Source of the DNA: a bacterium | GTDB taxonomy: Bacteria > Zhuqueibacterota > Zhuqueibacteria > Residuimicrobiales > Oceaniaggregativiventaceae | Direction of reading: 5' to 3' | Length of the DNA: 64,000 nt | Assembly (NCBI GenBank): GCA_029565675.1 | Contig: JAKQNP010000051.1 | Location: forward strand, 1-64,000 | Part shown: one piece after another, positions 1 through 64,000 of the stretch | Position numbering within the stretch: the stretch's first letter is position 1 | Layout: each line of letters opens with the position of its first letter | Notes under the pieces: model-generated | What the model was told of the DNA's origin: nothing | Database searches by the model: none | Seen by the model: the letters and a program-made list of their open reading frames with translations, nothing else | Position numbers and translations under genes: made by a program

Positions 1-51
1 TGAAAATGTACATTGGCGGCATGGGTAAATAGATCAACATTGTGAATTTTA

Positions 52-390
52 TTGCTGCGCATCGAGGCTCTCCCTGATTGTTTGGATACGCAGCTAATAT
101 ACAAAATAGGCTCTATTAATGCAATTTTTCAGAAGTTTCTAAAAGATATAAAAGGCAGCTCATCGGCATGGATAAATGAAAAAGGATTGGCCCGCGGAAA
201 ATTTGTGTGGCAAGCGGGCTATGGTGCCTTCTCCTATTCCCATTCCCATGTCGACACCGTAGTGAAATATATTTTGCGTCAGGAGGAACATCACAAAATA
301 AAGACATTTCGGGAAGAATACATCGAATTTTTAAAAAAATATCAGATAGAATATAATGATCGATATATTTTAAAGGACATCGAAAAATAA
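52..390 (+). pseudogene. IS200/RAYT-like transposase, 3' remnant
   Basis: The C-terminal two thirds match the end of Y1 (IS200-like / REP-associated) transposases: 'KDIKGSSSAWINEKG', then 'FVWQAGYGAFSYSHSHVD', then 'YILRQEEHHKIKTF', closing with 'YNDRYIL'. Family members are about 150-180 residues and contain an HUH (His-x-His) metal site before this part. Here the 5' portion is not recognisable and is interrupted by stops at positions 1-45, so the HUH half is missing or scrambled. The catalytic Tyr region cannot be confirmed. The reading frame ends directly against the first palindromic repeat at 391, the usual arrangement for RAYT genes and their REPs. It is most likely inactive; truncation by an upstream rearrangement is also possible. 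Confidence 0.7.
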
Positions 391-870
391 TATTTCGTCC
401 CTAAAGGGACTTGGGTTACCACGTCGTGTTTTCCTATAAATATGTTGTCCCTAACGGGACAAAACCAATGTTGGCAATAGAAAACCCATGTATTTTGACC
501 GATATTTGTAAAATTTAAGATAGCATAAATATATTGTCCCTAACGAAGCAAAAAAATGTTTGTAATATAGAACCTGTCCATTATGAAAGGACATTGCAGG
601 ATTAATAATAAGCGGATCAATCCGCGTCCCGTCAGGGACGAAATATTTATAGCAATGCTAAACGGCGACTCGCCCCCCGTCTCTTTAGGGACGGGATATT
701 TATAAAATTAATCGTCTGTGAGAGGTTCCGCGTCCCGTCAGGGACGGAATATTTATAGCAATGCTCGACGGCAACCCTCCCCCCGTCCCTTTAAGGACGG
801 GATATTTATAGGATTGATCGTCTGTGAGAGGTTCCGCGTCCCGTCAGGGACGAAATATTTATAGGATTAA
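391..870. repeat. REP-like palindrome array
   Basis: This gene-free stretch holds about eight copies of a short palindrome, GTCCC-N4-GGGAC, followed on one side by an A/T tail reading AATATTTATAG. Copies sit near 396-410, 447-460, 535-545 (decayed), 626-640, 678-692, 732-746, 784-800 and 838-852. The first three have the tail on the left, the other five on the right, so the array changes orientation near 550-620. This resembles REP/BIME elements mobilised by Y1 transposases, and the transposase remnant lies immediately to the left. Confidence 0.8.
621..863. repeat. 106-bp tandem repeat, 2.3 copies
   Basis: Units start at 621, 727 and 833, giving an exact period of 106 bp; the third copy is partial. 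Each full unit contains two palindromes in the same orientation (GTCCCGTCAGGGAC and a GTCyCTTTAGGGAC variant), separated by about 40 bp, and a linker reading 'atcgtctgtgagagg'. The doublet structure is like a BIME. There are no unique spacers of constant length, so this is not CRISPR. Confidence 0.8.
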
Positions 871-903
871 TATCAGCTATTCTTCAATTACACAGGAGGT
901 CTC

Positions 904-3900
904 GTGAAAACCATCTGCAACTGGATCTTTACTGTAACCCTCTTGACATGGGTTGCCTTGGCCCCGGCGGCAAACAACAGCGCAAAACAACCCGTTGATG
1001 ACCCGACGCCATCGCTTTCCGCTCAGCGCTCGAGCGCTGAGCCCGACTATCTGCCCGGCGTTGTGGTGGTCAAATTTCGCTCGGCTGCCGATGCGGCACG
1101 GATGCAAAAAGCCGTTGGCGAGCAAAAATTCCCCATGCCGACCATCGATGCAGCGCTGCGCGATGTCAATGTGCAGCGAATCAGCCGCGCATTTCCGGAA
1201 GAGCCCATCGAAGGATCCACCGGCGGGGTAAACCTTGGACGCATCTATAAAGTCGAATATGATCCCTTTGTCGATGCGGCGCAAGTGGCCCACCGCCTGG
1301 CTGCGGATCCGGCCGTCGAATACGCTGAACCCTTGTATATTTACCAAACCACCCATGTGCCGAACGATCCGCGTTTCGGAGATCAGCAGTTTTTGCAGGT
1401 GATCAGAGCAGCCCAGGCCTGGGATGTGTTGCGCGGCGATTCGACCGTCATCGTTGGCATTGTCGATACGGGTGTGGATCTGGATCACGAAGACCTGCGA
1501 GCAAGCATCTGGTATAACGACCTCGAGCTGAACGGCGTCGACGGCGTCGATGACGACGGCAACGGCTATGTCGATGATTTTCAAGGCTGGGATTTTATCG
1601 GTGCCAGTTTTAACAATGTTCGGCCGGACAACGATCCGCGGCCTTATAGCGGCAGCTTTCACGGTACCCATGTCGCCGGTCTGGCCGCCGCGGTCACCGA
1701 CAATGGGGTGGGCATTTCCTCGATCGGCTATGGCATCCGGATCATGGTCACCAAGCACGGTGAGGATCAGGATAGCCCCAGCCTTGGCAATACCTTTGCC
1801 GGGGTGAAATACATGGCCGATAACGGTGCCGATGTGATCAACATGAGTTGGGGGGGCGGCAGCTATTCGGAATATGCCCGCGATATCCTCGATTTTGCTT
1901 ACAACAAAGGCGTGGTCCTGATCACTTCAGCAGGCAACAACGACGGCGACACCATCTATTCGCCGCCGCAGACTCCACCCGTCCCTTATCCATCCGGATA
2001 CCCTACGGTTTTCAGCGTGGCCAATACCCAAAACGATGATCGATTCAGCTCGGGTTCTCTGTGGGGGCCCTGGGTTGACGTCTGTGCCCCGGGAACTCAA
2101 CTGCTGTCGACGGTTAAAAACAACTTTTATGGCTATGCGACCGGCACCTCCATGTCTTCGCCGTTGGTGGCGGGACTCGCGGCCCTGGTCAAACAGCAGC
2201 ACCCCGATTGGACGCCGGATCAGATCATGAGCCAAATTCGCTATACTGCCGACGATATTCTATCCGTCGGGCAAAACCGGCGTTATGCCGAGGCCGGCGG
2301 GATCGGCAGTGGCCGCGTCAACGCCTATCGCGCTCTTTCTGAAGCGCCGGGTTCCGCCGTGCAGATCGTTTCTTTGCTGGCTTCTGATGCGGTTTTGGGC
2401 AACAACAACGCGCGCATCGAACCGGGTGAAGGGGTGGAAATCGAATTCTCGCTGACCAATGTGTGGGGGGATCTGCCGGGAGTAAGCGTTTCGCTCTCGA
2501 GCAATGATTACGCCATACAGCTTGCCAATTCCTCAGTTACTATCGGCGATTTTGCCGGCGGCGACAAGGTCATCAGCGCACCGCAGAGCCTGACGCTGAA
2601 TATCGATGCTGCGGCGCTGCCCCATTATGCAGATATCGTCTTTGAAGTCAGCGCCGCCAACGGCTATTCGCTGGCGGATACACTGCGCCTGGCTGTTTCG
2701 CCTCTGATCCTTTTGGTCGACGATGATGACGGCAACAACAATGTCGAATCCTATTACCGCAGTGCGCTCGATTCGCTCGGATTCATCTATGAGGTTTGGG
2801 ACCGTCTGCAGCAAGGTCCGGTCGGCGCCGGCCTGTCGACCTATCCGGTGGTCATCTGGTTGTGCGAGTGGGCTTTCCCCAGCCTCGATGCGGATGATCG
2901 CGAGGATATCGCCGCTTATCTCGATGCCGGCGGCAACCTGTTCCTTTCCGGGCAGGACGTCGGCTGGGATCTCGCCGATCTGACCAGTGATTTAAATGAA
3001 TTTTACGATTCGTTTGGGCTGTCGCTGGTGTTTTTTGAAGACTATCTGCACAGCCGCTATCTTGTCGATGATTCTGACCACTCTTCCGTGACCGGCGTCG
3101 CGGGTGACCCGATCGGTGATGGCCTTGAATTTACTCTGTTTCAGCCTGGCCGAAGCGCTGATAACCAGTATCCGGATGAACTCGATCCCTTCAAAGGCGG
3201 CGAAGCCATCTTTACCTATGCCAACGGCAAAAGCGGCGCGGTTCGTTATGATGGTGATTATCGAGTGGTCTATTTCGGCTTCGGCGGCTATGAAGCGATC
3301 ACCGACGACGATGCGCGTTTTGAGGTGATGCGCCGCATCATGGCGTGGTTCTCGGGCCTGGGCTTGCAGGTTGATCGATTGGGGGATACCGAGGAGATCG
3401 CCGGCGGTTTTGTCGTCGATGCGCAGGTCGCGGTGACCGGCAAGCAACTGGAACATGTGGATCTCTACTGGGACACCGACGGGCAATTGCCCTATAACCG
3501 CATCCCGATGGTCGCTCAGGGGGGCGGTTTGTATCGGGCGACCATTCCCGCACAAAACGAAGCGCAAGTCGACTATTTTGTCTTTGCCCAGACCGCAGAC
3601 GGCTTTTACGCTCCGCTGAGCATCAATTCATTTTATGCCGGCACCGATACCCAGGCACCCAAGATCGACTCGATAACGGCTGTTCCAACCCAACTGAGCA
3701 ATGCCGGTCCATTCAGGGTCAGCATCAAGGCTTCTGACAATATCGGTATGGATACCGACTGGGCGTTCGTCTATTACTCAAGTGCGCTGTGGCCGGCGGA
3801 CAGCAGCCAATTGACTTTCAGCGATGGTGTTTTTCAGGGCGAGATTCCGCTGCAGGTGGTCTTTGGCGACACCGTGACCTATTTTTTGCGCGTGCGCGAC

Positions 3901-4731
3901 CGCTCTTCGCAGCGAAATGTTGCTGAATCCGGGCCGATGATGTTTACGGCCGGGCTGGAGGACTTTGAACAAGGTCTTGTCTTTTGGCAGAGCAGCGACA
4001 CTTCCGGCTGGACGCTGGATGCCCAGGCCAGCAGCGGCGAAAAAGCCATGCGCTGGAATCCGCAATTCCATCGCCCGGGTGGGGAGACGACCATCCAGAT
4101 TGCCGCACCCCTGGATATGCGGGGAATAAGCCAAGCCGCTCTGGCGTTTAAATTTTTTCACATTACCCGCGCGACCGATTCCGTGCGGCTCGAGATCAGC
4201 ACTGATGACGGAGAAAACTGGATTGCCATAGGCCCGGTTTACAGCGGTGTCAAGATCAAATCGAGCACGGATCGCTATTTATCCGAAGAAATTTCGCTGA
4301 ATGATTATATCGGTGCGGAGCGGTTGTGGCTGCGTTTTAAATATGATTTGTCAGAGGGTCTGCCGCCGGCTTTGAACGGTTTTTATGTCGATGATCTGCA
4401 GATTTTGCCGACCTCGACTGGGGTGTCGCCGTCTCTGGTTGAGTCGATGCCGCAGCGCTATAGCCTGGCGCAGAATTTTCCCAATCCGTTCAACATGGAA
4501 ACCGTTTTGAGTTTTGATCTGGCCGCATCAGGTCGAACTCGGCTTGTGATCTACAATATGCGCGGCCAGATCGTGCGCACCTTGCTCGATGGAGAGAGGG
4601 CGGCCGGATCCTATAAACTCCAGTGGAATGGTCGCGATGACATCGGCAAGGCGGTTTCGACCGGTGTTTATCTCTACCGATTGGAATCCGGTGATTTTCA
4701 GCAGACGCGCAAATTGTTGCTTTTAAAGTGA
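904..4731 (+). CDS. Secreted S8 subtilisin-like protease with C-terminal sorting tail
   Basis: This is a 1275-residue multidomain serine protease, probably exported to the cell surface. It starts at a GTG just after AGGAGGT (894-900). A signal peptide (about residues 1-23) precedes an inhibitor-like prodomain. The subtilase catalytic triad is intact: Asp188 in 'GIVDTGVDLDHED', His253 in 'HGTHVAGLAAA', Ser416 in 'GTSMSSPLVAG'. Residues of about 600-850 form a Rossmann-like module with 'LILLVDDDDGNNN' and 'GGNLFLSGQDVGWD'. A jellyroll-like segment follows near 1020-1170. The last about 90 residues ('NFPNPFN' to 'RKLLLLK') are a FlgD-Ig/Por-type tail typical of type IX-like export cargo. The module at 600-850 recurs in the minus-strand protein at 42872. 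Substrate unknown. Confidence 0.9.
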   Translation: MKTICNWIFTVTLLTWVALAPAANNSAKQPVDDPTPSLSAQRSSAEPDYLPGVVVVKFRSAADAARMQKAVGEQKFPMPTIDAALRDVNVQRISRAFPEEPIEGSTGGVNLGRIYKVEYDPFVDAAQVAHRLAADPAVEYAEPLYIYQTTHVPNDPRFGDQQFLQVIRAAQAWDVLRGDSTVIVGIVDTGVDLDHEDLRASIWYNDLELNGVDGVDDDGNGYVDDFQGWDFIGASFNNVRPDNDPRPYSGSFHGTHVAGLAAAVTDNGVGISSIGYGIRIMVTKHGEDQDSPSLGNTFAGVKYMADNGADVINMSWGGGSYSEYARDILDFAYNKGVVLITSAGNNDGDTIYSPPQTPPVPYPSGYPTVFSVANTQNDDRFSSGSLWGPWVDVCAPGTQLLSTVKNNFYGYATGTSMSSPLVAGLAALVKQQHPDWTPDQIMSQIRYTADDILSVGQNRRYAEAGGIGSGRVNAYRALSEAPGSAVQIVSLLASDAVLGNNNARIEPGEGVEIEFSLTNVWGDLPGVSVSLSSNDYAIQLANSSVTIGDFAGGDKVISAPQSLTLNIDAAALPHYADIVFEVSAANGYSLADTLRLAVSPLILLVDDDDGNNNVESYYRSALDSLGFIYEVWDRLQQGPVGAGLSTYPVVIWLCEWAFPSLDADDREDIAAYLDAGGNLFLSGQDVGWDLADLTSDLNEFYDSFGLSLVFFEDYLHSRYLVDDSDHSSVTGVAGDPIGDGLEFTLFQPGRSADNQYPDELDPFKGGEAIFTYANGKSGAVRYDGDYRVVYFGFGGYEAITDDDARFEVMRRIMAWFSGLGLQVDRLGDTEEIAGGFVVDAQVAVTGKQLEHVDLYWDTDGQLPYNRIPMVAQGGGLYRATIPAQNEAQVDYFVFAQTADGFYAPLSINSFYAGTDTQAPKIDSITAVPTQLSNAGPFRVSIKASDNIGMDTDWAFVYYSSALWPADSSQLTFSDGVFQGEIPLQVVFGDTVTYFLRVRDRSSQRNVAESGPMMFTAGLEDFEQGLVFWQSSDTSGWTLDAQASSGEKAMRWNPQFHRPGGETTIQIAAPLDMRGISQAALAFKFFHITRATDSVRLEISTDDGENWIAIGPVYSGVKIKSSTDRYLSEEISLNDYIGAERLWLRFKYDLSEGLPPALNGFYVDDLQILPTSTGVSPSLVESMPQRYSLAQNFPNPFNMETVLSFDLAASGRTRLVIYNMRGQIVRTLLDGERAAGSYKLQWNGRDDIGKAVSTGVYLYRLESGDFQQTRKLLLLK

Positions 4732-4748
4732 AAAGACGTGAAAACTTC

Positions 4749-4777
4749 TTGACAAAAAAGATAAAATGCGCTATAAT
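4749..4777 (+). promoter_or_regulatory. Consensus sigma70 promoter
   Basis: TTGACA (4749-4754) and TATAAT (4772-4777) are separated by exactly 17 bp. Both boxes are perfect matches. The site lies about 20 bp after the stop of the preceding protease gene and about 165 bp before the ATG at 4945, so it should drive that gene with a leader of about 160 nt. Confidence 0.85.
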
Positions 4778-4861
4778 AAAATGATTTAGACTGACTTTGG
4801 TTCAGCAATTCCATGAACGACCTATCCGCAGCACCTTTTCGAACGTCTCATCAACAGTCGG

Positions 4862-4948
4862 ATGTTGAAAGGAGGTGAACAGCACCCGCAACTCAAGTCA
4901 AATGATCCAGCTTGCAATAACCTACATATTTTACGGAGGCACACATGA
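4862..4948 (+). other. Possible leader peptide ORF with full anti-SD match
   Basis: Within the leader of the next gene, an ATG at 4862 opens 28 codons ending in TGA (4946-4948), which overlaps the downstream ATG (4945) as ATGA. Inside it, AAAGGAGGTGA (4868-4878) is a full complement of the usual 16S rRNA 3' end. No start codon lies at a normal distance after that site. The leader ORF has no convincing ribosome site of its own, so translation is doubtful. It may equally be a standby or decoy ribosome site. Confidence 0.3.
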
Positions 4949-7900
4949 AGAAAAGTGTACTGGTTTTAATGCTGGCTTTGAGTCTTTTGTTTGCATTTAC
5001 CGCATTCGCAGCCAATGAGGCAAAAGAGTCGGTGCAAATGCATGCGAAAAAGAGCGTCCCGACTGAAAAACCGGGTCGCGCGGAGCTGTTCCGCACCCAG
5101 GGCATCGCGGAAGATGCAGTGATCTGGAGTGATGATTTTGAAGGCGGTCAGGCAACCTGGCAGCCGGACCCGCACTGGACAATGTCTGAATCCCCCAATG
5201 CCGGCAGAAATTTTCAGCCGATGACCAACTGGGCGCTGGTGGAAACCAATTCTGCCAGTCCGACCCACAGCTGGAATGCAACCGAAACTTACGATGCCGC
5301 TCTCGATCTGTTGATTTCCCCCATCATCACTCTTCCCGAGATGGTCGAAACCGCCGGCGTACAAAGCCCTCTGAAGGGTGTCAAGATTGCCTACAACTTT
5401 GACGTGGACACACCTCAGAATTCGCAAGACAATGCCATGTGGGAAATTGTTTTCGGCCGGGTTGAGGCTTACTGGCATGTAAGTGCTGATCATGTTGCTG
5501 CTGGTACGAATGCTTTCTATCTCGATAACGGTGAAGGCAGCACCGATGGCATCGGTCGGCAATGGCTGTTGAGCCCGGCGATTGATCTGACCAGCGCGAC
5601 TGGCACGGTAACTTTGACTTTCAAGCATGATTGGGAAACCGAAGCAGAATGGGATTACCATGTGCTGGAAGTGACCACCGATGGCTGGCAGACCTTTACC
5701 TATATCGCTCATTGGGGTGAAGACGGCGCCAGCGGCGGATTTGTGGATGAGAGCTTTGACCTGTCCGCTTTTATCGGCCAGACCATCCAGGTCCGTTTCG
5801 AAAGCAGTACCGACGAAGCCAGCCGTGTGGGTTTCTGGGCGATCGATGAAATCAAAATCGCCGACGGCAATGGCGACATTTTTTACGATGGCGCTGAAGG
5901 TGAGCCGCTTATGACTGCCGACGGCTTTGTTTCCGTTGCAACTCCTTTCGGCGGTTTGTATGCCGGTGGGCAAGCCACACCAACCTGGTATTCGCGACTG
6001 GTTGACGTGCCTGCGTTTAAAGAAGTGTTCTTCCCCGGCGATGAGATCCGAGTGGCTTTTCGCTGGTACGCAGACGGCGACGACACCATGGGTCGTGGCT
6101 TTTTCCTCGATGATGTTCAGGTGCTCGGCATCGGCATACCGGAAAAAGACCTCGCGATCAGCGGTCTGACCGGCTTGAATACCATCGCTCTGAACAAAGC
6201 ATTCGCACCGGTTCTCAAGGCGACGAACACCGGTCTGAATCCGGTCAGCGGAACCGTCGCCTGGCAGGGATCGATCAAGGACAGCGAAGGCAATCCGGTT
6301 CATGTCATGGTCGGCACCCCGCAGAAAATCACCGATTTGCCGGTGGGTGAGTCCATTGAAATGCCCGTTCTCACTGGACGCGCATGGACACCGACTGTGC
6401 CCGGCGTTTATGAAATGGGCGTGCAGTTGAACTTTGCCGACGGCGATGCAGAGAACAACGTTGCGACGGTTGAGTTGATGGTCCCGGGCGGCATGTTCAG
6501 CACAACACTGCTGCATGAAACCTTTGCCACCAATTTAGGACAGACCTCGTTTGAGGATTTTGGCTGGACGGTGGTCAACGGCGGCGGCAACGAAATTCTC
6601 GGCACCAACAACAACACCTGGGAACTCTTTGGGTTGATCAATCCCTATGGCGCGATCATCTCCTGGGGCTGGGGCAACCTGGATCTCGGACTGGATATGG
6701 ATGCTGTAAATGACAGCTCCGAAGTGCTGGAAGAATACCTGATCACCCCGCCGATCGATGTCACGGGGCTCAATGCCCAGAACACCCTGGCGGTGCGCTA
6801 TTACACCTACTATCGCCCGAGTTATCCGGGCTACAGCCCACCCATGGGCACCCAGAAAAACGCTTTTACCGTTGACTGGACCGTAGACGGCGGCGAGACC
6901 TGGGTGAATGCGTTCGAATTTGCCCAGGATGATTCGGCCTACAGCGGCAGTTTAGACCGTCTGCCCCACATGGCGTACGGCGGCGATCCGCTGGTTACCA
7001 ATTACCTGGCTTACATGAACCACGATCTGACCCCGGCTCTGCATGCGGCCAAGAAAGAAGGAACCAATACGGTTTGGGTCCGCTTTGGCCTGTACAGCGA
7101 AGACTCGTACATCATGGGTGCCAGCGTGGAAGATGTGATGGTCTATGCCGGCATGAATGCACCGGTGATCACCGAGTTGGAAGATGTACCGCAGGATAAC
7201 GGCAAGATGCTGCACCTGACCTTTGCCGGTTCGGTCAATGACCTGGTCTACGAATGGGAAAATTTTGATCTGAGCAATCCGAGCTATACCGACGTCGGTG
7301 ATGTGGTTGCCTATCCGGTGACTCACTATAATGTGTGGCGAGTCAATGAACCGGCTTTGGGTGCCAGCTACAGCGGTGTTTTTGCGGACATGAAATCGCT
7401 GGTTAAAAACGTGAAACAACCGGTAGCCGGTGATTTCTATTATCTCGAAGGTGATGCAACAGTGGTCGATTTCGTTGCCACGATTCCCGCCATGGCTTTC
7501 CCGCGCATGGGCTTCTCCTACGGCTATGCCGTTCCCACCCTGTGGGATGAGATGCCGACTGCCGTGATCGTCACTGCCCATACCCCGATGAGCGATGTGT
7601 TTGCTTTCAGTCAGCCCGCTGCCGCCATGTCGGAAGACAACCTGGCTCCAGCCGCGCCGGCTGGTCTGGGCGTAAGCACTGCAGGCAACACCAATGTCCT
7701 GGTTTGGGAAGCCGCCTACACACCGGTGGATGATGTGAAATTCTACACCGTCTATCGCAGCGAACAGTCCGGCACCTACGGCGCCGCACTGGCCACCACT
7801 GCGGATCTCAACTATACCGATACGAGCGTCGAAATCGGCAAGACCTATTACTATGTCGTTAGTGCGACCGACTTTGCCGGCAACGAGAGCGCAAAATCGG

Positions 7901-8214
7901 GTGAAGGCAACGTGATCACCAGCGTGGCTTCCGACAAGGCCGGTGTGCCGACGGAATTTGCGCTGAATCAGAACTATCCGAACCCCTTCAACCCGACAAC
8001 CACGGTCGAATATGCGCTGCCGCAAGCCAGTGAAGTCGTGGTGTCGATCTTCAACACCAACGGTCAGTTGATTCAGACCATCAATGCCGGTTATCAGGAT
8101 GCTGGTTACCACAAAGTGACCTGGGACGCCAGTTCCGCCTCTGCGGGTCTTTACTTCCTGCAGTTCAAGGCCGGCAATTTCAGCAAGATGATCAAGATGA
8201 CGCTGCTGAAATAA
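4945..8214 (+). CDS. Large secreted jellyroll/FN3 protein with sorting tail
   Basis: This 1089-residue exported protein has an N-terminal signal peptide ('LVLMLALSLLFAFTAFAANE') and a ribosome site ACGGAGG before the ATG. At least three jellyroll/choice-of-anchor-J-like units follow: near residues 55-140 ('WSDDFEGGQATW'), 170-390 and 510-740. A CARDB-like stretch lies near 400-500. An FN3-like domain (about 900-990, 'APAAPAGLGVS') precedes a C-terminal sorting domain beginning 'FALNQNYPNPFNPTT' (about 1005-1089). No catalytic motif is seen. Such proteins are often surface adhesins or peptidase-associated proteins. It has its own strong promoter and is followed by a strong terminator, so it is probably an abundant monocistronic product. 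Confidence 0.8.
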   Translation: MKKSVLVLMLALSLLFAFTAFAANEAKESVQMHAKKSVPTEKPGRAELFRTQGIAEDAVIWSDDFEGGQATWQPDPHWTMSESPNAGRNFQPMTNWALVETNSASPTHSWNATETYDAALDLLISPIITLPEMVETAGVQSPLKGVKIAYNFDVDTPQNSQDNAMWEIVFGRVEAYWHVSADHVAAGTNAFYLDNGEGSTDGIGRQWLLSPAIDLTSATGTVTLTFKHDWETEAEWDYHVLEVTTDGWQTFTYIAHWGEDGASGGFVDESFDLSAFIGQTIQVRFESSTDEASRVGFWAIDEIKIADGNGDIFYDGAEGEPLMTADGFVSVATPFGGLYAGGQATPTWYSRLVDVPAFKEVFFPGDEIRVAFRWYADGDDTMGRGFFLDDVQVLGIGIPEKDLAISGLTGLNTIALNKAFAPVLKATNTGLNPVSGTVAWQGSIKDSEGNPVHVMVGTPQKITDLPVGESIEMPVLTGRAWTPTVPGVYEMGVQLNFADGDAENNVATVELMVPGGMFSTTLLHETFATNLGQTSFEDFGWTVVNGGGNEILGTNNNTWELFGLINPYGAIISWGWGNLDLGLDMDAVNDSSEVLEEYLITPPIDVTGLNAQNTLAVRYYTYYRPSYPGYSPPMGTQKNAFTVDWTVDGGETWVNAFEFAQDDSAYSGSLDRLPHMAYGGDPLVTNYLAYMNHDLTPALHAAKKEGTNTVWVRFGLYSEDSYIMGASVEDVMVYAGMNAPVITELEDVPQDNGKMLHLTFAGSVNDLVYEWENFDLSNPSYTDVGDVVAYPVTHYNVWRVNEPALGASYSGVFADMKSLVKNVKQPVAGDFYYLEGDATVVDFVATIPAMAFPRMGFSYGYAVPTLWDEMPTAVIVTAHTPMSDVFAFSQPAAAMSEDNLAPAAPAGLGVSTAGNTNVLVWEAAYTPVDDVKFYTVYRSEQSGTYGAALATTADLNYTDTSVEIGKTYYYVVSATDFAGNESAKSGEGNVITSVASDKAGVPTEFALNQNYPNPFNPTTTVEYALPQASEVVVSIFNTNGQLIQTINAGYQDAGYHKVTWDASSASAGLYFLQFKAGNFSKMIKMTLLK

Positions 8215-8270
8215 ACCCGCTTTGCAGGTGATAGGGAGCGATTAGTCCTCTTTCATCTGGTTGATCTTCA

Positions 8271-8306
8271 CCCGCCGTCGAGAAAGTTATCGACGGCGGG
8301 TTTTTT
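8271..8306 (+). terminator. Rho-independent terminator
   Basis: A perfect 11-bp stem CCCGCCGTCGA/TCGACGGCGGG (8271-8281 with 8290-8300), with an 8-nt loop, is followed by TTTTTTA. It lies 57 bp after the stop of the large surface protein. Confidence 0.95.
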
Positions 8307-8568
8307 ATTGCCTGCGTTAACAGGGGTTTGCTGCATTTCAGTGTGCACGTGGTTTTGCACCAGCGGATGGCACAATGAAATCGGCTTGTGTTTGTCCTGG
8401 ATTTGATGTACCTTATTTTGCCCATGTGACCAGGCTCCAGAGCAAGCAGCTCTGCTGCACACCGCGGTGGGAACCGGTTGCTGTCGGCAACGTTTACAGG
8501 GATAAACCAACAAGGCAATCGATTTTTTACAACAACAAAGACACGATGCGGAACTGAGGAAAAACGGC
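8307..8568 (+). promoter_or_regulatory. Leader region with several short hairpins
   Basis: These 262 bp hold no gene. Four short stems can be drawn: GTGCA/TGCAC (8343-8360), CAGAGC/GCTCTG (8438-8454), GTTGC/GCAAC (8477-8491) and, directly abutting, GTTTA/TAAAC (8492-8507). No strong sigma70 promoter is visible. The region is presumably the promoter and leader of the protease gene that follows, but no known RNA family is recognised. Confidence 0.3.
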
Positions 8569-10815
8569 ATGAAACCATCGCAGTTGGTTGCGGTTTTGCT
8601 GATGACAAGTCCGCTGGCTTTTGCGCAATCGGGCAAGCTCGACCCGCAGCTGGGATTGCTGCAGTGCTTTCCAGAGAGGGTGCAGGTTGAGCAGCAGCGC
8701 GGTTCGATGATTTACAAGTCCGCGCCGACAGACCGAATTGAGGCGATTGTCACCCTGAGCCGTCAGGACGTTGATCTCCAATCGGCCGGCGCTACAACCG
8801 TCTGGCGCCGCGGCGATATGGCCATCGTGCGTATTCCTGCAGATCGCCTGGCTGATCTGGCCGATCTGGAAGGCGTCCTTTACGTTGAAGCACCGCAAAT
8901 CAGCCGTCCGCAGTTGGATGTCAGCGCGCCGATGATCGGCGCCGACCAGGTGTGGAACACCCACGGTATCACCGGCCAGGATGTGATCGTCGGCGTGCTC
9001 GATTCAGGCATCGACTGGCAGCATCCGGCCTTTTGTCGGGAAGATGGCCGCACCCGCATCCGCTGTATGCTCGATCTGAGCGAGACCGGCAATTACTACG
9101 GCGGTCGTTTGTATGATGAAACGGATATCAATACCGCACTGCAAACCGGTTCGGGAGTGTGGGAAAGCGATTACAGCGGTCACGGAACCCATGTGGCCGG
9201 CATCATTGCCGGCAACGGTCGTTCCGATGCGAACGGCGGCGTGTATACCGGTGTGGCACCGGAAGCTGAACTGGTGGTGGTTAAAGCGGCGCGCAATGAC
9301 CTGGGAACAGAATTCCGCACCTCTGATCAAATCATTGGACTCTCTTTTATCGACAGCGTTGCGTTTGCTCTCAGCCGTCCTTATGTGGTCAATCTCAGCA
9401 TTGGCGGACATTACGGTGCCCATGACGGCACGTCAGCAGTCGAGCGTTTTATCGATACCTTGACCGGTTACGGCAATCCCGGCAAGGTTGTTGTTACGGT
9501 TGCCGGCAACGATGGCAACGACAATATCCATGCACAGGCTGTTCTAACCAGCAGCGCCAAGAAAGGCATCACCCTGCAGGTGTCTCCTTACACTCCACTG
9601 GCAGGCAGCGGCAGCAATTATCTGCAGCTCAGTGGTTGGTATACCGGCACAGCCTCGATAGCGGTTACGGTGACGACTCCGGGTGGGCAAAGCCACGGTC
9701 CGGTGCGTCCCGAGCAGGTGCTGGACATAAAAAGCCCGGAAGGAGCTGTTTATGTGTGGAACAGTTTTTATGAGCAGAACGGCGGTTATCGCCCCGGGCG
9801 CAATCCTTTCAACAATGATCGCGAGATTTACATTGAGATCAGCAATGCAGTCGGTGCGGGATTGCCGGCCGCCGGAGAATGGACCATCGAATTCAGCGGC
9901 GCTGCGGCCGTGGTCGATGCTTACCTGGTCTATTGCACGATGCCGGCGGAATTCAAGCTGGGGAAGGTGGATTTTGGCAAGTTGTCGATACCCGGCACCA
10001 GCGAACATGCGATCACGGTGGGTGCCTATACCAGCAAAGTGATGTGGACCGATCTCGACGGCCACCGGTTGACCATCAGCCGCAATGGCGCAAACAGGAT
10101 CGATGAGATCGCACCCTTTTCCAGTCCAGGTCCAACACGCAGCGGCTCTGTCGTCAAACCCGACATCACCGCTCCAGGTCAGATGATCGTCAGCGCTGTT
10201 TCGCGAGATGCTGCTCCGTCTAGCCGCAACAGTATTTTTTATACCGGTGATGCGGCTTTTCCCAATGGCTACATCAGCACGGATCCACAATACGGTCTGG
10301 CAGGTGGTACCAGTCAGGCCTCTCCACATGTGGCTGGAGTCTGCGCGCTGTTGCTGCAAAAGAATCCGGATCTCACGGCGGCACAGGTTCGCGAATTGCT
10401 TGCCAGGGGGGCGAAAGTGGATGCAGCCGTGGGGTCAGTGCCGAACAACTTCTGGGGTCATGGCAAAGTCGATGCCGCCCGCTCCATTTCGTTGCAGCCC
10501 GGGGATGATCCCTTCGCGGATATCGACAATGTCAACGCCTTTCCCAATCCTTTCACCCAGGCCAGCGGCACAACCATCGTCTATCGATTGCCGGCCGAAC
10601 GCAGTCGAACTTACACGACAGTGAGGGTTTTCAATGCAAGGGGTCAGGAAGTGCGAACACTTGTTTCAGCGATACGTCCAAACGGCCTGAACCTGGAACC
10701 CTGGGATGGACGCGACGATGCAGGATTTCGTGTGGCCGCAGGTATCTATTTTGTCGAGATCGTTTCCAGTGAACATCGCGAATTAAAAAAACTTGCTTTT
10801 TTGGGGCAAAAGTGA
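8569..10815 (+). CDS. Secreted S8 subtilisin-like protease (second copy)
   Basis: This 748-residue subtilase has a signal peptide ('LVAVLLMTSPLAFAQSG') and a short prodomain. The triad is Asp145 ('GVLDSGIDWQHP'), His205 ('HGTHVAGIIAG') and Ser582 ('GGTSQASPHVAG'). The long gap between His and Ser (about 377 residues) comes from an inserted beta-rich domain at about 325-470, as in lactocepin/C5a-peptidase-like subtilases. The C-terminal about 100 residues ('NAFPNPFTQAS' to 'LKKLAFLGQK') are a FlgD-like sorting domain. It differs clearly from the subtilase at 904 in architecture. It is not a recent duplicate. Confidence 0.9.
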   Translation: MKPSQLVAVLLMTSPLAFAQSGKLDPQLGLLQCFPERVQVEQQRGSMIYKSAPTDRIEAIVTLSRQDVDLQSAGATTVWRRGDMAIVRIPADRLADLADLEGVLYVEAPQISRPQLDVSAPMIGADQVWNTHGITGQDVIVGVLDSGIDWQHPAFCREDGRTRIRCMLDLSETGNYYGGRLYDETDINTALQTGSGVWESDYSGHGTHVAGIIAGNGRSDANGGVYTGVAPEAELVVVKAARNDLGTEFRTSDQIIGLSFIDSVAFALSRPYVVNLSIGGHYGAHDGTSAVERFIDTLTGYGNPGKVVVTVAGNDGNDNIHAQAVLTSSAKKGITLQVSPYTPLAGSGSNYLQLSGWYTGTASIAVTVTTPGGQSHGPVRPEQVLDIKSPEGAVYVWNSFYEQNGGYRPGRNPFNNDREIYIEISNAVGAGLPAAGEWTIEFSGAAAVVDAYLVYCTMPAEFKLGKVDFGKLSIPGTSEHAITVGAYTSKVMWTDLDGHRLTISRNGANRIDEIAPFSSPGPTRSGSVVKPDITAPGQMIVSAVSRDAAPSSRNSIFYTGDAAFPNGYISTDPQYGLAGGTSQASPHVAGVCALLLQKNPDLTAAQVRELLARGAKVDAAVGSVPNNFWGHGKVDAARSISLQPGDDPFADIDNVNAFPNPFTQASGTTIVYRLPAERSRTYTTVRVFNARGQEVRTLVSAIRPNGLNLEPWDGRDDAGFRVAAGIYFVEIVSSEHRELKKLAFLGQK

Positions 10816-10860
10816 TATTTTGACGAAAAAAGGGAAAAATAAAACGAAACGGAGGGTTTT

Positions 10861-11274
10861 ATGAGCAGTTTGTTTGAAGATTTGCAGACAGGACTGAGAG
10901 ACGGCATCGATTTTATTGTCGACAAAACCGATGAAATGTCAAAAATTGGCAAAGCCAAAATCGACATGCTGTCGATCAAGCGAAACATCGAAAAACTTTT
11001 TTCGGAATTGGGCGGTTCGGTTTACGAGAAAATGAGCAGCCGCAAAAAGGTCGATCTGCAGACCGATGAAGAAATCGCGCGTTTGGTTGCCGAGATCAAA
11101 CAGCAGGAAAAAAACCTTGACCAGAAAAAGGATGAGATAAAAAAGGTCAAATTGGAAAAAGAAGAGCAGCGCAAGTCGCGCGGCGAAGAACGCGAAAAAC
11201 GCCGAACCGGCAAAAGCTCCGACTCTGGCGTACAAGATGCCGATATCGTTTCCGAGACGGATGATAAAGAATAG
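10861..11274 (+). CDS. Small charged coiled-coil protein, hypothetical
   Basis: This 137-residue protein has no signal peptide or membrane segment. It is led by a good ribosome site (GGAGGG). The first about 60 residues are amphipathic ('LFSELGGSVYEKMSSRKK'), and residues of about 65-115 form a lysine/glutamate-rich coiled coil ending in a basic then acidic tail. It resembles short cytoplasmic proteins sometimes found with zinc-ribbon proteins, but I do not recognise a named family. The 45-bp gap after the protease suggests possible read-through. Confidence 0.7.
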   Translation: MSSLFEDLQTGLRDGIDFIVDKTDEMSKIGKAKIDMLSIKRNIEKLFSELGGSVYEKMSSRKKVDLQTDEEIARLVAEIKQQEKNLDQKKDEIKKVKLEKEEQRKSRGEEREKRRTGKSSDSGVQDADIVSETDDKE

Positions 11275-11328
11275 GCAAGCCCGCAGTCGACCTGAGTAGA
11301 AGAACCTGCTTACCCGGATGTGTAGATC

Positions 11329-12504
11329 ATGAAATTATGTATGATTCGGCGGCTACTGGTTGTCTTTGCTGTCGGTGCTTCTGTCTGGCTCAATTGTGCT
11401 GCGCAGTTGCCCAAACCGAAAAAAAGCGACCCTGTCTTGACTTTGCCAATCGAACCCGTGGCTCGTCTGCGACCGCCAGCCTTGCCTCTACCAACCCCGC
11501 ATTTGCTGCGCCTGGCCGCGGTTGGCGATTTGATGTTGGGTTCCTGGGTTGTTGACAAGATTCGGCGCGATGGAGTCGACTATCCGTTCGACAGCACTCG
11601 TGTCATCATTCAATCTGCTGATGTGGCGATCGCCAATCTCGAAGCGCCGTTCACTGCCGGCGGTCAGCAATTTCCAGACAAGACCTACACTTTTCGCGTC
11701 CCGCCGGAGTTTAGCCGCGGTGTGCAGCGGGCCGGTTTCGATGTGGTGACCCTTGCCAACAACCATATTCTCGATTATGGCTGTGAGGGATTGTCTGATA
11801 CTCGCGCAGCCCTTGATGCGGTCGGCATTCTGCACAGCGGCGCCGGTCCGAACCGTCAGCATGCCTGCCAGCCGGTTTATTGGCAGCAAGGCGAAACACG
11901 CGTGGCGTTCATCGGCTATTCTTTTACCTATCCGACCGAATTTTGGGCGACAAAGAGCGGCTGTGGCACCTGCCATCCGAGCGAACAGATGGTGGAAGAG
12001 ACTTTGCACCAGGCACGGGCGCAGGCGGATTGGGTGGTGGTCAGCTTTCACTGGGGAGAGGAAAAACGCACGACCCCCAAAGACTATCAGATCTACTTTG
12101 CGCATCTGGCCATCGACAATGGCGCTGATCTCGTGCTCGGACATCACCCGCATGTTCTGCAGGGAATGGAGGTTTATCGCAATCGTCTGATCGCTTACAG
12201 TCTGGGAAATTATGCGTTTGGGTCCTACAGCCCCAGCGCCAGGGATAGCGCCATTCTGAAGGTTATTTTGGACGACAACGGATTGCTCTATGCTCGAGTT
12301 ATACCTGTCTCTGTCACCAATCATTTTGTCGAGTTTCAACCCCGCATCTTGAACGGCGCTGAAGCAGCACGGATTATCGCCGATCTGAACCGCCTCTCGG
12401 CACCTTTGAACAAGGGGCGCGACATCCTGGCAGAAGATGGAAGTTTGTCGCCTTTTCCCCCAATGAAACGACAGATCGCCGACCTGGATCAATTGGGATG
12501 GTGA
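11329..12504 (+). CDS. CapA/PgsA-family metallophosphatase-like protein
   Basis: This is a 391-residue member of the CapA family (poly-gamma-glutamate capsule assembly protein fold, calcineurin-like). Diagnostic blocks are 'LAAVGDLMLGSW', 'IANLEAPFT', 'TLANNHILDYG', 'VVSFHWGEE' and 'LGHHPHVLQGMEVY...SLGNYAFG'. A hydrophobic N terminus (residues 8-24) implies export. CapB/CapC partners are absent nearby, so a capsule role is not supported; many lone CapA homologues have unknown substrates. The end overlaps or abuts the DUF2851 gene. Confidence 0.85.
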   Translation: MKLCMIRRLLVVFAVGASVWLNCAAQLPKPKKSDPVLTLPIEPVARLRPPALPLPTPHLLRLAAVGDLMLGSWVVDKIRRDGVDYPFDSTRVIIQSADVAIANLEAPFTAGGQQFPDKTYTFRVPPEFSRGVQRAGFDVVTLANNHILDYGCEGLSDTRAALDAVGILHSGAGPNRQHACQPVYWQQGETRVAFIGYSFTYPTEFWATKSGCGTCHPSEQMVEETLHQARAQADWVVVSFHWGEEKRTTPKDYQIYFAHLAIDNGADLVLGHHPHVLQGMEVYRNRLIAYSLGNYAFGSYSPSARDSAILKVILDDNGLLYARVIPVSVTNHFVEFQPRILNGAEAARIIADLNRLSAPLNKGRDILAEDGSLSPFPPMKRQIADLDQLGW

Positions 12505-12551
12505 TTCCGGCCTGGCGAATCTGCTGTTGTTTGCATGGATATGGGGCAGCC

Positions 12552-13883
12552 ATGAGCCGCATCAATGAACCGGCGAGCGAGAACTTTATCTACGATCTTT
12601 GGACGACCCTTGTCGGACGATTGTCGCCGCTCTATTTGCTGGATGGCCGGGAGCTGCAGGTGCATGAGCCAGGGGAGCGCAATCGCGATGCTGGCCCCGA
12701 TTTTCTCTCGGCGTTGATCGCCATCGATGGCGAGCTGTTGCGCGGCGATGTCGAAATTCATGCCATGGCCGACGACTGGTATCAGCACGGTCATCACCGT
12801 GATCCCCGGTACAACCGCGTCATCCTGCATGTCGTGACCGACGCCTGCCCGGCTGACTTTATCGCCCGCCGACAGGATGGCACTGCAGTGCCATCCTTCA
12901 ATCTCGACAGCTTTCTGGACCCCGGAGCAGAGCTGCTGCAAAGAGGTTTACAGCCCACTGAACACTGGCCTTCTGCTGCACCGGTCGAATGTGGTTTGGC
13001 AAGATTGGCACCGGTGCAAATCGATGCCAAACTCGATGCTGCCGGTCATCAATGGCTCAGGTTGAAAGCCGACCGGTGGCTGGAGAGAAGAGCCGTGGTT
13101 TCCTGGGACCAGGTTTTTTATGAAGCCCTGATGGAAGGGCTCGGGTATGCAAAAAATTCCATCGCATTCCTCAATCTCTCACAACGCCTGCCGTGGGACA
13201 CCCTTCGCACGATTTTGTTGCCCGAATCGCCGCAGAATCGGTTCAGCCGCTGTGCGGCTCTTTTGTTTGGCGCTGCTGGATTGTTGCCGCAAGCCGATGC
13301 AGTTGCCGCCGGGGTATTGCCCCCTGATGCGAATGCGTTTTGGCGGCAGAGCGCCGACCGCTATTCCCTTGTCGCGTTGGATTCGTCAGATTGGATATTT
13401 TTTCGCCTGCGACCGAACAATTTCCCGACGATTCGTCTCCTGGCTGCTTCTGTGCTGCTCGTTCGCTATCTGGAACAGGGATTCATTCCGTTGCTTTATG
13501 CGCAGAGCTTTGACAACAGCCATTCCAAGGCTCAAGTCCGCAACCTGGTCGAAATGGTCACTGTTCACAGAGGCAAGCCGACATGGCTCGGCATCAGTCG
13601 CAGCCGAGATATCACCATCAATGCCATCCTTCCGGTCCTCTTGGCTTACGCACAAGAGACAAGCGACCGCAAATTGACCATGCGCGTGTCTTCCTTTTTG
13701 GCACATTTCCCCGTTCTCTCTGGCAATGAGATCAGTCGAAAAATGCGCGGACGTCTGGGATCTTCTGATCAGCATCGATTGACTGCCTGTCAACAACAAG
13801 GCGCTCTTTATCTCTATAGCTGGGTTTGTGCTGAGACCGGCATCTGCCATCGCTGTATGGAGTCCCTGGAGATTTGGCGGTAG
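12552..13883 (+). CDS. DUF2851 family protein
   Basis: This is a 443-residue cytoplasmic protein of the DUF2851 family, common in Bacteroidota and relatives. Recognisable blocks are 'NFIYDLWTTLVGRLSPLYLLDG', shortened here, 'GPDFLSALIAIDGELLRGDVEIH' in part, and 'RYNRVILHVV', the last reminiscent of a nuclease-like core (D/E-rich with E-x-H). A C-terminal Cys-rich end ('CAETGICHRCMESL') is present. I chose the ATG at 12552, where homology begins, with GGGG at 12543-12546. An in-frame ATG at 12498 overlapping the CapA stop is an alternative. Function is not established. Confidence 0.8.
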   Translation: MSRINEPASENFIYDLWTTLVGRLSPLYLLDGRELQVHEPGERNRDAGPDFLSALIAIDGELLRGDVEIHAMADDWYQHGHHRDPRYNRVILHVVTDACPADFIARRQDGTAVPSFNLDSFLDPGAELLQRGLQPTEHWPSAAPVECGLARLAPVQIDAKLDAAGHQWLRLKADRWLERRAVVSWDQVFYEALMEGLGYAKNSIAFLNLSQRLPWDTLRTILLPESPQNRFSRCAALLFGAAGLLPQADAVAAGVLPPDANAFWRQSADRYSLVALDSSDWIFFRLRPNNFPTIRLLAASVLLVRYLEQGFIPLLYAQSFDNSHSKAQVRNLVEMVTVHRGKPTWLGISRSRDITINAILPVLLAYAQETSDRKLTMRVSSFLAHFPVLSGNEISRKMRGRLGSSDQHRLTACQQQGALYLYSWVCAETGICHRCMESLEIWR

Positions 13884-13903
13884 AATTTGCCTTTATCCTT
13901 CAC

Positions 13904-13932
13904 TTGACTTTTTGCTGTTTATTGCTTAAATT
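13904..13932 (+). promoter_or_regulatory. Candidate promoter for rsmI
   Basis: TTGACT (13904-13909) is followed after 16 bp by TTAAAT (13926-13931). The intergenic gap is 132 bp and this is the only sigma70-like pair in it. The -10 box is only a moderate match. Confidence 0.4.
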
Positions 13933-14015
13933 TACAGGTTTAATTCGTGTTATGCGGTCGTCCGGACTGGGTGGGATGATAAAAAGGCTGGGATTGTCAG
14001 CCTGGCGGATCCGAT

Positions 14016-14723
14016 ATGGAGCCGAGTGACATAAAACCCGGGACGCTGTTTTTAATCAGCACACCGATCGGGAATTTAAAGGATATTACGCTTCGCGCGA
14101 TCGAGACGCTCAAGTCCGTCGATCTGATCGCTGCCGAAGATACCCGGACCAGCAAAATTTTGCTCGCCCATTATCAGATTCAGACAGCGGCTGTCAGTTA
14201 TCACGACCACAACAAAGAACGCGTTACCCCCAATTTGATCTCTCGATTGTTGGCACAGCAATCCATCGCTTTGATAAGCGATGCCGGGACTCCAGGGATT
14301 TCGGATCCTGCTTTTTATGTGGTGCGTGAGGCGGTTGCGCACAACATCCGGGTCGAGTGTATTCCCGGCGCATCTGCAGTGATTGCGGCGGTGGTCCTGT
14401 CCGGCCTGCCAACCGATCGCTTTGTCTTTGAAGGGTTTTTGCCGGCGCAAAAAGGCCGCCGAAAACGCCTTGAGGAGCTCTCCCAGGATCCCCGCACCCT
14501 GGTTTTTTACGAGTCACCATATCGACTCAAGCGTACACTGGCTGATTTGTACCAAGCGCTGGGAGATCGCCCTATCGCGATTGCCCGCGAAATGACCAAA
14601 AAATTCGAACAAATCATCCGCACCCGTCTGGCAGAAATCGATCAGAAGGGAATCACCTGGCCAATCAAGGGCGAATTTGTCTTGGTTGTGGGCGGGTTGA
14701 CAAGGAAATTAAAAAAAGAGTAG
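14016..14723 (+). CDS. rsmI: 16S rRNA 2'-O-ribose C1402 methyltransferase
   Basis: RsmI uses SAM to methylate the 2'-OH of C1402 in the 16S rRNA decoding centre. Signature sequences are 'LISTPIGNLKDITLRA' and 'LIAAEDTRTSKILL' at the N terminus, 'ALISDAGTPGISDP', 'PGASAVIAAVVLSGLPTDRFVFEGFLP' in part, and 'FYESPYRL'. At 235 residues it stops right after the methylase core ('FVLVVGG'). The usual about 275-290-residue proteins carry an extra C-terminal helical domain that is absent here. The phosphatidyltransferase gene starts 6 bp downstream, so the two are co-transcribed. Confidence 0.93.
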   Translation: MEPSDIKPGTLFLISTPIGNLKDITLRAIETLKSVDLIAAEDTRTSKILLAHYQIQTAAVSYHDHNKERVTPNLISRLLAQQSIALISDAGTPGISDPAFYVVREAVAHNIRVECIPGASAVIAAVVLSGLPTDRFVFEGFLPAQKGRRKRLEELSQDPRTLVFYESPYRLKRTLADLYQALGDRPIAIAREMTKKFEQIIRTRLAEIDQKGITWPIKGEFVLVVGGLTRKLKKE

Positions 14724-14729
14724 AAACAT

Positions 14730-15383
14730 ATGAAGTGGACCCTTTTCTCGGATAGTTTGAAGAACAGATTCCGTTTGTTTTTCGATCCACTGGTTGGTTT
14801 TTTGGTGCGTCGTAATTTTAACCCCAATCACCTGACCACTCTTTCACTTCTTTTTTGCGCGATTGCATCCTACTTTTTTGCCAAAGGGGCCTTGCGCTGG
14901 GGTGCCTTTTATTTGCTGGTCGGTGGAACTCTAGATATGATCGACGGTTCGGTTGCCCGCGCTTCGAATCGGGTGACCAAATTCGGCGCTCTTTATGATT
15001 CAACCCTGGATCGCTACGCTGAAATATTGGTCTTTTTGGGCATTGGCATTCATTTCACTTTTTCCATAAACCTTGAATCCAACCTGCGGAATATAGCCAT
15101 TATTGCTGTTTTTCTCAGCCTGGCCGGCAGCGTCATGGTCAGTTATGTGCGGGCGCGCGCCGAAGGTTTGGGTTTTGATTGCCGGGTCGGTTTGCTGCAA
15201 CGGCCAGAACGCCTGGTGGCGTTGAGTATCGGATTGCTCATCTCCGAGATCGCATTGATCGTTGTGATGTTGTTGATCGCCGCATTGGCCAATTTTACCG
15301 CCGTTCAACGAATTTATCATATCTGGTCCACGGAAAATTCGGAACGGTGGAAAAAACTGCCGACCGATCTTGGGCATGAATAA
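14730..15383 (+). CDS. CDP-alcohol phosphatidyltransferase, probably PI-phosphate synthase
   Basis: This is a 217-residue integral membrane enzyme with the family motif D-x2-D-G-x2-A-R-x8-G-x3-D-x3-D ('DMIDGSVAR...FGALYDSTLD', about residues 69-94) and about six membrane helices. Members transfer a phosphatidyl group from CDP-diacylglycerol to an alcohol. An inositol-1-phosphate synthase gene lies 0.5 kb downstream in the same run, and in other bacteria this pairing marks phosphatidylinositol-phosphate synthase. That substrate assignment rests on context. Phosphatidylglycerophosphate synthase is the main alternative. Confidence 0.85.
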   Translation: MKWTLFSDSLKNRFRLFFDPLVGFLVRRNFNPNHLTTLSLLFCAIASYFFAKGALRWGAFYLLVGGTLDMIDGSVARASNRVTKFGALYDSTLDRYAEILVFLGIGIHFTFSINLESNLRNIAIIAVFLSLAGSVMVSYVRARAEGLGFDCRVGLLQRPERLVALSIGLLISEIALIVVMLLIAALANFTAVQRIYHIWSTENSERWKKLPTDLGHE

Positions 15384-15412
15384 CAATCCAGTCCATTTTG
15401 GGAGGATGAAAA

Positions 15413-15763
15413 GTGCAGCGGATCTTGTACAAATCGAAAATTCACCGCGCACGGGTCACGGATACAAATCTTGAATACGAGGGCAGCCTGACAGTCGATC
15501 GAGATTTGATGGATGCAGCCGGCATGGTGCCGTACGAACAGGTGCAAGTTTTGAATATCAACAATGGGACACGGGCCGAAACCTATCTGATTGAAGGAAA
15601 ACGCGGCAGCGGCGACATCATTGTGAACGGCGCATTGGCTCGCTGGGCACAGAAGGACGATTTGTTGATTGTTATTTCCTACGGGATCTTTACCGAGTCT
15701 GAAATCAACGGATTTAAGCCGCGCGCTATCAAGGTGGACCACAACAACCGCACGACCAAATAA
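15413..15763 (+). CDS. panD: Aspartate 1-decarboxylase
   Basis: PanD makes beta-alanine for pantothenate and CoA synthesis. The 116-residue proenzyme shows the self-cleavage site Gly24-Ser25 in 'YEGSLTVD', which yields the pyruvoyl group. It also has the family blocks 'LYKSKIHRARVT', 'VQVLNINNGTRAETY' and 'GDLLIVISYG'-like 'KDDLLIVISYG'. The start is a GTG with GGGAGG eight bases upstream. It sits between two genes for inositol lipid synthesis; no other pantothenate gene is nearby. Confidence 0.95.
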   Translation: MQRILYKSKIHRARVTDTNLEYEGSLTVDRDLMDAAGMVPYEQVQVLNINNGTRAETYLIEGKRGSGDIIVNGALARWAQKDDLLIVISYGIFTESEINGFKPRAIKVDHNNRTTK

Positions 15764-15851
15764 TCTAGCGCGTGGAGACTATCCGCATACCACGGCGTTC
15801 AGTTGCAATAGAAGAATCATCACTGTAATTCGAGAAAGGAGCGCAGTTTTG

Positions 15852-17165
15852 ATGGCGAAGGGTGTCAACATTAAAGAGGCAAAAGGCAAACTCGGAATTC
15901 TCCTGCCGGGCATGGGGGCAGTAGGTACAACACTGATAGCGGGTGTCGAATTGATTCGCAATGGGTTTGCCAAGCCTTTCGGCTCGGTCGCGCTGATGGG
16001 CACGATCCGTCTGGGCAAACGGACGGAAGACCGGACGCCGAAAATCAAAGATTTTGTGCCGCTGGCGGATTTGCAGGACCTCGTTTTTGGCGGTTGGGAT
16101 CTGTTCCCGGAAAACGCCTATGAATCGGCTCTGCACGCCGGTGTTCTCAATAAGGAAGATTTGGACAAGGTGCGGCCGCAGCTCGAAGCCATCAAGCCGA
16201 TGAAAGCGGTTTTTGACAATTATTATGTCAAACGGTTACATGGCACCCATGTCAAAACCGGTTCCACAAAGATGGATCTGGCTGAACAGCTGATGGATGA
16301 CATCAAAAACTTTAAAAAAGAGCACCATCTGGACCGTCTGGTCATCGTCTGGTGTGCCAGCACAGAGATCTATCTCGAACACGATCCGATTTATGACTCG
16401 TTGGCTTCTTTTGAAAAAGGATTGCGCGAAAATCATATCGCCATCTCCAACAGCATGATCTATGCGTATGCGGCGCTCAAGCTTGGAGTCCCCTATGTCA
16501 ACGGCGCTCCACATACCTGCCATGATATGCCTGCATTGCTGGAATTGGCAAAGAAAAACAATGTTCCGGTTGCCGGCAAGGATTTCAAGACCGGTCAAAC
16601 ATTGATGAAAACCATTCTCGCTCCCGGCCTGAAAGCACGGATGTTGGGGGTCAAGGGCTGGTTTTCAACCAATATTCTCGGCAATCGCGACGGCGAGGTT
16701 CTGGATGATCCCGGTTCCTTCAAATCCAAAGAGGTCACCAAACTTTCGGCGTTGGAATTCATTTTTCAGCCCAAAAAATATCCCGAGCTGTATGGTGATC
16801 TCTATCACAAGGTGAGAATCAATTACTACCCACCGCGCGGCGATAACAAAGAGGGTTGGGACAACATCGATATCTTTGGTTGGCTCGGATATCCGATGCA
16901 GATCAAGGTCGATTTCCTCTGTCGCGACAGCATCCTGGCAGCGCCGGTTGCTTTGGATCTGGCCTTGTTCATCGATCTGGCGCAGCGCGCCGGCATGAGC
17001 GGCATCCAGGAATGGCTCTCGTTTTATCTCAAAAGCCCAATGGTCGCAGAAGGCCTTTATCCCGAGCACGATCTGTTCATCCAATCGATGAAAATGAAGA
17101 ATACCTTGCGTTATTTGATGGGCGAAGAGTTGATCACCCATCTCGGACTCGAATACTACGATTGA
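15852..17165 (+). CDS. ino1: Myo-inositol-1-phosphate synthase
   Basis: This NAD-dependent enzyme converts glucose 6-phosphate to inositol 1-phosphate. The 437-residue protein has the N-terminal nucleotide site ('KLGILLPGMGAVGTTLIAG'), then 'VIVWCASTEIYLEHD', 'YVNGAPHTCHDMPALLELA' and 'VAGKDFKTGQTLMKT', the last two being catalytic blocks of the family. I chose the ATG at 15852, with AAAGGAG ten bases upstream; the in-frame extension back to 15669 runs through panD and is not credible. With the phosphatidyltransferase at 14730 it would supply a phosphatidylinositol pathway. Confidence 0.92.
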   Translation: MAKGVNIKEAKGKLGILLPGMGAVGTTLIAGVELIRNGFAKPFGSVALMGTIRLGKRTEDRTPKIKDFVPLADLQDLVFGGWDLFPENAYESALHAGVLNKEDLDKVRPQLEAIKPMKAVFDNYYVKRLHGTHVKTGSTKMDLAEQLMDDIKNFKKEHHLDRLVIVWCASTEIYLEHDPIYDSLASFEKGLRENHIAISNSMIYAYAALKLGVPYVNGAPHTCHDMPALLELAKKNNVPVAGKDFKTGQTLMKTILAPGLKARMLGVKGWFSTNILGNRDGEVLDDPGSFKSKEVTKLSALEFIFQPKKYPELYGDLYHKVRINYYPPRGDNKEGWDNIDIFGWLGYPMQIKVDFLCRDSILAAPVALDLALFIDLAQRAGMSGIQEWLSFYLKSPMVAEGLYPEHDLFIQSMKMKNTLRYLMGEELITHLGLEYYD

Positions 17166-17176
17166 CATTTGACCGT

Positions 17177-17200
17177 GTGGGGTCCTGTTCAGGACCCCAC
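17177..17200 (+). terminator. Perfect hairpin after ino1
   Basis: GTGGGGTCCTG (17177-17187) pairs perfectly with CAGGACCCCAC (17190-17200), 12 bp after the ino1 stop. There is no following T-run, so it may be a weak or Rho-assisted terminator, or an mRNA-end stabilising hairpin. Confidence 0.5.
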
Positions 17201-17249
17201 TCCTCCGATAAGAGTGAGTTGCAGCCAGGATTAAATAAAGTGGAAGCCA

Positions 17250-18593
17250 TTGAAAACCCTTTCACCAGCTAAAGCGATTCTCAAAACATCGCTGCCGGCG
17301 GTCATCGATCTTTCCTCTCAGACTCTCATGTGGACGATCGAAGCGATCATGATCGGTAAACTCAGCGCTTCGATGTTTGCTGGACACGGTATGGCAATCC
17401 AGGTTATTCTGGTGTTTTTTTCGGTCTTGTTGACCTTTGTTGTCGGCTCGAGTCTGATCATCAATCGATACCTGGGTGCAAAAGATACCTGGCAAGCCAA
17501 CCATATTTTTGGGCAGGCGATCATGCTGGCGATCATCATGTCGATCGCCTTTTTATTAACCTGGTATTTCGGCGCGGTACAGCTGTTCAAAGTCATCCGT
17601 GAAGGCAAATCAGCGCTGGCGCAGGAGGCGGGTATGACCTACCTGCGCACATTGGCGCTTTTTTGTCCGTTGGTGGTGACCAATTTCGTCGCTTTGGGTA
17701 TTCTGCGCGCCACAGGCGATACTCACTATTCGATGATGGTCAATATTTTGATCAACGGTCTCAATCTGTTTCTGGCGCCATTGTTGATCTTTGGATTGTT
17801 TGGTTTTCCGCGGCTCCAAGTCCAAGGTGCCGCCTTGGCAGCAGGCATTTCCCACAGCACTGGATTTCTTGCTACTTTTTACCTGCTGCGCAGCCGGCGG
17901 ACAAAACTTTTTCTCTCATTTCGCGAATGCACGCGACCGCGCTGGAAGAGCTTTCGTGCTCTCTTTGAAAGCGGTTTGCCCACCACCATTGAACAGTTGA
18001 CCTGGGCGCTCGGTCAACTGGTGGTCACCAGCTACGCGGCCGGTATCTATGTGGTTGTGCTGTCGACACATACCGTTTTTGTGCGCATTCAATCGGTGCT
18101 GTCGATGGTTTATATGGCCTTTAGCCTGACTGCAATGTCGCTGATGGGGCAAAACCTCGGTGCATCGAACAAAGCTTTGGCTTATCGCACGGCGCGAACC
18201 GCCAATCGGATGATGGTGATTCTGGTTCTGGCAATCGCCCTGTTGATGGTTGTTTTTTCCAAAGCCCTGATTCATGTCTTTACCACGGATCCGGAAACTG
18301 TTGCGATGGGGCAAAAAGCGATTTATCTTTTTGCCCTGGCGCAAATTCCCAAAGCCTTGAACAATGTATTGGCCGGCAATTTGCGCGGTGCCGGCGACCT
18401 CAAATGGCTGATGTGGACAACGCTCATTTTTGTGCTGATGTTCGAAGTCGGTCTGAATTGGACCAGCGCGTTTATTTTTGGCTTTGGAATCTATGGGATA
18501 TGGGGTATTCAGGCTGCTGACGAGTTTATCCGTATGGGACTGAATTATTGGCGATTTTACCGCGGCAAATGGAGGGTGATCGATTTACAATGA
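17250..18593 (+). CDS. MATE-family efflux transporter
   Basis: This is a 447-residue multidrug/toxin exporter of the NorM type with 12 predicted membrane helices in two bundles. Family features include an N-terminal 'LPAVIDLSSQTLMWTIEAIMIGKL', shown here in part, 'LGILRATGDTHYSMM' and 'VLAGNLRGAGDLKW' (paired repeats), and 'TAMSLMGQNLGA'. The start is probably the TTG at 17250; no better ATG precedes the first helix. Coupling ion and substrate cannot be read from sequence. The stop overlaps the tmk start as ATGA. Confidence 0.9.
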   Translation: MKTLSPAKAILKTSLPAVIDLSSQTLMWTIEAIMIGKLSASMFAGHGMAIQVILVFFSVLLTFVVGSSLIINRYLGAKDTWQANHIFGQAIMLAIIMSIAFLLTWYFGAVQLFKVIREGKSALAQEAGMTYLRTLALFCPLVVTNFVALGILRATGDTHYSMMVNILINGLNLFLAPLLIFGLFGFPRLQVQGAALAAGISHSTGFLATFYLLRSRRTKLFLSFRECTRPRWKSFRALFESGLPTTIEQLTWALGQLVVTSYAAGIYVVVLSTHTVFVRIQSVLSMVYMAFSLTAMSLMGQNLGASNKALAYRTARTANRMMVILVLAIALLMVVFSKALIHVFTTDPETVAMGQKAIYLFALAQIPKALNNVLAGNLRGAGDLKWLMWTTLIFVLMFEVGLNWTSAFIFGFGIYGIWGIQAADEFIRMGLNYWRFYRGKWRVIDLQ

Positions 18594-19246
18594 CGCTTCA
18601 GGATCACCCCGAGTCAGCGTTGTTCCTGACTTTTGAGGGAATAGATTTCTGCGGAAAAAGCACTCAGATCGCACGGTTTTACCAAAGGCTGCTGACCTTG
18701 GTTCCGGATGCACTGATGTTGCGTGATCCCGGCAGCAACACCCTTTCAGAAAAAATCCGCCGCATTCTGCTGGATCCGAAACAGACTGGCCTGCACGCAT
18801 GGACCGAGCTTCTTCTCTATGAAGCTGCCCGTGCGCAGATGGTGCAGGAACAGATCCTGCCAGCATTGCAGCAAAAACAGTTGGTAATTTGCGATCGGTT
18901 TTATGATTCCACTACCGCCTACCAGGGGTATGGTCGGCGTCTGGATCTGCAAAAGGTGGAAACAGCCAATCGGTTGGGCTCCTGCGGCCTGAAGCCTGAC
19001 TTGACTTTTTACATCGATTTGGAACCCGAAATAGCCCTCCTGCGCAAAGGGAAAAGCCACAGGGTGCTTGATCGCCTCGAACAAGAAGGGCTTGAATTTC
19101 AGCATCGGGTGCGGAATGGATATTTGCAGATTGCCGGTCAGGAAGCCGACCGTTTTCTGCTGATCGATGGCAACCGCTCAATCGAAGAAATCCAGGCGAC
19201 CATTTGGCAGCTGTTCGAACCCATTTGGTGGTCTCGTCGCAGTTGA
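18590..19246 (+). CDS. tmk: Thymidylate kinase
   Basis: Thymidylate kinase phosphorylates dTMP to dTDP for DNA synthesis. The 218-residue protein has a P-loop 'FEGIDFCGKSTQ', the 'DRFYDSTTAYQGYGR' DRY/H-type motif, and 'LTFYIDLEPEIAL'. A Cys replaces the usual small Gly/Ala in the P-loop (GIDFCGKS), which is tolerated by the GxxxxGK[ST] rule. The ATG at 18590 follows GGAGGG and overlaps the MATE stop; an in-frame upstream extension lies inside MATE. Confidence 0.93.
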   Translation: MTLQDHPESALFLTFEGIDFCGKSTQIARFYQRLLTLVPDALMLRDPGSNTLSEKIRRILLDPKQTGLHAWTELLLYEAARAQMVQEQILPALQQKQLVICDRFYDSTTAYQGYGRRLDLQKVETANRLGSCGLKPDLTFYIDLEPEIALLRKGKSHRVLDRLEQEGLEFQHRVRNGYLQIAGQEADRFLLIDGNRSIEEIQATIWQLFEPIWWSRRS

Positions 19247-19394
19247 GATGCGGATTCAGGTCGCTTTTCCTGATTTGCTCGCGCAAAAACTTTGCTTTTC
19301 GTATCCACAATTCAGGTCCGTTCTTCCAACTCGCTGACCAACACATGGTCTGATGTTGGATTCTGTTCATATGGAATCCCGGGAGGATATCGAT

Positions 19395-21161
19395 ATGTCC
19401 AAATACAAGAAAAATGCTCGCATCGCTGCGGTGGTTGCGCTTCTATTGGGGGTCAGCGGTCTTTTTTCTCTCCTGTACAGCGAGGCGGCACGTGATATTT
19501 ATTATCAGGTTGCCCAAAACATCAGGCTTTTCGGTCAGGTCTACCAGACCATCACCGAGCGCTATATCCAACAGGTGGATGCAGAAAAATTCATGCGTGC
19601 AGGTATTGATGGCATGCTCGACCGCCTGGATCCCTATTCTGTCTATTTGGAAAAAGAGGACTCTGATGAGTTGCGCATCCTGACCAGCGGCAAATACTAT
19701 GGAGTTGGCATGCGCATCGTCATTCGCAATGGCTGGGCGACCGTGGCTGAACAACCGTTTCCCAATAGCCCGGCAGCCCGGGCAGGTATCCGCGAAGGCG
19801 ATCAGATCGTGGCGATCGATGGTCAAAGCACCCAGGGTTGGACGCTCTCTGAAACGGCCGGTCATCTGCGCGGCAGCGAAAAAGGCAGTCAGGTAAGAGT
19901 GACCATCCGCCGCATCGGTGAAAAGTCAGATATTGAATTTACCCTGATCCGCGATGAAATCGTGGTGACCAATATCCAGTTTGCCGGATTCATTGCCCCG
20001 GGCATCGGTGTTGTCAAATTGGCGCAGTTTAATCGCGATGCAGCTGAGCAGGTGCAAGATGAGATCGAAAATATGATCGATCAGGGGCTCACCGGACTGA
20101 TCCTCGATCTGCGCGGCAACCCGGGTGGCCTGCTCGATGTGGCTGTTCAGGTGGCCGACCTTTTTCTTGAAAAAGGAGAATTGATTGTTTTTACCCAGGG
20201 GCGTGACAGCGCAACCCGGCAGGATTTTTTTGCGCGCAATACCCCTTTGGTCAGTCAATCGATTCCTCTGGTCGTGTTGGTCGATGAATACAGCGCTTCA
20301 GCTTCAGAAATCGTCGCTGGCGCGATTCAAGACCTCGATCGCGGTGTGATTCTCGGCAGTGAGACGTTTGGCAAGGGACTGGTGCAAACCGTGGTGCCGT
20401 TGGATCGTCGCGGCGAAAAACAGCTCAAACTGACCACTGCACAATATTATATGCCCAGTGGCCGCTTGATTCAGCGCGCCGATATTTTCCCGCATGGCCG
20501 TGCCTCGGTCTTTGTTGGTGCCGATACCAGCGCGGCCGCAACCGAAAATAAAAAAGAGGCGGATAGCACCGCGGCTGCAATCTTTTATACCCGCAACGGA
20601 CGCCAGGTTTACGGCGGCGGCGGTATTCGACCCGACTTTGTGTTGACCAACTTTGCGCTGAATCGATATGAGCTCGAACTGATGCGCCAATCGATGTTTT
20701 TTAACTACAGCCTCAACTATGTTTCCCAACATCCGGAGCTGAGCGCTGATTTCTCGATCAGCGATCAGGTGCTGAATGATTTTGAATCCTTCCTGCGGAG
20801 CAAAGAGTTCACCTATAAACCGAATGGTTATGAATACGTCGAAAAATTGATCGAATTGTCGGAAAAGGACAGCCTTTATCGGCCTTTGACTGCTGCGATC
20901 GCCGGACTGGGGAAGGAGTTTGACCAGATCCGCCAGGAAGAAATGACCGCATCGCGAGATCATATCCGCGTGTTTCTCGAACGCGAGATCGCCGGCAAGG
21001 CTTTCGGACGCGATGCCTATTATCGCGCTTCTTTTCACAATGACAGTGTATTGCAAAAATCGGTGGAATTGCTCAAGGATTCCCGACGTTATCAACAATT
21101 GTTGACCGCGCCCGCCATTTCGGCGGCAGCCAAAGGCGGATCGAACACAGAAAAAAATTAG
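19395..21161 (+). CDS. S41 C-terminal processing protease
   Basis: This is a 588-residue periplasmic tail-specific protease (CtpA/Prc family). An N-terminal signal anchor (about residues 9-27) is followed by a PDZ domain at about 95-180 ('GWATVAEQPFPNSPAARAGI'). The S41 core carries the Ser/Lys dyad: Ser302 in 'YSASASE' and Lys327 in 'TFGKG'. The C-terminal about 170 residues are helical and less typical. I chose the ATG at 19395, with GGAGG (19382-19386); the longer in-frame start adds 14 residues without a better site. Confidence 0.92.
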   Translation: MSKYKKNARIAAVVALLLGVSGLFSLLYSEAARDIYYQVAQNIRLFGQVYQTITERYIQQVDAEKFMRAGIDGMLDRLDPYSVYLEKEDSDELRILTSGKYYGVGMRIVIRNGWATVAEQPFPNSPAARAGIREGDQIVAIDGQSTQGWTLSETAGHLRGSEKGSQVRVTIRRIGEKSDIEFTLIRDEIVVTNIQFAGFIAPGIGVVKLAQFNRDAAEQVQDEIENMIDQGLTGLILDLRGNPGGLLDVAVQVADLFLEKGELIVFTQGRDSATRQDFFARNTPLVSQSIPLVVLVDEYSASASEIVAGAIQDLDRGVILGSETFGKGLVQTVVPLDRRGEKQLKLTTAQYYMPSGRLIQRADIFPHGRASVFVGADTSAAATENKKEADSTAAAIFYTRNGRQVYGGGGIRPDFVLTNFALNRYELELMRQSMFFNYSLNYVSQHPELSADFSISDQVLNDFESFLRSKEFTYKPNGYEYVEKLIELSEKDSLYRPLTAAIAGLGKEFDQIRQEEMTASRDHIRVFLEREIAGKAFGRDAYYRASFHNDSVLQKSVELLKDSRRYQQLLTAPAISAAAKGGSNTEKN

Positions 21162-21319
21162 CGCCTTTGATCGGTTGCTGCGAGCCAGGCAGGATCCAAA
21201 AAACGGATTTAGGGTGATTGTTCAAATATTCTCTTGATGATTTGCTGAATCAAGAAATGAATGAAACGAATGAATCGAATAAACGTGCCATGAACAGACT
21301 GACACAAAAGGAGGAACAC

Positions 21320-24040
21320 ATGTCAAAGTATGTCTACACCTTCGGCGGCGGTGCAGCCGAAGGCCGTGCGGATATGAAAGCATTGCTCGGCGGCAAAGGG
21401 GCCAACCTGGCCGAGATGAATTTGATCGGCGTTCCGGTTCCAGCCGGTTTTACCATCACAACAGAAGTTTGCACCCAATTTTACAAAGTCGGACGCGAGA
21501 AGATATTTGCCGAGATCAAAAAAGAAGTTGAACATGGTGTTGAGCATATTGAAAAGATGATGGGCGCCAAATTCGGCGACAGCAGCAATGCTTTGCTGGT
21601 CTCAGTTCGGTCCGGAGCTCGTGCCTCAATGCCCGGCATGATGGATACGGTGCTCAATCTCGGATTGAATGATAAAAATGTCGAAGGTCTGGCCAAAAAG
21701 TCGGGCAATCCGCGTTTTGCCTGGGACTCCTATCGACGATTCGTGCAGATGTACGGCGATGTCGTGTTGGGAATGAAGCCGGAGAGCAAGGAAGATGTCG
21801 ACCCCTTTGAAGAGATTATTGACGAGCTCAAAGAGGAAAAACGAGTCGAAAACGATACCGAGTTGACTGTTGATGATCTGAAAGAGCTGGTCACTCGTTT
21901 TAAAAAAGCGGTCAAGAAACGCACCGGCCATGATTTTCCCACCGACCCATGGGAACAACTGTGGGGTTCCGTCGGCGCGGTCTTTGGCAGCTGGAACAAC
22001 GATCGGGCCAAGGTGTACCGCAAATTGAACAATATTCCTGACGATTGGGGTACAGCGGTCAATGTTCAAGCCATGGTTTTCGGCAATATGGGCGACAACT
22101 CGGCAACCGGTGTTGCGTTTACCCGGGATGCTGGAACCGGTGAAGATCTGTTCAACGGCGAATACTTGATCAACGCTCAGGGTGAAGATGTGGTCGCTGG
22201 AATCCGCACCCCGCAGCAGATCACTCTGGAAGGTTCGCGGCGTTGGGCGGCTTCTGCCAGCATCAGCGAAGCAGAGCGCAAAAGCAAGTATCCCTCCCTG
22301 GAAGAAGCGATGCCTGTGGTCTATAAACAGCTCGCCGAGACCGAGACCAAACTTGAAAACCACTATAAAGATATGCAAGACCTTGAATTTACCATTCAGG
22401 AAGGTCGTTTGTGGTTGTTGCAGACCCGCAACGGCAAGCGCACAGGAACCGCAGCGGTGCGCATCGCCATTGAGATGTTGCAGCAGGGCATGATCGATGA
22501 AAACACGGTCATTCAGCGCATCGAGCCCAACCGGCTCGACGATCTGCTGCACCCTGTATTCAGCAGCGAAGGCCTGAAAAAAGCCAAAATGATTGCCAAA
22601 GGTTTGCCGGCCTCACCGGGTGCGGCGACCGGTCGGGTGGTCTTTTTTGCCGACGAAGCGCAGGAATGGGTGGCGCGCGGCGAAAAAGTCATCCTGGCGC
22701 GCATCGAGACCTCTCCCGAAGACCTTGCCGGCATGAACGTGGCCAAGGGCATCTTGACCGCGCGCGGAGGAATGACTTCGCATGCAGCAGTGGTTGCCCG
22801 CGGCATGGGCAAGTGCTGCGTTTCCGGCGCCGGCGGTATACGCATCAACTACAAAACGCGCGAATTGACAGCCAATGGCAATACCTATAAAGAAGGCACC
22901 TGGATCTCTCTCAATGGATCAACCGGCGAAGTTTATGAAGGCAAAATTGAAACCAAAGATCCCGAACTCAGCGGCAATTTCGGCAAATTGATGGATTTGT
23001 GCGACAAGGTGACCCGCATGCATGTGCGCACCAACGCCGATACACCCCATGATGCACAAGTTGCGCGCAATTTTGGCGCCAGAGGCATTGGGCTTTGCCG
23101 CACTGAACATATGTTTTTCGAAGGTGAACGCATCAAAGCGATGCGCGAGATGATCCTGGCCAGCGATGAGACAGGTCGCCGCAAAGCGCTCGCCAAGCTG
23201 CTGCCCATGCAGCGCACCGATTTTGAAGGGATATTTGCCGCGATGGATGGCTTTGGTGTGACGATCCGTCTCCTCGATCCGCCGCTGCATGAATTTGTGC
23301 CCCATGAAGAAAACAATCAGGGGGAAATGGCCAAAGAAATGGGCATTTCCGTCGAGGAGATCAAAAACAAGGTTGAAGAGCTGGTCGAGTTCAACCCCAT
23401 GCTCGGTCATCGCGGTTGCCGATTGGGCATCACCTATCCGGAGATCACCGAGATGCAGGCGCGCGCCATCATCGAAGCGGCTTTGAATGTCAAGGCCAAA
23501 GGCATAAAGGTGCATCCGGAGATCATGATTCCGTTGATCGGCACCTGGCAAGAGTTCAAATTGCAGGAAGAGATTATCCGCGCGGTTGCTGAAAAGATTT
23601 TTGCTGAACGCAAGGACCGCGTCGACTATCTCGTCGGTACCATGATCGAGATCCCGCGCGCGGCGCTCACCGCCGACGAAGTGGCGAAATACGCCGAGTT
23701 CTTCTCCTTCGGTACCAACGATCTGACCCAAATGACCTTTGGCTACTCACGCGATGATGCAGGCAAGTTTCTGCCGGTCTATCTGGAAAAAAATATCCTC
23801 AAGCATGATCCATTCCAGATTCTCGATCAGACCGGCGTCGGGCAGTTGGTCGAACTCGGCACCCAGCGAGGCCACAGCACTCGTCCCGATCTCAAAGTCG
23901 GCATCTGCGGCGAGCATGGCGGAGAACCCACTTCGGTCAAATTCTGCCATCGCGTCGGCATGAATTATGTCAGTTGTTCGCCTTACCGCGTGCCCATCGC
24001 CCGCCTGGCCGCTGCCCAGGCTGCGCTGGAAGACAAATAA
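21320..24040 (+). CDS. ppdK: Pyruvate, phosphate dikinase
   Basis: This enzyme interconverts pyruvate, ATP and Pi with phosphoenolpyruvate, AMP and PPi. At 906 residues it has full length and order: an ATP-grasp nucleotide domain ('YTFGGGAAEGRADMKALLGGKG' in part, 'VSVRSGARASMPGMMDTVLNLG' in part), the phosphohistidine swivel with His488 in 'GGMTSHAAVVARG', and the PEP/pyruvate TIM barrel with Cys863 in 'CGEHGG'. The ATG at 21320 follows AAGGAGG five bases upstream. A PPi-dependent glycolysis or gluconeogenesis step is implied. It is followed by a strong terminator. Confidence 0.96.
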   Translation: MSKYVYTFGGGAAEGRADMKALLGGKGANLAEMNLIGVPVPAGFTITTEVCTQFYKVGREKIFAEIKKEVEHGVEHIEKMMGAKFGDSSNALLVSVRSGARASMPGMMDTVLNLGLNDKNVEGLAKKSGNPRFAWDSYRRFVQMYGDVVLGMKPESKEDVDPFEEIIDELKEEKRVENDTELTVDDLKELVTRFKKAVKKRTGHDFPTDPWEQLWGSVGAVFGSWNNDRAKVYRKLNNIPDDWGTAVNVQAMVFGNMGDNSATGVAFTRDAGTGEDLFNGEYLINAQGEDVVAGIRTPQQITLEGSRRWAASASISEAERKSKYPSLEEAMPVVYKQLAETETKLENHYKDMQDLEFTIQEGRLWLLQTRNGKRTGTAAVRIAIEMLQQGMIDENTVIQRIEPNRLDDLLHPVFSSEGLKKAKMIAKGLPASPGAATGRVVFFADEAQEWVARGEKVILARIETSPEDLAGMNVAKGILTARGGMTSHAAVVARGMGKCCVSGAGGIRINYKTRELTANGNTYKEGTWISLNGSTGEVYEGKIETKDPELSGNFGKLMDLCDKVTRMHVRTNADTPHDAQVARNFGARGIGLCRTEHMFFEGERIKAMREMILASDETGRRKALAKLLPMQRTDFEGIFAAMDGFGVTIRLLDPPLHEFVPHEENNQGEMAKEMGISVEEIKNKVEELVEFNPMLGHRGCRLGITYPEITEMQARAIIEAALNVKAKGIKVHPEIMIPLIGTWQEFKLQEEIIRAVAEKIFAERKDRVDYLVGTMIEIPRAALTADEVAKYAEFFSFGTNDLTQMTFGYSRDDAGKFLPVYLEKNILKHDPFQILDQTGVGQLVELGTQRGHSTRPDLKVGICGEHGGEPTSVKFCHRVGMNYVSCSPYRVPIARLAAAQAALEDK

Positions 24041-24087
24041 ACGGCATGGGCGGCCGCATCATTGTGCCGCAAATGCGAATCTGCGAA

Positions 24088-24120
24088 CGCCTCCTGGAAA
24101 CCCAGGAGGCGGTTTTTTTT
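24088..24120 (+). terminator. Rho-independent terminator after ppdK
   Basis: A ten-bp stem CGCCTCCTGG/CCAGGAGGCG (24088-24097 with 24102-24111), with a 4-nt loop, is followed by a G and eight T (24113-24120). It lies 48 bp past the ppdK stop. Confidence 0.96.
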
Positions 24121-24134
24121 CGAAAGCATGCTCT

Positions 24135-24800
24135 ATGAATTGGCGGATATTTTGCGATTTTGACGGCACCGTGGCGCAAAACGATGTCGGCAATCTCGTG
24201 TTTACCACTTTTGGCGACGCAAGCCATTGGTGGGCCCTTGTGCAGGCGTGGCGGGATAAAAAGATACATGCCTGTGAATTGTGGCAGAAGCAGGCTGCCG
24301 TTACCCGGATAACGGTTGAGCAACTCGACCGCTTCGTCGTCGACCAACCGATCGATCCTTTTTTTGCTGAATTTTGTCGCCGCTGCAGCGAACATCAGTT
24401 GCCCATTACCGTCGTCAGCGATGGCATGGACGCCTATATCGAGAGAATTCTTCGCCAAAACGGGCTGGCGAATCTGGAAATTCGCTCCAATCGATTGACC
24501 ATCGAAGCGGACGGACGTTTGCAGGTTGCTTTTCCCTATTTGGCTCAGAGCTGCGGCAGTTGCGCCAATTGCAAAGGTCTGCACTTGCGGCTCGCTCGTC
24601 AAGAAGGCGCCAAGACAGTCTACGTCGGCGATGGTTATTCCGATCTCTGCGCCCTGGCTGAGGCAGACCTGTTGTTCGCCAAAGACGATCTGCTGAGTTA
24701 TTGCCAGGTTCACCACATCGATTGTATCCCTTATCGCACCTTTCAGGATGTGCAGACTCTGTTTTTTCAACAACTGAGCCAAGACGATCCTTCTCGATGA
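24135..24800 (+). CDS. HAD phosphatase, MtnX/SerB-like
   Basis: This is a 221-residue haloacid-dehalogenase phosphatase of subclass IB. Motif I is 'FCDFDGTVA' with nucleophile Asp8 and acid/base Asp10, motif II 'ITVVSDGMD', and motif IV 'VYVGDGYSDLCAL'. A 'CGSCANCKG' segment before motif III/IV is shared with MtnX-like enzymes (2-hydroxy-3-keto-5-methylthiopentenyl-1-phosphate phosphatase). No other methionine-salvage gene is present, so the substrate is unproven. The start at 24135 follows the terminator, excluding the in-frame extension into ppdK. Confidence 0.8.
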   Translation: MNWRIFCDFDGTVAQNDVGNLVFTTFGDASHWWALVQAWRDKKIHACELWQKQAAVTRITVEQLDRFVVDQPIDPFFAEFCRRCSEHQLPITVVSDGMDAYIERILRQNGLANLEIRSNRLTIEADGRLQVAFPYLAQSCGSCANCKGLHLRLARQEGAKTVYVGDGYSDLCALAEADLLFAKDDLLSYCQVHHIDCIPYRTFQDVQTLFFQQLSQDDPSR

Positions 24801-24820
24801 CCTGTTTTGCCGAATACTGT

Positions 24821-24849
24821 TTGACTTTTTCGGGGAAAATCCCTACACT
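24821..24849 (+). promoter_or_regulatory. Sigma70-like promoter for the ALDH gene
   Basis: TTGACT (24821-24826) and TACACT (24844-24849) are separated by 17 bp. The site begins about 20 bp after the stop of the HAD gene and gives a leader of about 155 nt before the ATG at 25013. Confidence 0.65.
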
Positions 24850-24866
24850 TTGAGGCAGTGAATCTT

Positions 24867-24957
24867 GAGGGGAAACTCGCTTACCTGTGATTCTCCGGTG
24901 GTAAGGAGATCTTTCTCCAACCATTGCCCCTCGCAAAACGCACTTCTCCCGGGAGAA
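24867..24957 (+). promoter_or_regulatory. Possible structured leader RNA
   Basis: Between the promoter and the dehydrogenase gene a three-way junction can be drawn. P1 is GAGGGG (24867-24872) with CCCCTC (24927-24932). P2 is CTTACC (24880-24885) with GGTAA(G) (24900-24905). P3 is GGAGA (24905-24909) with TCTCC (24914-24918). A perfect 14-bp palindrome TTCTCCCGGGAGAA follows (24944-24957). No known riboswitch consensus is recognised. Stems are short, so chance folding is possible. Confidence 0.35.
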
Positions 24958-25012
24958 TGGGCATCACCAGACCCGGTCGATTATCGCCATAATCAAACTT
25001 GTGGAGGTATCA

Positions 25013-26548
25013 ATGGATTTCCTTAAGGTTCTTGGTATTCAATCGCAAAATTCCGGTGCATCCACCGGCTGTGATTGGTTTGCCACCACCGATCAGGGTG
25101 AGCTAAAGGTGACATCACCTGTTGACGGCAAGGCTATCGCCTCGGTCACGATGGCTTCGTCAGCGGATTACGAAAAAATAGTAACTACCGGGTTGAAGGC
25201 TTTCGAGACCTGGCGGATGGTGCCGGCACCAAAACGCGGCGAAGTGGTTCGCCAAATCGGTTTGCGCCTGCGCGAATTCAAACAGCCGCTTGGCACCCTG
25301 GTGAGCTATGAGATGGGCAAATCGCTGCAGGAAGGGTGGGGGGAAGTGCAGGAGATGATCGATATTTGCGATTTTGCCGTCGGTCTATCGCGCCAGCTCT
25401 ATGGCCTGACCATGCATTCCGAGCGCGAGCGGCATCGGATGTATGAGCAATACCATCCACTGGGTTTGGTTGGGATTGTGACGGCCTTCAATTTTCCGGT
25501 CGCGGTATGGTCCTGGAATGCGATGATTGCGGCGGTTTGCGGTGATGTCATGATTTGGAAACCCTCTTCCAAAGTCCCGCTGACGGCGATTGCTGTACAG
25601 AAAATTATTAAAGATGTCCTGACAGCCAACCAACTGCCGGAAGGAGTTTTTAATCTGGTGGTCGGTCGCGGTTCTGCTGTCGGTGAACGAATGCTGAACG
25701 ATAAACGCGTGCCTCTCATTTCGGTTACCGGTTCAACCGCAGTCGGACGTCATACTGCTGAAGCGGTCGGCAGACGTCTTGGACGAACCATCCTTGAGTT
25801 GGGGGGAAACAACGCCATTATCCTTACTCCGGACGCCGATCTCAAACTGGCTTTGCCGGCCGTGGTTTTCGGTGCTGTCGGCACTGCGGGTCAGCGCTGT
25901 ACCACCACCCGACGCTTGATCATCCACGAGTCGGTATATGAAAAATTGCAGAGCGCTTTGGTCAAAGCCTATCGCGGCATCCGCATCGGTTCGCCGCTCG
26001 ATGAAAAGAACCATATGGGACCGCTGATCGATCGCGCTGCAGTCGAGCTCTATTCCCACGCGTTGGAAAAAGTTAAAAAACTCGGCGGCAAGATTGTTTT
26101 TGGCGGCGAAGTGTTGTCCGGGAAGGGCTATGAATCCGGTTGCTATGTGACACCGGCCATCGTTGAGGCCGAGAACCATTGGGATATCGTGCAGGAAGAG
26201 ACATTTGCGCCGATTCTCTACCTGATCAAATACACGGGCGGCATCGAAAACGCCATTGCGCTGCACAACGATGTGCCGCAGGGATTGTCCTCTGCAGTCT
26301 TTACCAACAACATGCGCGAAAGCGAAGCATTCCTTTCACATGCCGGCTCTGATTGCGGTATAGCCAATGTCAACATCGGCACATCAGGAGCGGAAATCGG
26401 CGGCGCTTTCGGCGGCGAAAAAGATACGGGCGGCGGTCGGGAATCGGGTTCAGATGCTTGGAAAGGCTACATGCGCCGACAAACCAATACGATCAACTGG
26501 AGCACTCAACTGCCGCTGGCGCAGGGAATCAAATTCGACATTGAATAG
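25013..26548 (+). CDS. Aldehyde dehydrogenase, ALDH7 (aminoadipate-semialdehyde type)
   Basis: This 511-residue NAD(P)-dependent aldehyde dehydrogenase is closest to the ALDH7/AmaB group, which oxidises alpha-aminoadipate semialdehyde (piperideine-6-carboxylate) in lysine breakdown. Seen in sequence: 'YHPLGLVGIVTAFNFPVAVW' with the group-typical NFPVAVW; 'SVTGSTAVGR'; catalytic Glu262 in 'LELGGNNA'; and nucleophile Cys296 in 'GTAGQRCTTTRR'. The start is the ATG at 25013 with GGAGGT at 25002-25007. An in-frame GTG at 25001 contains the ribosome site and is rejected. No other lysine-catabolic gene is adjacent. The next gene starts 13 bp after the stop. Confidence 0.88.
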   Translation: MDFLKVLGIQSQNSGASTGCDWFATTDQGELKVTSPVDGKAIASVTMASSADYEKIVTTGLKAFETWRMVPAPKRGEVVRQIGLRLREFKQPLGTLVSYEMGKSLQEGWGEVQEMIDICDFAVGLSRQLYGLTMHSERERHRMYEQYHPLGLVGIVTAFNFPVAVWSWNAMIAAVCGDVMIWKPSSKVPLTAIAVQKIIKDVLTANQLPEGVFNLVVGRGSAVGERMLNDKRVPLISVTGSTAVGRHTAEAVGRRLGRTILELGGNNAIILTPDADLKLALPAVVFGAVGTAGQRCTTTRRLIIHESVYEKLQSALVKAYRGIRIGSPLDEKNHMGPLIDRAAVELYSHALEKVKKLGGKIVFGGEVLSGKGYESGCYVTPAIVEAENHWDIVQEETFAPILYLIKYTGGIENAIALHNDVPQGLSSAVFTNNMRESEAFLSHAGSDCGIANVNIGTSGAEIGGAFGGEKDTGGGRESGSDAWKGYMRRQTNTINWSTQLPLAQGIKFDIE

Positions 26549-26561
26549 GGAAGGAACGATC

Positions 26562-27959
26562 ATGCAAATCGAATTCATGGGCGGCGCCCAGACCGTCACC
26601 GGATCCCAACACTTGCTGACCATCAATGGCAGTCGAATTCTCGTCGAATGCGGTCTGTTTCAAGGCCGGCGCCAGGAAAGCAGAGAGCGCAACCAGTCTT
26701 TCCTATTTGATCCTGCCGGGATCGACACTCTGTTGTTGACCCACGCACATATCGATCACAGCGGCAACATTCCCAATCTGGTCAAAAGAGGTTTTCGCGG
26801 TCCGATCTATGCCACTGCTGCCACGGTTGACCTTTGTGAAGTGCTGTTGCGCGATAGCGCTCATATCCATGAACAAGATGCCGCCTATCTCAGCAAAGAA
26901 AACAAAAAGGAGGGTTTGCCGCCGGTCGAAGCCCTCTACACAACGGCGGATGTGGAAGCTGCGCTCCCCCTGTTTCGTGGGGTTGAATACAGCGAGGCGG
27001 TGCCGATCGCCAAAGGGATCAGCGCTACTTTTCAGGATGCCGGCCATATTCTCGGTTCAGCTGGTATTCTTTTTGAAATCGAAGAGAACGGCAAAACACG
27101 TCGTCTGGGCATCACCGGCGACATCGGTCGCACCAAACAACCCATCTTGCGCGATCCCAACCGGCTGCGCGAGCTCGATATTATGCTCATGGAGTGTACC
27201 TATGGGTCGCGGTTGCATCCGCACAGCGCCGATGCCACCGAAGAACTGGCAAAAGTCATCCGCAAGGTGCATCAACGCGGCGGTCGCATTCTGATCCCTT
27301 CTTTCGCAGTAGGAAGGACGCAAACGCTTGTCTATATGCTGCATAAATTGTATATCCAGAATCGAATTCCTGACCTTCCAATCTATGTCGACAGCCCGAT
27401 GGCCTTCGAAGCGACACAGATCTTCCGCCGCCATCCGGAATGCTTTGACCGAGAAATGCAGCGCACGTTTTTGCGCGACCGTCAGGATCCTTTTGGCTTT
27501 GCCCGCCTAAAGTATATCCGCAGCGCCGAACAGTCCAAGGAGCTGAACGACCTCAAAAGCCCTCACATCATTCTTTCCGCTTCGGGGATGTGCGAAGGCG
27601 GTCGGGTTTTGCACCATCTTATCCATACCTTGCCGTCACCCGAAAATATGGTGCTTTTTGTCGGTTATGCAGCCCAAGACACCCTGGCGCGAAAATTGAT
27701 GGATGGTGACCAGAATGTACCCATTTTGGGGCACATGCATTCGGTCAATTGCGAAATCAACGTTATGGAATATTTCAGCGGCCACGCCGATCAAAATGAA
27801 TTGCTGGAATATGCTGGTTATTCTTCTCCAGACCGACTCGAGCATGTGTTTTTAATTCACGGTGAGCCCGACAGCGCTGCGGCGTTGCAGGAAAAACTTG
27901 AGGAACGCGGCTACAGGAATGTCCATTATCCGGAGCTCGGTGAGACGGTCGAGATTTAG
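26562..27959 (+). CDS. Beta-CASP metallo-hydrolase (RNA-processing type)
   Basis: This 465-residue metallo-beta-lactamase fold protein has a beta-CASP insert and a C-terminal RMMBL (RNA specificity) domain. The zinc motif is 'THAHIDHSG' (His61, His63, Asp65, His66); later blocks are 'DAGHILGSAGI', 'GDIGR', 'MECTYGSR', 'ILIPSFAVGRTQTL', 'IILSASGMCEGGRVLHHL' in part, and 'HADQNELLEY' with 'FLIHGEP'. Relatives include CPSF-73-like exonucleases/endonucleases such as TTHA0252. An RNase role is expected but the substrate is unknown. It probably shares a transcript with the dehydrogenase. Confidence 0.9.
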   Translation: MQIEFMGGAQTVTGSQHLLTINGSRILVECGLFQGRRQESRERNQSFLFDPAGIDTLLLTHAHIDHSGNIPNLVKRGFRGPIYATAATVDLCEVLLRDSAHIHEQDAAYLSKENKKEGLPPVEALYTTADVEAALPLFRGVEYSEAVPIAKGISATFQDAGHILGSAGILFEIEENGKTRRLGITGDIGRTKQPILRDPNRLRELDIMLMECTYGSRLHPHSADATEELAKVIRKVHQRGGRILIPSFAVGRTQTLVYMLHKLYIQNRIPDLPIYVDSPMAFEATQIFRRHPECFDREMQRTFLRDRQDPFGFARLKYIRSAEQSKELNDLKSPHIILSASGMCEGGRVLHHLIHTLPSPENMVLFVGYAAQDTLARKLMDGDQNVPILGHMHSVNCEINVMEYFSGHADQNELLEYAGYSSPDRLEHVFLIHGEPDSAAALQEKLEERGYRNVHYPELGETVEI

Positions 27960-28035
27960 GGAGACAAACTCAATCCGCCCCTTTTTGCGGATCTTTCCAT
28001 TGCCGCCGCTCCGATGAAAAAATGGCAATTTGGCG

Positions 28036-29145
28036 ATGAAGAGGAACATGCGCAGTCCTATATGCTTTTGCCTGTTCATTCTGCTCCAGATGGCAGAGGC
28101 TGGTGATTGGCATGGACAGGTTGCAGGTACAATCGGGCTGAGCCATCACTCGCAGCCGTTTGCGCAGGGCGCGGTTCGAGCAGTTCCAGGAATGTCTCTG
28201 GAGTTGGGCTCTTTTGCCGGCGGCAGCGTGGATATGGAAGGCACGCTCGAGCTTGCTTTGGACTGTACCGAACCCGGGGATGGCTGTCATCTTGCATTGC
28301 GGCCGTACCGCCTTTGGTTGCGCTGCTCTGAACCTCAGTGGGAGCTGCGCCTTGGCTTGCAGCAGATCAATTTTGGATCGGCTTTTCTGTTGCGGCCGCT
28401 GATGTGGTTCGATCGCCTGGACGTCCGCAATCCGCTGCAACTTACCGAAGGTGTTCCTGCGCTCTTGTTTCGTTATTACTTTCTCAATAACACGGTTTTT
28501 TGGCTTTGGGGCATTGCCGCCGATGGTGATTCAAAAGGTTGGGAGGCAGTGGCTTCGAAAAACAACAGCCTTGAAGCCGGCGGCCGCCTCGAAGTCCCCC
28601 TTTTTACCGGACAGCTGGCTCTGACTCTTCATCATCGTTCTGCAGAATGGCAAGACCCCGGGTCGCCGGCAACAGAAGTCCAACCCGAAGAACGTCTGGG
28701 CCTGGATGGAAAATGGGATGTTGGTATAGGCTGCTGGTTTGAGGCGGTCATCGAACACCGCCATTTCGCCTGGATGGCGCGAATCCAGCGGTCTTTTTGC
28801 ATCGGCAGCGATTATACCTTTGCGGTGGGCAATGGAGTGCATTTTCTGATTGAATATCTCAATCTGTCGCAGTCTGATTGTTGGAAGACAACCGATCAAA
28901 GGTCCAAAATAAGCGCATTTGCCATTGATTACCCTCTGACCCTGATCGATCAGATCGCATGTTATGTTGCGCTGGATTCACAGAGTAAAGATATCTTTTG
29001 GACCGCAATTTGGCAACAGGTGCACGATAACTGGAAGGTTTCATTGATCGGCTTTATCAATCCGGATTATGCGCTGACCGTGCAAACTGCTTCTGCCTCC
29101 TGGCGCGGAAAAGGCGTGCAGATGGTCTTGATTCATCATTTTTAA
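28036..29145 (+). CDS. Putative outer-membrane beta-barrel, cluster-specific
   Basis: This 369-residue protein starts with a signal peptide ('RSPICFCLFILLQMAEA'). Through the body it shows alternating hydrophobic beta-strands with aromatic girdles ('LWLRCSEPQWELRLGLQQINFG' in part, 'WFEAVIEHRHFAWMARIQ'), and it ends in 'MVLIHHF', the C-terminal Phe typical of barrel proteins. Family name not recognised. The ATG at 28036 is preferred over a TTG two codons earlier; the ribosome site is weak. It precedes by 26 bp four overlapping genes of an ABC/LolA-like system, so a role as its outer-membrane component is inferred. Confidence 0.6.
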   Translation: MKRNMRSPICFCLFILLQMAEAGDWHGQVAGTIGLSHHSQPFAQGAVRAVPGMSLELGSFAGGSVDMEGTLELALDCTEPGDGCHLALRPYRLWLRCSEPQWELRLGLQQINFGSAFLLRPLMWFDRLDVRNPLQLTEGVPALLFRYYFLNNTVFWLWGIAADGDSKGWEAVASKNNSLEAGGRLEVPLFTGQLALTLHHRSAEWQDPGSPATEVQPEERLGLDGKWDVGIGCWFEAVIEHRHFAWMARIQRSFCIGSDYTFAVGNGVHFLIEYLNLSQSDCWKTTDQRSKISAFAIDYPLTLIDQIACYVALDSQSKDIFWTAIWQQVHDNWKVSLIGFINPDYALTVQTASASWRGKGVQMVLIHHF

Positions 29146-29171
29146 TCCATGGCCAGGGAAAGGATCCACAG

Positions 29172-29885
29172 ATGGCAGACGACAATTGTATCCAAACCAG
29201 GGATCTGGTCAAAGACTATTCGCTTGGGCAACAGCGCGTGCGAGCGCTCAACCACGTGACCTTGAATTTTGTTTGTGGCGAGTTCTGTGGTGTGGTTGGT
29301 CCAAGCGGTTCGGGAAAAACCACTTTGTTGAACATCATGGGTTCTTTGGATAGTCCGACTTCTGGCCGGGCGATCGTCCTGGATCGGGACATCGCCAGTT
29401 TGACCCACAAAGAAGCTGCACAGCTGCGCAACCATCACTTTGGTTTTATCTTTCAAACATTCAATCTGCTACCTGTGTATTCGGTTTTCGAAAATGTTGA
29501 ATTTCCGCTTTTGCTGCTCGGTTACCCAGCCTCGGAACGCAAAAAAATGGTTCTCGAGGCCCTCGAGTGGGTCAAACTCACCGACAAAGAGAAGGCACGG
29601 CCGAACCAGTTGTCCGGAGGGGAAAGCCAGCGTGTGGCAGTGGCTCGTGCCATTGTCAAGAAGCCAAAAATTGTGTTTGCCGACGAACCTACCGCAAATT
29701 TGGATGCACAAAATTCCCGTCATATTCTCAACATCATGCAATCGCTAAACCGCCAATTGCAGACCACTTTTATCTTTTCTACCCACGACGAAAAAGTGAT
29801 TCAGTTTTTGCGCCGGGTGGTGACACTGGAAGATGGTCGGGTCACCGATGATCGCGTGATCGAAAATAGCGGGAGCGAATCATGA
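29172..29885 (+). CDS. ABC transporter ATPase, LolD/MacB type
   Basis: This is a 237-residue cytoplasmic ATPase of the MacB/LolD/FtsE group. It has Walker A 'GPSGSGKTTLLN', the Q-loop in 'FIFQTFNLLPVYSVFENVE', signature 'LSGGESQRVAVARA', Walker B 'IVFADEPTANLD' and the H-loop 'FSTHDEKV'. Such ATPases drive mechanotransmission across FtsX-like permeases rather than substrate transport through the membrane. It overlaps the first permease gene by ATGA. Confidence 0.93.
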   Translation: MADDNCIQTRDLVKDYSLGQQRVRALNHVTLNFVCGEFCGVVGPSGSGKTTLLNIMGSLDSPTSGRAIVLDRDIASLTHKEAAQLRNHHFGFIFQTFNLLPVYSVFENVEFPLLLLGYPASERKKMVLEALEWVKLTDKEKARPNQLSGGESQRVAVARAIVKKPKIVFADEPTANLDAQNSRHILNIMQSLNRQLQTTFIFSTHDEKVIQFLRRVVTLEDGRVTDDRVIENSGSES

Positions 29886-31048
29886 TGCTCAAACTGGCCC
29901 TGCGCAATCTTTGGGGAGCAGGGTTGCGCACAGTATTGAATGTCGCAGTGCTTTCTTTTGCTTTTGTCGCCATCATCTGGCTGCAGGGTTTGTATGAGGG
30001 TATGAATCAACAGGCCAGTCAGGCGTTGCTGCGCGAGGCCTATGGCGGCGGACAATATTGGCATCCGCTTTACGATCCCTATGATCCTCTGTCGATAATC
30101 GACAGTCAAGGCCTGCTTCCTGTAAAGATCGATTCGTTTGTACACAGAAAGCAAGCGACGGCCATTTTGCTCATCCAGGGGACGCTCTATCCGCAAGGCC
30201 GAGTGCAGACTGTGGTCATCAGCGGCATCGATCCGGATCAACGAGTACTCGATATGCCGGTGGATGTCCTGAAAATAGATGATAGCGATATTCCCGCGCT
30301 GCTTGGCACCCGAATGGCCAAAACATGCGGATTGTCGACAGGCGATGCCGTGATTTTGCGTTGGCGGGATCGCAACGGGACCTTCGATGCGCGTCAAATC
30401 CGCATTGTCGAGATCATGCACACCAATGTCCAGATGATCGACAACGGCAGGGTTTGGATACCTTTGCACAAACTGCAGGAAATGACTTTACGTCCAAATG
30501 AAGCCACTCTGGTTGTGCTGGACCGCTCGACAACTCGGACAGCTTCGGCAGATTGGACCTTTCACAACACCGATGAGCTGCTGCAGGATATCCATGAACT
30601 GGTCAAGGTCAAACAGATTGGCGGAATGGTGTTGTATGTGATTTTGCTCTTCCTGGCCATGTTGGCCATTTTCGACACCCAGGTCTTGTCGATTTTCCGC
30701 CGCCGGAAAGAAATCGGTACCCTCATGGCACTCGGCATGACTCGATGGCAGGTGGTCCGGTTGTTCACCCTCGAAGGTGCACTGCACGGGATCTTTGCTG
30801 CTCTCCTGGCCGCTATTTATGGCATTCCGCTTTTGGTGATCTATGCACGGCACGGCATGCAATTGACCGATGCCGTCGACAGCATGGGCATCTCTCTGGG
30901 CACACAGCTCTACCCCGTCTACAGCACCGGCATGATTCTCGCGACCGTGGTGATTGTGCTGACGACAGTCACGGTTGTCAGTTATTTGCCCAGTCGGCGG
31001 ATCGCCAAACTGAAACCCACCGATGCATTGCGAGGGAAAAGAGCATGA
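29882..31048 (+). CDS. FtsX-like ABC permease 1
   Basis: This 388-residue inner-membrane protein has the MacB/LolC layout: one N-terminal helix (about residues 15-38), a periplasmic domain of about 220 residues, and three C-terminal helices (about 245-375) with the FtsX motif region 'RRRKEIGTLMALGMTRWQVV'. The start ATG overlaps the ATPase stop and its own stop overlaps the next permease, so the three are translationally coupled and probably form a heterodimeric permease with the ATPase. Confidence 0.9.
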   Translation: MMLKLALRNLWGAGLRTVLNVAVLSFAFVAIIWLQGLYEGMNQQASQALLREAYGGGQYWHPLYDPYDPLSIIDSQGLLPVKIDSFVHRKQATAILLIQGTLYPQGRVQTVVISGIDPDQRVLDMPVDVLKIDDSDIPALLGTRMAKTCGLSTGDAVILRWRDRNGTFDARQIRIVEIMHTNVQMIDNGRVWIPLHKLQEMTLRPNEATLVVLDRSTTRTASADWTFHNTDELLQDIHELVKVKQIGGMVLYVILLFLAMLAIFDTQVLSIFRRRKEIGTLMALGMTRWQVVRLFTLEGALHGIFAALLAAIYGIPLLVIYARHGMQLTDAVDSMGISLGTQLYPVYSTGMILATVVIVLTTVTVVSYLPSRRIAKLKPTDALRGKRA

Positions 31049-32316
31049 TTCGATTTTTACTCAAGGGTTTGTTGCGCGATCGATCTCGCAGTTTTTTTCC
31101 CATCTTGATCGTGTCGGCGGGAGTGGCTTTGACCGTTATCCTCTACAGCTATTTCAACGGCGTCGAAATCGATGCCATCCGCAACTATGCGGTTTTTGCG
31201 ACAGGTCACGTAAAAGCGATGAGCCGTGCATATGCCGAACAGGCAGAGTTGATTCCAAACGATCTGGCGCTGCTCGGAGTGGACAGCCTGATGCAGGACC
31301 TGGAAACAAATTATCCGCAAGTCCGATGGACCGGGCGCATCCGGTTTGGCGGTTTGTTGGATATCCCGGATGAAAATAACGAAACGCGCATTCAAGGACC
31401 AGTTACCGGCCTTGCCGTTGATCTGTTCTCAGTTGACACCCCGGAAATCGATTTCCTGGGTTTACATCGGTCATTGGTGCAGGGAAAACTGCCGCAGAGC
31501 CCTGGAGAGGTTTTGATCGCTGAAGAGTACGCCGGGCAGCTGGGTCTATCGGCAGGCAGCCGTGTCACCCTGGTCAGTGCAACCATGAATGGCAGTCTAG
31601 CGCTTGAAAATTTTCTCATCGCCGGTACAGTCCGTTTCGGCATGGCGGCGATGGATCGCAGCGCCATGATCGCTGACATTGGGGATATCCGCCTTGCTCT
31701 CGATATGGAGGATGCGGCTGGCGAGATTCTCGGATTTTTCAGCGATGAGATTTATAAAGACGAGGATGCGATGGCCATCGCTGCAGAATTCAATCAAGCT
31801 GCGCCGACAGACGATGAATTTGCGCCGGTCATGTATGCATTATCGGAACAGAGCGATCTCCGCGGTATGCTGCAGCAGACCGACTCTGTGATTGGAATGA
31901 TCAACGGGGTTTTTATCGCAGTCATGGCGATGGTCCTGTGGAATGCGGGTTTGATGGGCACCATCCGGCGCTATGGCGAAATTGGTGTGCGTCTGGCCAT
32001 GGGGGAAAACAAGGGCAGTGTCTATCGTTCACTTATCCTTGAAGCTCTGATGATCGGATTTGTCGGTTCACTATTGGGCACCGCGATAGGATTGGGATTT
32101 GCCTATCTCTTGCAAAGCAAAGGGATCGATGCGGCTGGAATGATGAAAAGTTCGAATGTGATGATGTCGAACGTTTTGCGCGCTCGCATAACCGCTGGCT
32201 CTTTTTTTGTCGGTTTTCTGCCTGGCCTTTTGGCGATTCTTCTTGGCACAGGGCTCTCCGGTCTCTCTGTGTATAAACGGCAAACCAGTCAACTTTTTAA
32301 GGAATTGGAAGTATGA
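31045..32316 (+). CDS. FtsX-like ABC permease 2
   Basis: This 423-residue second permease has the same topology as its neighbour: N-terminal helix (about residues 14-33), a larger periplasmic domain, then three helices with 'RRYGEIGVRLAMGENKGSVYRSL' in part. I start it at the ATG 31045, overlapping the previous stop (ATGA); a longer frame reading back to 30745 lies inside permease 1. It ends as ATGA with the LolA-like gene. Sequence divergence from permease 1 suggests a LolC/LolE-type pair rather than a duplication. Confidence 0.9.
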   Translation: MIRFLLKGLLRDRSRSFFPILIVSAGVALTVILYSYFNGVEIDAIRNYAVFATGHVKAMSRAYAEQAELIPNDLALLGVDSLMQDLETNYPQVRWTGRIRFGGLLDIPDENNETRIQGPVTGLAVDLFSVDTPEIDFLGLHRSLVQGKLPQSPGEVLIAEEYAGQLGLSAGSRVTLVSATMNGSLALENFLIAGTVRFGMAAMDRSAMIADIGDIRLALDMEDAAGEILGFFSDEIYKDEDAMAIAAEFNQAAPTDDEFAPVMYALSEQSDLRGMLQQTDSVIGMINGVFIAVMAMVLWNAGLMGTIRRYGEIGVRLAMGENKGSVYRSLILEALMIGFVGSLLGTAIGLGFAYLLQSKGIDAAGMMKSSNVMMSNVLRARITAGSFFVGFLPGLLAILLGTGLSGLSVYKRQTSQLFKELEV

Positions 32317-33095
32317 TCATTTCCTGGCAAAAAGAAGTCACTCGGCGTCTGCTCATCTTTGTCGAAATGGCACTGATCGGTATCCTTGCAGCAAAAACAG
32401 AGTTATTTGCTGCCTATCCAGATGGGACTGTTTTGCTGCAGCGTGTCGACCAAAACTCTGTTGCCAAGACCCAGGTTGTCGAGATCAAAATGATCATTCA
32501 TGGTCGGCGCAGCGATCGCACGTTAAAGTCCAGGTCGTTTATCGAGGGGCAGGAGCGCGCCTTTAGCGAATATACTTCCCCGCCGCGGGAACAGGGAACA
32601 AAGATGCTCAAGTTGGGAGATCAACTGTGGACATTCGATCCGCGGACGGATCGCACGATTCAGATATCAGGCCATCTGCTGCGTCAGTCGGTCATGGGAT
32701 CTGATCTTTCCTATGAGGATATGATGGAGGATGAGCGGTTGTCGGACAACTATTCGGCGACTGTGGCCGGCAGCGATACCGTGGAGGGAAGGGAATGCTG
32801 GATACTGGAACTGAGAGGGAAACACACAGATCTGGCCTATCCAAAAAGCAAGATATGGGTCGATAAAGAGCGCTATGTGGCGTTGAAAGGAGAGCGTTTT
32901 GCCAAAAGCGGCAAACTGCTCAAGTCGATGACTGCCAAACGGATCGACCGCCTAGATGGCCGCTGGGTTGCCACATGGATCTTGTATAAAGATGAACTGA
33001 AAACAGGCGGTGGAACCGAGTTTATCATCGAATCTGCAAAATACGATATCGACATCCCCGAACAGGTGTTCAGCAAAGCTTCTTTGCGCCGCTAG
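32313..33095 (+). CDS. LolA-like outer-membrane lipoprotein-sorting protein
   Basis: This 260-residue protein of the LolA/LolB-like superfamily has an N-terminal signal region (residues 10-33) and half-barrel signatures 'GTKMLKLGDQLWTFDPRTDR', 'LLRQSVMGSDLSYEDMM', 'WILELRGKHTDLAYPKSKIW' in part, and 'PEQVFSKASL'. Members shuttle lipophilic cargo across the periplasm or help sort lipoproteins. Its position at the end of the overlapping ABC genes supports a Lol-like export pathway. Cargo not known. No terminator is obvious in the 96 bp before the convergent gene. Confidence 0.85.
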   Translation: MIISWQKEVTRRLLIFVEMALIGILAAKTELFAAYPDGTVLLQRVDQNSVAKTQVVEIKMIIHGRRSDRTLKSRSFIEGQERAFSEYTSPPREQGTKMLKLGDQLWTFDPRTDRTIQISGHLLRQSVMGSDLSYEDMMEDERLSDNYSATVAGSDTVEGRECWILELRGKHTDLAYPKSKIWVDKERYVALKGERFAKSGKLLKSMTAKRIDRLDGRWVATWILYKDELKTGGGTEFIIESAKYDIDIPEQVFSKASLRR

Positions 33096-33191
33096 GAGCA
33101 TGCGGTAGCAACAAATAGCCGGCTCCTGGCATGCCAATTTTGTGTGGTCCGGGATCTGTCAACTGGTCTTCTGTGTGGATTCCTCCTTCAC

Positions 33192-34268
33192 TCAGACAAT
33201 TTCCAGAAAATCCCGTTCGGGCAAAGGCGGAAATTCCGCTGTCGGCAACGTCTGATACCAAAAAGCGACCGAGGCGATATCATCTTGCAGCGGCAGATAG
33301 CGTTGACCGCTTCGCCAGCCCAGCGCCTGGATGGTGACCCGCAGACTATTGGAAAATCGTATCGGATCGGCGATGTGCCAGCGATAGAGCGAAAAGCGGG
33401 TTTGCGATTGGTACAAACCATCCGGCAAATAGACCGCCATCCCGCTGTAGGGATTGGTGAACTCCTGGTAGCGATGGGTCTCCTGGTTTTCGAAATTCCA
33501 TGCTCCGCCGAAATAATCCTCGGTGCCGGTACCGCAAATGGTCGGTGACTTTTCACCGTCCAGGAAAAATTTGATCTCTCCCTCTCCCCACCAACCGCTG
33601 TTGTTTACACCCCAGGCCATAAAAGTGCCGACGTATTGGCCGCGCCCTTCTACCCTGTCCAAAATGGTGTAGACTTGTTTGTAAGGCAGCGGATTGACGC
33701 GATTGAATCGGGCATGGAAATAGGCAAGATCATCTGCCACTGCCGTCAGGGTATAGTTGATCTGATAGAACAGGACTTCTTCGGTTTCGCCGAGGTTTTC
33801 GATGGTGAGCCGGCAGGATTTGCGAAAAGGCATTTCCCAATAGCAATTGAATCCTTTGCCGGGATTGACACAGACCGCCAGGGATGAGATCGGCCGAAAT
33901 TTATCCCATACCGACGCAAAAAAATCGCCGATCGGGCATTCCACCGACGGATTATCCTGGCCATCCCAAAAGATGCGCAAGATCAGGCTGCGCCATTTTG
34001 CCGTTGTAGTCATCCAGATTTGCTGCACCGCACCCGGCCCCTCGATTTCTGCGGCGGTGAAGGTCTGACCGGGGCCGATCTTGACCGCCGGGGCAATTTT
34101 CCATCCTTGTCCCAGCTCGCGGCCATGGTGCGCTCCCAACCCTTCGGTTGCCAAACCGCCGGCCCCTCGTTCTCCATGCGGGTTTTCAGCGCTGATCGAA
34201 CGGCTTTGTCCCGATGCCAGCCGGGCCAAATTGCCCATATGCATTCCCAGACCGTTGAACTCCGTCAT
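33192..34268 (-). CDS. DUF2961 family protein
   Basis: This 358-residue protein of the DUF2961 family is found with carbohydrate-degradation loci in many FCB bacteria; some members have been reported as glycoside hydrolases acting on fructose/arabinofuranose-type sugars. Recognisable blocks are 'SISAENPHGERGAGG', 'GPGAVQQIWMTT', 'FWDGQDNPSVECPIGDFF', 'GEGEIKFFLDGEKSPTICGTGTEDYFGGAW' in part, and 'YRWHIADPIRF'. No signal peptide is seen, so it is probably cytoplasmic. I chose the ATG at 34268 with GGAGG upstream. It is last in a six-gene minus-strand cluster. Confidence 0.88.
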   Translation of the reverse strand: MTEFNGLGMHMGNLARLASGQSRSISAENPHGERGAGGLATEGLGAHHGRELGQGWKIAPAVKIGPGQTFTAAEIEGPGAVQQIWMTTTAKWRSLILRIFWDGQDNPSVECPIGDFFASVWDKFRPISSLAVCVNPGKGFNCYWEMPFRKSCRLTIENLGETEEVLFYQINYTLTAVADDLAYFHARFNRVNPLPYKQVYTILDRVEGRGQYVGTFMAWGVNNSGWWGEGEIKFFLDGEKSPTICGTGTEDYFGGAWNFENQETHRYQEFTNPYSGMAVYLPDGLYQSQTRFSLYRWHIADPIRFSNSLRVTIQALGWRSGQRYLPLQDDIASVAFWYQTLPTAEFPPLPERDFLEIV

Positions 34269-34349
34269 ATGGTTTCCTCCATCAGTCATTTGCTCCAATC
34301 GGGGCGCTCAACCAAAAGGCACAGCTTGTGCGCCGTTCTTTGAATTGGA

Positions 34350-35504
34350 TTATCTCGCTTGTTCGAGAATACCGTGCAAATCTTCGCGGTTTAGAACAAT
34401 TGGGTGACCTTTCATGCTGCTCGCTTTCATCGACTTGTCGATGAGCACTTCCATGTCGACATCGCTGAATCCGTATTCAGACAAACGGGGGATGTCGAGT
34501 TTTTCGACCAGCCGTTCGATCCACTCGAGACCTTGCTCAGCTTTCCCTTTTGGGTCCCCGGTGAGCAGAGCAGCGATTTCGTCGAAACGTTTGACTTGCG
34601 GTGCTTCGGGTTGACGCATCTTTAAAGCGCGCAGGGTGGTGCGCAGGACCGCGGGCAACAGCCGTGCGCAAATAGCCCCATGCGGAGCATCGAACATGCC
34701 GCCAAAAGGTCCGGCAATGCCGTGCACTGCCCCCAGTTTGGCGTTTGCCAACGCCAGGCCGCCAAAGAGGCTGGCCAAAGCCATGTTTTCCCGCGCCTCA
34801 GCGTCTTGTCCATCGCTGAAGGCCCGGTGCAGCGACGACGCAACCCGCGGAATCGAGTCGCGCACCAGCGCATCGACCAGTGGGCTCGGTTGGCTGCAAA
34901 GATAGGGCTCGATGAGCTGCGTCAGCGCATCCATCCCCGTCGCTCCAGTCACTGCCGGCGGCATGGTGTGGGTGAGCAGCGGATCGACCAGTGCCAGACG
35001 CGGCAGCATCGTCACACTGCGGACGCTGACCTTGATGCGATGCTCCCGAGAGGCGAGAACAGCATTGCGAGTCACCTCCGAACCTGTGCCGGCAGTGGTC
35101 GGAACCGCTATAAAGGGGACAGCAGGATGCTGCATCGGTTGTGCACGGCCGATAACCTCCAGGTAATCGCCAAGATCTCCGAGATTGGCCAGCATCGCGG
35201 CAACCACCTTTCCCGTGTCGATTGCACTGCCACCACCGACGGAACAAACCACATCGCAGCGCTTTTCCCGGGCTTGGGCAATGGCATTCTCAACCATCGG
35301 AACCGCAGGTTCACCGTGAACCGCAAAAACCAGGGTATCGATCTTTTCCTGCTGCAACTGTTGCAGAAGGGCATTGCCCTGTTCAGCAGATGATCCGACC
35401 ACCAGCAAGACCCGTTTGCCGTAACCGGCGACCAGGGATCCCAATTCAGCAGCGCGTCCGGCACCGAAAAGAATGCGCGATGCGGTGGCGAACTCAATAT
35501 GCAT
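34350..35504 (-). CDS. Iron-containing alcohol dehydrogenase
   Basis: This is a 384-residue member of the Fe-ADH (group III) family. It shows the NAD site 'VCSVGGGSAIDTGKVVAAM', 'PTTAGTGSEVTRNAV', and the metal ligand region 'GATGMDALTQLIEPYL' with 'GAVHGIAGPFGGMFDAPHGAICA' in part. Such enzymes reduce or oxidise small aldehydes, alcohols or maleylacetate. An ATG at 35516 is an alternative start, overlapping the end of the ABM gene; 35504 lies just past that stop. Neighbours (ABM monooxygenase, hydroxyacid dehydrogenase) suggest catabolism of a small carbonyl compound. Confidence 0.9.
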   Translation of the reverse strand: MHIEFATASRILFGAGRAAELGSLVAGYGKRVLLVVGSSAEQGNALLQQLQQEKIDTLVFAVHGEPAVPMVENAIAQAREKRCDVVCSVGGGSAIDTGKVVAAMLANLGDLGDYLEVIGRAQPMQHPAVPFIAVPTTAGTGSEVTRNAVLASREHRIKVSVRSVTMLPRLALVDPLLTHTMPPAVTGATGMDALTQLIEPYLCSQPSPLVDALVRDSIPRVASSLHRAFSDGQDAEARENMALASLFGGLALANAKLGAVHGIAGPFGGMFDAPHGAICARLLPAVLRTTLRALKMRQPEAPQVKRFDEIAALLTGDPKGKAEQGLEWIERLVEKLDIPRLSEYGFSDVDMEVLIDKSMKASSMKGHPIVLNREDLHGILEQAR

Positions 35505-35506
35505 GG

Positions 35507-35815
35507 CTAACCCCATCCCTGATCATCCGGGAAGACGTTGATGTATTTGACACTGCTGCGCGGTTCAGCCATCATTTCGGCGACAAAATCACGCCAGACC
35601 TGATAGTGCCGGGTTTCTTTGTGTGCCGCGACGTCGGCTTCGCTGCGATAGACCTCGAGCAACACGAAACGAGTCGGATCCTGCCGATCCTGCAGGATAT
35701 CGAAACGCGCCACGCCAGGCTCAAGCAGACTGTGGCGGGCGTTTTCCAGCATTGCGTTTTTAAAAAGCTCGACCGCTTCGGGTTTAACATGGACATGAAC
35801 GTGCACAATAAACAT
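35507..35815 (-). CDS. ABM-family (quinol) monooxygenase-like protein
   Basis: This is a 102-residue ferredoxin-like alpha/beta dimer of the antibiotic biosynthesis monooxygenase family. Features are the His-rich first strand '[17 protein letters not shown]', '[23 protein letters not shown]' in part, and '[14 protein letters not shown]'. Relatives include YgiN (quinol monooxygenase) and LsrG (autoinducer-2 phosphate isomerase), and the two cannot be told apart here. It lies 10 bp after the hydroxyacid dehydrogenase and nearly abuts the Fe-ADH. Confidence 0.85.
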
Positions 35816-35825
35816 AGAGTTCTCC

Positions 35826-36803
35826 TTAAACGATTCGATGTGGTACTTTTTGGCCTTCCAGTGCGGCAGTGACCGATTCAGAACACATGCGCGCCATGGA
35901 TGAGCGCGCCTCTATGGTGGCACTCGCCAGATGTGGTGCCAAAACCACATTTTCCGCTGTTAAAAGCTCTGGATGGATTGCCGGTTCGTTTTCAAACACA
36001 TCGAGGCCTGCTCCGCCAAGGTGTCCGCTTTTCAGCGCTTCCACCAGCGCTTTTTCGTCGACGATCGGCCCGCGCGCGGTGTTGATCAAAATACACTCTT
36101 TTTTGATCCGGGCAAACGCCGATGCATCGAAAAGATGTCGTGTCTCGGTCGTCAGTGGACAATGCAGCGAAATCACGTCTGAGGTTTTGAGCAGATGGGC
36201 AAATTCAACTTGTTTCGCGTTGAGCAGCTGTGCCTCTGCCGGATCGAGGGCGTTGGAATCGGTGTACTGAATCGGCATGCCAAAACCGACAGCACGACGG
36301 GCAAAAGCCTTGCCGATCCGCCCCATGCCGACGATTCCACAAGTCCTGCCTTGCAGTCCTGGACCAAGAAATAAAAGCGTTTCCCAACGCTTGAATAATC
36401 CCTGACGCACATGGCGGTCAGCAGAGGTGATCCGTCGAGTCACTGCCAGCAACAGCGCAAAGGCAAAATCAGCGGTCGCATCGGTCAAGACACCCGGGGT
36501 GTGGCTGACAGGGATCCCGCGACGCTTGGCGGCTTCGAGATCGATGTTGTCAACGCCGACTGCATATTGTGCGATGATTTTGAGTTTGGGGCAGGCAGCC
36601 ATTAAACGGTCACTGATCGGGTCGGACAACATGGTGACCAATGCATCTGCCTCACGGCCGAGTTCCATCAATTCGTCTTCCATAAAGTTGCCGGCATTGG
36701 GTTTGTCGTGTACCTCAACGATAAACCGTTGTCGCAATGGTTGAACGCCGCTGTCGTGAATCGGGCGAGTGATCACGACCAGAGGGCGGCTGCTTGCGGT
36801 CAT
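35826..36803 (-). CDS. D-2-hydroxyacid dehydrogenase (glyoxylate reductase-like)
   Basis: This is a 325-residue NAD(P)-dependent oxidoreductase. The nucleotide motif is '[20 protein letters not shown]', the substrate side carries '[20 protein letters not shown]', and the catalytic Arg/Glu/His blocks are '[16 protein letters not shown]', 'GLDVFENEP' and '[10 protein letters not shown]'. It most resembles glyoxylate/hydroxypyruvate reductases. The start at 36803 overlaps the URO-D stop as ATGA, which fixes it; the longer in-frame start is inside that gene. Confidence 0.9.
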
Positions 36804-37813
36804 CGGCGTTCCTCCGGCTTTTGTGCAATCGGGTTGTTCCAGCGATCGTATCGCAAAAATGCATCGAGCATCCATTGTTTCTTCTGCGGGTCGACACCAA
36901 TGGCGGCATTATCGCCGTAATCGGAGAGGACAAAACCTCCTCTTTCGGTTCCCCAATGCAGCAGCAGTTGTTCGGCCTCCGCTTCGATTTCCCGTTTGCT
37001 CTTGAAGGGCAGGGTGTGTTGGATATCGCAAAGCGATTCAAAACAAATGCGTCCTGCAAAACGCTGGCCGATTTCTTCGATACCCAGAGCTGTGGGCTGT
37101 TGCAGATTGATTACATTCAAACCGATGTCAATCAAACTCTCCAGGATGTCGTTGACCTTGCCGCAAGAGTGCATCCAGACATGCCAACCCTGATCGTGCA
37201 TGGCGTCGAACATCTTTTTATACCGTGGTTTGAAGAATTCGTCCCAGAACTGTGGCCGGATGAACAGATTCAGTTCGGTTCCCCAGTCATCGCTGAAGGT
37301 AAATCCGTGAATGCGGCCTTTGAAGCGTCGGCCGACCTGGTCGATAATGCCCAAATTGAATTCGACGATGCGGTCGGCAAGAAACTCAATTTTTTCGCGC
37401 TCAAGTGCCAGATCGATGAGGGTGTTTTCAAAACCGCGCAAGGCGTGCATGCGTTCAAAAAGCAACATGAAAATACCACACGCAATATAGCGATCACCGG
37501 CGAGATCCAGTTTTTCTTCCATGCCGGTATAAAAGTTTGGATTGTCAGGATCCGGCCAAATAAACGAATCGAGGTGGTGCCAATCGGCCAGCGGATGACC
37601 TTTGACCTGGCCCATATTGGCCACCTCCGACCGTTGCCACATACATCCCCATTCATCCAGCGTCTGGCGCAAGGTGTGGTCGCCGGTGCTGATTTGATTC
37701 CAATTGACCTGGTAGATATCCGATAATCCGAGCGCTTCAAAGCGCAGCGGCAGTCGATCGGGTGATTCGAATTCAACTGCCCGGCGCACGACCTCATAGG
37801 GTGTTTGCGGCAT
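36800..37813 (-). CDS. URO-D family methyltransferase-like protein 1
   Basis: This 337-residue protein of the uroporphyrinogen decarboxylase superfamily is more like corrinoid/CoM methyltransferases (MtaA type) than HemE. It carries 'WMHSCGKVNDIL' with His215 and Cys217, the H-x-C zinc ligands used to activate a thiol acceptor. The HemE N-terminal Arg motif is not seen. I start at the ATG 37813 preceded by AAAGGAA. No corrinoid protein is nearby. It sits in the six-gene cluster, translationally coupled to the hydroxyacid dehydrogenase. Confidence 0.85.
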   Translation of the reverse strand: MPQTPYEVVRRAVEFESPDRLPLRFEALGLSDIYQVNWNQISTGDHTLRQTLDEWGCMWQRSEVANMGQVKGHPLADWHHLDSFIWPDPDNPNFYTGMEEKLDLAGDRYIACGIFMLLFERMHALRGFENTLIDLALEREKIEFLADRIVEFNLGIIDQVGRRFKGRIHGFTFSDDWGTELNLFIRPQFWDEFFKPRYKKMFDAMHDQGWHVWMHSCGKVNDILESLIDIGLNVINLQQPTALGIEEIGQRFAGRICFESLCDIQHTLPFKSKREIEAEAEQLLLHWGTERGGFVLSDYGDNAAIGVDPQKKQWMLDAFLRYDRWNNPIAQKPEERR

Positions 37814-37952
37814 GTTCAAAATTCCTTTTTGAGTCAGGCTGTGAAACCGATTCTGTTTGACCGCGGCTGCCGTTAAAATGAAACGCGCCACAGCATCGCT
37901 GGCCATCGTCGTTCAAACTGCGAGTTGATTTGTCGATGCCGGAGCAAAGCGT

Positions 37953-39227
37953 CTAGTCGATGATCGCCTGGTGGACCAGCGCATGCAATTTGTCATGGTC
38001 GTCGAGTCCGGTTGCCGGAATGACTTGAGTAAAATAGACCACCAGCAAATCCTCCAGGGGATCGACCCAATAAATCGAGTGATAAGCACCGCCCCAGCCA
38101 TACTCGCCTTTCGAACCGGGTTGGCCTTTTTCCCCGACGTCCAGCACGATTTCTAATCCCAATCCAAATCCCCGGCCGTCGCGGTATTCGATGTCGCTGA
38201 TGTGGTTGGCGGTCATCAATTCGACAGACTTGCGCGAAAGCAACCGGTTGCCGTCCAATTCACCGCCATTGAGCAGCATCTGTAAAAAGCGGGCGTAATC
38301 GCGAGCGGTCGACAACAATCCTGCGCCCCCGGAAGTGCTCTTCCGCGGTCCCTGAACATATGCACCCTGGCCAATGCCATCGCCGGGCTCGGGCGCGCGG
38401 ACGAGGGATCCATCGTCTGCAATCGAATAGACCACTGCCAAACGATCTTTCTTCTCTGCCGGCAAATAAAAGTGAGTGTCGATCATGCCCAAAGGTTGAA
38501 AAATTTGGTCGTCTAAAAATTCTGCCAGCGTTTGTCCGCTCACTTTTTCGATCAATGCACCAAGAATGTCGGTCGAATATCCGTAAATCCATTGTTCTCC
38601 CGGTTGGGCGTCAAATGGAAGTGAAGCCAGCCGGCTGATTGTATCGCCGATCGGTTCGTCGCGATCGGCAAAATACCATCCCTGTATCCCGGCTTTTTGC
38701 CACATCTCCTTGGCAGGCCCGTTGCCATAACTGATGCCGGCAGTGTGAGTCAAAAGATCGCGCACAGTGATCGGCCGCTTTGCATCCACGATCGAATAGC
38801 CGCCTTTGCCGTCGGCCGTCGCGACTTGGGTTTTTGCGAATTCGGGCAGGTACTTGCCGACCGGATCGTTGATCAGCAATCGGCCTTGTTCCTGCAGGAT
38901 CATCACCCCGACACTGGTGATCGCTTTGCTCTGGGATGCGATGCGAAAAATGGTTCCTTCCTGCATGGGCACAGCCAGGCCCATATCCTGATAACCGAAT
39001 GGCCTGAAATAGGCGACTTTGTCATGTCGGGCAACCAGCACAACCGCTCCCGGAAGCCGTTGCTGGTCCACGTAGCCTTGTATCACCGCACTCAGGCGCT
39101 GCAGCCGGTCGGAAGAAAGGCCAACATCCTCTGGTTTGGCGGGCATCAGATCTTGTGCCAAGAGAGCTGCAAATTGGATTAGAATTAAAAAAAACATACA
39201 GATAAAAACGTTTTTAGTCGTTCTCAT
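37953..39227 (-). CDS. Serine beta-lactamase-fold hydrolase (class C-like), exported
   Basis: This is a 424-residue secreted member of the beta-lactamase/transpeptidase-like family. Signal peptide 'VFICMFFLILIQFAALLAQ'; nucleophile motif S-x-x-K in 'FRIASQSKAITS'; second motif probably 'YGYSTDILG'; the third, HxG-like, in 'GWGGAYHSIYWVDP'. Members hydrolyse esters, D-peptides or beta-lactams; esterase activity is more likely in this setting than resistance. Start at 39227 gives proper spacing from AAGGAA. First gene of the cluster; a 139-bp gap follows before URO-D 1. Confidence 0.88.
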   Translation of the reverse strand: MRTTKNVFICMFFLILIQFAALLAQDLMPAKPEDVGLSSDRLQRLSAVIQGYVDQQRLPGAVVLVARHDKVAYFRPFGYQDMGLAVPMQEGTIFRIASQSKAITSVGVMILQEQGRLLINDPVGKYLPEFAKTQVATADGKGGYSIVDAKRPITVRDLLTHTAGISYGNGPAKEMWQKAGIQGWYFADRDEPIGDTISRLASLPFDAQPGEQWIYGYSTDILGALIEKVSGQTLAEFLDDQIFQPLGMIDTHFYLPAEKKDRLAVVYSIADDGSLVRAPEPGDGIGQGAYVQGPRKSTSGGAGLLSTARDYARFLQMLLNGGELDGNRLLSRKSVELMTANHISDIEYRDGRGFGLGLEIVLDVGEKGQPGSKGEYGWGGAYHSIYWVDPLEDLLVVYFTQVIPATGLDDHDKLHALVHQAIID

Positions 39228-39342
39228 AATCATTTCCTTACTAGTTAGGCGAGCAGAAAGGGTGCAAGAGTGTTCCCGAACACATCTGATCGCATTGTCA
39301 GGTGCTAATTGTACCTGGTCTGTTGCAGGTGCATCGGTTCAT

Positions 39343-39636
39343 TCACATCACGAAGGTTTTCGGTCCATCCACAGCGGTGTTATTGAAAACCAGATGCCTG
39401 TTCCGATCAGCATCAGCGTCTTTAAGGTCGCCAGGTTGGTTCTTCCGATCAAATAGACAACCGGCGGCTACGAACAACGGCCCGATCGCCAATTCTGTTC
39501 CAGCGCAGTGCTCTCCCGCATATTGGCCGAGAAAACTTATAAAATTGAGCAGCGCGTGTTCGGGCACCGGCTGACGCTCATATTCGTCTGCTGCTCGGTC
39601 CGGGCTGTTCTTTTGGTCAGTGTCGACAGCAGTCAT
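39343..39636 (-). pseudogene. Remnant of a permease (NCS1-like), coupled to BaiN gene
   Basis: The frame starts as ATGA on the stop of the flavoprotein gene. Its first about 60 residues ('LLNFISFLGQYAGEHCAGTE', then 'IGPLFVAAG') look like the N terminus of an NCS1/SSS-type cation symporter before the first helix. Coding then turns polar. The neighbouring frame reads 'TNLATLKTLMLIGTGIWFSI', which looks like a transporter C-terminal segment. The simplest reading is a symporter gene with most of its middle deleted and a frameshift. A real small protein of 97 residues is less likely. Confidence 0.45.
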
Positions 39637-40988
39637 TTGTGCTTTTCTCCTGTCGTTTGCCGGAGCTGAGGTCCTGAACAGTTTGGCTCCCACCCTTGCA
39701 GAGAACGGCCTGCCAGCCAGCCTGTCGAAAAGGCTGCCTGCAGGTTGAAGCCACCGGTATCGGCATCGAGATCGAGAACTTCGCCGGCAAAGTAGAGACC
39801 CGGTACGATTTTCGACTGCATCGTTTGGGAATCGATTTCTGCCAGGCTTATTCCTCCTGAAGTGACGATGGCATCATCGAAGGAGGGGTGTCCGGTCACC
39901 CGCATGCGGAAGTCCTTGAGCAACAGGCGGAGCTGTTTGCGTTCTTGGGTGTTGAGTTGATGCAGCGGTTTGTCCGGCGCAATCGATAAAATTTCCACAA
40001 AAACCGCAATCATCTTGCGCGGCAACAGGGCTTCCAGCAGGCTCGACATCTGTCGACGGTTGTGATCGCGGATTTCCCGCAAAAGTCGCTGTTCCAATGT
40101 CGAGTGGTCGAGAGCGGGTTTCAAATCGATCGAGATGCTGACCGACTGTTGACTGTCCAAAGGTTTGACGGCATCCCGGCTCAGCGAAAGGATGACCGGT
40201 CCGGAGACGCCGGCATCGGTAAAGACCATCTCGCCGAATTGCTCGCTCGCTTTCTTGTGGTTGATCCATAGTGTCACATTGACATTTTTAAGCGCCAACC
40301 CCTCCAGTTTTTTAGCCGTATCGCCTTCGGTATACAGGGCCACCAACGACGGGAAAAGCGGGGTGACGGTGTGTCCCAGCCGTTGGGCAAGGGCGTAGCC
40401 GGAACCATCTGATCCGGTTTTTGGATAAGACTTGCCACCGCTGGCCAGCACCACGTTTTTGCTGTACAGGGTTTTGGCTTGGATCGGCTCGGCGGGTTGG
40501 TGTTTTGGGTTTGCGGCTGAAAGACGAAAACTGCCGTCAGGCAACCGGCTGATGTCTGTGACGTTGGTTCGCGTCAGGATGGGAATGCCCAACTCTTTGA
40601 TGCGATTGAGCAGCGCTTCGGCGATTTCATGGGCGCTGTCGCTTTGCGGAAAATAACGCCCGCCTCTTTCAAGCTTGAACTCCACGCCAAGAGCCTGCAG
40701 GTATTGCAGCAGGTCGGTGTTGAAAAAGTGGGCAAAACTGGCCTTTAGGAAACGGCCCTGTTTGCCAAAATGGCGGAGAAATTCTTCACGCGTCGCGGCA
40801 TTGGTGATGTTGCAGCGACCTTTGCCGGAAATTTTTAATTTGAGAGCCGGCAAAGGCATTTTTTCCAAAATACAGATACCTCTGCCCTGTCTGTAGCTCT
40901 CGATGGCCGCCATCATTCCCGCCGGCCCGGCACCGATGACGATGATGTCAAAAGATTGATTTTCTTTGTGCGCAGCTCGAGGATTCAT
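39633..40988 (-). CDS. BaiN/HI0933-family FAD flavoprotein
   Basis: This is a 451-residue NAD(P)/FAD-dependent oxidoreductase. It has an N-terminal dinucleotide motif 'IIVIGAGPAGMMAAIES', then 'KLKISGKGRCNITNA', 'YFPQSDSAHEI', 'VVLASGGKSYPKTGSDGSGY' and C-terminal 'GLYFAGEVLDLDADTGGFNLQ' in part, all diagnostic of the family (YhiN, BaiN). BaiN acts in bile-acid dehydroxylation but most homologues have no known substrate. The start at 40988 (AAGGG upstream) removes an extension that overlaps the cupin gene. Confidence 0.88.
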   Translation of the reverse strand: MNPRAAHKENQSFDIIVIGAGPAGMMAAIESYRQGRGICILEKMPLPALKLKISGKGRCNITNAATREEFLRHFGKQGRFLKASFAHFFNTDLLQYLQALGVEFKLERGGRYFPQSDSAHEIAEALLNRIKELGIPILTRTNVTDISRLPDGSFRLSAANPKHQPAEPIQAKTLYSKNVVLASGGKSYPKTGSDGSGYALAQRLGHTVTPLFPSLVALYTEGDTAKKLEGLALKNVNVTLWINHKKASEQFGEMVFTDAGVSGPVILSLSRDAVKPLDSQQSVSISIDLKPALDHSTLEQRLLREIRDHNRRQMSSLLEALLPRKMIAVFVEILSIAPDKPLHQLNTQERKQLRLLLKDFRMRVTGHPSFDDAIVTSGGISLAEIDSQTMQSKIVPGLYFAGEVLDLDADTGGFNLQAAFSTGWLAGRSLQGWEPNCSGPQLRQTTGEKHK

Positions 40989-41001
40989 ACCCTTGGTGTT
41001 G

Positions 41002-41559
41002 TTAACTTGATGAAGAATTCGGTGGATTTTCCGCTTTGCCGCCAAAGTTGCCGCCCAATGGAATGGCTGAATCAGCGAAAAAGTTGTCGTCGATGACACA
41101 GGGCTGCGAGAGCTCCAGCAGGAGCGCTGCGCCCAGTCCGGTAAAACTATGCGGATGAGGCGGCGTCACCGTCAGAATATCGCCTTTGCCCAGCTCGAAT
41201 TGCCGGTCCACATAGCGCATGCGAACCCGCCCCTCGATGATGAAAAACGTCTCATGTTTGTTGCGGTGATGGTGGGCGGGACACGTCTGTCCATCTGCGA
41301 CGTAGAGATATTTGCCGCAATAGCCGGCATCGATTTCATTGGCAATCCAGACCTCGATCAATCCGATCGAGGCGAATTTCCCCAATCCAAAGTCCAAAAC
41401 CAGAGGTTCGAGATTTGGCAGGGCAATGTCCCAATTTTCGATCTGCCGGCGAAAAGATTGCAGCGCTTGTTCGCGAAGCGGTCCGTTCATTTCAATCGCT
41501 CTGGCGCGATCCAATTCATCCACTGTCGTCCTCCGCGACAAATCGCAAGTCAAATTCAT
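41002..41559 (-). CDS. Cupin-domain protein (sugar-isomerase-like)
   Basis: This 185-residue single-domain cupin has the metal motif 'PAHHHRNKHETFFIIEGRVRM' in part, and the second motif 'VTPPHPHSFTG', giving three His and one Glu as ligands. Size and layout resemble D-lyxose ketol-isomerase-like cupins, but the isomerase assignment is tentative. The start is uncertain: ATG at 41559 (no clear ribosome site) or 41490. A 31-bp hairpin repeat ends 15 bp upstream. A longer frame to 41790 runs into the URO-D gene and is rejected. Confidence 0.75.
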   Translation of the reverse strand: MNLTCDLSRRTTVDELDRARAIEMNGPLREQALQSFRRQIENWDIALPNLEPLVLDFGLGKFASIGLIEVWIANEIDAGYCGKYLYVADGQTCPAHHHRNKHETFFIIEGRVRMRYVDRQFELGKGDILTVTPPHPHSFTGLGAALLLELSQPCVIDDNFFADSAIPLGGNFGGKAENPPNSSSS

Positions 41560-41574
41560 TTTCTGCAGGTAGTG

Positions 41575-41605
41575 CCCGGATTCGGTGCGAAGCGCTGCAT
41601 CCGGG
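41575..41605. repeat. 31-bp hairpin repeat, copy 1
   Basis: It reads CCCGGATTCGGTGCGAAGCG and ends in CATCCGGG, an imperfect palindrome. It lies between the cupin start (41559) and the second URO-D gene. It shares the outer arms CCCGGATTCGGTG...ATCCGGG with copies at 42815, 47665 and 52395. Confidence 0.8.
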
Positions 41606-41651
41606 TAATACCACCAACAATTGTACACATTTTCGATCAGGATATCAAAAA

Positions 41652-42779
41652 CTATTTTTTCACGAATCTCCGTCTTGCAGCTGAATTTTTTTGCGCAACC
41701 CTTTCGGAAATTTGCCGGCAAAAACGAATATCCCCATCCGGAGGAACCTGGTCGGCTACCCCGAGAACAAATGATCGATCGCCCCAACATGCCAGCACTT
41801 TGTCAATATGGCTTGCCATATCGCGCCAACTGTAGGGCGGAGCAAACAGCACTCCTGGAACGCCTCCCCAGAGAATGACTGGTTCATTGCCGGCCAGCCT
41901 GTCAATTTCTGCCAGGCTGAGATCGCCCGCAGGCTGTGGAGTGATGGCCTCGATGGCGTCAAAGCCGGCGGCCACCAATTTGGGCAACAGACCGGCCACG
42001 GTTCCATCGAGATGGACAGCAGCTTTGATTCCGGCATCGTGCAATCGTTCGAGACGCTGTTTGTGATGGTCACGCATGTAACGGTCATAGAATGAGGTCA
42101 GGTTGTCGCTGGAAAGATTGTCGGGAAAATGTACAAGCGGCGGCCGCAGGGTGCACACTGCCTCGATAATCGGCTTTTCTTGCTCGAATAAAAGATCGAG
42201 AACGCGTTCTATTTTGCTTTCACAGTCAGCCAACAGATAGCTCATGTTTTCGATGCCCACCCAATCGGTCAGCAAATCAGCAAGCGGTGTGCGCGGCAGA
42301 CCGATGCTGGGAATCCCGCCATATTCTCCCCAAATCGCCATTCGATCTGCATAATCATCTAGATTGATCGGCAACAGTCGACGGTGTTCGAGGATGTCAA
42401 CAAGGAGATCCAGATCCTCTTCACTTTCCACATAGTGTTTGCTGCAGCCTGTCGAGCAGCTGGTGGGGAGGAAACGGGTAATTTCGGTCAGGGTCCCATG
42501 CAGTGAGACGATTTGTTTGATGACCTCGTGACCTCGCTGTTCCTGCAAGAGGCGGATCGGCGGTGAATAGACGGGCATGGCGACCCAGAATTTATCATAA
42601 TAGTAATAGGGCATGACACCGAGCTCCTGGTGCAAACAGAGATAGCCTTGTTCTGTTTTCCATTTGGGATCAGCAGTTCCCGCCGCCTCTTGCCCGGCCA
42701 TCCAGTAGGTGAGATCGGCAGTCCATACCGTTTGCTCTGCAGAGTATCCTTGCAGGAGATTGAGAAATGAAGAGAGCAT
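41652..42779 (-). CDS. URO-D family protein 2
   Basis: This 375-residue uroporphyrinogen-decarboxylase-like TIM barrel is only distantly related to the one at 36800. At the position equivalent to the zinc H-x-C motif it has 'AVHLDGTVAG' (His256, Asp258), so the thiol-activating Cys is missing. Other family marks are 'GFDAIEAITPQPAGDLSLAE' and 'PVILWGGVPG'. The Cys-rich segment 'TSCSTGCSKHYV' near residue 115 is unusual. Start chosen at 42779; the longer frame runs through the hairpin repeat. Confidence 0.8.
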   Translation of the reverse strand: MLSSFLNLLQGYSAEQTVWTADLTYWMAGQEAAGTADPKWKTEQGYLCLHQELGVMPYYYYDKFWVAMPVYSPPIRLLQEQRGHEVIKQIVSLHGTLTEITRFLPTSCSTGCSKHYVESEEDLDLLVDILEHRRLLPINLDDYADRMAIWGEYGGIPSIGLPRTPLADLLTDWVGIENMSYLLADCESKIERVLDLLFEQEKPIIEAVCTLRPPLVHFPDNLSSDNLTSFYDRYMRDHHKQRLERLHDAGIKAAVHLDGTVAGLLPKLVAAGFDAIEAITPQPAGDLSLAEIDRLAGNEPVILWGGVPGVLFAPPYSWRDMASHIDKVLACWGDRSFVLGVADQVPPDGDIRFCRQISERVAQKNSAARRRFVKK

Positions 42780-42814
42780 TGTTTTTCTGTCTTTTAAAAG
42801 TGGCAGGTAAAGCT

Positions 42815-42845
42815 CCCGGATTCGGTGCTGCATACCGAATCCGGG
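42815..42845. repeat. 31-bp hairpin repeat, copy 2
   Basis: A perfect 12-bp inverted repeat CCCGGATTCGGT/ACCGAATCCGGG (13 bp with the flanking T/A) encloses a 7-nt loop. It lies 35 bp upstream of the URO-D 2 start and close to the 3' end of the secreted-hydrolase gene at 42872, so it could also act at that mRNA end. Confidence 0.85.
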
Positions 42846-42871
42846 AGGCTATCTCACAAGAAAGATTTTCC

Positions 42872-45151
42872 CTATTTAATCAGAACCATTTTTTTCGTTT
42901 GTGACCCTGTGTCAGTTTTGAGACAGGAGAAATAAACGCCGCTGTTTTGATCGACAGAGTCCCAATCGATCGAGTGCTCTCCGGCGTGTAAAAAACCCTC
43001 AGCAAGACGAGCAATTGTTTGGCCTAGTGTATTATAGATTGTCAGCTGTATCTCACAGTCGATGGCCAGCGTAAAAGCGATTCGGGTTGTTGCGTTAAAT
43101 GGATTGGGATAGTTTACACCCAGTTCAAACTTTTCGACAGGTGAACCGCTGTTGAATTCAGCACAGGCGGGTTGATTGAAAAAATCGAGCACGGATTTAA
43201 GAAAAAGAGAGCGAGCCTTGTTGGGATAGATCGTTTCAATCGGCACGCTGGAGACGAATACCTTGCCTGGCAGGTTGCCGGCAGGGAACAGTCCGTTAAA
43301 ACAGACTCCTGCCACGCCATCGCTGGAATCAACCCCTGAAAAAACCAGGCAGGTTTGGCCACCATTGATACCTTTAAGAGTATTCGGACGGCTAACATTA
43401 TAGGATCCGTTTGTTCCGTCATCAAAGTCGAAGGACCCCGGATTTTCGGGCCAATCGGTCAAGAATTGAATCTGGTAATAAGTGGATGTCCTGTTGAGCG
43501 GCGAGCGGGAATGGTATTTGGCTTTCAAATAATCATGGGAAAATTCCTTATCGGAAGCGATGCCGCGAGAATCCAGGTCATAACCGATATCGCTTCCGGA
43601 GATCAACAGCTTGCCGCCGTTTTGCAGAAAAGTTTTCAGCAGCGCTTGTTCGTCGGTGCTCACCGATTCGTTGACCAGGATGTCGGTACCAAAGAAAAAA
43701 TCGACTATCTCATAGTTTGCCGGATCGATCATACCGCTGGTCAATGCGGTGTTGCTGGCAGAAACCGGATTCAAACCATTGTCGAAAAAGGCGACGGCAT
43801 GTTGACGGATAAAATCACGGGAATTGTCGCCCTTGGCTGCATCAAAGCCATCGACGATCAAGAGTTGCGGGGAAGCTGTGCCAGGTACTGCAGCGAGCAA
43901 TTTAGACTTTGGCGATTTGCCCCATGGACTGATGCCCTGGATACGAACGAAGGTGAGGGAGTCTGAACTTGTTCCAGCAAGCACATAGGTGGAGTCTCTG
44001 ATATCGATTGAATCGGAGGCAGTAACACCGTTGTGGCTGATAAAGATTCGATAAAGCTCACCGTGTTCAACCGGTTGAAAGGTCAGGCGAAGATCACCCC
44101 CCGGCTCGTTGAGCAGCATCAAGGTGCGTATTTCCTCAGGGGGTAATTTTTGAATAAAAGGCAGATAGGCTGGCGCGCTGTAGTACTGGTATCCGTTGTG
44201 GTCATGAGGAGTTGCAGAAGCGATACTGTGAATAAACCCATTTTTTTCGACCTGCACGGTATGCAGGATTGCCCGAGTCGGATTTTTTTTCAACCAGAAT
44301 TGGATGCGGCCATCCAAGGCAAAATATTTATAGAATTCATCATTTTCCTCGAAGGAGAAAGAGAAACTTTCACTCAATTTGCGTTGCATCATCTTGCTGC
44401 GATACCAGGTGCCGCCTGTTGGGCTGACGACAGGTTCACCTTCATAAAGTGCCACGCTGTCATTGTAGGCAAGAACGCACAAGGCTTTTTCGGGTGATGT
44501 TTTCAGCCATTGTGCCAGTTTGTCGCCGTGCTGTAGATTATTCGAATAGTTATAGTCGCTGTCCAAAAAAGCAATCCGATTGACAAAATCAGGGATGGTG
44601 TCGTTGCTGTTGATGAAGTTAAAGATGAAATTGCCGCCGCCGCTGTGACCGTTCAACACAAGGGAATGCGGAAAATCAGCAAACAAGTTGCGCAGCGAAT
44701 CGACCAGGGCTGTGATCAGCGGGTATTTGTCATTCGGATGGTTGCTGCTCCAGGTTGGCCAGCTCAGACCATCGGCTTGCAGATAGATCGTGACAATATT
44801 GCGATCATGAAAATGTTGTCGCAGAAAACGGGTTTGTGCTCCGATGTGTTGAATTTCATAATGCCAGTCATCACCCGGACCGGCTTCTTTGCCGATCGTC
44901 CAATCGATCGAGTTGCCATTGGGCAGCGCATAGAGAATCAGATCGGTATGGCGATTGTTAAGCATCGTGTCCGGGGCATTGATATGAATCGTTACATCGC
45001 TGGGATATTTAAACGTGAGCAGCTGTTCGTTAAAAAATGGACTAATGCTGAATCCGGGCAATTTTGTTGGCTGCGCACTGCTGTTGGCGACAAATGCAAA
45101 AAACAGTGCCAGAAAAATCATTGGTTGGGATGATGTGCGAAAGTGATTCAT
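42872..45151 (-). CDS. Secreted alpha/beta-hydrolase with sorting tail
   Basis: This 759-residue exported protein has a signal peptide ('MIFLALFFAFVANSSAQ'). The N-terminal half is an alpha/beta-hydrolase with nucleophile elbow 'NGHSGGGN' (Ser170), and 'FLDSDYNY' and 'HDHNGY' are candidate acid and His regions. A middle FN3-like part is followed by a Rossmann-like module ('QLLIVDGFDAAKGDNSRDFI', 'GGKLLISGSDIGYDLDS') that closely resembles residues 600-850 of the protease at 904. It ends in a Por-type tail starting 'LGVNYPNPFNATT' (about 675-759). Esterase or depolymerase activity is likely; the substrate is unknown. Confidence 0.82.
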   Translation of the reverse strand: MNHFRTSSQPMIFLALFFAFVANSSAQPTKLPGFSISPFFNEQLLTFKYPSDVTIHINAPDTMLNNRHTDLILYALPNGNSIDWTIGKEAGPGDDWHYEIQHIGAQTRFLRQHFHDRNIVTIYLQADGLSWPTWSSNHPNDKYPLITALVDSLRNLFADFPHSLVLNGHSGGGNFIFNFINSNDTIPDFVNRIAFLDSDYNYSNNLQHGDKLAQWLKTSPEKALCVLAYNDSVALYEGEPVVSPTGGTWYRSKMMQRKLSESFSFSFEENDEFYKYFALDGRIQFWLKKNPTRAILHTVQVEKNGFIHSIASATPHDHNGYQYYSAPAYLPFIQKLPPEEIRTLMLLNEPGGDLRLTFQPVEHGELYRIFISHNGVTASDSIDIRDSTYVLAGTSSDSLTFVRIQGISPWGKSPKSKLLAAVPGTASPQLLIVDGFDAAKGDNSRDFIRQHAVAFFDNGLNPVSASNTALTSGMIDPANYEIVDFFFGTDILVNESVSTDEQALLKTFLQNGGKLLISGSDIGYDLDSRGIASDKEFSHDYLKAKYHSRSPLNRTSTYYQIQFLTDWPENPGSFDFDDGTNGSYNVSRPNTLKGINGGQTCLVFSGVDSSDGVAGVCFNGLFPAGNLPGKVFVSSVPIETIYPNKARSLFLKSVLDFFNQPACAEFNSGSPVEKFELGVNYPNPFNATTRIAFTLAIDCEIQLTIYNTLGQTIARLAEGFLHAGEHSIDWDSVDQNSGVYFSCLKTDTGSQTKKMVLIK

Positions 45152-45330
45152 GAAGGAATGTCCCCTTAGTTTTGTTATGGCGTGATGTGAGGAAAACGCC
45201 ACTTTTCACTTTCATAACCTGGAAATTGCGGGTTCGGAGTTGATTCGATCACAACTTGCGCAAATTAAAATAGCGATTACACTTGTCGACTTTCGTTCCC
45301 TTACCCTTGGGCAATCCCAATCCGATTGTC

Positions 45331-47652
45331 TCATATACCTACCTGGTTCAATTGCTTCTCAACCGGTGCGAGTTCGAGAATTTCCTGGCCAAACAGGGGC
45401 AGTTCAAGGTCGAGCGCGCCGTTGATCAATTCTGTTCCTCTAAGGACTTTGGCTTTCTGACCTGTCAGATGAGGAATGACTCGATAGTGCTGGTTTTCTT
45501 TCACCCACGGGATATTGATCCGGCGATGGTTCTCACCTTCACTGCCTCGCAAGACGACGACTGCGCCATATCCCTGCTCATTCAATTTCCCCCACCAATG
45601 CCAGCCGCTGTCGGTCGGTCTTGGCACTCCACTGAATTGAAAGTGACGATAGATATCATAGCTCTCCTGCAGATATCGCAGCAGTTCGAATCGTTTTCGA
45701 TAGTGCTCGAGTTGATCTGCCGACAGAGATGCCAAATCGCCGGCAAAGGTATAGGGCGCACCCATCAGCCAACTGCAAACCTGGCGATCCTGAATTGCCC
45801 TGGTCAAACTCTGCTGGATACTGACTGTGGACGCGCTGTAATATTCAATACAGTGCAGAGGCAAACCGCGGTGGGCAAAAAATCTTTGGCGTGCATTCCA
45901 GCATCCTTGTAAAAGCTCTTTTTCGATGAGCTCTTTATTTTCGAGATGCTCATAATCTGCCACCCGATTAGGCCAGGCGTGTTTCCCCAATCCGGAATAA
46001 TCGTTGGGCGGGATATGAAAAAGGCAGACGGCTTTCAGAGCTGCCAGATCTGCCGGTACCCCGGGTGTACCCCAATAAAGTTCATGGGTTATTTCATTGA
46101 CCACATCAGCAGCCCCGGCTCGCAACAGAAGCTGACTTTCCAGCAATCCGCGCAGTCCCCGCAGCCTCGATTCTTTGAGGGACCGACTTTCGTGGCCGGC
46201 CGCAAAATCGCCGTACTTGATGTTGGTAAAGTCCTGCTTGAAATAAACGGCTCCATAGAAATCATGCAGAAAAACCAGGTCCTGTACATAAAAGTATTTC
46301 CACGGTGAAGCCAGACTCATCGCATAACCATCCTCGTATGGGCCTTTTCTGCGGAGCAACGGACATGACACGAGATTCGGAAAAAGATGCATGTCCTTTG
46401 ATTCTTTATCGCGAAAAACCGACACCCACAAACCGAGTTTCAAACCTAGATCGCGGAGTGTATGGCTGGTCTGTACAAAATTGGCAAATTTATTCGTATC
46501 GGGTTCGGTGCCCAGCGAACCGCGTTGCCAGCCCATGTCGATTTGCAGGGTGCGCATACCTGCTTTTGCGGCGCGATCCGCCATTTCTCGGATGATTTCA
46601 TCGTTAACATTCTGCCCAAAATTTGACCATGAACACCACAGCGGGGCATAAATCGGTCGATCTTTTGTGCCGATCTGCAAAACATTTTGCAGAAATTCCT
46701 GCAAAGGGCTTTCCACCGTTCGATCCAGGCTAAGTGAAGGAGCGGAAATGGTTTTTTGATTTTTCCCTGCCCAGGCAAAGTAAAATACGGGTTCGGACAC
46801 AAATCGTTCGCCCGGCCCGACAATCCATTCAAAATGCTCATCGGCATAACCCATCTCGCCGCTGTCCTTGATCATTCGCATGGCCGAAGGGATTTCGCTG
46901 CCGAGGATGACGCCACTATCCTGGTCAGCAGACCCAAAAGCGATCAGACATGAGGAAGCGCCCTGTTCGGCCGGAGTCAACAGAATGCGGTTGCGGAATG
47001 TCTCGGAGATCACCAGATCGGAAATGATAAGGCTATTCAACCGCAGCCATCGGCCGCTGTTGTTGGTCAATGCAAACCATTTTCGGATGACCGGACAGTC
47101 CCGATAGGTCTGGAAAAACAGCTCAATCGCGCACGCCTGCAGAGGAGCTCGTTCGACAGACCGGAACCGAAGGGTATAGAGGTTTCCGGCAGATGATTGG
47201 ATACAGGAAGATGTCGGCAGATCGAAAAAGCGACTCATCGCCTTGCCATCGATGTCAATAGGGTCGATAAAGACGACACCGGTGTCACCGATGAATTGCC
47301 TGGTTTGTTCATCAAGTTCGCAGAGTGTCTTCTGCCTTTGCTCATGGGTGATATATTCGGGAGCATTCTCCGGCTGAATTCCCGCCGGACATCGATTGGG
47401 TGAGGCGAAGGAAAGCCGAAAAGCGATTCCTGCCGATTCTTTTTCCAGAATATCGCCGCCGTTGATGGTCAGGGATTCGGTTAACAAACCGCTATCCGAA
47501 AGCGCTATTGTCATGGCTAAAATGCCGGATTCGATTTGCAGCGACCTGCTTGGCGGTTCTTGGATCCATCCCTTTTGACTCTGTACAACTGCCGCCGACA
47601 GGCTGTTAACGAGTAAAAGGGTTAAAATAACAAGAAAACGGCTGCAATTCAT
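45331..47652 (-). CDS. GH36/clan-D alpha-galactosidase-like enzyme, exported
   Basis: This 773-residue protein has a signal peptide ('LVILTLLLVNSLSAAVVQSQ'), an N-terminal beta-sandwich, and a (beta/alpha)8 barrel with the clan-D pattern: 'WSNFGQNVNDEIIREMADRA', 'LQIDMGWQ', 'LGLKLGLWVS' and the nucleophile Asp474 in 'YFKQDFTN'. The acid/base residue is not certain. Family members release terminal alpha-galactose or related sugars. A hairpin repeat lies 12 bp upstream of the start and abuts its GGAAGG ribosome site. The neighbouring genes support glycan degradation. Confidence 0.82.
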   Translation of the reverse strand: MNCSRFLVILTLLLVNSLSAAVVQSQKGWIQEPPSRSLQIESGILAMTIALSDSGLLTESLTINGGDILEKESAGIAFRLSFASPNRCPAGIQPENAPEYITHEQRQKTLCELDEQTRQFIGDTGVVFIDPIDIDGKAMSRFFDLPTSSCIQSSAGNLYTLRFRSVERAPLQACAIELFFQTYRDCPVIRKWFALTNNSGRWLRLNSLIISDLVISETFRNRILLTPAEQGASSCLIAFGSADQDSGVILGSEIPSAMRMIKDSGEMGYADEHFEWIVGPGERFVSEPVFYFAWAGKNQKTISAPSLSLDRTVESPLQEFLQNVLQIGTKDRPIYAPLWCSWSNFGQNVNDEIIREMADRAAKAGMRTLQIDMGWQRGSLGTEPDTNKFANFVQTSHTLRDLGLKLGLWVSVFRDKESKDMHLFPNLVSCPLLRRKGPYEDGYAMSLASPWKYFYVQDLVFLHDFYGAVYFKQDFTNIKYGDFAAGHESRSLKESRLRGLRGLLESQLLLRAGAADVVNEITHELYWGTPGVPADLAALKAVCLFHIPPNDYSGLGKHAWPNRVADYEHLENKELIEKELLQGCWNARQRFFAHRGLPLHCIEYYSASTVSIQQSLTRAIQDRQVCSWLMGAPYTFAGDLASLSADQLEHYRKRFELLRYLQESYDIYRHFQFSGVPRPTDSGWHWWGKLNEQGYGAVVVLRGSEGENHRRINIPWVKENQHYRVIPHLTGQKAKVLRGTELINGALDLELPLFGQEILELAPVEKQLNQVGI

Positions 47653-47664
47653 ACTCGTTTCCTT

Positions 47665-47770
47665 CCCGGATTCGGTGCGAAGTACCGAATCTCACAGAAA
47701 ATCAATCTGATAGCAATACACAGAGGGTGAAAACTGCCATTTGTGCAACAACATAAGGAATAAATGATGA
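47665..47770. repeat. Dispersed ~105-bp element, copy 3
   Basis: It begins with CCCGGATTCGGTGCGAAGTACCGAAT (given in two parts: CCCGGATTCGGTGC and GAAGTACCGAAT), then a stretch with AGAAAATCAATCTGATAGCA and a tail ending AAGGAATAAATGA. The whole is about 80% alike to 52398-52495. It fills the gap between the GH36-like gene and the PAP2 gene. Confidence 0.8.
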
Positions 47771-47779
47771 CAAATAAAT

Positions 47780-48547
47780 TCAGATCGAAAAGCGGATCAT
47801 CAAACCGCTCAGAGTCGGATAGAGTGACATGCCCGTCCTTTGTTCAGTGTTGCGGCGATGTAGCCTGGGAATCAACCAACCATAAAAACTGCCGATCGCC
47901 GCACCAGCTACGACATCCGAAAAAAAATGGTTTCCCGAACGCACGCGCAGTGCACCGGTGACCGTGGCCAGGCTGAACCCGGTCAATATGACGGGTTTTT
48001 TCCATCGTGAAGTGGAAAAATCACCGGAAAGAATCTGCGCGACAAAGGTGGCGCTCATAAAGGCTGCTGCTGTGTGACCGGAAAGGAAGCTTTGATCGGA
48101 TTCATCTGTTATCTCTATTTGAGGGGAGTCGAAATAGGTATAAGGCCGGTGTCGAGATAGCATCTGTTTAGAGAGTTCCTTGCTGTTATAGGTCAGCAAC
48201 AGAGCCTCAGAATAGATGACGCCATAAGTTAGCCAACTGTTTAACTTGTTTTTTTGCGGCAGGACAGCAACTACCGGCAATATCAACATGCCGTACGTGG
48301 TCATTGTGCTGATGCGATCCATATCGCGGTGGTAGCGATAGATCAGCGAACGGTCGATCGCATTGACCCGGGTAACCGGCTGCCGAGAGTTCGGCTCCGG
48401 CTCCGTCAACAATCCCGGCAGTGCCAGGCCTATCGCAGCGGCACCGATCCATGCCTCTTTTTGCGGTTCTAACCCAAAGCGGCTTTGGCCATGTAACGGC
48501 GCATGGATCAGCAACACCAGAATGAGTAGGATAGAGTCTGATTTCAT
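47780..48547 (-). CDS. PAP2-family phosphatase, membrane
   Basis: This is a 255-residue type 2 phosphatidic acid phosphatase / undecaprenyl-diphosphatase-like membrane protein. The three motifs are K-x6-R-P in 'KQMLSRHRP', S-G-H in 'SFLSGHTAAAF', and R-x5-H-x3-D in 'RVRSGNHFFSD'. The N terminus carries a signal peptide ('ILLILVLLIHAPLHGQ'), as in outer-membrane or periplasmic PAP2 proteins. Substrate not determined. It lies 126 bp downstream of the last gene of the respiratory cluster and may be transcribed separately. Confidence 0.9.
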   Translation of the reverse strand: MKSDSILLILVLLIHAPLHGQSRFGLEPQKEAWIGAAAIGLALPGLLTEPEPNSRQPVTRVNAIDRSLIYRYHRDMDRISTMTTYGMLILPVVAVLPQKNKLNSWLTYGVIYSEALLLTYNSKELSKQMLSRHRPYTYFDSPQIEITDESDQSFLSGHTAAAFMSATFVAQILSGDFSTSRWKKPVILTGFSLATVTGALRVRSGNHFFSDVVAGAAIGSFYGWLIPRLHRRNTEQRTGMSLYPTLSGLMIRFSI

Positions 48548-48673
48548 GGCATCTCTTGCGTCCTGATTTGGTTACGGATCAAAAACACCACCGATCGGCC
48601 CTGAGGTTTCGAGGGCACTTTTACCAGGATTTTTGCTCAAAACCGCATCGGATTGTCAACAGTGGCTGCTCTC

Positions 48674-49435
48674 TCATTCAATGCCGAGATACTTGAGGAG
48701 CGCGCGGATAATCGTCAAAGGATGCGGCGGGCAGCCAGGGATATAGAGATCAACAGGGATTGCAGAGAAAAAGTCACGGTTCAGCTCACTGGAACCACTA
48801 AAGATGCCGCCACTGATCGCACAGGTTCCGACGCAAATCACCACGCGGGGTTCACCGACGCTCTTGTACGCGTCGTGCAGCGCTGGCGCCATGTTTTTGC
48901 TTATCGGCCCGGTGATGGCGATACCGTCCGCATGCCGCGGCGAAGCGACAAAATCGATGCCAAAACGGCCCATGTCAAAGTTGACATTATTGCTTGCAGC
49001 CAATTCCATTTCACAGCCATTGCATCCCGCAGCAGAGACCTGACGCAATTTGAGAGACCGGCCGAATAGGCGATGGATTTCCTTGCGGGCTTTGATGGCT
49101 GTTTCCTGATAGGATGCGGCTGTCATCCCTGTGGCTATGGTTAGCAACTTCCGGTCTGCAGCACCCAGCAAATGGTTATTGCTGAACTGGATCGCTTCAT
49201 GAGCACAGGATCGTTGACATTCAGCGCAAAAAATACATTTTCCCAGATCGATTTGCAAGGGATTGATTTCGATGGCCCCCGTTGGACAAATATTTTGGCA
49301 TGTCCGGCACTTTTTCGGACATTTGCTCTCATCCAGAATCGGGAAACCGCAATAGTGTGTTGGCAGATTGGCCTTGAACAAATCGGGGATCGCTTGATCG
49401 CCGTGTTTTTTTCTCAATCGAATCAATTCAAACAT
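48674..49435 (-). CDS. Hydrogenase-like small subunit fused to 2[4Fe-4S] ferredoxin (HyfI/NuoB-like)
   Basis: This 253-residue subunit combines two proteins. The N-terminal part (residues 39-90) has two [4Fe-4S] motifs, 'CPKKCRTCQNICPTG' and 'CIFCAECQRSC', as in HyfH/NuoI. The C-terminal part (about 130-253) is NuoB/HyfI-like with cluster ligands in 'GCNGCEMEL', 'CVGTCAISGG' and 'PGCPPHP'. In hydrogenase 4 these are separate genes, so a fusion is notable. It would pass electrons between a soluble donor and the large subunit. Good ribosome site AAAGGA; last gene of the complex. Confidence 0.9.
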   Translation of the reverse strand: MFELIRLRKKHGDQAIPDLFKANLPTHYCGFPILDESKCPKKCRTCQNICPTGAIEINPLQIDLGKCIFCAECQRSCAHEAIQFSNNHLLGAADRKLLTIATGMTAASYQETAIKARKEIHRLFGRSLKLRQVSAAGCNGCEMELAASNNVNFDMGRFGIDFVASPRHADGIAITGPISKNMAPALHDAYKSVGEPRVVICVGTCAISGGIFSGSSELNRDFFSAIPVDLYIPGCPPHPLTIIRALLKYLGIE

Positions 49436-49447
49436 CCTGCTGTCCTT

Positions 49448-50935
49448 TTATAAATCGAATCCGCAATATGACAGGTTGAAGCTCTTGTTGCAGAGTGGAA
49501 AATCGGATATCCCTTCGTTTCTGACTGCCAGAGCGAGGGCAAGCCAATTGTTGAACGATGGATCTTTGATTTTGTAGCGGCAAAGCTGTCCGCGCTTATC
49601 GGTTATGGCGATATGGGCGATTTCACCTCTCCAACCTTCAGTCAGCGAGACCACCAGATGATCGGGTCTCAGGTCCGTGACAGGTCGGCGGATTTTACCG
49701 TTGGGAAGGCTTTCGACTTGCTCTCGGATCATGCGCAGCGATTGAAGAATTTCCACATAGCGCACATAGGCACGGGCAAAGACATCACCGGTAGACAGCG
49801 AAAAGGCATGTACCGGAAAAGAGGCATAGACGCCGTAAGGGAAATCGGCTCGCGCATCAATGGGTATGCCGCTAGCCCGCGCAGCCGGGCCGACCATGCC
49901 GAGTTCTCTGGCGGTTTTTTTCGACACGGCGCCGGTTTTTTCGAAGCGCGATAGAACAGATGCTGATGCAAACAACACATCGGCTGCCAGCTCGGTTTTT
50001 TCTTCCAATTCGTCGACAACGGACTTGATTTTTGCCACCACATCGACAGTCAGCTCACTGTACACACCGCCGGGTGCCAGCAGCCCCCTGCCAAATCGAT
50101 TGCCGCAGATGGCCAAACTCGTGTTGGTGGCCAGAGTGCGCAGAGCGGCAAAAACCGAGTGGCCGGTCAAATAGGCAACATCGCCTGAGAGTGCAGATAG
50201 ATCACCCAGATGCACAGCGACGCGTTCCAGTTCCAGGGCAATTGCGCGGATCGATTCCGCCCGTAGGGGAACCCTGGTTCCACTCAGAGCTTCCAGTGCA
50301 TTCACGAATGCACCCGTATGTCCGATAACGGTGTCGCCGGCAATTGATTCCGCCAACTTTAAGAGAAAAAAGGGCTTGCGGCGGTTTTTGATAAACAACT
50401 TTTCGATGCCGCGGTGCTGAAATCCGAGTTCGATCTCGAGATGATGGACGGTCTCGCCGGTGCAGGAAAATCGAAAATGACCGGGTTCGATCACGCCAGC
50501 ATGGATAGGCCCGACACCCACCTCATGAACTTCTTCGCCTGCCATATGGAAAAAATGGTAAGACTCTTCTCCGCCCTCGATGCCGGCAATCCCTTTTCTC
50601 ACCGGCTTTAGCCAGGGGTGTCCTGCAGGCATGATGCCGTAATCTTCGTAAATTTCGCGCTCGAACAGGTGGCAAGCCGGTGCTGACGGGGTCATCGACG
50701 CAAAGGATTTGCTTCTCGGCACCTCTGCCGCAGCAAGAACAAGAAACGAATCCGCATCGTCTGCCAGCACAGTATACAGAGCCAGATCCTTTCCGCTTTG
50801 ATTGGCAAAAAATTGCACCAGCCTTTTGCCTGTGTGGATCTGATCCAGCATGTTTTCCACGAGTTCATCCGTTGCCAGGCGAGGAATGTGGCTCAACGGC
50901 ACCGCCTGCAAATTTTTGATCTTTAACCAATTCAT
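49448..50935 (-). CDS. Hydrogenase-like large subunit lacking Ni ligands (HyfG/NuoCD-like)
   Basis: This 495-residue protein fuses a NuoC-like domain (residues about 1-125, 'LFEREIYEDYGIMPAGHP') to a NuoD/HyfG-like domain ('GPIHAGVIEPGHFRFSCTGE', 'LGFQHRGIEKLF'). In [NiFe]-hydrogenases two CxxC motifs hold Ni-Fe. Here the first position reads 'AESIAGDTVIGHTGAF' (about 193-208) with no Cys. The C terminus reads 'DFPLCNKSFNLSYCGFDL', where two Cys are nine residues apart and not a CxxC. It is therefore not a hydrogenase. It fits the energy-converting hydrogenase-related (Ehr) group, whose substrate is unresolved. Confidence 0.9.
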   Translation of the reverse strand: MNWLKIKNLQAVPLSHIPRLATDELVENMLDQIHTGKRLVQFFANQSGKDLALYTVLADDADSFLVLAAAEVPRSKSFASMTPSAPACHLFEREIYEDYGIMPAGHPWLKPVRKGIAGIEGGEESYHFFHMAGEEVHEVGVGPIHAGVIEPGHFRFSCTGETVHHLEIELGFQHRGIEKLFIKNRRKPFFLLKLAESIAGDTVIGHTGAFVNALEALSGTRVPLRAESIRAIALELERVAVHLGDLSALSGDVAYLTGHSVFAALRTLATNTSLAICGNRFGRGLLAPGGVYSELTVDVVAKIKSVVDELEEKTELAADVLFASASVLSRFEKTGAVSKKTARELGMVGPAARASGIPIDARADFPYGVYASFPVHAFSLSTGDVFARAYVRYVEILQSLRMIREQVESLPNGKIRRPVTDLRPDHLVVSLTEGWRGEIAHIAITDKRGQLCRYKIKDPSFNNWLALALAVRNEGISDFPLCNKSFNLSYCGFDL

Positions 50936-50950
50936 TGGTTTGCTCTTTCT

Positions 50951-52384
50951 TTATTGCAAAAATTTGGCTGCCTCGCTCAACAGCTGGACAAGTTTATCTG
51001 GAATGGCCGCTCCGAAGCTCAACAGAAAAACCAACAAGAGAATCTGTGGCAGATAAGCCAAAAACGACAGTCTGGGGGAGGTCGGGTGGCTGTGTGAGTC
51101 CGGATCGGCAAACACCATCGATACTGCAGCGCGCATCATCCCGAATATCACAATCAATACAAATAGAAAAAAGGGCACGACCAACCACCCCATGCCGCTT
51201 TCAAAGAATGCTTTAATAAGCAGGAATTTGCTCAGAAAGGTCGGGAAAGGCGGCAATCCGGCAATGACCAGAATGGCCACTATCCAGAGCCAGCCGGTCA
51301 GCGGTTCTCGTCGCAGAAGTCCTCGAACTTGAGCGATTTCCTTGCTTCTGGTTAAATGAAGAATATTGCCCGATGTCAAGAACAGAGCGGACTTGGCGAA
51401 TGAGTGAGCCCCGGTGTGCAGCATGGCTGCAAACAAGCCGGTTTTGCCCATGGTAAGGCCAATGAACAGAATGCCCATGTTCTCGATCGATGAGTAAGCC
51501 AGCATTCGCTTGTAATTCTTGCTGTTGGTCATGAAAACAGCGCTGATAAACAGAGAAAGAAAACCGATAAACCTGATCAGGCTGTTGGAAAAAGAACTCA
51601 GGTTGGCTTGGATCAGGATTTCCTGAACGCGGATCAACCCAAGAAAGGCAGTGTTTAAAAGTGTTCCGGAGAGCAGCGCGGAGACCGGAGAAGGTGCTTC
51701 GGAGTGGGCATCAGGCAGCCAGGCGTGAATGGGGGCAACTCCGATTTTGGTGCCGAATCCCACCAGAATGAAGGCAAACGACATTTTTAACCAAAAGGGA
51801 TTGATCTGGGAAGCGCCGGCGTACAGATCGTGGAAGAACAAAGAGCCGATCGACTTGGCACCCATCGAGAGGATAATAATGCCAACGAATGCCAACGCGA
51901 TGCCGACGGAACAGATAAAAATATATTTCCACGCGGCTTCCAGTGCGGATTTTTTCTGTTCAAAATTGATGAGCACGGCGCTGGTCAAGGTGGTTGCTTC
52001 AATGAAAACCCAAAGCAGTGCAAGGTGGTTGGAGAGAATGACGCCGATCATCGCCGCTACAAAGAGCAGCATCGAGGCTGCGTAAAAAGAGTGACGGCGC
52101 GGGCTTGTCTTCTGCTCGCGATGATAGTACACACTGTAAATCGCCGCGCTCAGAAAAACGACAGCCATAATGAGCAGGAAAAGGAGCCCGATGGCATCCA
52201 GCCGAAAATAATTGTCCAGCCAACGCGGTCCTGCGGGAGAAAAAATGCCGCACCAGATGCCGATGCTGAAGAGAGCGATGATTCCTGCGCCGACAAGCAG
52301 AGCGCTGTCATTGATTACCCGATGCGGTTTGATCAGGGTGATGATTGCCAACAGGACAGGCGCTGCAACAATCAATAAAAGCAT
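50951..52384 (-). CDS. Proton/sodium-pumping membrane subunit (HyfF/NuoN-like)
   Basis: This is a 477-residue antiporter-like subunit with about 14 membrane helices. The key charged residues of the family are present: Glu in 'WVFIEATTLTSAVL' and Lys in 'VGFGTKIGVAPIHAWLPDAH'. 'EAPSPVSALLSG' and 'MLAYSSIENMGILFIG' are classical signatures. The start is the ATG at 52384 with GGAGA; the longer frame is formed by the repeat element upstream. It is separated from the HyfE-like gene by the 137-bp repeat. Confidence 0.92.
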   Translation of the reverse strand: MLLLIVAAPVLLAIITLIKPHRVINDSALLVGAGIIALFSIGIWCGIFSPAGPRWLDNYFRLDAIGLLFLLIMAVVFLSAAIYSVYYHREQKTSPRRHSFYAASMLLFVAAMIGVILSNHLALLWVFIEATTLTSAVLINFEQKKSALEAAWKYIFICSVGIALAFVGIIILSMGAKSIGSLFFHDLYAGASQINPFWLKMSFAFILVGFGTKIGVAPIHAWLPDAHSEAPSPVSALLSGTLLNTAFLGLIRVQEILIQANLSSFSNSLIRFIGFLSLFISAVFMTNSKNYKRMLAYSSIENMGILFIGLTMGKTGLFAAMLHTGAHSFAKSALFLTSGNILHLTRSKEIAQVRGLLRREPLTGWLWIVAILVIAGLPPFPTFLSKFLLIKAFFESGMGWLVVPFFLFVLIVIFGMMRAAVSMVFADPDSHSHPTSPRLSFLAYLPQILLLVFLLSFGAAIPDKLVQLLSEAAKFLQ

Positions 52385-52394
52385 AAATATTCTC

Positions 52395-52531
52395 CAGTTC
52401 GGTGCGAAGCACCGGATATGAAAGAAAATCAATCTGATAGCAACACACAAAGGGTAAGAAGAGCCCTTTTCGCAACCGCATAAAGAATAAGCGATTGATT
52501 ATTTTATGATTCACTTAACACCGAATCCGGG
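52395..52531. repeat. Dispersed 137-bp element, copy 4, inside the operon
   Basis: It lies between the HyfE-like and HyfF-like genes. The left end TTCGGTGCGAAGCACCGGAT is a palindrome centred on GAA, and the right end is CACCGAATCCGGG (52519-52531), inverted relative to the left arm. The interior is about 80% alike to the element at 47665-47770, sharing AGAAAATCAATCTGATAGCA. It resembles a small non-autonomous element with terminal inverted repeats. Confidence 0.8.
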
Positions 52532-53167
52532 TCAATCCTTCAGTTGAGTCAAAACATCGATATGGCTGCCGTCGTAAAGCGACTGGATCTTGTTGAAGAA
52601 AATGACCAGCAGGAACACAGCGACGAACAGGTCCAAGAGCACACCGAGATTGACCAGCATGGGCATTTCATTGGCAACGGACAAGGAGAGAAGGAAGATG
52701 CCGTTTTCGAGCATCATAAAGCATAAAATATGGGTGATGATCCGCTTGCGAGTGACAATGAGGAACAGGCTGGCGATGATCATCGATATGGACACACCGA
52801 AGTAGAGCGGTTTGATATCTCCTTCAACCCGGGCAGCCCAGAAGGCGGCAACGAAGGCAAAGATGAAGATGGCGCTGGCGATCATCAGCGAATAAAACTG
52901 GGAGATATAAGGCTCCACCTCACGACCGATTTCGTTGCGCCGAATGGTGCGCAGCAAGAACCAGGGAATGGCAATCGCTTTGACGACCAGGGTTTCCAGC
53001 ACCAAAAAAGCGCTGTTAATCCAATTCATGTCGCGGATATCTGTAACCACCAGAAAAAACAGGATCAATCCCTGTAAAGACAGGGTTTTGATAAAAGCTT
53101 CGATGCGGCTTGCGGCAAAAACATAGAGCATCAAGGTACCGAAGAGAATGATGAGGATGTCAGTCAT
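52532..53167 (-). CDS. HyfE-like membrane subunit
   Basis: This is a 211-residue membrane protein with about six to seven helices, related to HyfE and, in its C-terminal half ('LCFMMLENGIFLLSLSV', 'GVLLDLFVAVFLLVIF'), to NuoK/MnhC. The Glu in 'MMLENGIFL' corresponds to the conserved NuoK helix-2 glutamate. It overlaps the preceding HyfC-like gene by ATGA. Part of the membrane arm of the complex. Confidence 0.9.
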   Translation of the reverse strand: MTDILIILFGTLMLYVFAASRIEAFIKTLSLQGLILFFLVVTDIRDMNWINSAFLVLETLVVKAIAIPWFLLRTIRRNEIGREVEPYISQFYSLMIASAIFIFAFVAAFWAARVEGDIKPLYFGVSISMIIASLFLIVTRKRIITHILCFMMLENGIFLLSLSVANEMPMLVNLGVLLDLFVAVFLLVIFFNKIQSLYDGSHIDVLTQLKD

Positions 53168-54084
53168 CGCAATACTCCATTGCGAAAGAACATAACAACT
53201 GCAAATGCGGTCAACGCCAGTGCCGACATCAAAAAAATGAATTGCGGCACATGCGACATGCGCAGACGGGCGATCAGGGATTCGGTCCCTGCGATGCCAA
53301 CTGCGACCAGCATAAACAGCGCCAAAAACAGCAGAGCTGCACCTGCTGGACCGATGCCCGCAGGAATCAGCAGATTGGCCAGCAGGGTGGTGATCACGAC
53401 CATTTTTAAGGATGCGGCATACTGCATAAAGGCCAAATCTGGTCCGGAATAGTCGAGAATCATGACTTCGTGGATCATCGTCAGTTCGAGATGGGTGTTG
53501 GGATCGTCGACAGGGCCGCGAGATCCTTCCACCAGCAACATGATGAACAAGACGATGGTGCCAAGGGACTTGACCAGCATTGCAAAGCCTGCGCCGTCAT
53601 CCAGGTTGGCAACAATCGCCGATAAAGAACTTTGCCGGGTCATCAGCGCTAGGGTGCCGATCAGCATGAAAAAGGCCGGCTCGACGATGCTGGCAAAGGT
53701 CATTTCCCGGGCAGCACCCATGCCTTCGAAACTGCTGCCGGTGTCCATCGCTGCAGCTACCAGCAGAAACCGAGCCAATCCCAAAGCATAGGCAAACAGG
53801 ACAAAATCGCCCGGAAAATTCAGCAACGCGGTCTGCTGCGGCATGGGGATGATCAACGCCGCCAGAATGACAGCGGCCAGGTTCACCGAAGGCGCCAGGC
53901 GAAAGGCAAAGGAGGTTGTCTTGCTGATCACCTGACCCTTGCGCAGCAATTTGAGAAAATCGTATCCCGGTTGCCATATGGGTGCGCCATGGCGGCCGGC
54001 CCACAGAGCTTTGCTCTTGTTGATCAGACCGGGCAGCAAAAAAGGCGCGATGAGAAAGGTAAAAACAGCAAAAATCAGCGTCAT
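53164..54084 (-). CDS. HyfC/NuoH-like membrane subunit
   Basis: This is a 306-residue subunit that links the peripheral and membrane arms. NuoH-type features include 'RHGAPIWQPGYDFLKLLRKG', the charged 'LLVEGSRGPVDDPNTHLELT' loop, and 'IHEVMILDYSGPDLAFMQYA', the last typical of the hydrogenase-3/4 branch. The start at 54084 is fixed by the TGATG overlap with the HyfB-like stop; a longer frame extends into that gene and is rejected. Confidence 0.93.
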   Translation of the reverse strand: MTLIFAVFTFLIAPFLLPGLINKSKALWAGRHGAPIWQPGYDFLKLLRKGQVISKTTSFAFRLAPSVNLAAVILAALIIPMPQQTALLNFPGDFVLFAYALGLARFLLVAAAMDTGSSFEGMGAAREMTFASIVEPAFFMLIGTLALMTRQSSLSAIVANLDDGAGFAMLVKSLGTIVLFIMLLVEGSRGPVDDPNTHLELTMIHEVMILDYSGPDLAFMQYAASLKMVVITTLLANLLIPAGIGPAGAALLFLALFMLVAVGIAGTESLIARLRMSHVPQFIFLMSALALTAFAVVMFFRNGVLR

Positions 54085-56063
54085 CAGCGGACTCCAATGA
54101 TCCAAATGATCAGGATGATCAGAAAAATCAAGCCGTAGAGAATGTATTGTTGGGTGCGGCCGCTCTGAATCCAGGAAAATAGATTGAAAAAACGCTGCAG
54201 AAAATCGATCAGCGGCCGAACAAACCAACGTTCGACGATATCGTCGCTGTGGCTTTCATATCCAGCCATCGTCGGAAAGTAGCCTTGCGGAGATTCAAGT
54301 TTTTGATTTTGCGGAACGGCCAATTTAACCAACGCCATAAAGTTTGATGCAAACGAGCTGGCAGTATATTGCAGCCGCGGATCGCTGGCTTGATAGCCAC
54401 AATCCCAGGTTTTGAAAACGCTGACCGACCTGTTCCGGAGCAAAAGAAACCTCAGAAGGATGAAAAACAGAATCAAGCCGGTCAGAATCCAAAGTCCATG
54501 GGTGGCTTGCCAATAAATTTTCTGCAGAACCACGAAGGATTCGGGATCGGCAGCAAAGGGTCGGACGACCGATTCGACAAGCGGCAGCACCAGGGGAATA
54601 CCCAATCCGATCACCAGGATCAAACCGCCCAGGACAAACATGGGAGTCAAAAACCAGCCGGAAACTTCTTTCGGATGATGTTCTGCTGAGGTACGACTGT
54701 TGCCTTGAAAGATGATGCCAAAGACTTTGGTAAAGCAGATGGTCGCCATAATGCCGATAAAGGCCAGGCCCGTAAGACAGACCAGGGACGCCAGATTGGT
54801 TGCCATTTGCGCAGCTGCCAGACCTTTGGCGGCACCGATGTAAACAGCGAACTCGCTGATGAAACCGTTCAGCGGCGGCAGACCGCAGATCGCCAGAGAG
54901 GCAAGAAGAAAAAGAGCGGCGGTGACCGGCATGGCATGCTGCAAACCGCCCAGCTTTTCTATATTGCGCGTATGGGTCTGGCTGTAGATCGCCCCAGCCG
55001 CATAAAACAGCAAGCTTTTGAAAGTAAAATGGTTAAACACATGCAGAATTGCGCCTGTAAAACCCGCCAGTGAGAGAAATGCATTGCCGCTTATCCGGCC
55101 GATCATCCCCATGCCGATGCCAATTCCAATGATGCCGATATTTTCAATGCTGTGATATGCCAAAAGCCTTTTTAAATCGTGTTGCGCGATGGCATTCATG
55201 ACCCCCAGAATGCCGGATACCCATCCGACACCAAACACCAGGTAAGCCAACCAGGGAGCCGGAATGCCGATGATCAGGATTATCCGCAGGATACCGTAAA
55301 TCCCTGTTTTGATCATAATTCCGGACATCAGCGCCGATACCGCACTGGGAGCGGCCGGATGAGCCAGGGGCAGCCAGGTGTGCATGGGAATGAAGCCGGC
55401 TTTGACTCCGAAACCGATGAAAAACAACAAAAAGAGAATCACAGTTTTGCTGTTGTCGATTCCGCTCAGCAGCGCGAACGATGCAAAGTTCATATCGCCG
55501 GTCAACAGGCTGGCCCAACTGAAGGCTGCGATCAACAGGGCCGCACCAAATTGCATGGCGATGAAATAGTAGAGCGATGCCCGGTGCACTTTTGCTTTAT
55601 CGTTGTCAAAACTGACCAGGAAAAACGAGGCCAGCGACATCAACTCCCAGACGATGATGAACAGCAGAGCATTCTGCACGAGTACGACCAGAAGCATAGA
55701 GACAGTCAAAAATCCCAAAAAGAAATAGTAAGCGCCCAGCGCAGAGACGGGATTTTTGTAATTCATTTTCATGTAACCGATAGAATAGATGGCGGCCAAT
55801 AATCCGCCGAGGGAAATGATCAGCAGAAAGAAAGCGGCAAGCCCATCCATCAGCAAAAGAGCTCTGCCAATGGGAAATGGAAATGGCACGACCAGCGACT
55901 GTGTCTGACCATCCAACAGCACTGAAAAAGCGGTCGGCAAAATGAACAACTGTGCCAATGCGGCACCACAGAGAAACAGCCGACCTTTGATCTTTTGCCC
56001 GACAAACAATTCACCCATCCCGCCGGCGAAAAAGAGCAAAATTCCAATAATCAGGTGATTCAT
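54084..56063 (-). CDS. Proton/sodium-pumping membrane subunit (HyfB/NuoL-like)
   Basis: This is a 659-residue NuoL/MrpA-type subunit with about 16 helices. Conserved Glu lies in 'VWELMSLASFFLVSFD', conserved Lys in 'GFGVKAGFIPMHTWLPLAHP', and the family blocks 'APSAVSALMSGIMIKTGIYG' and 'LLAYHSIENIGIIGIGIGMG' are intact. A C-terminal extension ends in a helix ('ILYGLIFLIILIIWIIG'). Both start and stop overlap neighbours (TGATG), so it is tightly coupled to the regulator upstream and the HyfC-like gene downstream. Confidence 0.93.
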   Translation of the reverse strand: MNHLIIGILLFFAGGMGELFVGQKIKGRLFLCGAALAQLFILPTAFSVLLDGQTQSLVVPFPFPIGRALLLMDGLAAFFLLIISLGGLLAAIYSIGYMKMNYKNPVSALGAYYFFLGFLTVSMLLVVLVQNALLFIIVWELMSLASFFLVSFDNDKAKVHRASLYYFIAMQFGAALLIAAFSWASLLTGDMNFASFALLSGIDNSKTVILFLLFFIGFGVKAGFIPMHTWLPLAHPAAPSAVSALMSGIMIKTGIYGILRIILIIGIPAPWLAYLVFGVGWVSGILGVMNAIAQHDLKRLLAYHSIENIGIIGIGIGMGMIGRISGNAFLSLAGFTGAILHVFNHFTFKSLLFYAAGAIYSQTHTRNIEKLGGLQHAMPVTAALFLLASLAICGLPPLNGFISEFAVYIGAAKGLAAAQMATNLASLVCLTGLAFIGIMATICFTKVFGIIFQGNSRTSAEHHPKEVSGWFLTPMFVLGGLILVIGLGIPLVLPLVESVVRPFAADPESFVVLQKIYWQATHGLWILTGLILFFILLRFLLLRNRSVSVFKTWDCGYQASDPRLQYTASSFASNFMALVKLAVPQNQKLESPQGYFPTMAGYESHSDDIVERWFVRPLIDFLQRFFNLFSWIQSGRTQQYILYGLIFLIILIIWIIGVR

Positions 56064-56749
56064 CAGTTCTCCGCTGCTTTGTTATGCCATTTCATCTCTT
56101 GATCTCGCACAAATGCCAGAAGCTCTTTTTGCGTTGCCTGCACCTCCAACAAGGCCCGAAAATCCTCCATCTGACATAAATAGGAGATTTTGGCCAACAC
56201 TTCAAGATGTCGCTTCGGACTGAAGGTGAGGAGGATGAACAGCGTATGCACCGGTTGACTGTCCAGGGCGCCAAAATCCACCGGCTGCTGCAAATAGCAG
56301 ACTGAAATGCTGGCGTCTTCGATGTTGGTAATCAACGGAGTCCGCGGATGCGGAATGGCAATGCCGTGACCGATGGCGGTCGACATCATCTGCTCGCGGT
56401 TCACCAGCGCACTGGAGATTTGCTCCGGATCTATCGATTCCGGATTGGGGATGCTTTTGATGGCATTTTGCAGGACCTCGATGACGGTGCGGCCTTCGAT
56501 ACCCGTATGAACGCCCCCCTTTTGCAGGAGATCAGCAAAGTTGGTCGGCCGTTTGGCAAGAGTCAGATCGAGTGCCTTTGACGACAATTCGATCTTGTTG
56601 CTCAATATCCATTCATTGATTTCGGCGCGGCTGAACCGATACTGATGATGAATTCGGTAGCAAGGGATCTTTTTTTCCTTGATCCAGCGATATACCGTTT
56701 TCTCCGATACCTGCAAATAGTCGACAATGTCCTTGATTTTGAGATCCAT
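56063..56749 (-). CDS. Helix-turn-helix plus EIIA (PTS type 2) regulator
   Basis: This 228-residue protein has an N-terminal excisionase/MerR-type HTH (residues 1-52, 'IVDYLQVSEKTVYRWIKEKK', 'YRFSRAEINEWI'). A C-terminal EIIA-fructose/nitrogen-type domain (about 70-215) carries the phosphorylatable His134 in 'GHGIAIPHPRTPL'. It is the first gene of the complex operon and overlaps the pump subunit. The domain pair suggests a phosphorylation-sensitive DNA-binding regulator of this operon. No PTS permease is nearby, so EIIA would act as a signalling rather than a sugar-import domain. Confidence 0.9.
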   Translation of the reverse strand: MDLKIKDIVDYLQVSEKTVYRWIKEKKIPCYRIHHQYRFSRAEINEWILSNKIELSSKALDLTLAKRPTNFADLLQKGGVHTGIEGRTVIEVLQNAIKSIPNPESIDPEQISSALVNREQMMSTAIGHGIAIPHPRTPLITNIEDASISVCYLQQPVDFGALDSQPVHTLFILLTFSPKRHLEVLAKISYLCQMEDFRALLEVQATQKELLAFVRDQEMKWHNKAAEN

Positions 56750-57136
56750 CCTTCGGTCCCTTTATATTGCCCGCCAAATTTGTGCGGCTCACCTGATTAT
56801 CGAAAATGCCATTTATCGGTTGTTGCGCCAATGCAAGTCCTTGCCTGTGCCCTTGATAGGTCGCACAAGAATAATTCGTTTCTCAATTTCTCTGTTTGAG
56901 CCCGAGAACCGGGATTTTTCAGCCGATTTGGGTGGGATAACCGGCTTGCAGCGGAAAAACGCCCAATATACCCAATTGTCCGGTAAAAAGAAAGAAAATA
57001 AATAATTTCCTTTGATGTCTTGTATTGAGCAGTTCTTGGCAGAGACAACAGGTCCAGCTGCGGATTTTAAGTGAAGTCAGGTGTTGCAGCGCGATTCAGG
57101 CCACAAGGATTTAGACCCTTGTGGTCATTTTATGCT
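56750..57136 (-). promoter_or_regulatory. Probable promoter region of the complex operon
   Basis: The 387-bp gap lies between the antiporter stop and the regulator start. It holds a hairpin CCACAAGG/CCTTGTGG (57101-57124) 13 bp after the antiporter stop, without a T-run on the minus strand. On the minus strand TATATT (56970-56975) could be a -10 box but no good -35 precedes it. No gene is seen. Confidence 0.3.
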
Positions 57137-58897
57137 TTATTTCTCACTGGCCCTTCTCTGCCTGCCGGATTTGTTTCGTCGTGTTCTCTTGCTTTTGCCG
57201 AACGTCAACAGCCCGGTCAAAATCTGAAAAAGAGCGGCGGAGTTCGGAGCCTCGCCGATCAATCGGCGGTTTTCATCGTTTTCCATGGTCCTGGCGATCG
57301 AGGCGAGGATTTGCACATGCAGGTCTGCCGTCGTCGTGGGGGTGGCCAGCAAAAAAATGCTGTGCACCGGGTCTCCGTCAGGCGCATCCCATTCTATTCC
57401 TGCAGGCGAACGGCCAAAGGCCAGCAATGGATTAGTAAGGCCGTCCAGGCGCAAATGCGGGATTGCCACTCCTTTGCCGATGGCAGTGCCGAGTTCATCT
57501 TCGCGCTCCATCACGCCATCGACGATCGACGCCAAGCCTGCAGCCTGCGGTTGTCGGTCCAGAACAGCGACCAGTTGGGCAATCGCATCGGCCCGGCTTT
57601 TGGCTTTCAATGTGGCGATGACGGCGTCCTGGGCTAAGAAATGTGCCGGAGATACAGCCGCCCGGCGCGATAAAGAATTGGCCATCAGCGGCCCGACGAG
57701 ACTCGAGGTCAGCATGGCCGAAAAAAGAATCGCGACCATGACCGGCGGCGTAATCAGCCCGGCTTCCAACGCCAACATGGCAACCACGATTTCCATCATG
57801 CCGCCGGAAATATGGGCAATGGCGATCAGATCTCGATTCACCCGCGGCACCCGGCTTCGCGTCACCCCCAGCCATGTGCCGATGTAGCGCACCGCGATGG
57901 TGGCGCTGCAGATCAACACGATCAGCCGTAGATCAAAGTTCGCGAAAAAGTCGATTTTCAATCCGATGGTGGCGAAAAACAGCGGTGCAAACAGGGAATG
58001 CACCATTTGCGAAATCATACCCCGTGTTTGTTCCGACAAGCTTTTGGCTTCACCGACCAATACACCCGCAAGGAAGTAGCCATAGAGGGAGTGGATGCCC
58101 AATTTCTGGGCTATCGCCCCGAGCAGCAAGGCCAGCAAGACAGTGATGGTAAAGCTGGAGCTTGGTTCAGGCAAGCGGCTCCAATGAACCGCTTCGAACA
58201 AGTTCGTCGAAATGCGCCGGCCGACGGTGAGAATCAACACTGCCAAACAGACTGTAATGACAAAAACCCAAACAGCCTTTTGCATCAGAAAGGTTTCCTG
58301 GCTGGCGATTCCCAAAACGATGGTATGAATAACCCAACCAAAGACCTCGTTGACGGTCAGAGCTGAAATAATTAAAAAACCGAGATCGGTTTTGAGCAAT
58401 CTCAGGTCTTGCAGCATTTTTGCGATGACCGACAGTGCGCTGATGTTCATTACCGTCGCCATGAAAATCGAGTAGAGAATGCGCTGGTCTGGATTGCCCA
58501 TATATTTTACAGGCAGGATGGCAACGACGGCCAGCGCGATAGCCACTGGAAAGACAATATGGCCGAACGCAATCCTCAGGGCGCTGCCGCGTTGGCGCCA
58601 GGCAATTGAAAAGTCGATTTCGATTCCCGTATCCAACAACAAAAACAACACCCCCAACTGGGAGACCGTTTCCAGCATGTTGTTTTGGATGGGATCGGCC
58701 GGGAACAGAGCCCCGTGCAGGCCAGGCCAAAATTGGCCGAGAATGGTTGGTCCAAGGACGACGCCGACGAGAATTTCGGCGGTCAGTGTCGGTTGTTTCC
58801 ATCGGCGAAAAAGCTCGCCGAGCCCCCTTGCGCAGCCCATGAGTATGAAAAGCTGAACGAGAAACAAGAAAATGTGCGATTCATCATGGTAATGCAT
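57137..58897 (-). CDS. CPA2 cation:proton antiporter with C-terminal EIIA domain
   Basis: This 586-residue protein has about 12-13 membrane helices of the Na+/H+ exchanger (KefB/GerN) fold in residues 1-395, including 'VLLALLLGAIAQKLGIHS' and 'GYFLAGVLVGEAKSL'. An EIIA-2 domain at about 430-575 carries a potential phospho-His481 in 'GKGVAIPHLRLDG'. Architectures of this type are known but uncommon, and imply antiport controlled by phosphorylation or by partner binding. It lies just upstream of the HTH-EIIA/respiratory-complex operon, same strand, with a 387-bp gap. Confidence 0.9.
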   Translation of the reverse strand: MHYHDESHIFLFLVQLFILMGCARGLGELFRRWKQPTLTAEILVGVVLGPTILGQFWPGLHGALFPADPIQNNMLETVSQLGVLFLLLDTGIEIDFSIAWRQRGSALRIAFGHIVFPVAIALAVVAILPVKYMGNPDQRILYSIFMATVMNISALSVIAKMLQDLRLLKTDLGFLIISALTVNEVFGWVIHTIVLGIASQETFLMQKAVWVFVITVCLAVLILTVGRRISTNLFEAVHWSRLPEPSSSFTITVLLALLLGAIAQKLGIHSLYGYFLAGVLVGEAKSLSEQTRGMISQMVHSLFAPLFFATIGLKIDFFANFDLRLIVLICSATIAVRYIGTWLGVTRSRVPRVNRDLIAIAHISGGMMEIVVAMLALEAGLITPPVMVAILFSAMLTSSLVGPLMANSLSRRAAVSPAHFLAQDAVIATLKAKSRADAIAQLVAVLDRQPQAAGLASIVDGVMEREDELGTAIGKGVAIPHLRLDGLTNPLLAFGRSPAGIEWDAPDGDPVHSIFLLATPTTTADLHVQILASIARTMENDENRRLIGEAPNSAALFQILTGLLTFGKSKRTRRNKSGRQRRASEK

Positions 58898-59005
58898 CTT
58901 CTGGTCTCATTTTGAGTGCGGAAAGAGCTGTGACAATCCCCATGAGCGCATCGGCATGGTTTAACCCTGCAAATCCGCTGCAGGGGTGGTTTGCTGTGCT
59001 GCCGA

Positions 59006-59449
59006 TTATGGTTTCTGCGATAACCTGTTTTCGATGGCGCGCAGCAGCTTTTCGGGTTCATCTGTGCCGATGCGAAACCGCTTGCCGTTTTTAAGCACGA
59101 GTTCAACGGCATCAAAACCCGATACATTCCACAACCAACCCGATCCCGGCATCCAGCGAATGCCCCACCCTGTGCACCAATGATTGGTTATTTTTTTAAC
59201 CTGCTGGATTTTATCGAGCGGGATTCTCTTGTGGATCAGTCCCATGCCAAAGCGGCATTCCAATAGGCCATTGTTGATCTGCACAGTGAGCGAATGAAAG
59301 AGGATTAAAACTGCGCCGAGAAGAATCAGTGTCGCGAAAACCGGTGGATCCATGGTTCCTGTATTTAAAGCAATCGCCAGGGTTAAAATAATGGCAATCG
59401 CCAGAACCACGATGATCGTGGTTCCTGTTTGAGTGTGGTGATATTCCAT
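59006..59449 (-). CDS. Small membrane protein with PH-like domain
   Basis: This 147-residue protein has two membrane helices (about residues 12-30 and 36-52) followed by a PH-like bPH2 domain: 'LLECRFGMGLIHKRIPLDKI', 'GFDAVELVLKNGKRFRIGTDEP' in part. It resembles YdbS/DUF304-type membrane proteins of unknown function. The start is well set by GGAGGAAAAAG before the ATG. The 108-bp gap to the antiporter start (58898) holds nothing obvious. Confidence 0.78.
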   Translation of the reverse strand: MEYHHTQTGTTIIVVLAIAIILTLAIALNTGTMDPPVFATLILLGAVLILFHSLTVQINNGLLECRFGMGLIHKRIPLDKIQQVKKITNHWCTGWGIRWMPGSGWLWNVSGFDAVELVLKNGKRFRIGTDEPEKLLRAIENRLSQKP

Positions 59450-59505
59450 CTTTTTCCTCCAATTAACCTGAAGCGCGGACAGCTGTGAGCCCGAATGTTT
59501 ATTTT

Positions 59506-59715
59506 CTATTTGTTCAGCAGGCGAATAATAAATTCGGTGTAATCGCCTTCTTCTGTTTCAAAGTTGATTTGGCCCCCGTGTCCGTGGACAACGATGTCAT
59601 AGCTGATCGATAAACCGAGCCCCGTGCCCTGTCCGGCTGGTTTGGTGGTGAAAAAAGGATTGAATATTTTGCAGCGGGAAAGAGCCCCTCGCAGGAGGTC
59701 AGCAAGATGGTCCAA
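59506..59715 (-). pseudogene. Histidine-kinase C-terminal remnant
   Basis: Residues 16-69 of the frame match the end of a histidine-kinase ATPase domain: '[20 protein letters not shown]' (F and G2 boxes), then '[20 protein letters not shown]'. The N, G1 and dimerisation parts are absent, so it cannot act as a kinase. Just upstream, an ATG at 59735 with AAAGGG opens a lipoprotein-like signal ('[14 protein letters not shown]') in another frame, which runs into the remnant. This looks like a deletion that joined the start of one gene to the tail of another. Confidence 0.7.
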
Positions 59716-59834
59716 AGAAGCAAAATTTTATTCATTTTGTTGCCCTTTGGGAATTTCCTGAATCGCCTAAAACCTTGAGTAAATTTAAAACAAGTTTCCT
59801 GTACACTTGTGCTTTTTTTGTTCTGATGACGGCT

Positions 59835-62009
59835 CTAATTTTTGTGCCGATATTTATCGGTATAAAGGCCGATCTTTTGCATCGGGATTTTTTGAAAGCC
59901 CAGTTCCCATGCGGGCGAATCGGCTTTTAAGCGAAAGTCGTTATTGGCTGCATCGACAAACCCTGGATCACGGTCGGTCACCCGGTTGCCGCTGCTCTCC
60001 AATTGTTGCACAGCCGCTGTATCTTTTTTTGTATAGGTGGCGGCATAGCCGATATGATAGGGATCGTAATCCGGAGTCCATTTTTTTGTCAACACCAGCA
60101 GGAGGCTATCACAAATCAGATTGTTGCGCACAATCAAACGGGACTGGTCGATCTCTTCAGAAAGGTCGAGAAAGATTCCATTGCAGCTGATGTTGTTGCT
60201 GACCTCGTGTCCATACGGCATTCCCACATCCTGATCCAAATAGGTCGGCAGTTTGGGGTATTTGACGCTGTAGGGCGGATTTTGATAATCCAGAGCGTGC
60301 ATCTTTTCGACGATTTTCCATGGGCCAGCAGGCTGAAAATAGTTTTTGTGGGGCCATAAATAGATGTTGACCGACGGGTGGCAGTCGATAAAGATATTGT
60401 TCTGCACCCGATTGTCGCGACCGCTGTTAAAAAAGACGCCGATATCCACCTGATAGAGGATGTTGCCAAAGATCGTGGTGTTGGAGCCGGGCAAGTCCAG
60501 ATAGATGGCGCGAAAACCGCCTTCGCCGCGGCCATGACAGTGATGAATGGCGTTGTAGCGGATCACCGTGCCCTGGTCAGTGTAATCGGCGCCGGTGTTG
60601 ATGCCGCCGACATCGCCGCTCTCGTGGGCCAGATCGTAGAGTTCGTTGTATTCGATGAGGTGGTCATTGCCGTAATATTGAATGCCCGATCCGGGGCTGT
60701 TGTGGATTTCATTGTGGCGGATGTTGTTGCCAACACCCTCCATCCAGATACCGGTATTGAACATGTGCACGATCTGCCCATATTTATAGATATGGTTGTT
60801 TTCTGCCAGATTGTTGCCCGGCAGCAGCAGTTTTTTATCACCGCCGGATATTTTGATGGCTGTTCCGCCCACATCATGAATATCGCAGCCGATGATGCGG
60901 TTATCGTTGCCGTGGATGACGACGGCTGTATCGCTGCCGAAATTTCTGATCAGGCAGCCGGCGATTAAATGATGATCGCCGTTTTGTATTCTGATGGCGG
61001 CTCTGTTGCCGCATTCAAGAATTAAATTTTTAAACGTGATTTTCGAACAGTTGTGCAATTCGACCATGTTTTCATCGAGTAGCGAGAGAATCGCCTCATT
61101 CGGGATAATCTGTTCCGGCGGTATAAAATAGAGCAGATGGTTTTGCTTGTCCAATACCCATTCACCTGGGGCATCCAATTCTTCCAGTACGTTGAGGTAA
61201 TGGTAGCGCTGCCCCTTTTCATAACCATAATAGTGGTGTGGTGCGGCCGGATAGATCAATTGCCGCACCGTGTCTATAGCCTCTATTTTTTGGTAGGTAT
61301 CGCGCCAGTCCCAAACCCAGAAACCGTGCATCCAGATATCGTCGTTTGGCTGCCAGCTGGCCGGACGTTTGTCCTCATAGCTGAATTTGCCGTAATGTTT
61401 GCCGGCCGGCAGGCCGAATTTTATGACTTTATAATCACCTGGATGAAATAATTGATGGCCATGTTGAGGAACATCTGCTATCAGCAGCCAATCCTGATTC
61501 GGGTAGCGGGCCGGCTGCATGCGTTTTCCATTGTAATAGAGATTCATTCTCAACGGCGGATCGCTGTACCGGGTGATACCGAGAGCGCTCAGATCGCTGA
61601 CCACAACGCGATGGCGAACATTGGCGTGCAACCGATGCAGGATCTTTTCATCTTGCAACGGTTGAAAATTAGTCAACGCAACGCCCCCGGTCAGGCGAAC
61701 CTCCTCTCCCTGGTAGGCAGCCCAAACGATGTTTTTTTTCTTTTTTTCAGAAAAGAAAAGAGTTTGCTGGACTGGATAGATGCCGCCGCGCAGATAGAGG
61801 GTAACCGGCAGATTGGAGGAGTCACTTGCTGCCTGAGCCCTGCGGAGGGTGCGAAATGGGCCATCGGTTTGTTTTTTGTTGGCCGATGCCAGGGTTCCGG
61901 ACCAGCTGTCGTCACCAGAAGGAGAGAGGTAAAAGATTTTTTCTTGGGCAGGAGCACAAAAGAAGAACTGCAAACATATCAGGAAAAAAATCAATCGCAA
62001 AGCGTGCAT
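59835..62009 (-). CDS. Secreted right-handed parallel beta-helix protein
   Basis: This 724-residue exported protein has a signal peptide ('LRLIFFLICLQFFFCAPAQ') followed by 'IFYLSPSGDDSWSGTLASAN' and 'GPFRTLRRAQAA', the typical opening of parallel beta-helix glycan enzymes of the GH141 or polysaccharide-lyase type. A helix of repeated coils runs from about residue 290 to 560 ('NRIIGCDIHDVGGTAIKISG', 'NNIRHNEIHNSPGSGIQYYG', 'YNELYDLAHESGDVGG'). The exact enzyme class is not decidable. Start at 62009 is preferred because it opens the signal peptide; ATG 62066 is an alternative. Confidence 0.8.
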   Translation of the reverse strand: MHALRLIFFLICLQFFFCAPAQEKIFYLSPSGDDSWSGTLASANKKQTDGPFRTLRRAQAASDSSNLPVTLYLRGGIYPVQQTLFFSEKKKKNIVWAAYQGEEVRLTGGVALTNFQPLQDEKILHRLHANVRHRVVVSDLSALGITRYSDPPLRMNLYYNGKRMQPARYPNQDWLLIADVPQHGHQLFHPGDYKVIKFGLPAGKHYGKFSYEDKRPASWQPNDDIWMHGFWVWDWRDTYQKIEAIDTVRQLIYPAAPHHYYGYEKGQRYHYLNVLEELDAPGEWVLDKQNHLLYFIPPEQIIPNEAILSLLDENMVELHNCSKITFKNLILECGNRAAIRIQNGDHHLIAGCLIRNFGSDTAVVIHGNDNRIIGCDIHDVGGTAIKISGGDKKLLLPGNNLAENNHIYKYGQIVHMFNTGIWMEGVGNNIRHNEIHNSPGSGIQYYGNDHLIEYNELYDLAHESGDVGGINTGADYTDQGTVIRYNAIHHCHGRGEGGFRAIYLDLPGSNTTIFGNILYQVDIGVFFNSGRDNRVQNNIFIDCHPSVNIYLWPHKNYFQPAGPWKIVEKMHALDYQNPPYSVKYPKLPTYLDQDVGMPYGHEVSNNISCNGIFLDLSEEIDQSRLIVRNNLICDSLLLVLTKKWTPDYDPYHIGYAATYTKKDTAAVQQLESSGNRVTDRDPGFVDAANNDFRLKADSPAWELGFQKIPMQKIGLYTDKYRHKN

Positions 62010-62095
62010 CGATGCCGCTCTTAAACGGGGAGTTAGGCTCAGGTCATCAAGATGGCTTTGATTCATAAGCAAAAGGCAATCCTTTTTTGTCGCAT

Positions 62096-63448
62096 CTATT
62101 GGATATTCATCCCGGTGTTTTGGTTGTTGTACCTGAACTTGGGCCAATGCGCCCGGGTTTTGAGGCCCATGCTGGCAGTTTCAATGGCATAGAAATGGCC
62201 AGTTAGATCATTTATAAACAGAGTACCCATTGAACTCAAAGCGGGAGAACTCCAGGTAATGCCGCTTTTGGATTCAACCATCCACATTATCGAGCCGTTT
62301 TTGGGATCAAGCGCATAGACTCTGCCGAATTCATTGCCAAAGTACAGGGTACCATCCGAACCGATGGCCGGCGAAGAATAAATATCAAAGTGGCTTGATG
62401 GGACGTTGCTCGGCAGATCAGACGGCTCGAAAGTCCATTTTAGCGAGCCATCGGGATTTAACGCGATGAAAATGGAAGAGGGGTTGCCGCTGTTTGTCCC
62501 GAGATAGATCGTTCCGTCCTCATCGATGGCCGGCGATGACCGCATCGTGCACGAGTAGCCAAACGAATTCGTGTCGAATGACCACAGTATATCCCCGTTT
62601 GCCGATACCGCATAGACCACGCCGGGATTGGTGGCAATAACGATGGCACCATCGGTGCCGATTGCCGGAGAAGCAAAAACATGATCGTTTACTCCGAGTT
62701 CACGCGACCAGAGCGTGTGGCCGTCGGTCGGATCCAGGGCAGTCAACGGAATATTGTGATAGACAAAGTAAAGGATGTTGTCTTTTCCGATGACCGGCGT
62801 GTTGCGGATATCTTCTACTGCCGGATTGAACCGCGCCCACTTGAGAGTGCCATCGGGATTGATCGCATAGAGTCCACCCGCGGCGGCATAGATTGTGCCA
62901 TCAAGGGAAACAGCTGGAGCGGATTGACCGACATCGATCATTCCTCGCGGAGTTGGATTGATATCAAAGGTCCAGGCCAATTGACCGCTCTCCGTAAGCC
63001 GATACAAAATGTCGTGCCGACTTCCCTGTCCAGCAGAAAGATTGCGCTCCGATGCAACAAAGACAATCGATCCATCCGGGCAGATGGCAGGAGTTGAACG
63101 AACTTCTCGGCTTCCGAGCTGAAATTTCCACGATACTTTGCCGGTTGAAACCGCAACCGCATAGAGTGCATTTTTGCTGGATGGATTTGCTAAAATTCCG
63201 GATGATGTGCCGAAGTAAACCATCTTTTCGTCCAGGCTAAGCGCCGGAGAACCATAATAGCTCTCCTCTTCTGCCTTAAAAGTCCAGAGCAGGCGCTTAT
63301 CACTTTTTTCTTCAGGACCGTTGACTTTATCGCACGCAGCGGTCATGACGAAGAGAACACAACAGAAAAGGTTGCGAATTTGTTTTAAACGGGGCAGTTC
63401 GGTTATTAAAATTTGCGAGTTCGCCCTGGCTCGATGATGGGTCGCCAT
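62096..63448 (-). CDS. PQQ-type beta-propeller lipoprotein
   Basis: This 450-residue protein is probably a lipoprotein: after a basic stretch it has 'LFCCVLFVMTAACDK', a plausible lipobox with modified Cys. The rest is made of seven or eight PQQ-like blades with recurring 'SPALSLDEKMVYFGTSSG', 'SPAIGTDGAIVIATN' and 'SSPAIDEDGTIYLGTNSG' patterns. It has no obvious enzymatic residues; such propellers usually bind partners or glycans at the cell surface. ATG at 63448 is chosen because of AGGAG seven bases upstream; 63475 is an alternative. Confidence 0.82.
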   Translation of the reverse strand: MATHHRARANSQILITELPRLKQIRNLFCCVLFVMTAACDKVNGPEEKSDKRLLWTFKAEEESYYGSPALSLDEKMVYFGTSSGILANPSSKNALYAVAVSTGKVSWKFQLGSREVRSTPAICPDGSIVFVASERNLSAGQGSRHDILYRLTESGQLAWTFDINPTPRGMIDVGQSAPAVSLDGTIYAAAGGLYAINPDGTLKWARFNPAVEDIRNTPVIGKDNILYFVYHNIPLTALDPTDGHTLWSRELGVNDHVFASPAIGTDGAIVIATNPGVVYAVSANGDILWSFDTNSFGYSCTMRSSPAIDEDGTIYLGTNSGNPSSIFIALNPDGSLKWTFEPSDLPSNVPSSHFDIYSSPAIGSDGTLYFGNEFGRVYALDPKNGSIMWMVESKSGITWSSPALSSMGTLFINDLTGHFYAIETASMGLKTRAHWPKFRYNNQNTGMNIQ

Positions 63449-63794
63449 TGCTGCACTCCTGATTGCCACTTTCAATCACTATTCCGATAGGGTGGTGTCT
63501 CAACGAGGGACACCATTGAACTAAATATAGTTTTTGCCGCTTTTAAGTCAAGACATTAATGTTGTTTCTGCTCGAAAGATGCATCACAGTCGATTGACAG
63601 TTACTCAATTTCGATTTGCTTTTCGTGTCCTGATTGGCTATTTTGCGGCCAGACTGCTCACAACGCCTCAGCCTGCTTGGTTTAGTAGATCAGAACCGAT
63701 GGATGTTCAGCGCCCGAGACAGGTCCAAATCGTTCAGCCAGCGAAATCAGATGGCATTAACTCCTTTGACGGCTTTTAGAGAAGGCAAAAAAAC
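63449..63794. promoter_or_regulatory. Divergent intergenic region with inverted repeat
   Basis: 346 bp separate two divergently transcribed genes. TGGTGTC (63493-63499) and GACACCA (63509-63515) form a 7-bp inverted repeat that could be an operator. TTGACA at 63594-63599 lacks a clear -10 box. No gene is seen. Confidence 0.35.
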
Positions 63795-64000
63795 ATGAGA
63801 AGACAGAGTCTCGTCGCCCCCGGTTGGTGGGACTATACAACCATTGATGATGCGCTGGTGGCTGATGCAGCCAGATTGAGCGCAAAAGACATCGAACAAC
63901 TCAGTCGACCTGGCTTCAAGGTCCTGATGTACGACACCATAGAGGAATTTTATCTGGCTGAAGCACTCGAGTACATCGAAGCATGGAAGCAATCCACGCC
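63795..64000 (+). CDS. Glucosamine-6-phosphate isomerase-like protein, N-terminal part
   Basis: The gene runs off the window; 68 codons are visible. It opens '[20 protein letters not shown]' and continues with '[20 protein letters not shown]' and '[11 protein letters not shown]', as in NagB-like (glucosamine-6-phosphate isomerase/deaminase) proteins of FCB bacteria. A weak ribosome site GAAGG precedes the ATG. Role in amino-sugar use would fit the glycan enzymes to the left but cannot be tested from this fragment. Confidence 0.65.

Follow-up and report, generated by a model that had tools for sequence, protein, structure and literature searches.

The family of energy-converting hydrogenase-related (Ehr) complexes has been described in PMC6349859 and PMC10284858, both of which cite Marreiros et al. 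(2013), and the passages on the family in these papers leave its function open. As characterised there, Ehr complexes have a group 4-like large subunit without Ni-Fe ligands together with antiporter-like subunits, and their partners are unassigned. Three end-states of the superfamily are known structurally, namely the Ni-Fe hydrogenases, complex I and MBS. In the last of these, the sulfane sulfur reductase of Pyrococcus, a three-residue shortening frees one iron of the proximal cluster, which is where polysulfide is reduced (PMC7684303). Judged by its sequence, the operon described here encodes an Ehr complex that matches none of the three, and we therefore infer that its acceptor is a different one. 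The nearest characterised relatives, by sequence, tree and fold alike, are formate hydrogenlyase and hydrogenase 4 (Hyc/Hyf) of E. coli.

Gene content of the operon

The window (the whole 64,000-nucleotide stretch that was analysed) carries seven tightly packed ORFs on the minus strand at 48674-56749, transcribed from 56749 to 48674 in the order HTH-EIIA, HyfB, HyfC, HyfE, HyfF, HyfG and HyfI. The initial annotation had placed these genes correctly but counted six subunits while naming seven genes, a count that holds only if HTH-EIIA is set apart as a regulator. Domain identities were taken from Pfam and NCBIfam models. HTH-EIIA (56063..56749) joins an HTH_17 domain (PF12728) to a PTS_EIIA_2 domain (PF00359), both above cut-off, and overlaps by one base with HyfB (54084..56063), an antiporter-like pump subunit (PF00361, Proton_antipo_M) that scores 524 bits against the hydrogenase 4 subunit B model NF005086, under its cut-off of 667. 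The NuoH-like membrane anchor HyfC (53164..54084; PF00146, NADHdh) likely starts at the ATG at 54084, whereas the listed ORF opens at a TTG at 54228; its relatives are mostly about 302-310 aa long. Counted from this ATG, HyfC also overlaps HyfB by one base, and the overlap between HyfC and HyfE is four bases. These three overlaps are the pattern expected for coupled translation. HyfE (52532..53167) is a NuoK-like membrane subunit that falls below the cut-off of both NF008556 (hydrogenase 4 membrane subunit; 60.9 bits) and PF00420 (Oxidored_q2).

The second antiporter-like pump subunit, HyfF (50951..52384; PF00361, Proton_antipo_M), likely starts at the ATG at 52384, whereas the listed ORF opens at a TTG at 52450, and its relatives mostly measure about 475-500 aa. 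It is followed by the large subunit HyfG (49448..50935; Complex1_30kDa and 49kDa domains) and by HyfI (48674..49435), in which a two-[4Fe-4S] ferredoxin domain is fused to the proximal-cluster subunit (PF01058, Oxidored_q6, and Fer4). The gene order HyfB-C-E-F-G-I is common to the window and to E. coli Hyc/Hyf. However, the operon lacks HyfD and HyfA, its HyfH-like ferredoxin is fused to HyfI, and it has no Ni-Fe ligands, C-terminal extension, maturation genes or formate dehydrogenase. The neighbouring minus-strand gene (57137..58897) encodes a CPA2 cation/proton antiporter fused to an EIIA domain (PF00999 and PF00359). Homologues also adjoin the Ehr operon at two other loci (L037 and L065), and it is uncertain whether this gene belongs to the system.

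The large subunit

Ungapped alignment of HyfG to E. coli HycE over both ligand motifs shows that all four Ni-Fe cysteines are absent, as the initial annotation had claimed. At the first motif (L1), RVCGIC of HycE is replaced by SIAGDT, placing A199 and T202 at the cysteine positions; at the second (L2), DPCYSC is replaced by NLSYCG, with S489 and G492. Two cysteines in LCNKSFNLSYCG, near the C-terminus, fall at non-ligand positions. A hydrogenase with shifted ligands was considered and rejected, as inspection of the HyfG sequence found no CxxC pair elsewhere. Hydrogenases carry a C-terminal extension of 32-34 residues, which is cleaved off on maturation. In the alignment HyfG ends at the end column of NuoD, with 0 extra residues; since nothing extends past the mature C-terminus, no maturation protease should be needed. 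Neither the two CxxC ligand motifs nor the C-terminal extension of a group 4 [NiFe] hydrogenase is therefore found in HyfG. The same genome encodes, on contig C59, a true group 4 hydrogenase with intact ligands, accompanied by a HycI-like protease and HypD, which provides a useful internal control.

The replacements are themselves conserved. Among 89 relatives the two L1 positions hold Ala (69), Cys (13), Ser (6) or Val (1), and Thr (75), Ser (13) or Ala (1), respectively, and the intervening G200 and D201 are invariant. The L2 positions are Ser in 88/88 and Gly in 88/88, one of the 89 rows being gapped. These L2 positions lie within the strongly conserved C-terminus DFPLCNKSFNLSYCGFDL, and S477-L495 is among the most conserved stretches of the protein in the 89 relatives. 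With the four ligand positions replaced in a consistent manner and the C-terminus strongly conserved, the site is rebuilt rather than decaying. The best structural match of HyfG is HycE of E. coli FHL (7z0s_E); the fold is also matched by MBS (6u8y_L) and is common to NuoD. The structure model has a mean pLDDT of 78.5, and residues 111-173 and 480-495 are too weak for placing pocket residues.

Phylogeny and comparison with complex I and MBS

A pattern scan of GTDB contigs returned at least 573 relatives, of which the best 80 were examined together with relatives from the class of the window; most are MAG contigs whose ORFs come from a simple ORF caller. The 80 span many phyla; those with a name that stand closest to the window are MAGs of Bacteroidetes and Ignavibacteriales. 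A tree of 70 rows recovers Ehr as one clade (SH-aLRT 100), the Ehr rows being relatives found by similarity and matched to published Ehr by description. This clade adjoins HycE/HyfG (support 89), and Ech, Mbh and NuoD fall on the opposite side of the tree. The sister relation to HycE is tentative, because long Ehr and HycE branches meet, as the tree program warned. The tree, which the initial annotation had proposed to build with NuoD, thus separates Ehr from NuoD, and it also sets Ehr apart from every sampled functional hydrogenase, although on the group 4 side. The operon combines a group 4 hydrogenase-like large subunit without Ni-Fe cysteine ligands with a [4Fe-4S]-ligand small subunit, a NuoH-like anchor and antiporter-like subunits. 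Both the ligand loss and the single clade uphold the earlier assignment to Ehr.

Complex I (the NuoD/NuoH arm) shares with the window complex the fold, the pump logic, the absence of Ni-Fe cysteines and the C-terminal end point. It differs in having an NADH module and in the adjacent CC at the proximal cluster, where HyfI has CxxC. Moreover, at the quinone positions (His38 and Tyr87 of Thermus Nqo4) all six NuoD rows have His and Tyr, whereas the Ehr rows have Ile and Gly (47/47); neither these residues nor a branching with NuoD places the operon with complex I. MBS is likewise a hydrogenase-derived pump that has lost H2 production. However, it keeps two of the four Ni-Fe cysteines and an open proximal cluster, whereas the window complex keeps none of the four and its cluster motif is full length, with no shortening that would open an iron.

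Clusters and pump residues

The fused ferredoxin noted in the initial annotation is present, both four-cysteine [4Fe-4S] motifs being found in the N-terminal part of HyfI (C39/43/46/50 and C67/70/73/77). Across 87 rows each cysteine of cluster 1 is kept in 64-84 and each of cluster 2 in 70-86, and in most relatives HyfI has a comparable length of 243-313 aa. The proximal-cluster domain has C138/141/205/235, four cysteines that are conserved among relatives, in a hydrogenase-type CxxC arrangement with the full 28-residue spacing, as in E. coli HycG and 64 relatives.

Pump residues were counted in HyfB, HyfF and HyfC, the mapping of HyfE to NuoK being unreliable. E140, K221, K252, H345, K349 and E404 of HyfB are kept in 73-74 of 74 rows; E183, D241 and E248 of HyfC in 72-73 of 73; and E151 and K235 of HyfF in 78-79 of 79, with Glu or Lys at the position of K408. 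The claim that the pump residues are intact therefore stands in large part for these subunits, but HyfF has no Lys equivalent to NuoN K247, and HyfC has Asn/His in place of NuoH E216/E218. Conserved pump residues as such do not prove pumping.

A putative PTS-type regulator

The most informative addition to the initial annotation is HTH-EIIA, which the comparative data indicate to be a conserved, co-inherited regulator. Of the 70 loci with enough flanking sequence to show it, 40 have the gene within or beside the Ehr operon, across 11 named phyla, and two further loci (L083 and L106) have it adjacent to Ehr. The gene is found directly upstream of hyfB or, in several Verrucomicrobiota, between hyfB and hyfC. 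It occurs in Planctomycetota (8/9 loci), Verrucomicrobiota (8/9), Bacteroidota (4/4), Spirochaetota (3/3) and Myxococcota (2/6), with single cases in Acidobacteriota, Thermodesulfobacteriota, Lentisphaerota, Ignavibacteriota, Zixiibacteriota and Omnitrophota. A cultured species, Geomonas limicola (L057), is among the bacteria that have HTH-EIIA together with Ehr. Many Ehr loci, all eight of the Melainabacteria (0/8) among them, do not have the gene, and the complex can therefore do without it. In the class of the window, full-length HTH-EIIA of at least 150 bits occurs in nine of 63 genomes, always at the Ehr locus; of five further full-length copies that score lower and lie elsewhere in the class, two are next to CLC channels and three next to CPA2 antiporters. 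The divergences of HTH-EIIA and HyfG are correlated (Mantel r 0.645; the largest of 2000 permutations gave 0.299), which may come partly from shared descent of the hosts.

The EIIA domain of the window copy holds a phosphorylatable His (GIAIPHPR), a motif that 42 of the 43 copies beside Ehr retain, and the genome has a PTS enzyme I gene, the combination expected of a PTS-regulated protein. In E. coli, unphosphorylated PtsN (EIIA-Ntr) binds to the K+/H+ antiporter YcgO and inhibits it (PMC11808508), which shows that control of ion transporters is within the reach of EIIA proteins. Both systems tie an EIIA domain with a phospho-His to ion transport; unlike PtsN, the EIIA domain of the window shares a polypeptide with a DNA-binding domain and is encoded in the operon of a putative redox pump. 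Among open-licence papers we found nothing relevant on EIIA with hydrogenase 4 or complex I-like operons. Compared by description, neither the HTH-EIIA partner in the operon nor the GD[TS] / NKSFNxSYxGxDL signature, which is diagnostic here, is mentioned in the passages on Ehr in PMC6349859 and PMC10284858.

A candidate operator, GGACAATTGGGTATATT, lies upstream of the HTH-EIIA gene on the minus strand (56965..56981) and contains a GGACAW motif. This motif is found upstream, on the same strand, in 8/8 regions of the nearest clade, a level that was not reached by any 6-mer with at least three G/C across 300 dinucleotide shuffles. With up to two mismatches, GGACAATTGGGTATATT has no other match within the window (0.11 expected by chance). 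GGACAW comes with a 10-base repeat in three loci (L037, L048 and L049) and with a 20-base repeat in L135. The window copy, at -232, is farther upstream than the others (-56 to -112). GGACAW was rejected as a universal operator, not being evident outside the nearest clade.

Proposed function and alternatives

We propose, with belief and doubt in equal measure, that the operon encodes a PTS-regulated, ferredoxin-driven, ion-pumping Ehr complex derived from a HycE/Hyf-type hydrogenase, with its acceptor in the rebuilt pocket of HyfG. Reduced ferredoxin or another soluble low-potential carrier would donate electrons, which would pass from the fused two-cluster domain through the proximal cluster of HyfI, in which all ligands are cysteines, to an acceptor in a pocket formed by the invariant Gly200-Asp201 and by Asn483-Lys-Ser-Phe...Ser489-Tyr490...Gly492...Asp494. 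The HyfC/B/E/F arm would turn this electron transfer into pumping of H+ or Na+. The acceptor is not H+/H2, and neither a quinone held as in complex I nor a polysulfide in an MBS-like reaction is likely. HTH-EIIA, co-transcribed with the pump genes, would sense the PTS phosphorylation state, and with it PEP supply, and set the expression of its own operon; it probably binds the upstream GGACAW repeats and may also contact the pump directly. The cation-pumping ferredoxin oxidoreductase suggested at the outset stands as a hypothesis, one that fits the conservation of clusters and pump residues. Genes for a 2-oxoacid:acceptor (ferredoxin-type) oxidoreductase and RnfC are present in the genome and could provide the donor supply. 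Neither a formate dehydrogenase nor a NuoEF partner recurs in about 90 neighbourhoods of the Ehr operon, where the largest neighbour families besides HTH-EIIA (an oxidoreductase-like protein, a large unassigned protein and SulP) reach five loci each. Because no redox partner gene is conserved alongside, the fused ferredoxin is the sole pointer to the donor.

Four other readings were weighed, given here in falling likelihood. That the complex is a ferredoxin:menaquinone oxidoreductase, a complex I without its NADH module in which the HyfC/HyfG cavity gives quinone access to the proximal cluster, is unlikely, even though it leads the four. It would suit the NuoD-like fold and C-terminal end of HyfG, the presence in the genome of a MenA-like gene that scores above the cut-off of TIGR00751, and a role left vacant, no NuoD having been found in this genome (provisionally, at 95% completeness). 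However, the quinone ligand positions are uniformly replaced in the Ehr rows, and Ehr-bearing Riflemargulisbacteria are described in PMC6349859 as having no quinone synthesis genes. Reverse electron transport is, in our view, improbable. Complex I and Ech type complexes are reversible in principle, and the same parts run backwards would let the ion gradient drive electrons to ferredoxin from a donor of higher potential bound at the pocket; yet RnfC and 2-oxoacid:acceptor oxidoreductases are already present, and the sequence holds no pointer to direction.

More improbable again is a redox-gated ion transporter, in which clusters and pocket would sense without turnover and gate the antiporter arm, HTH-EIIA being a second input. 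The absence of conserved redox partners and the plain ion transporters beside the other full-length HTH-EIIA genes of the class are in line with this; however, the complete cluster chain and the strongly conserved pocket suggest catalysis, and we know of no precedent in the superfamily. Least of all do we expect an MBS-like sulfane sulfur reductase with its chemistry at the proximal cluster, which we regard as highly improbable. MBS is a solved relative that has lost part of its Ni-Fe site (PMC7684303) and matches the HyfG fold, but it needs the three-residue shortening, whereas HyfI and 64 relatives keep the full spacing and the four proximal-cluster cysteines are conserved.

We therefore retain the ferredoxin-driven pump with its acceptor in the HyfG pocket as the preferred reading. 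The wider idea that Ehr represents a fourth end-state in the hydrogenase-complex I superfamily is tentative, and we lean against it for now; Ehr would then be a ferredoxin-driven pump with its own pocket for an acceptor other than protons, polysulfide or a quinone bound in the complex I manner, under the direct control of a dedicated PTS-type DNA-binding regulator coupling PEP status to the membrane gradient. Ehr complexes are widespread, without an assigned function, and have so far been hard to assign. Here, the conserved replacement motif points to residues for mutation, and the exclusion by sequence of three known end-states narrows the search for the acceptor. Moreover, the HTH-EIIA link offers a testable physiological handle on Ehr function, through PEP/PTS status and operator DNA, and would join carbon-phosphorylation signalling to a complex I-like pump.

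Ehr and a true hydrogenase in one genome

The energy-converting hydrogenase-related (Ehr) complex coexists with a true group-4 hydrogenase in a single genome, that of the window itself (G000). The hydrogenase operon, which includes Mrp-like subunits, lies on another contig of this genome (C59, positions 6743-18984); its CxxC motifs are intact, and a HycI-like protease and HypD are encoded close by. Beyond the Ehr locus and this hydrogenase locus, no NuoD was found in the whole of G000. The same genome carries RnfC, NuoF-like proteins and a MenA-like protein.

Variation among Ehr loci

L060, L061, L064, L065 and L110 share homologous genes upstream of the Ehr cluster, at a distance of one to three genes; the L110 member of this family is a SulP anion transporter with a STAS domain. 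On the Verrucomicrobia contig L080, a divergent second Ehr-like set (HyfB, E, F, G and I; 17367-19034 and neighbours) immediately follows the first and has the motif ESISGDSSFAH. Moreover, there is an Ehr sub-clade, mostly from Gastranaerophilales (L051, L053, L055, L056, L071 and L114), that lacks the fusion regulator HTH-EIIA. Its members carry Cys199 and Ser202, and Tyr replaces His206 (e.g. ESVCGDSVIAY); the sub-clade is possibly a functional variant of Ehr.

A candidate selenocysteine in group-4 hydrogenases

Lastly, group-4 hydrogenase large subunits from nine genomes in the class to which the window belongs (L018-L023, L025, L027 and L028) have an in-frame TGA (ERICGI-TGA) where L1, one of the two Ni-Fe ligand motifs, would have its second cysteine. 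The other motif, L2, is intact in these subunits (DPCFSC), and a small hairpin lies immediately 3′ of the TGA in eight to nine of the nine loci. From the sequence, this TGA looks like a selenocysteine codon. The selenocysteine of known [NiFeSe] enzymes sits in L2, whereas the candidate described here would sit in L1.
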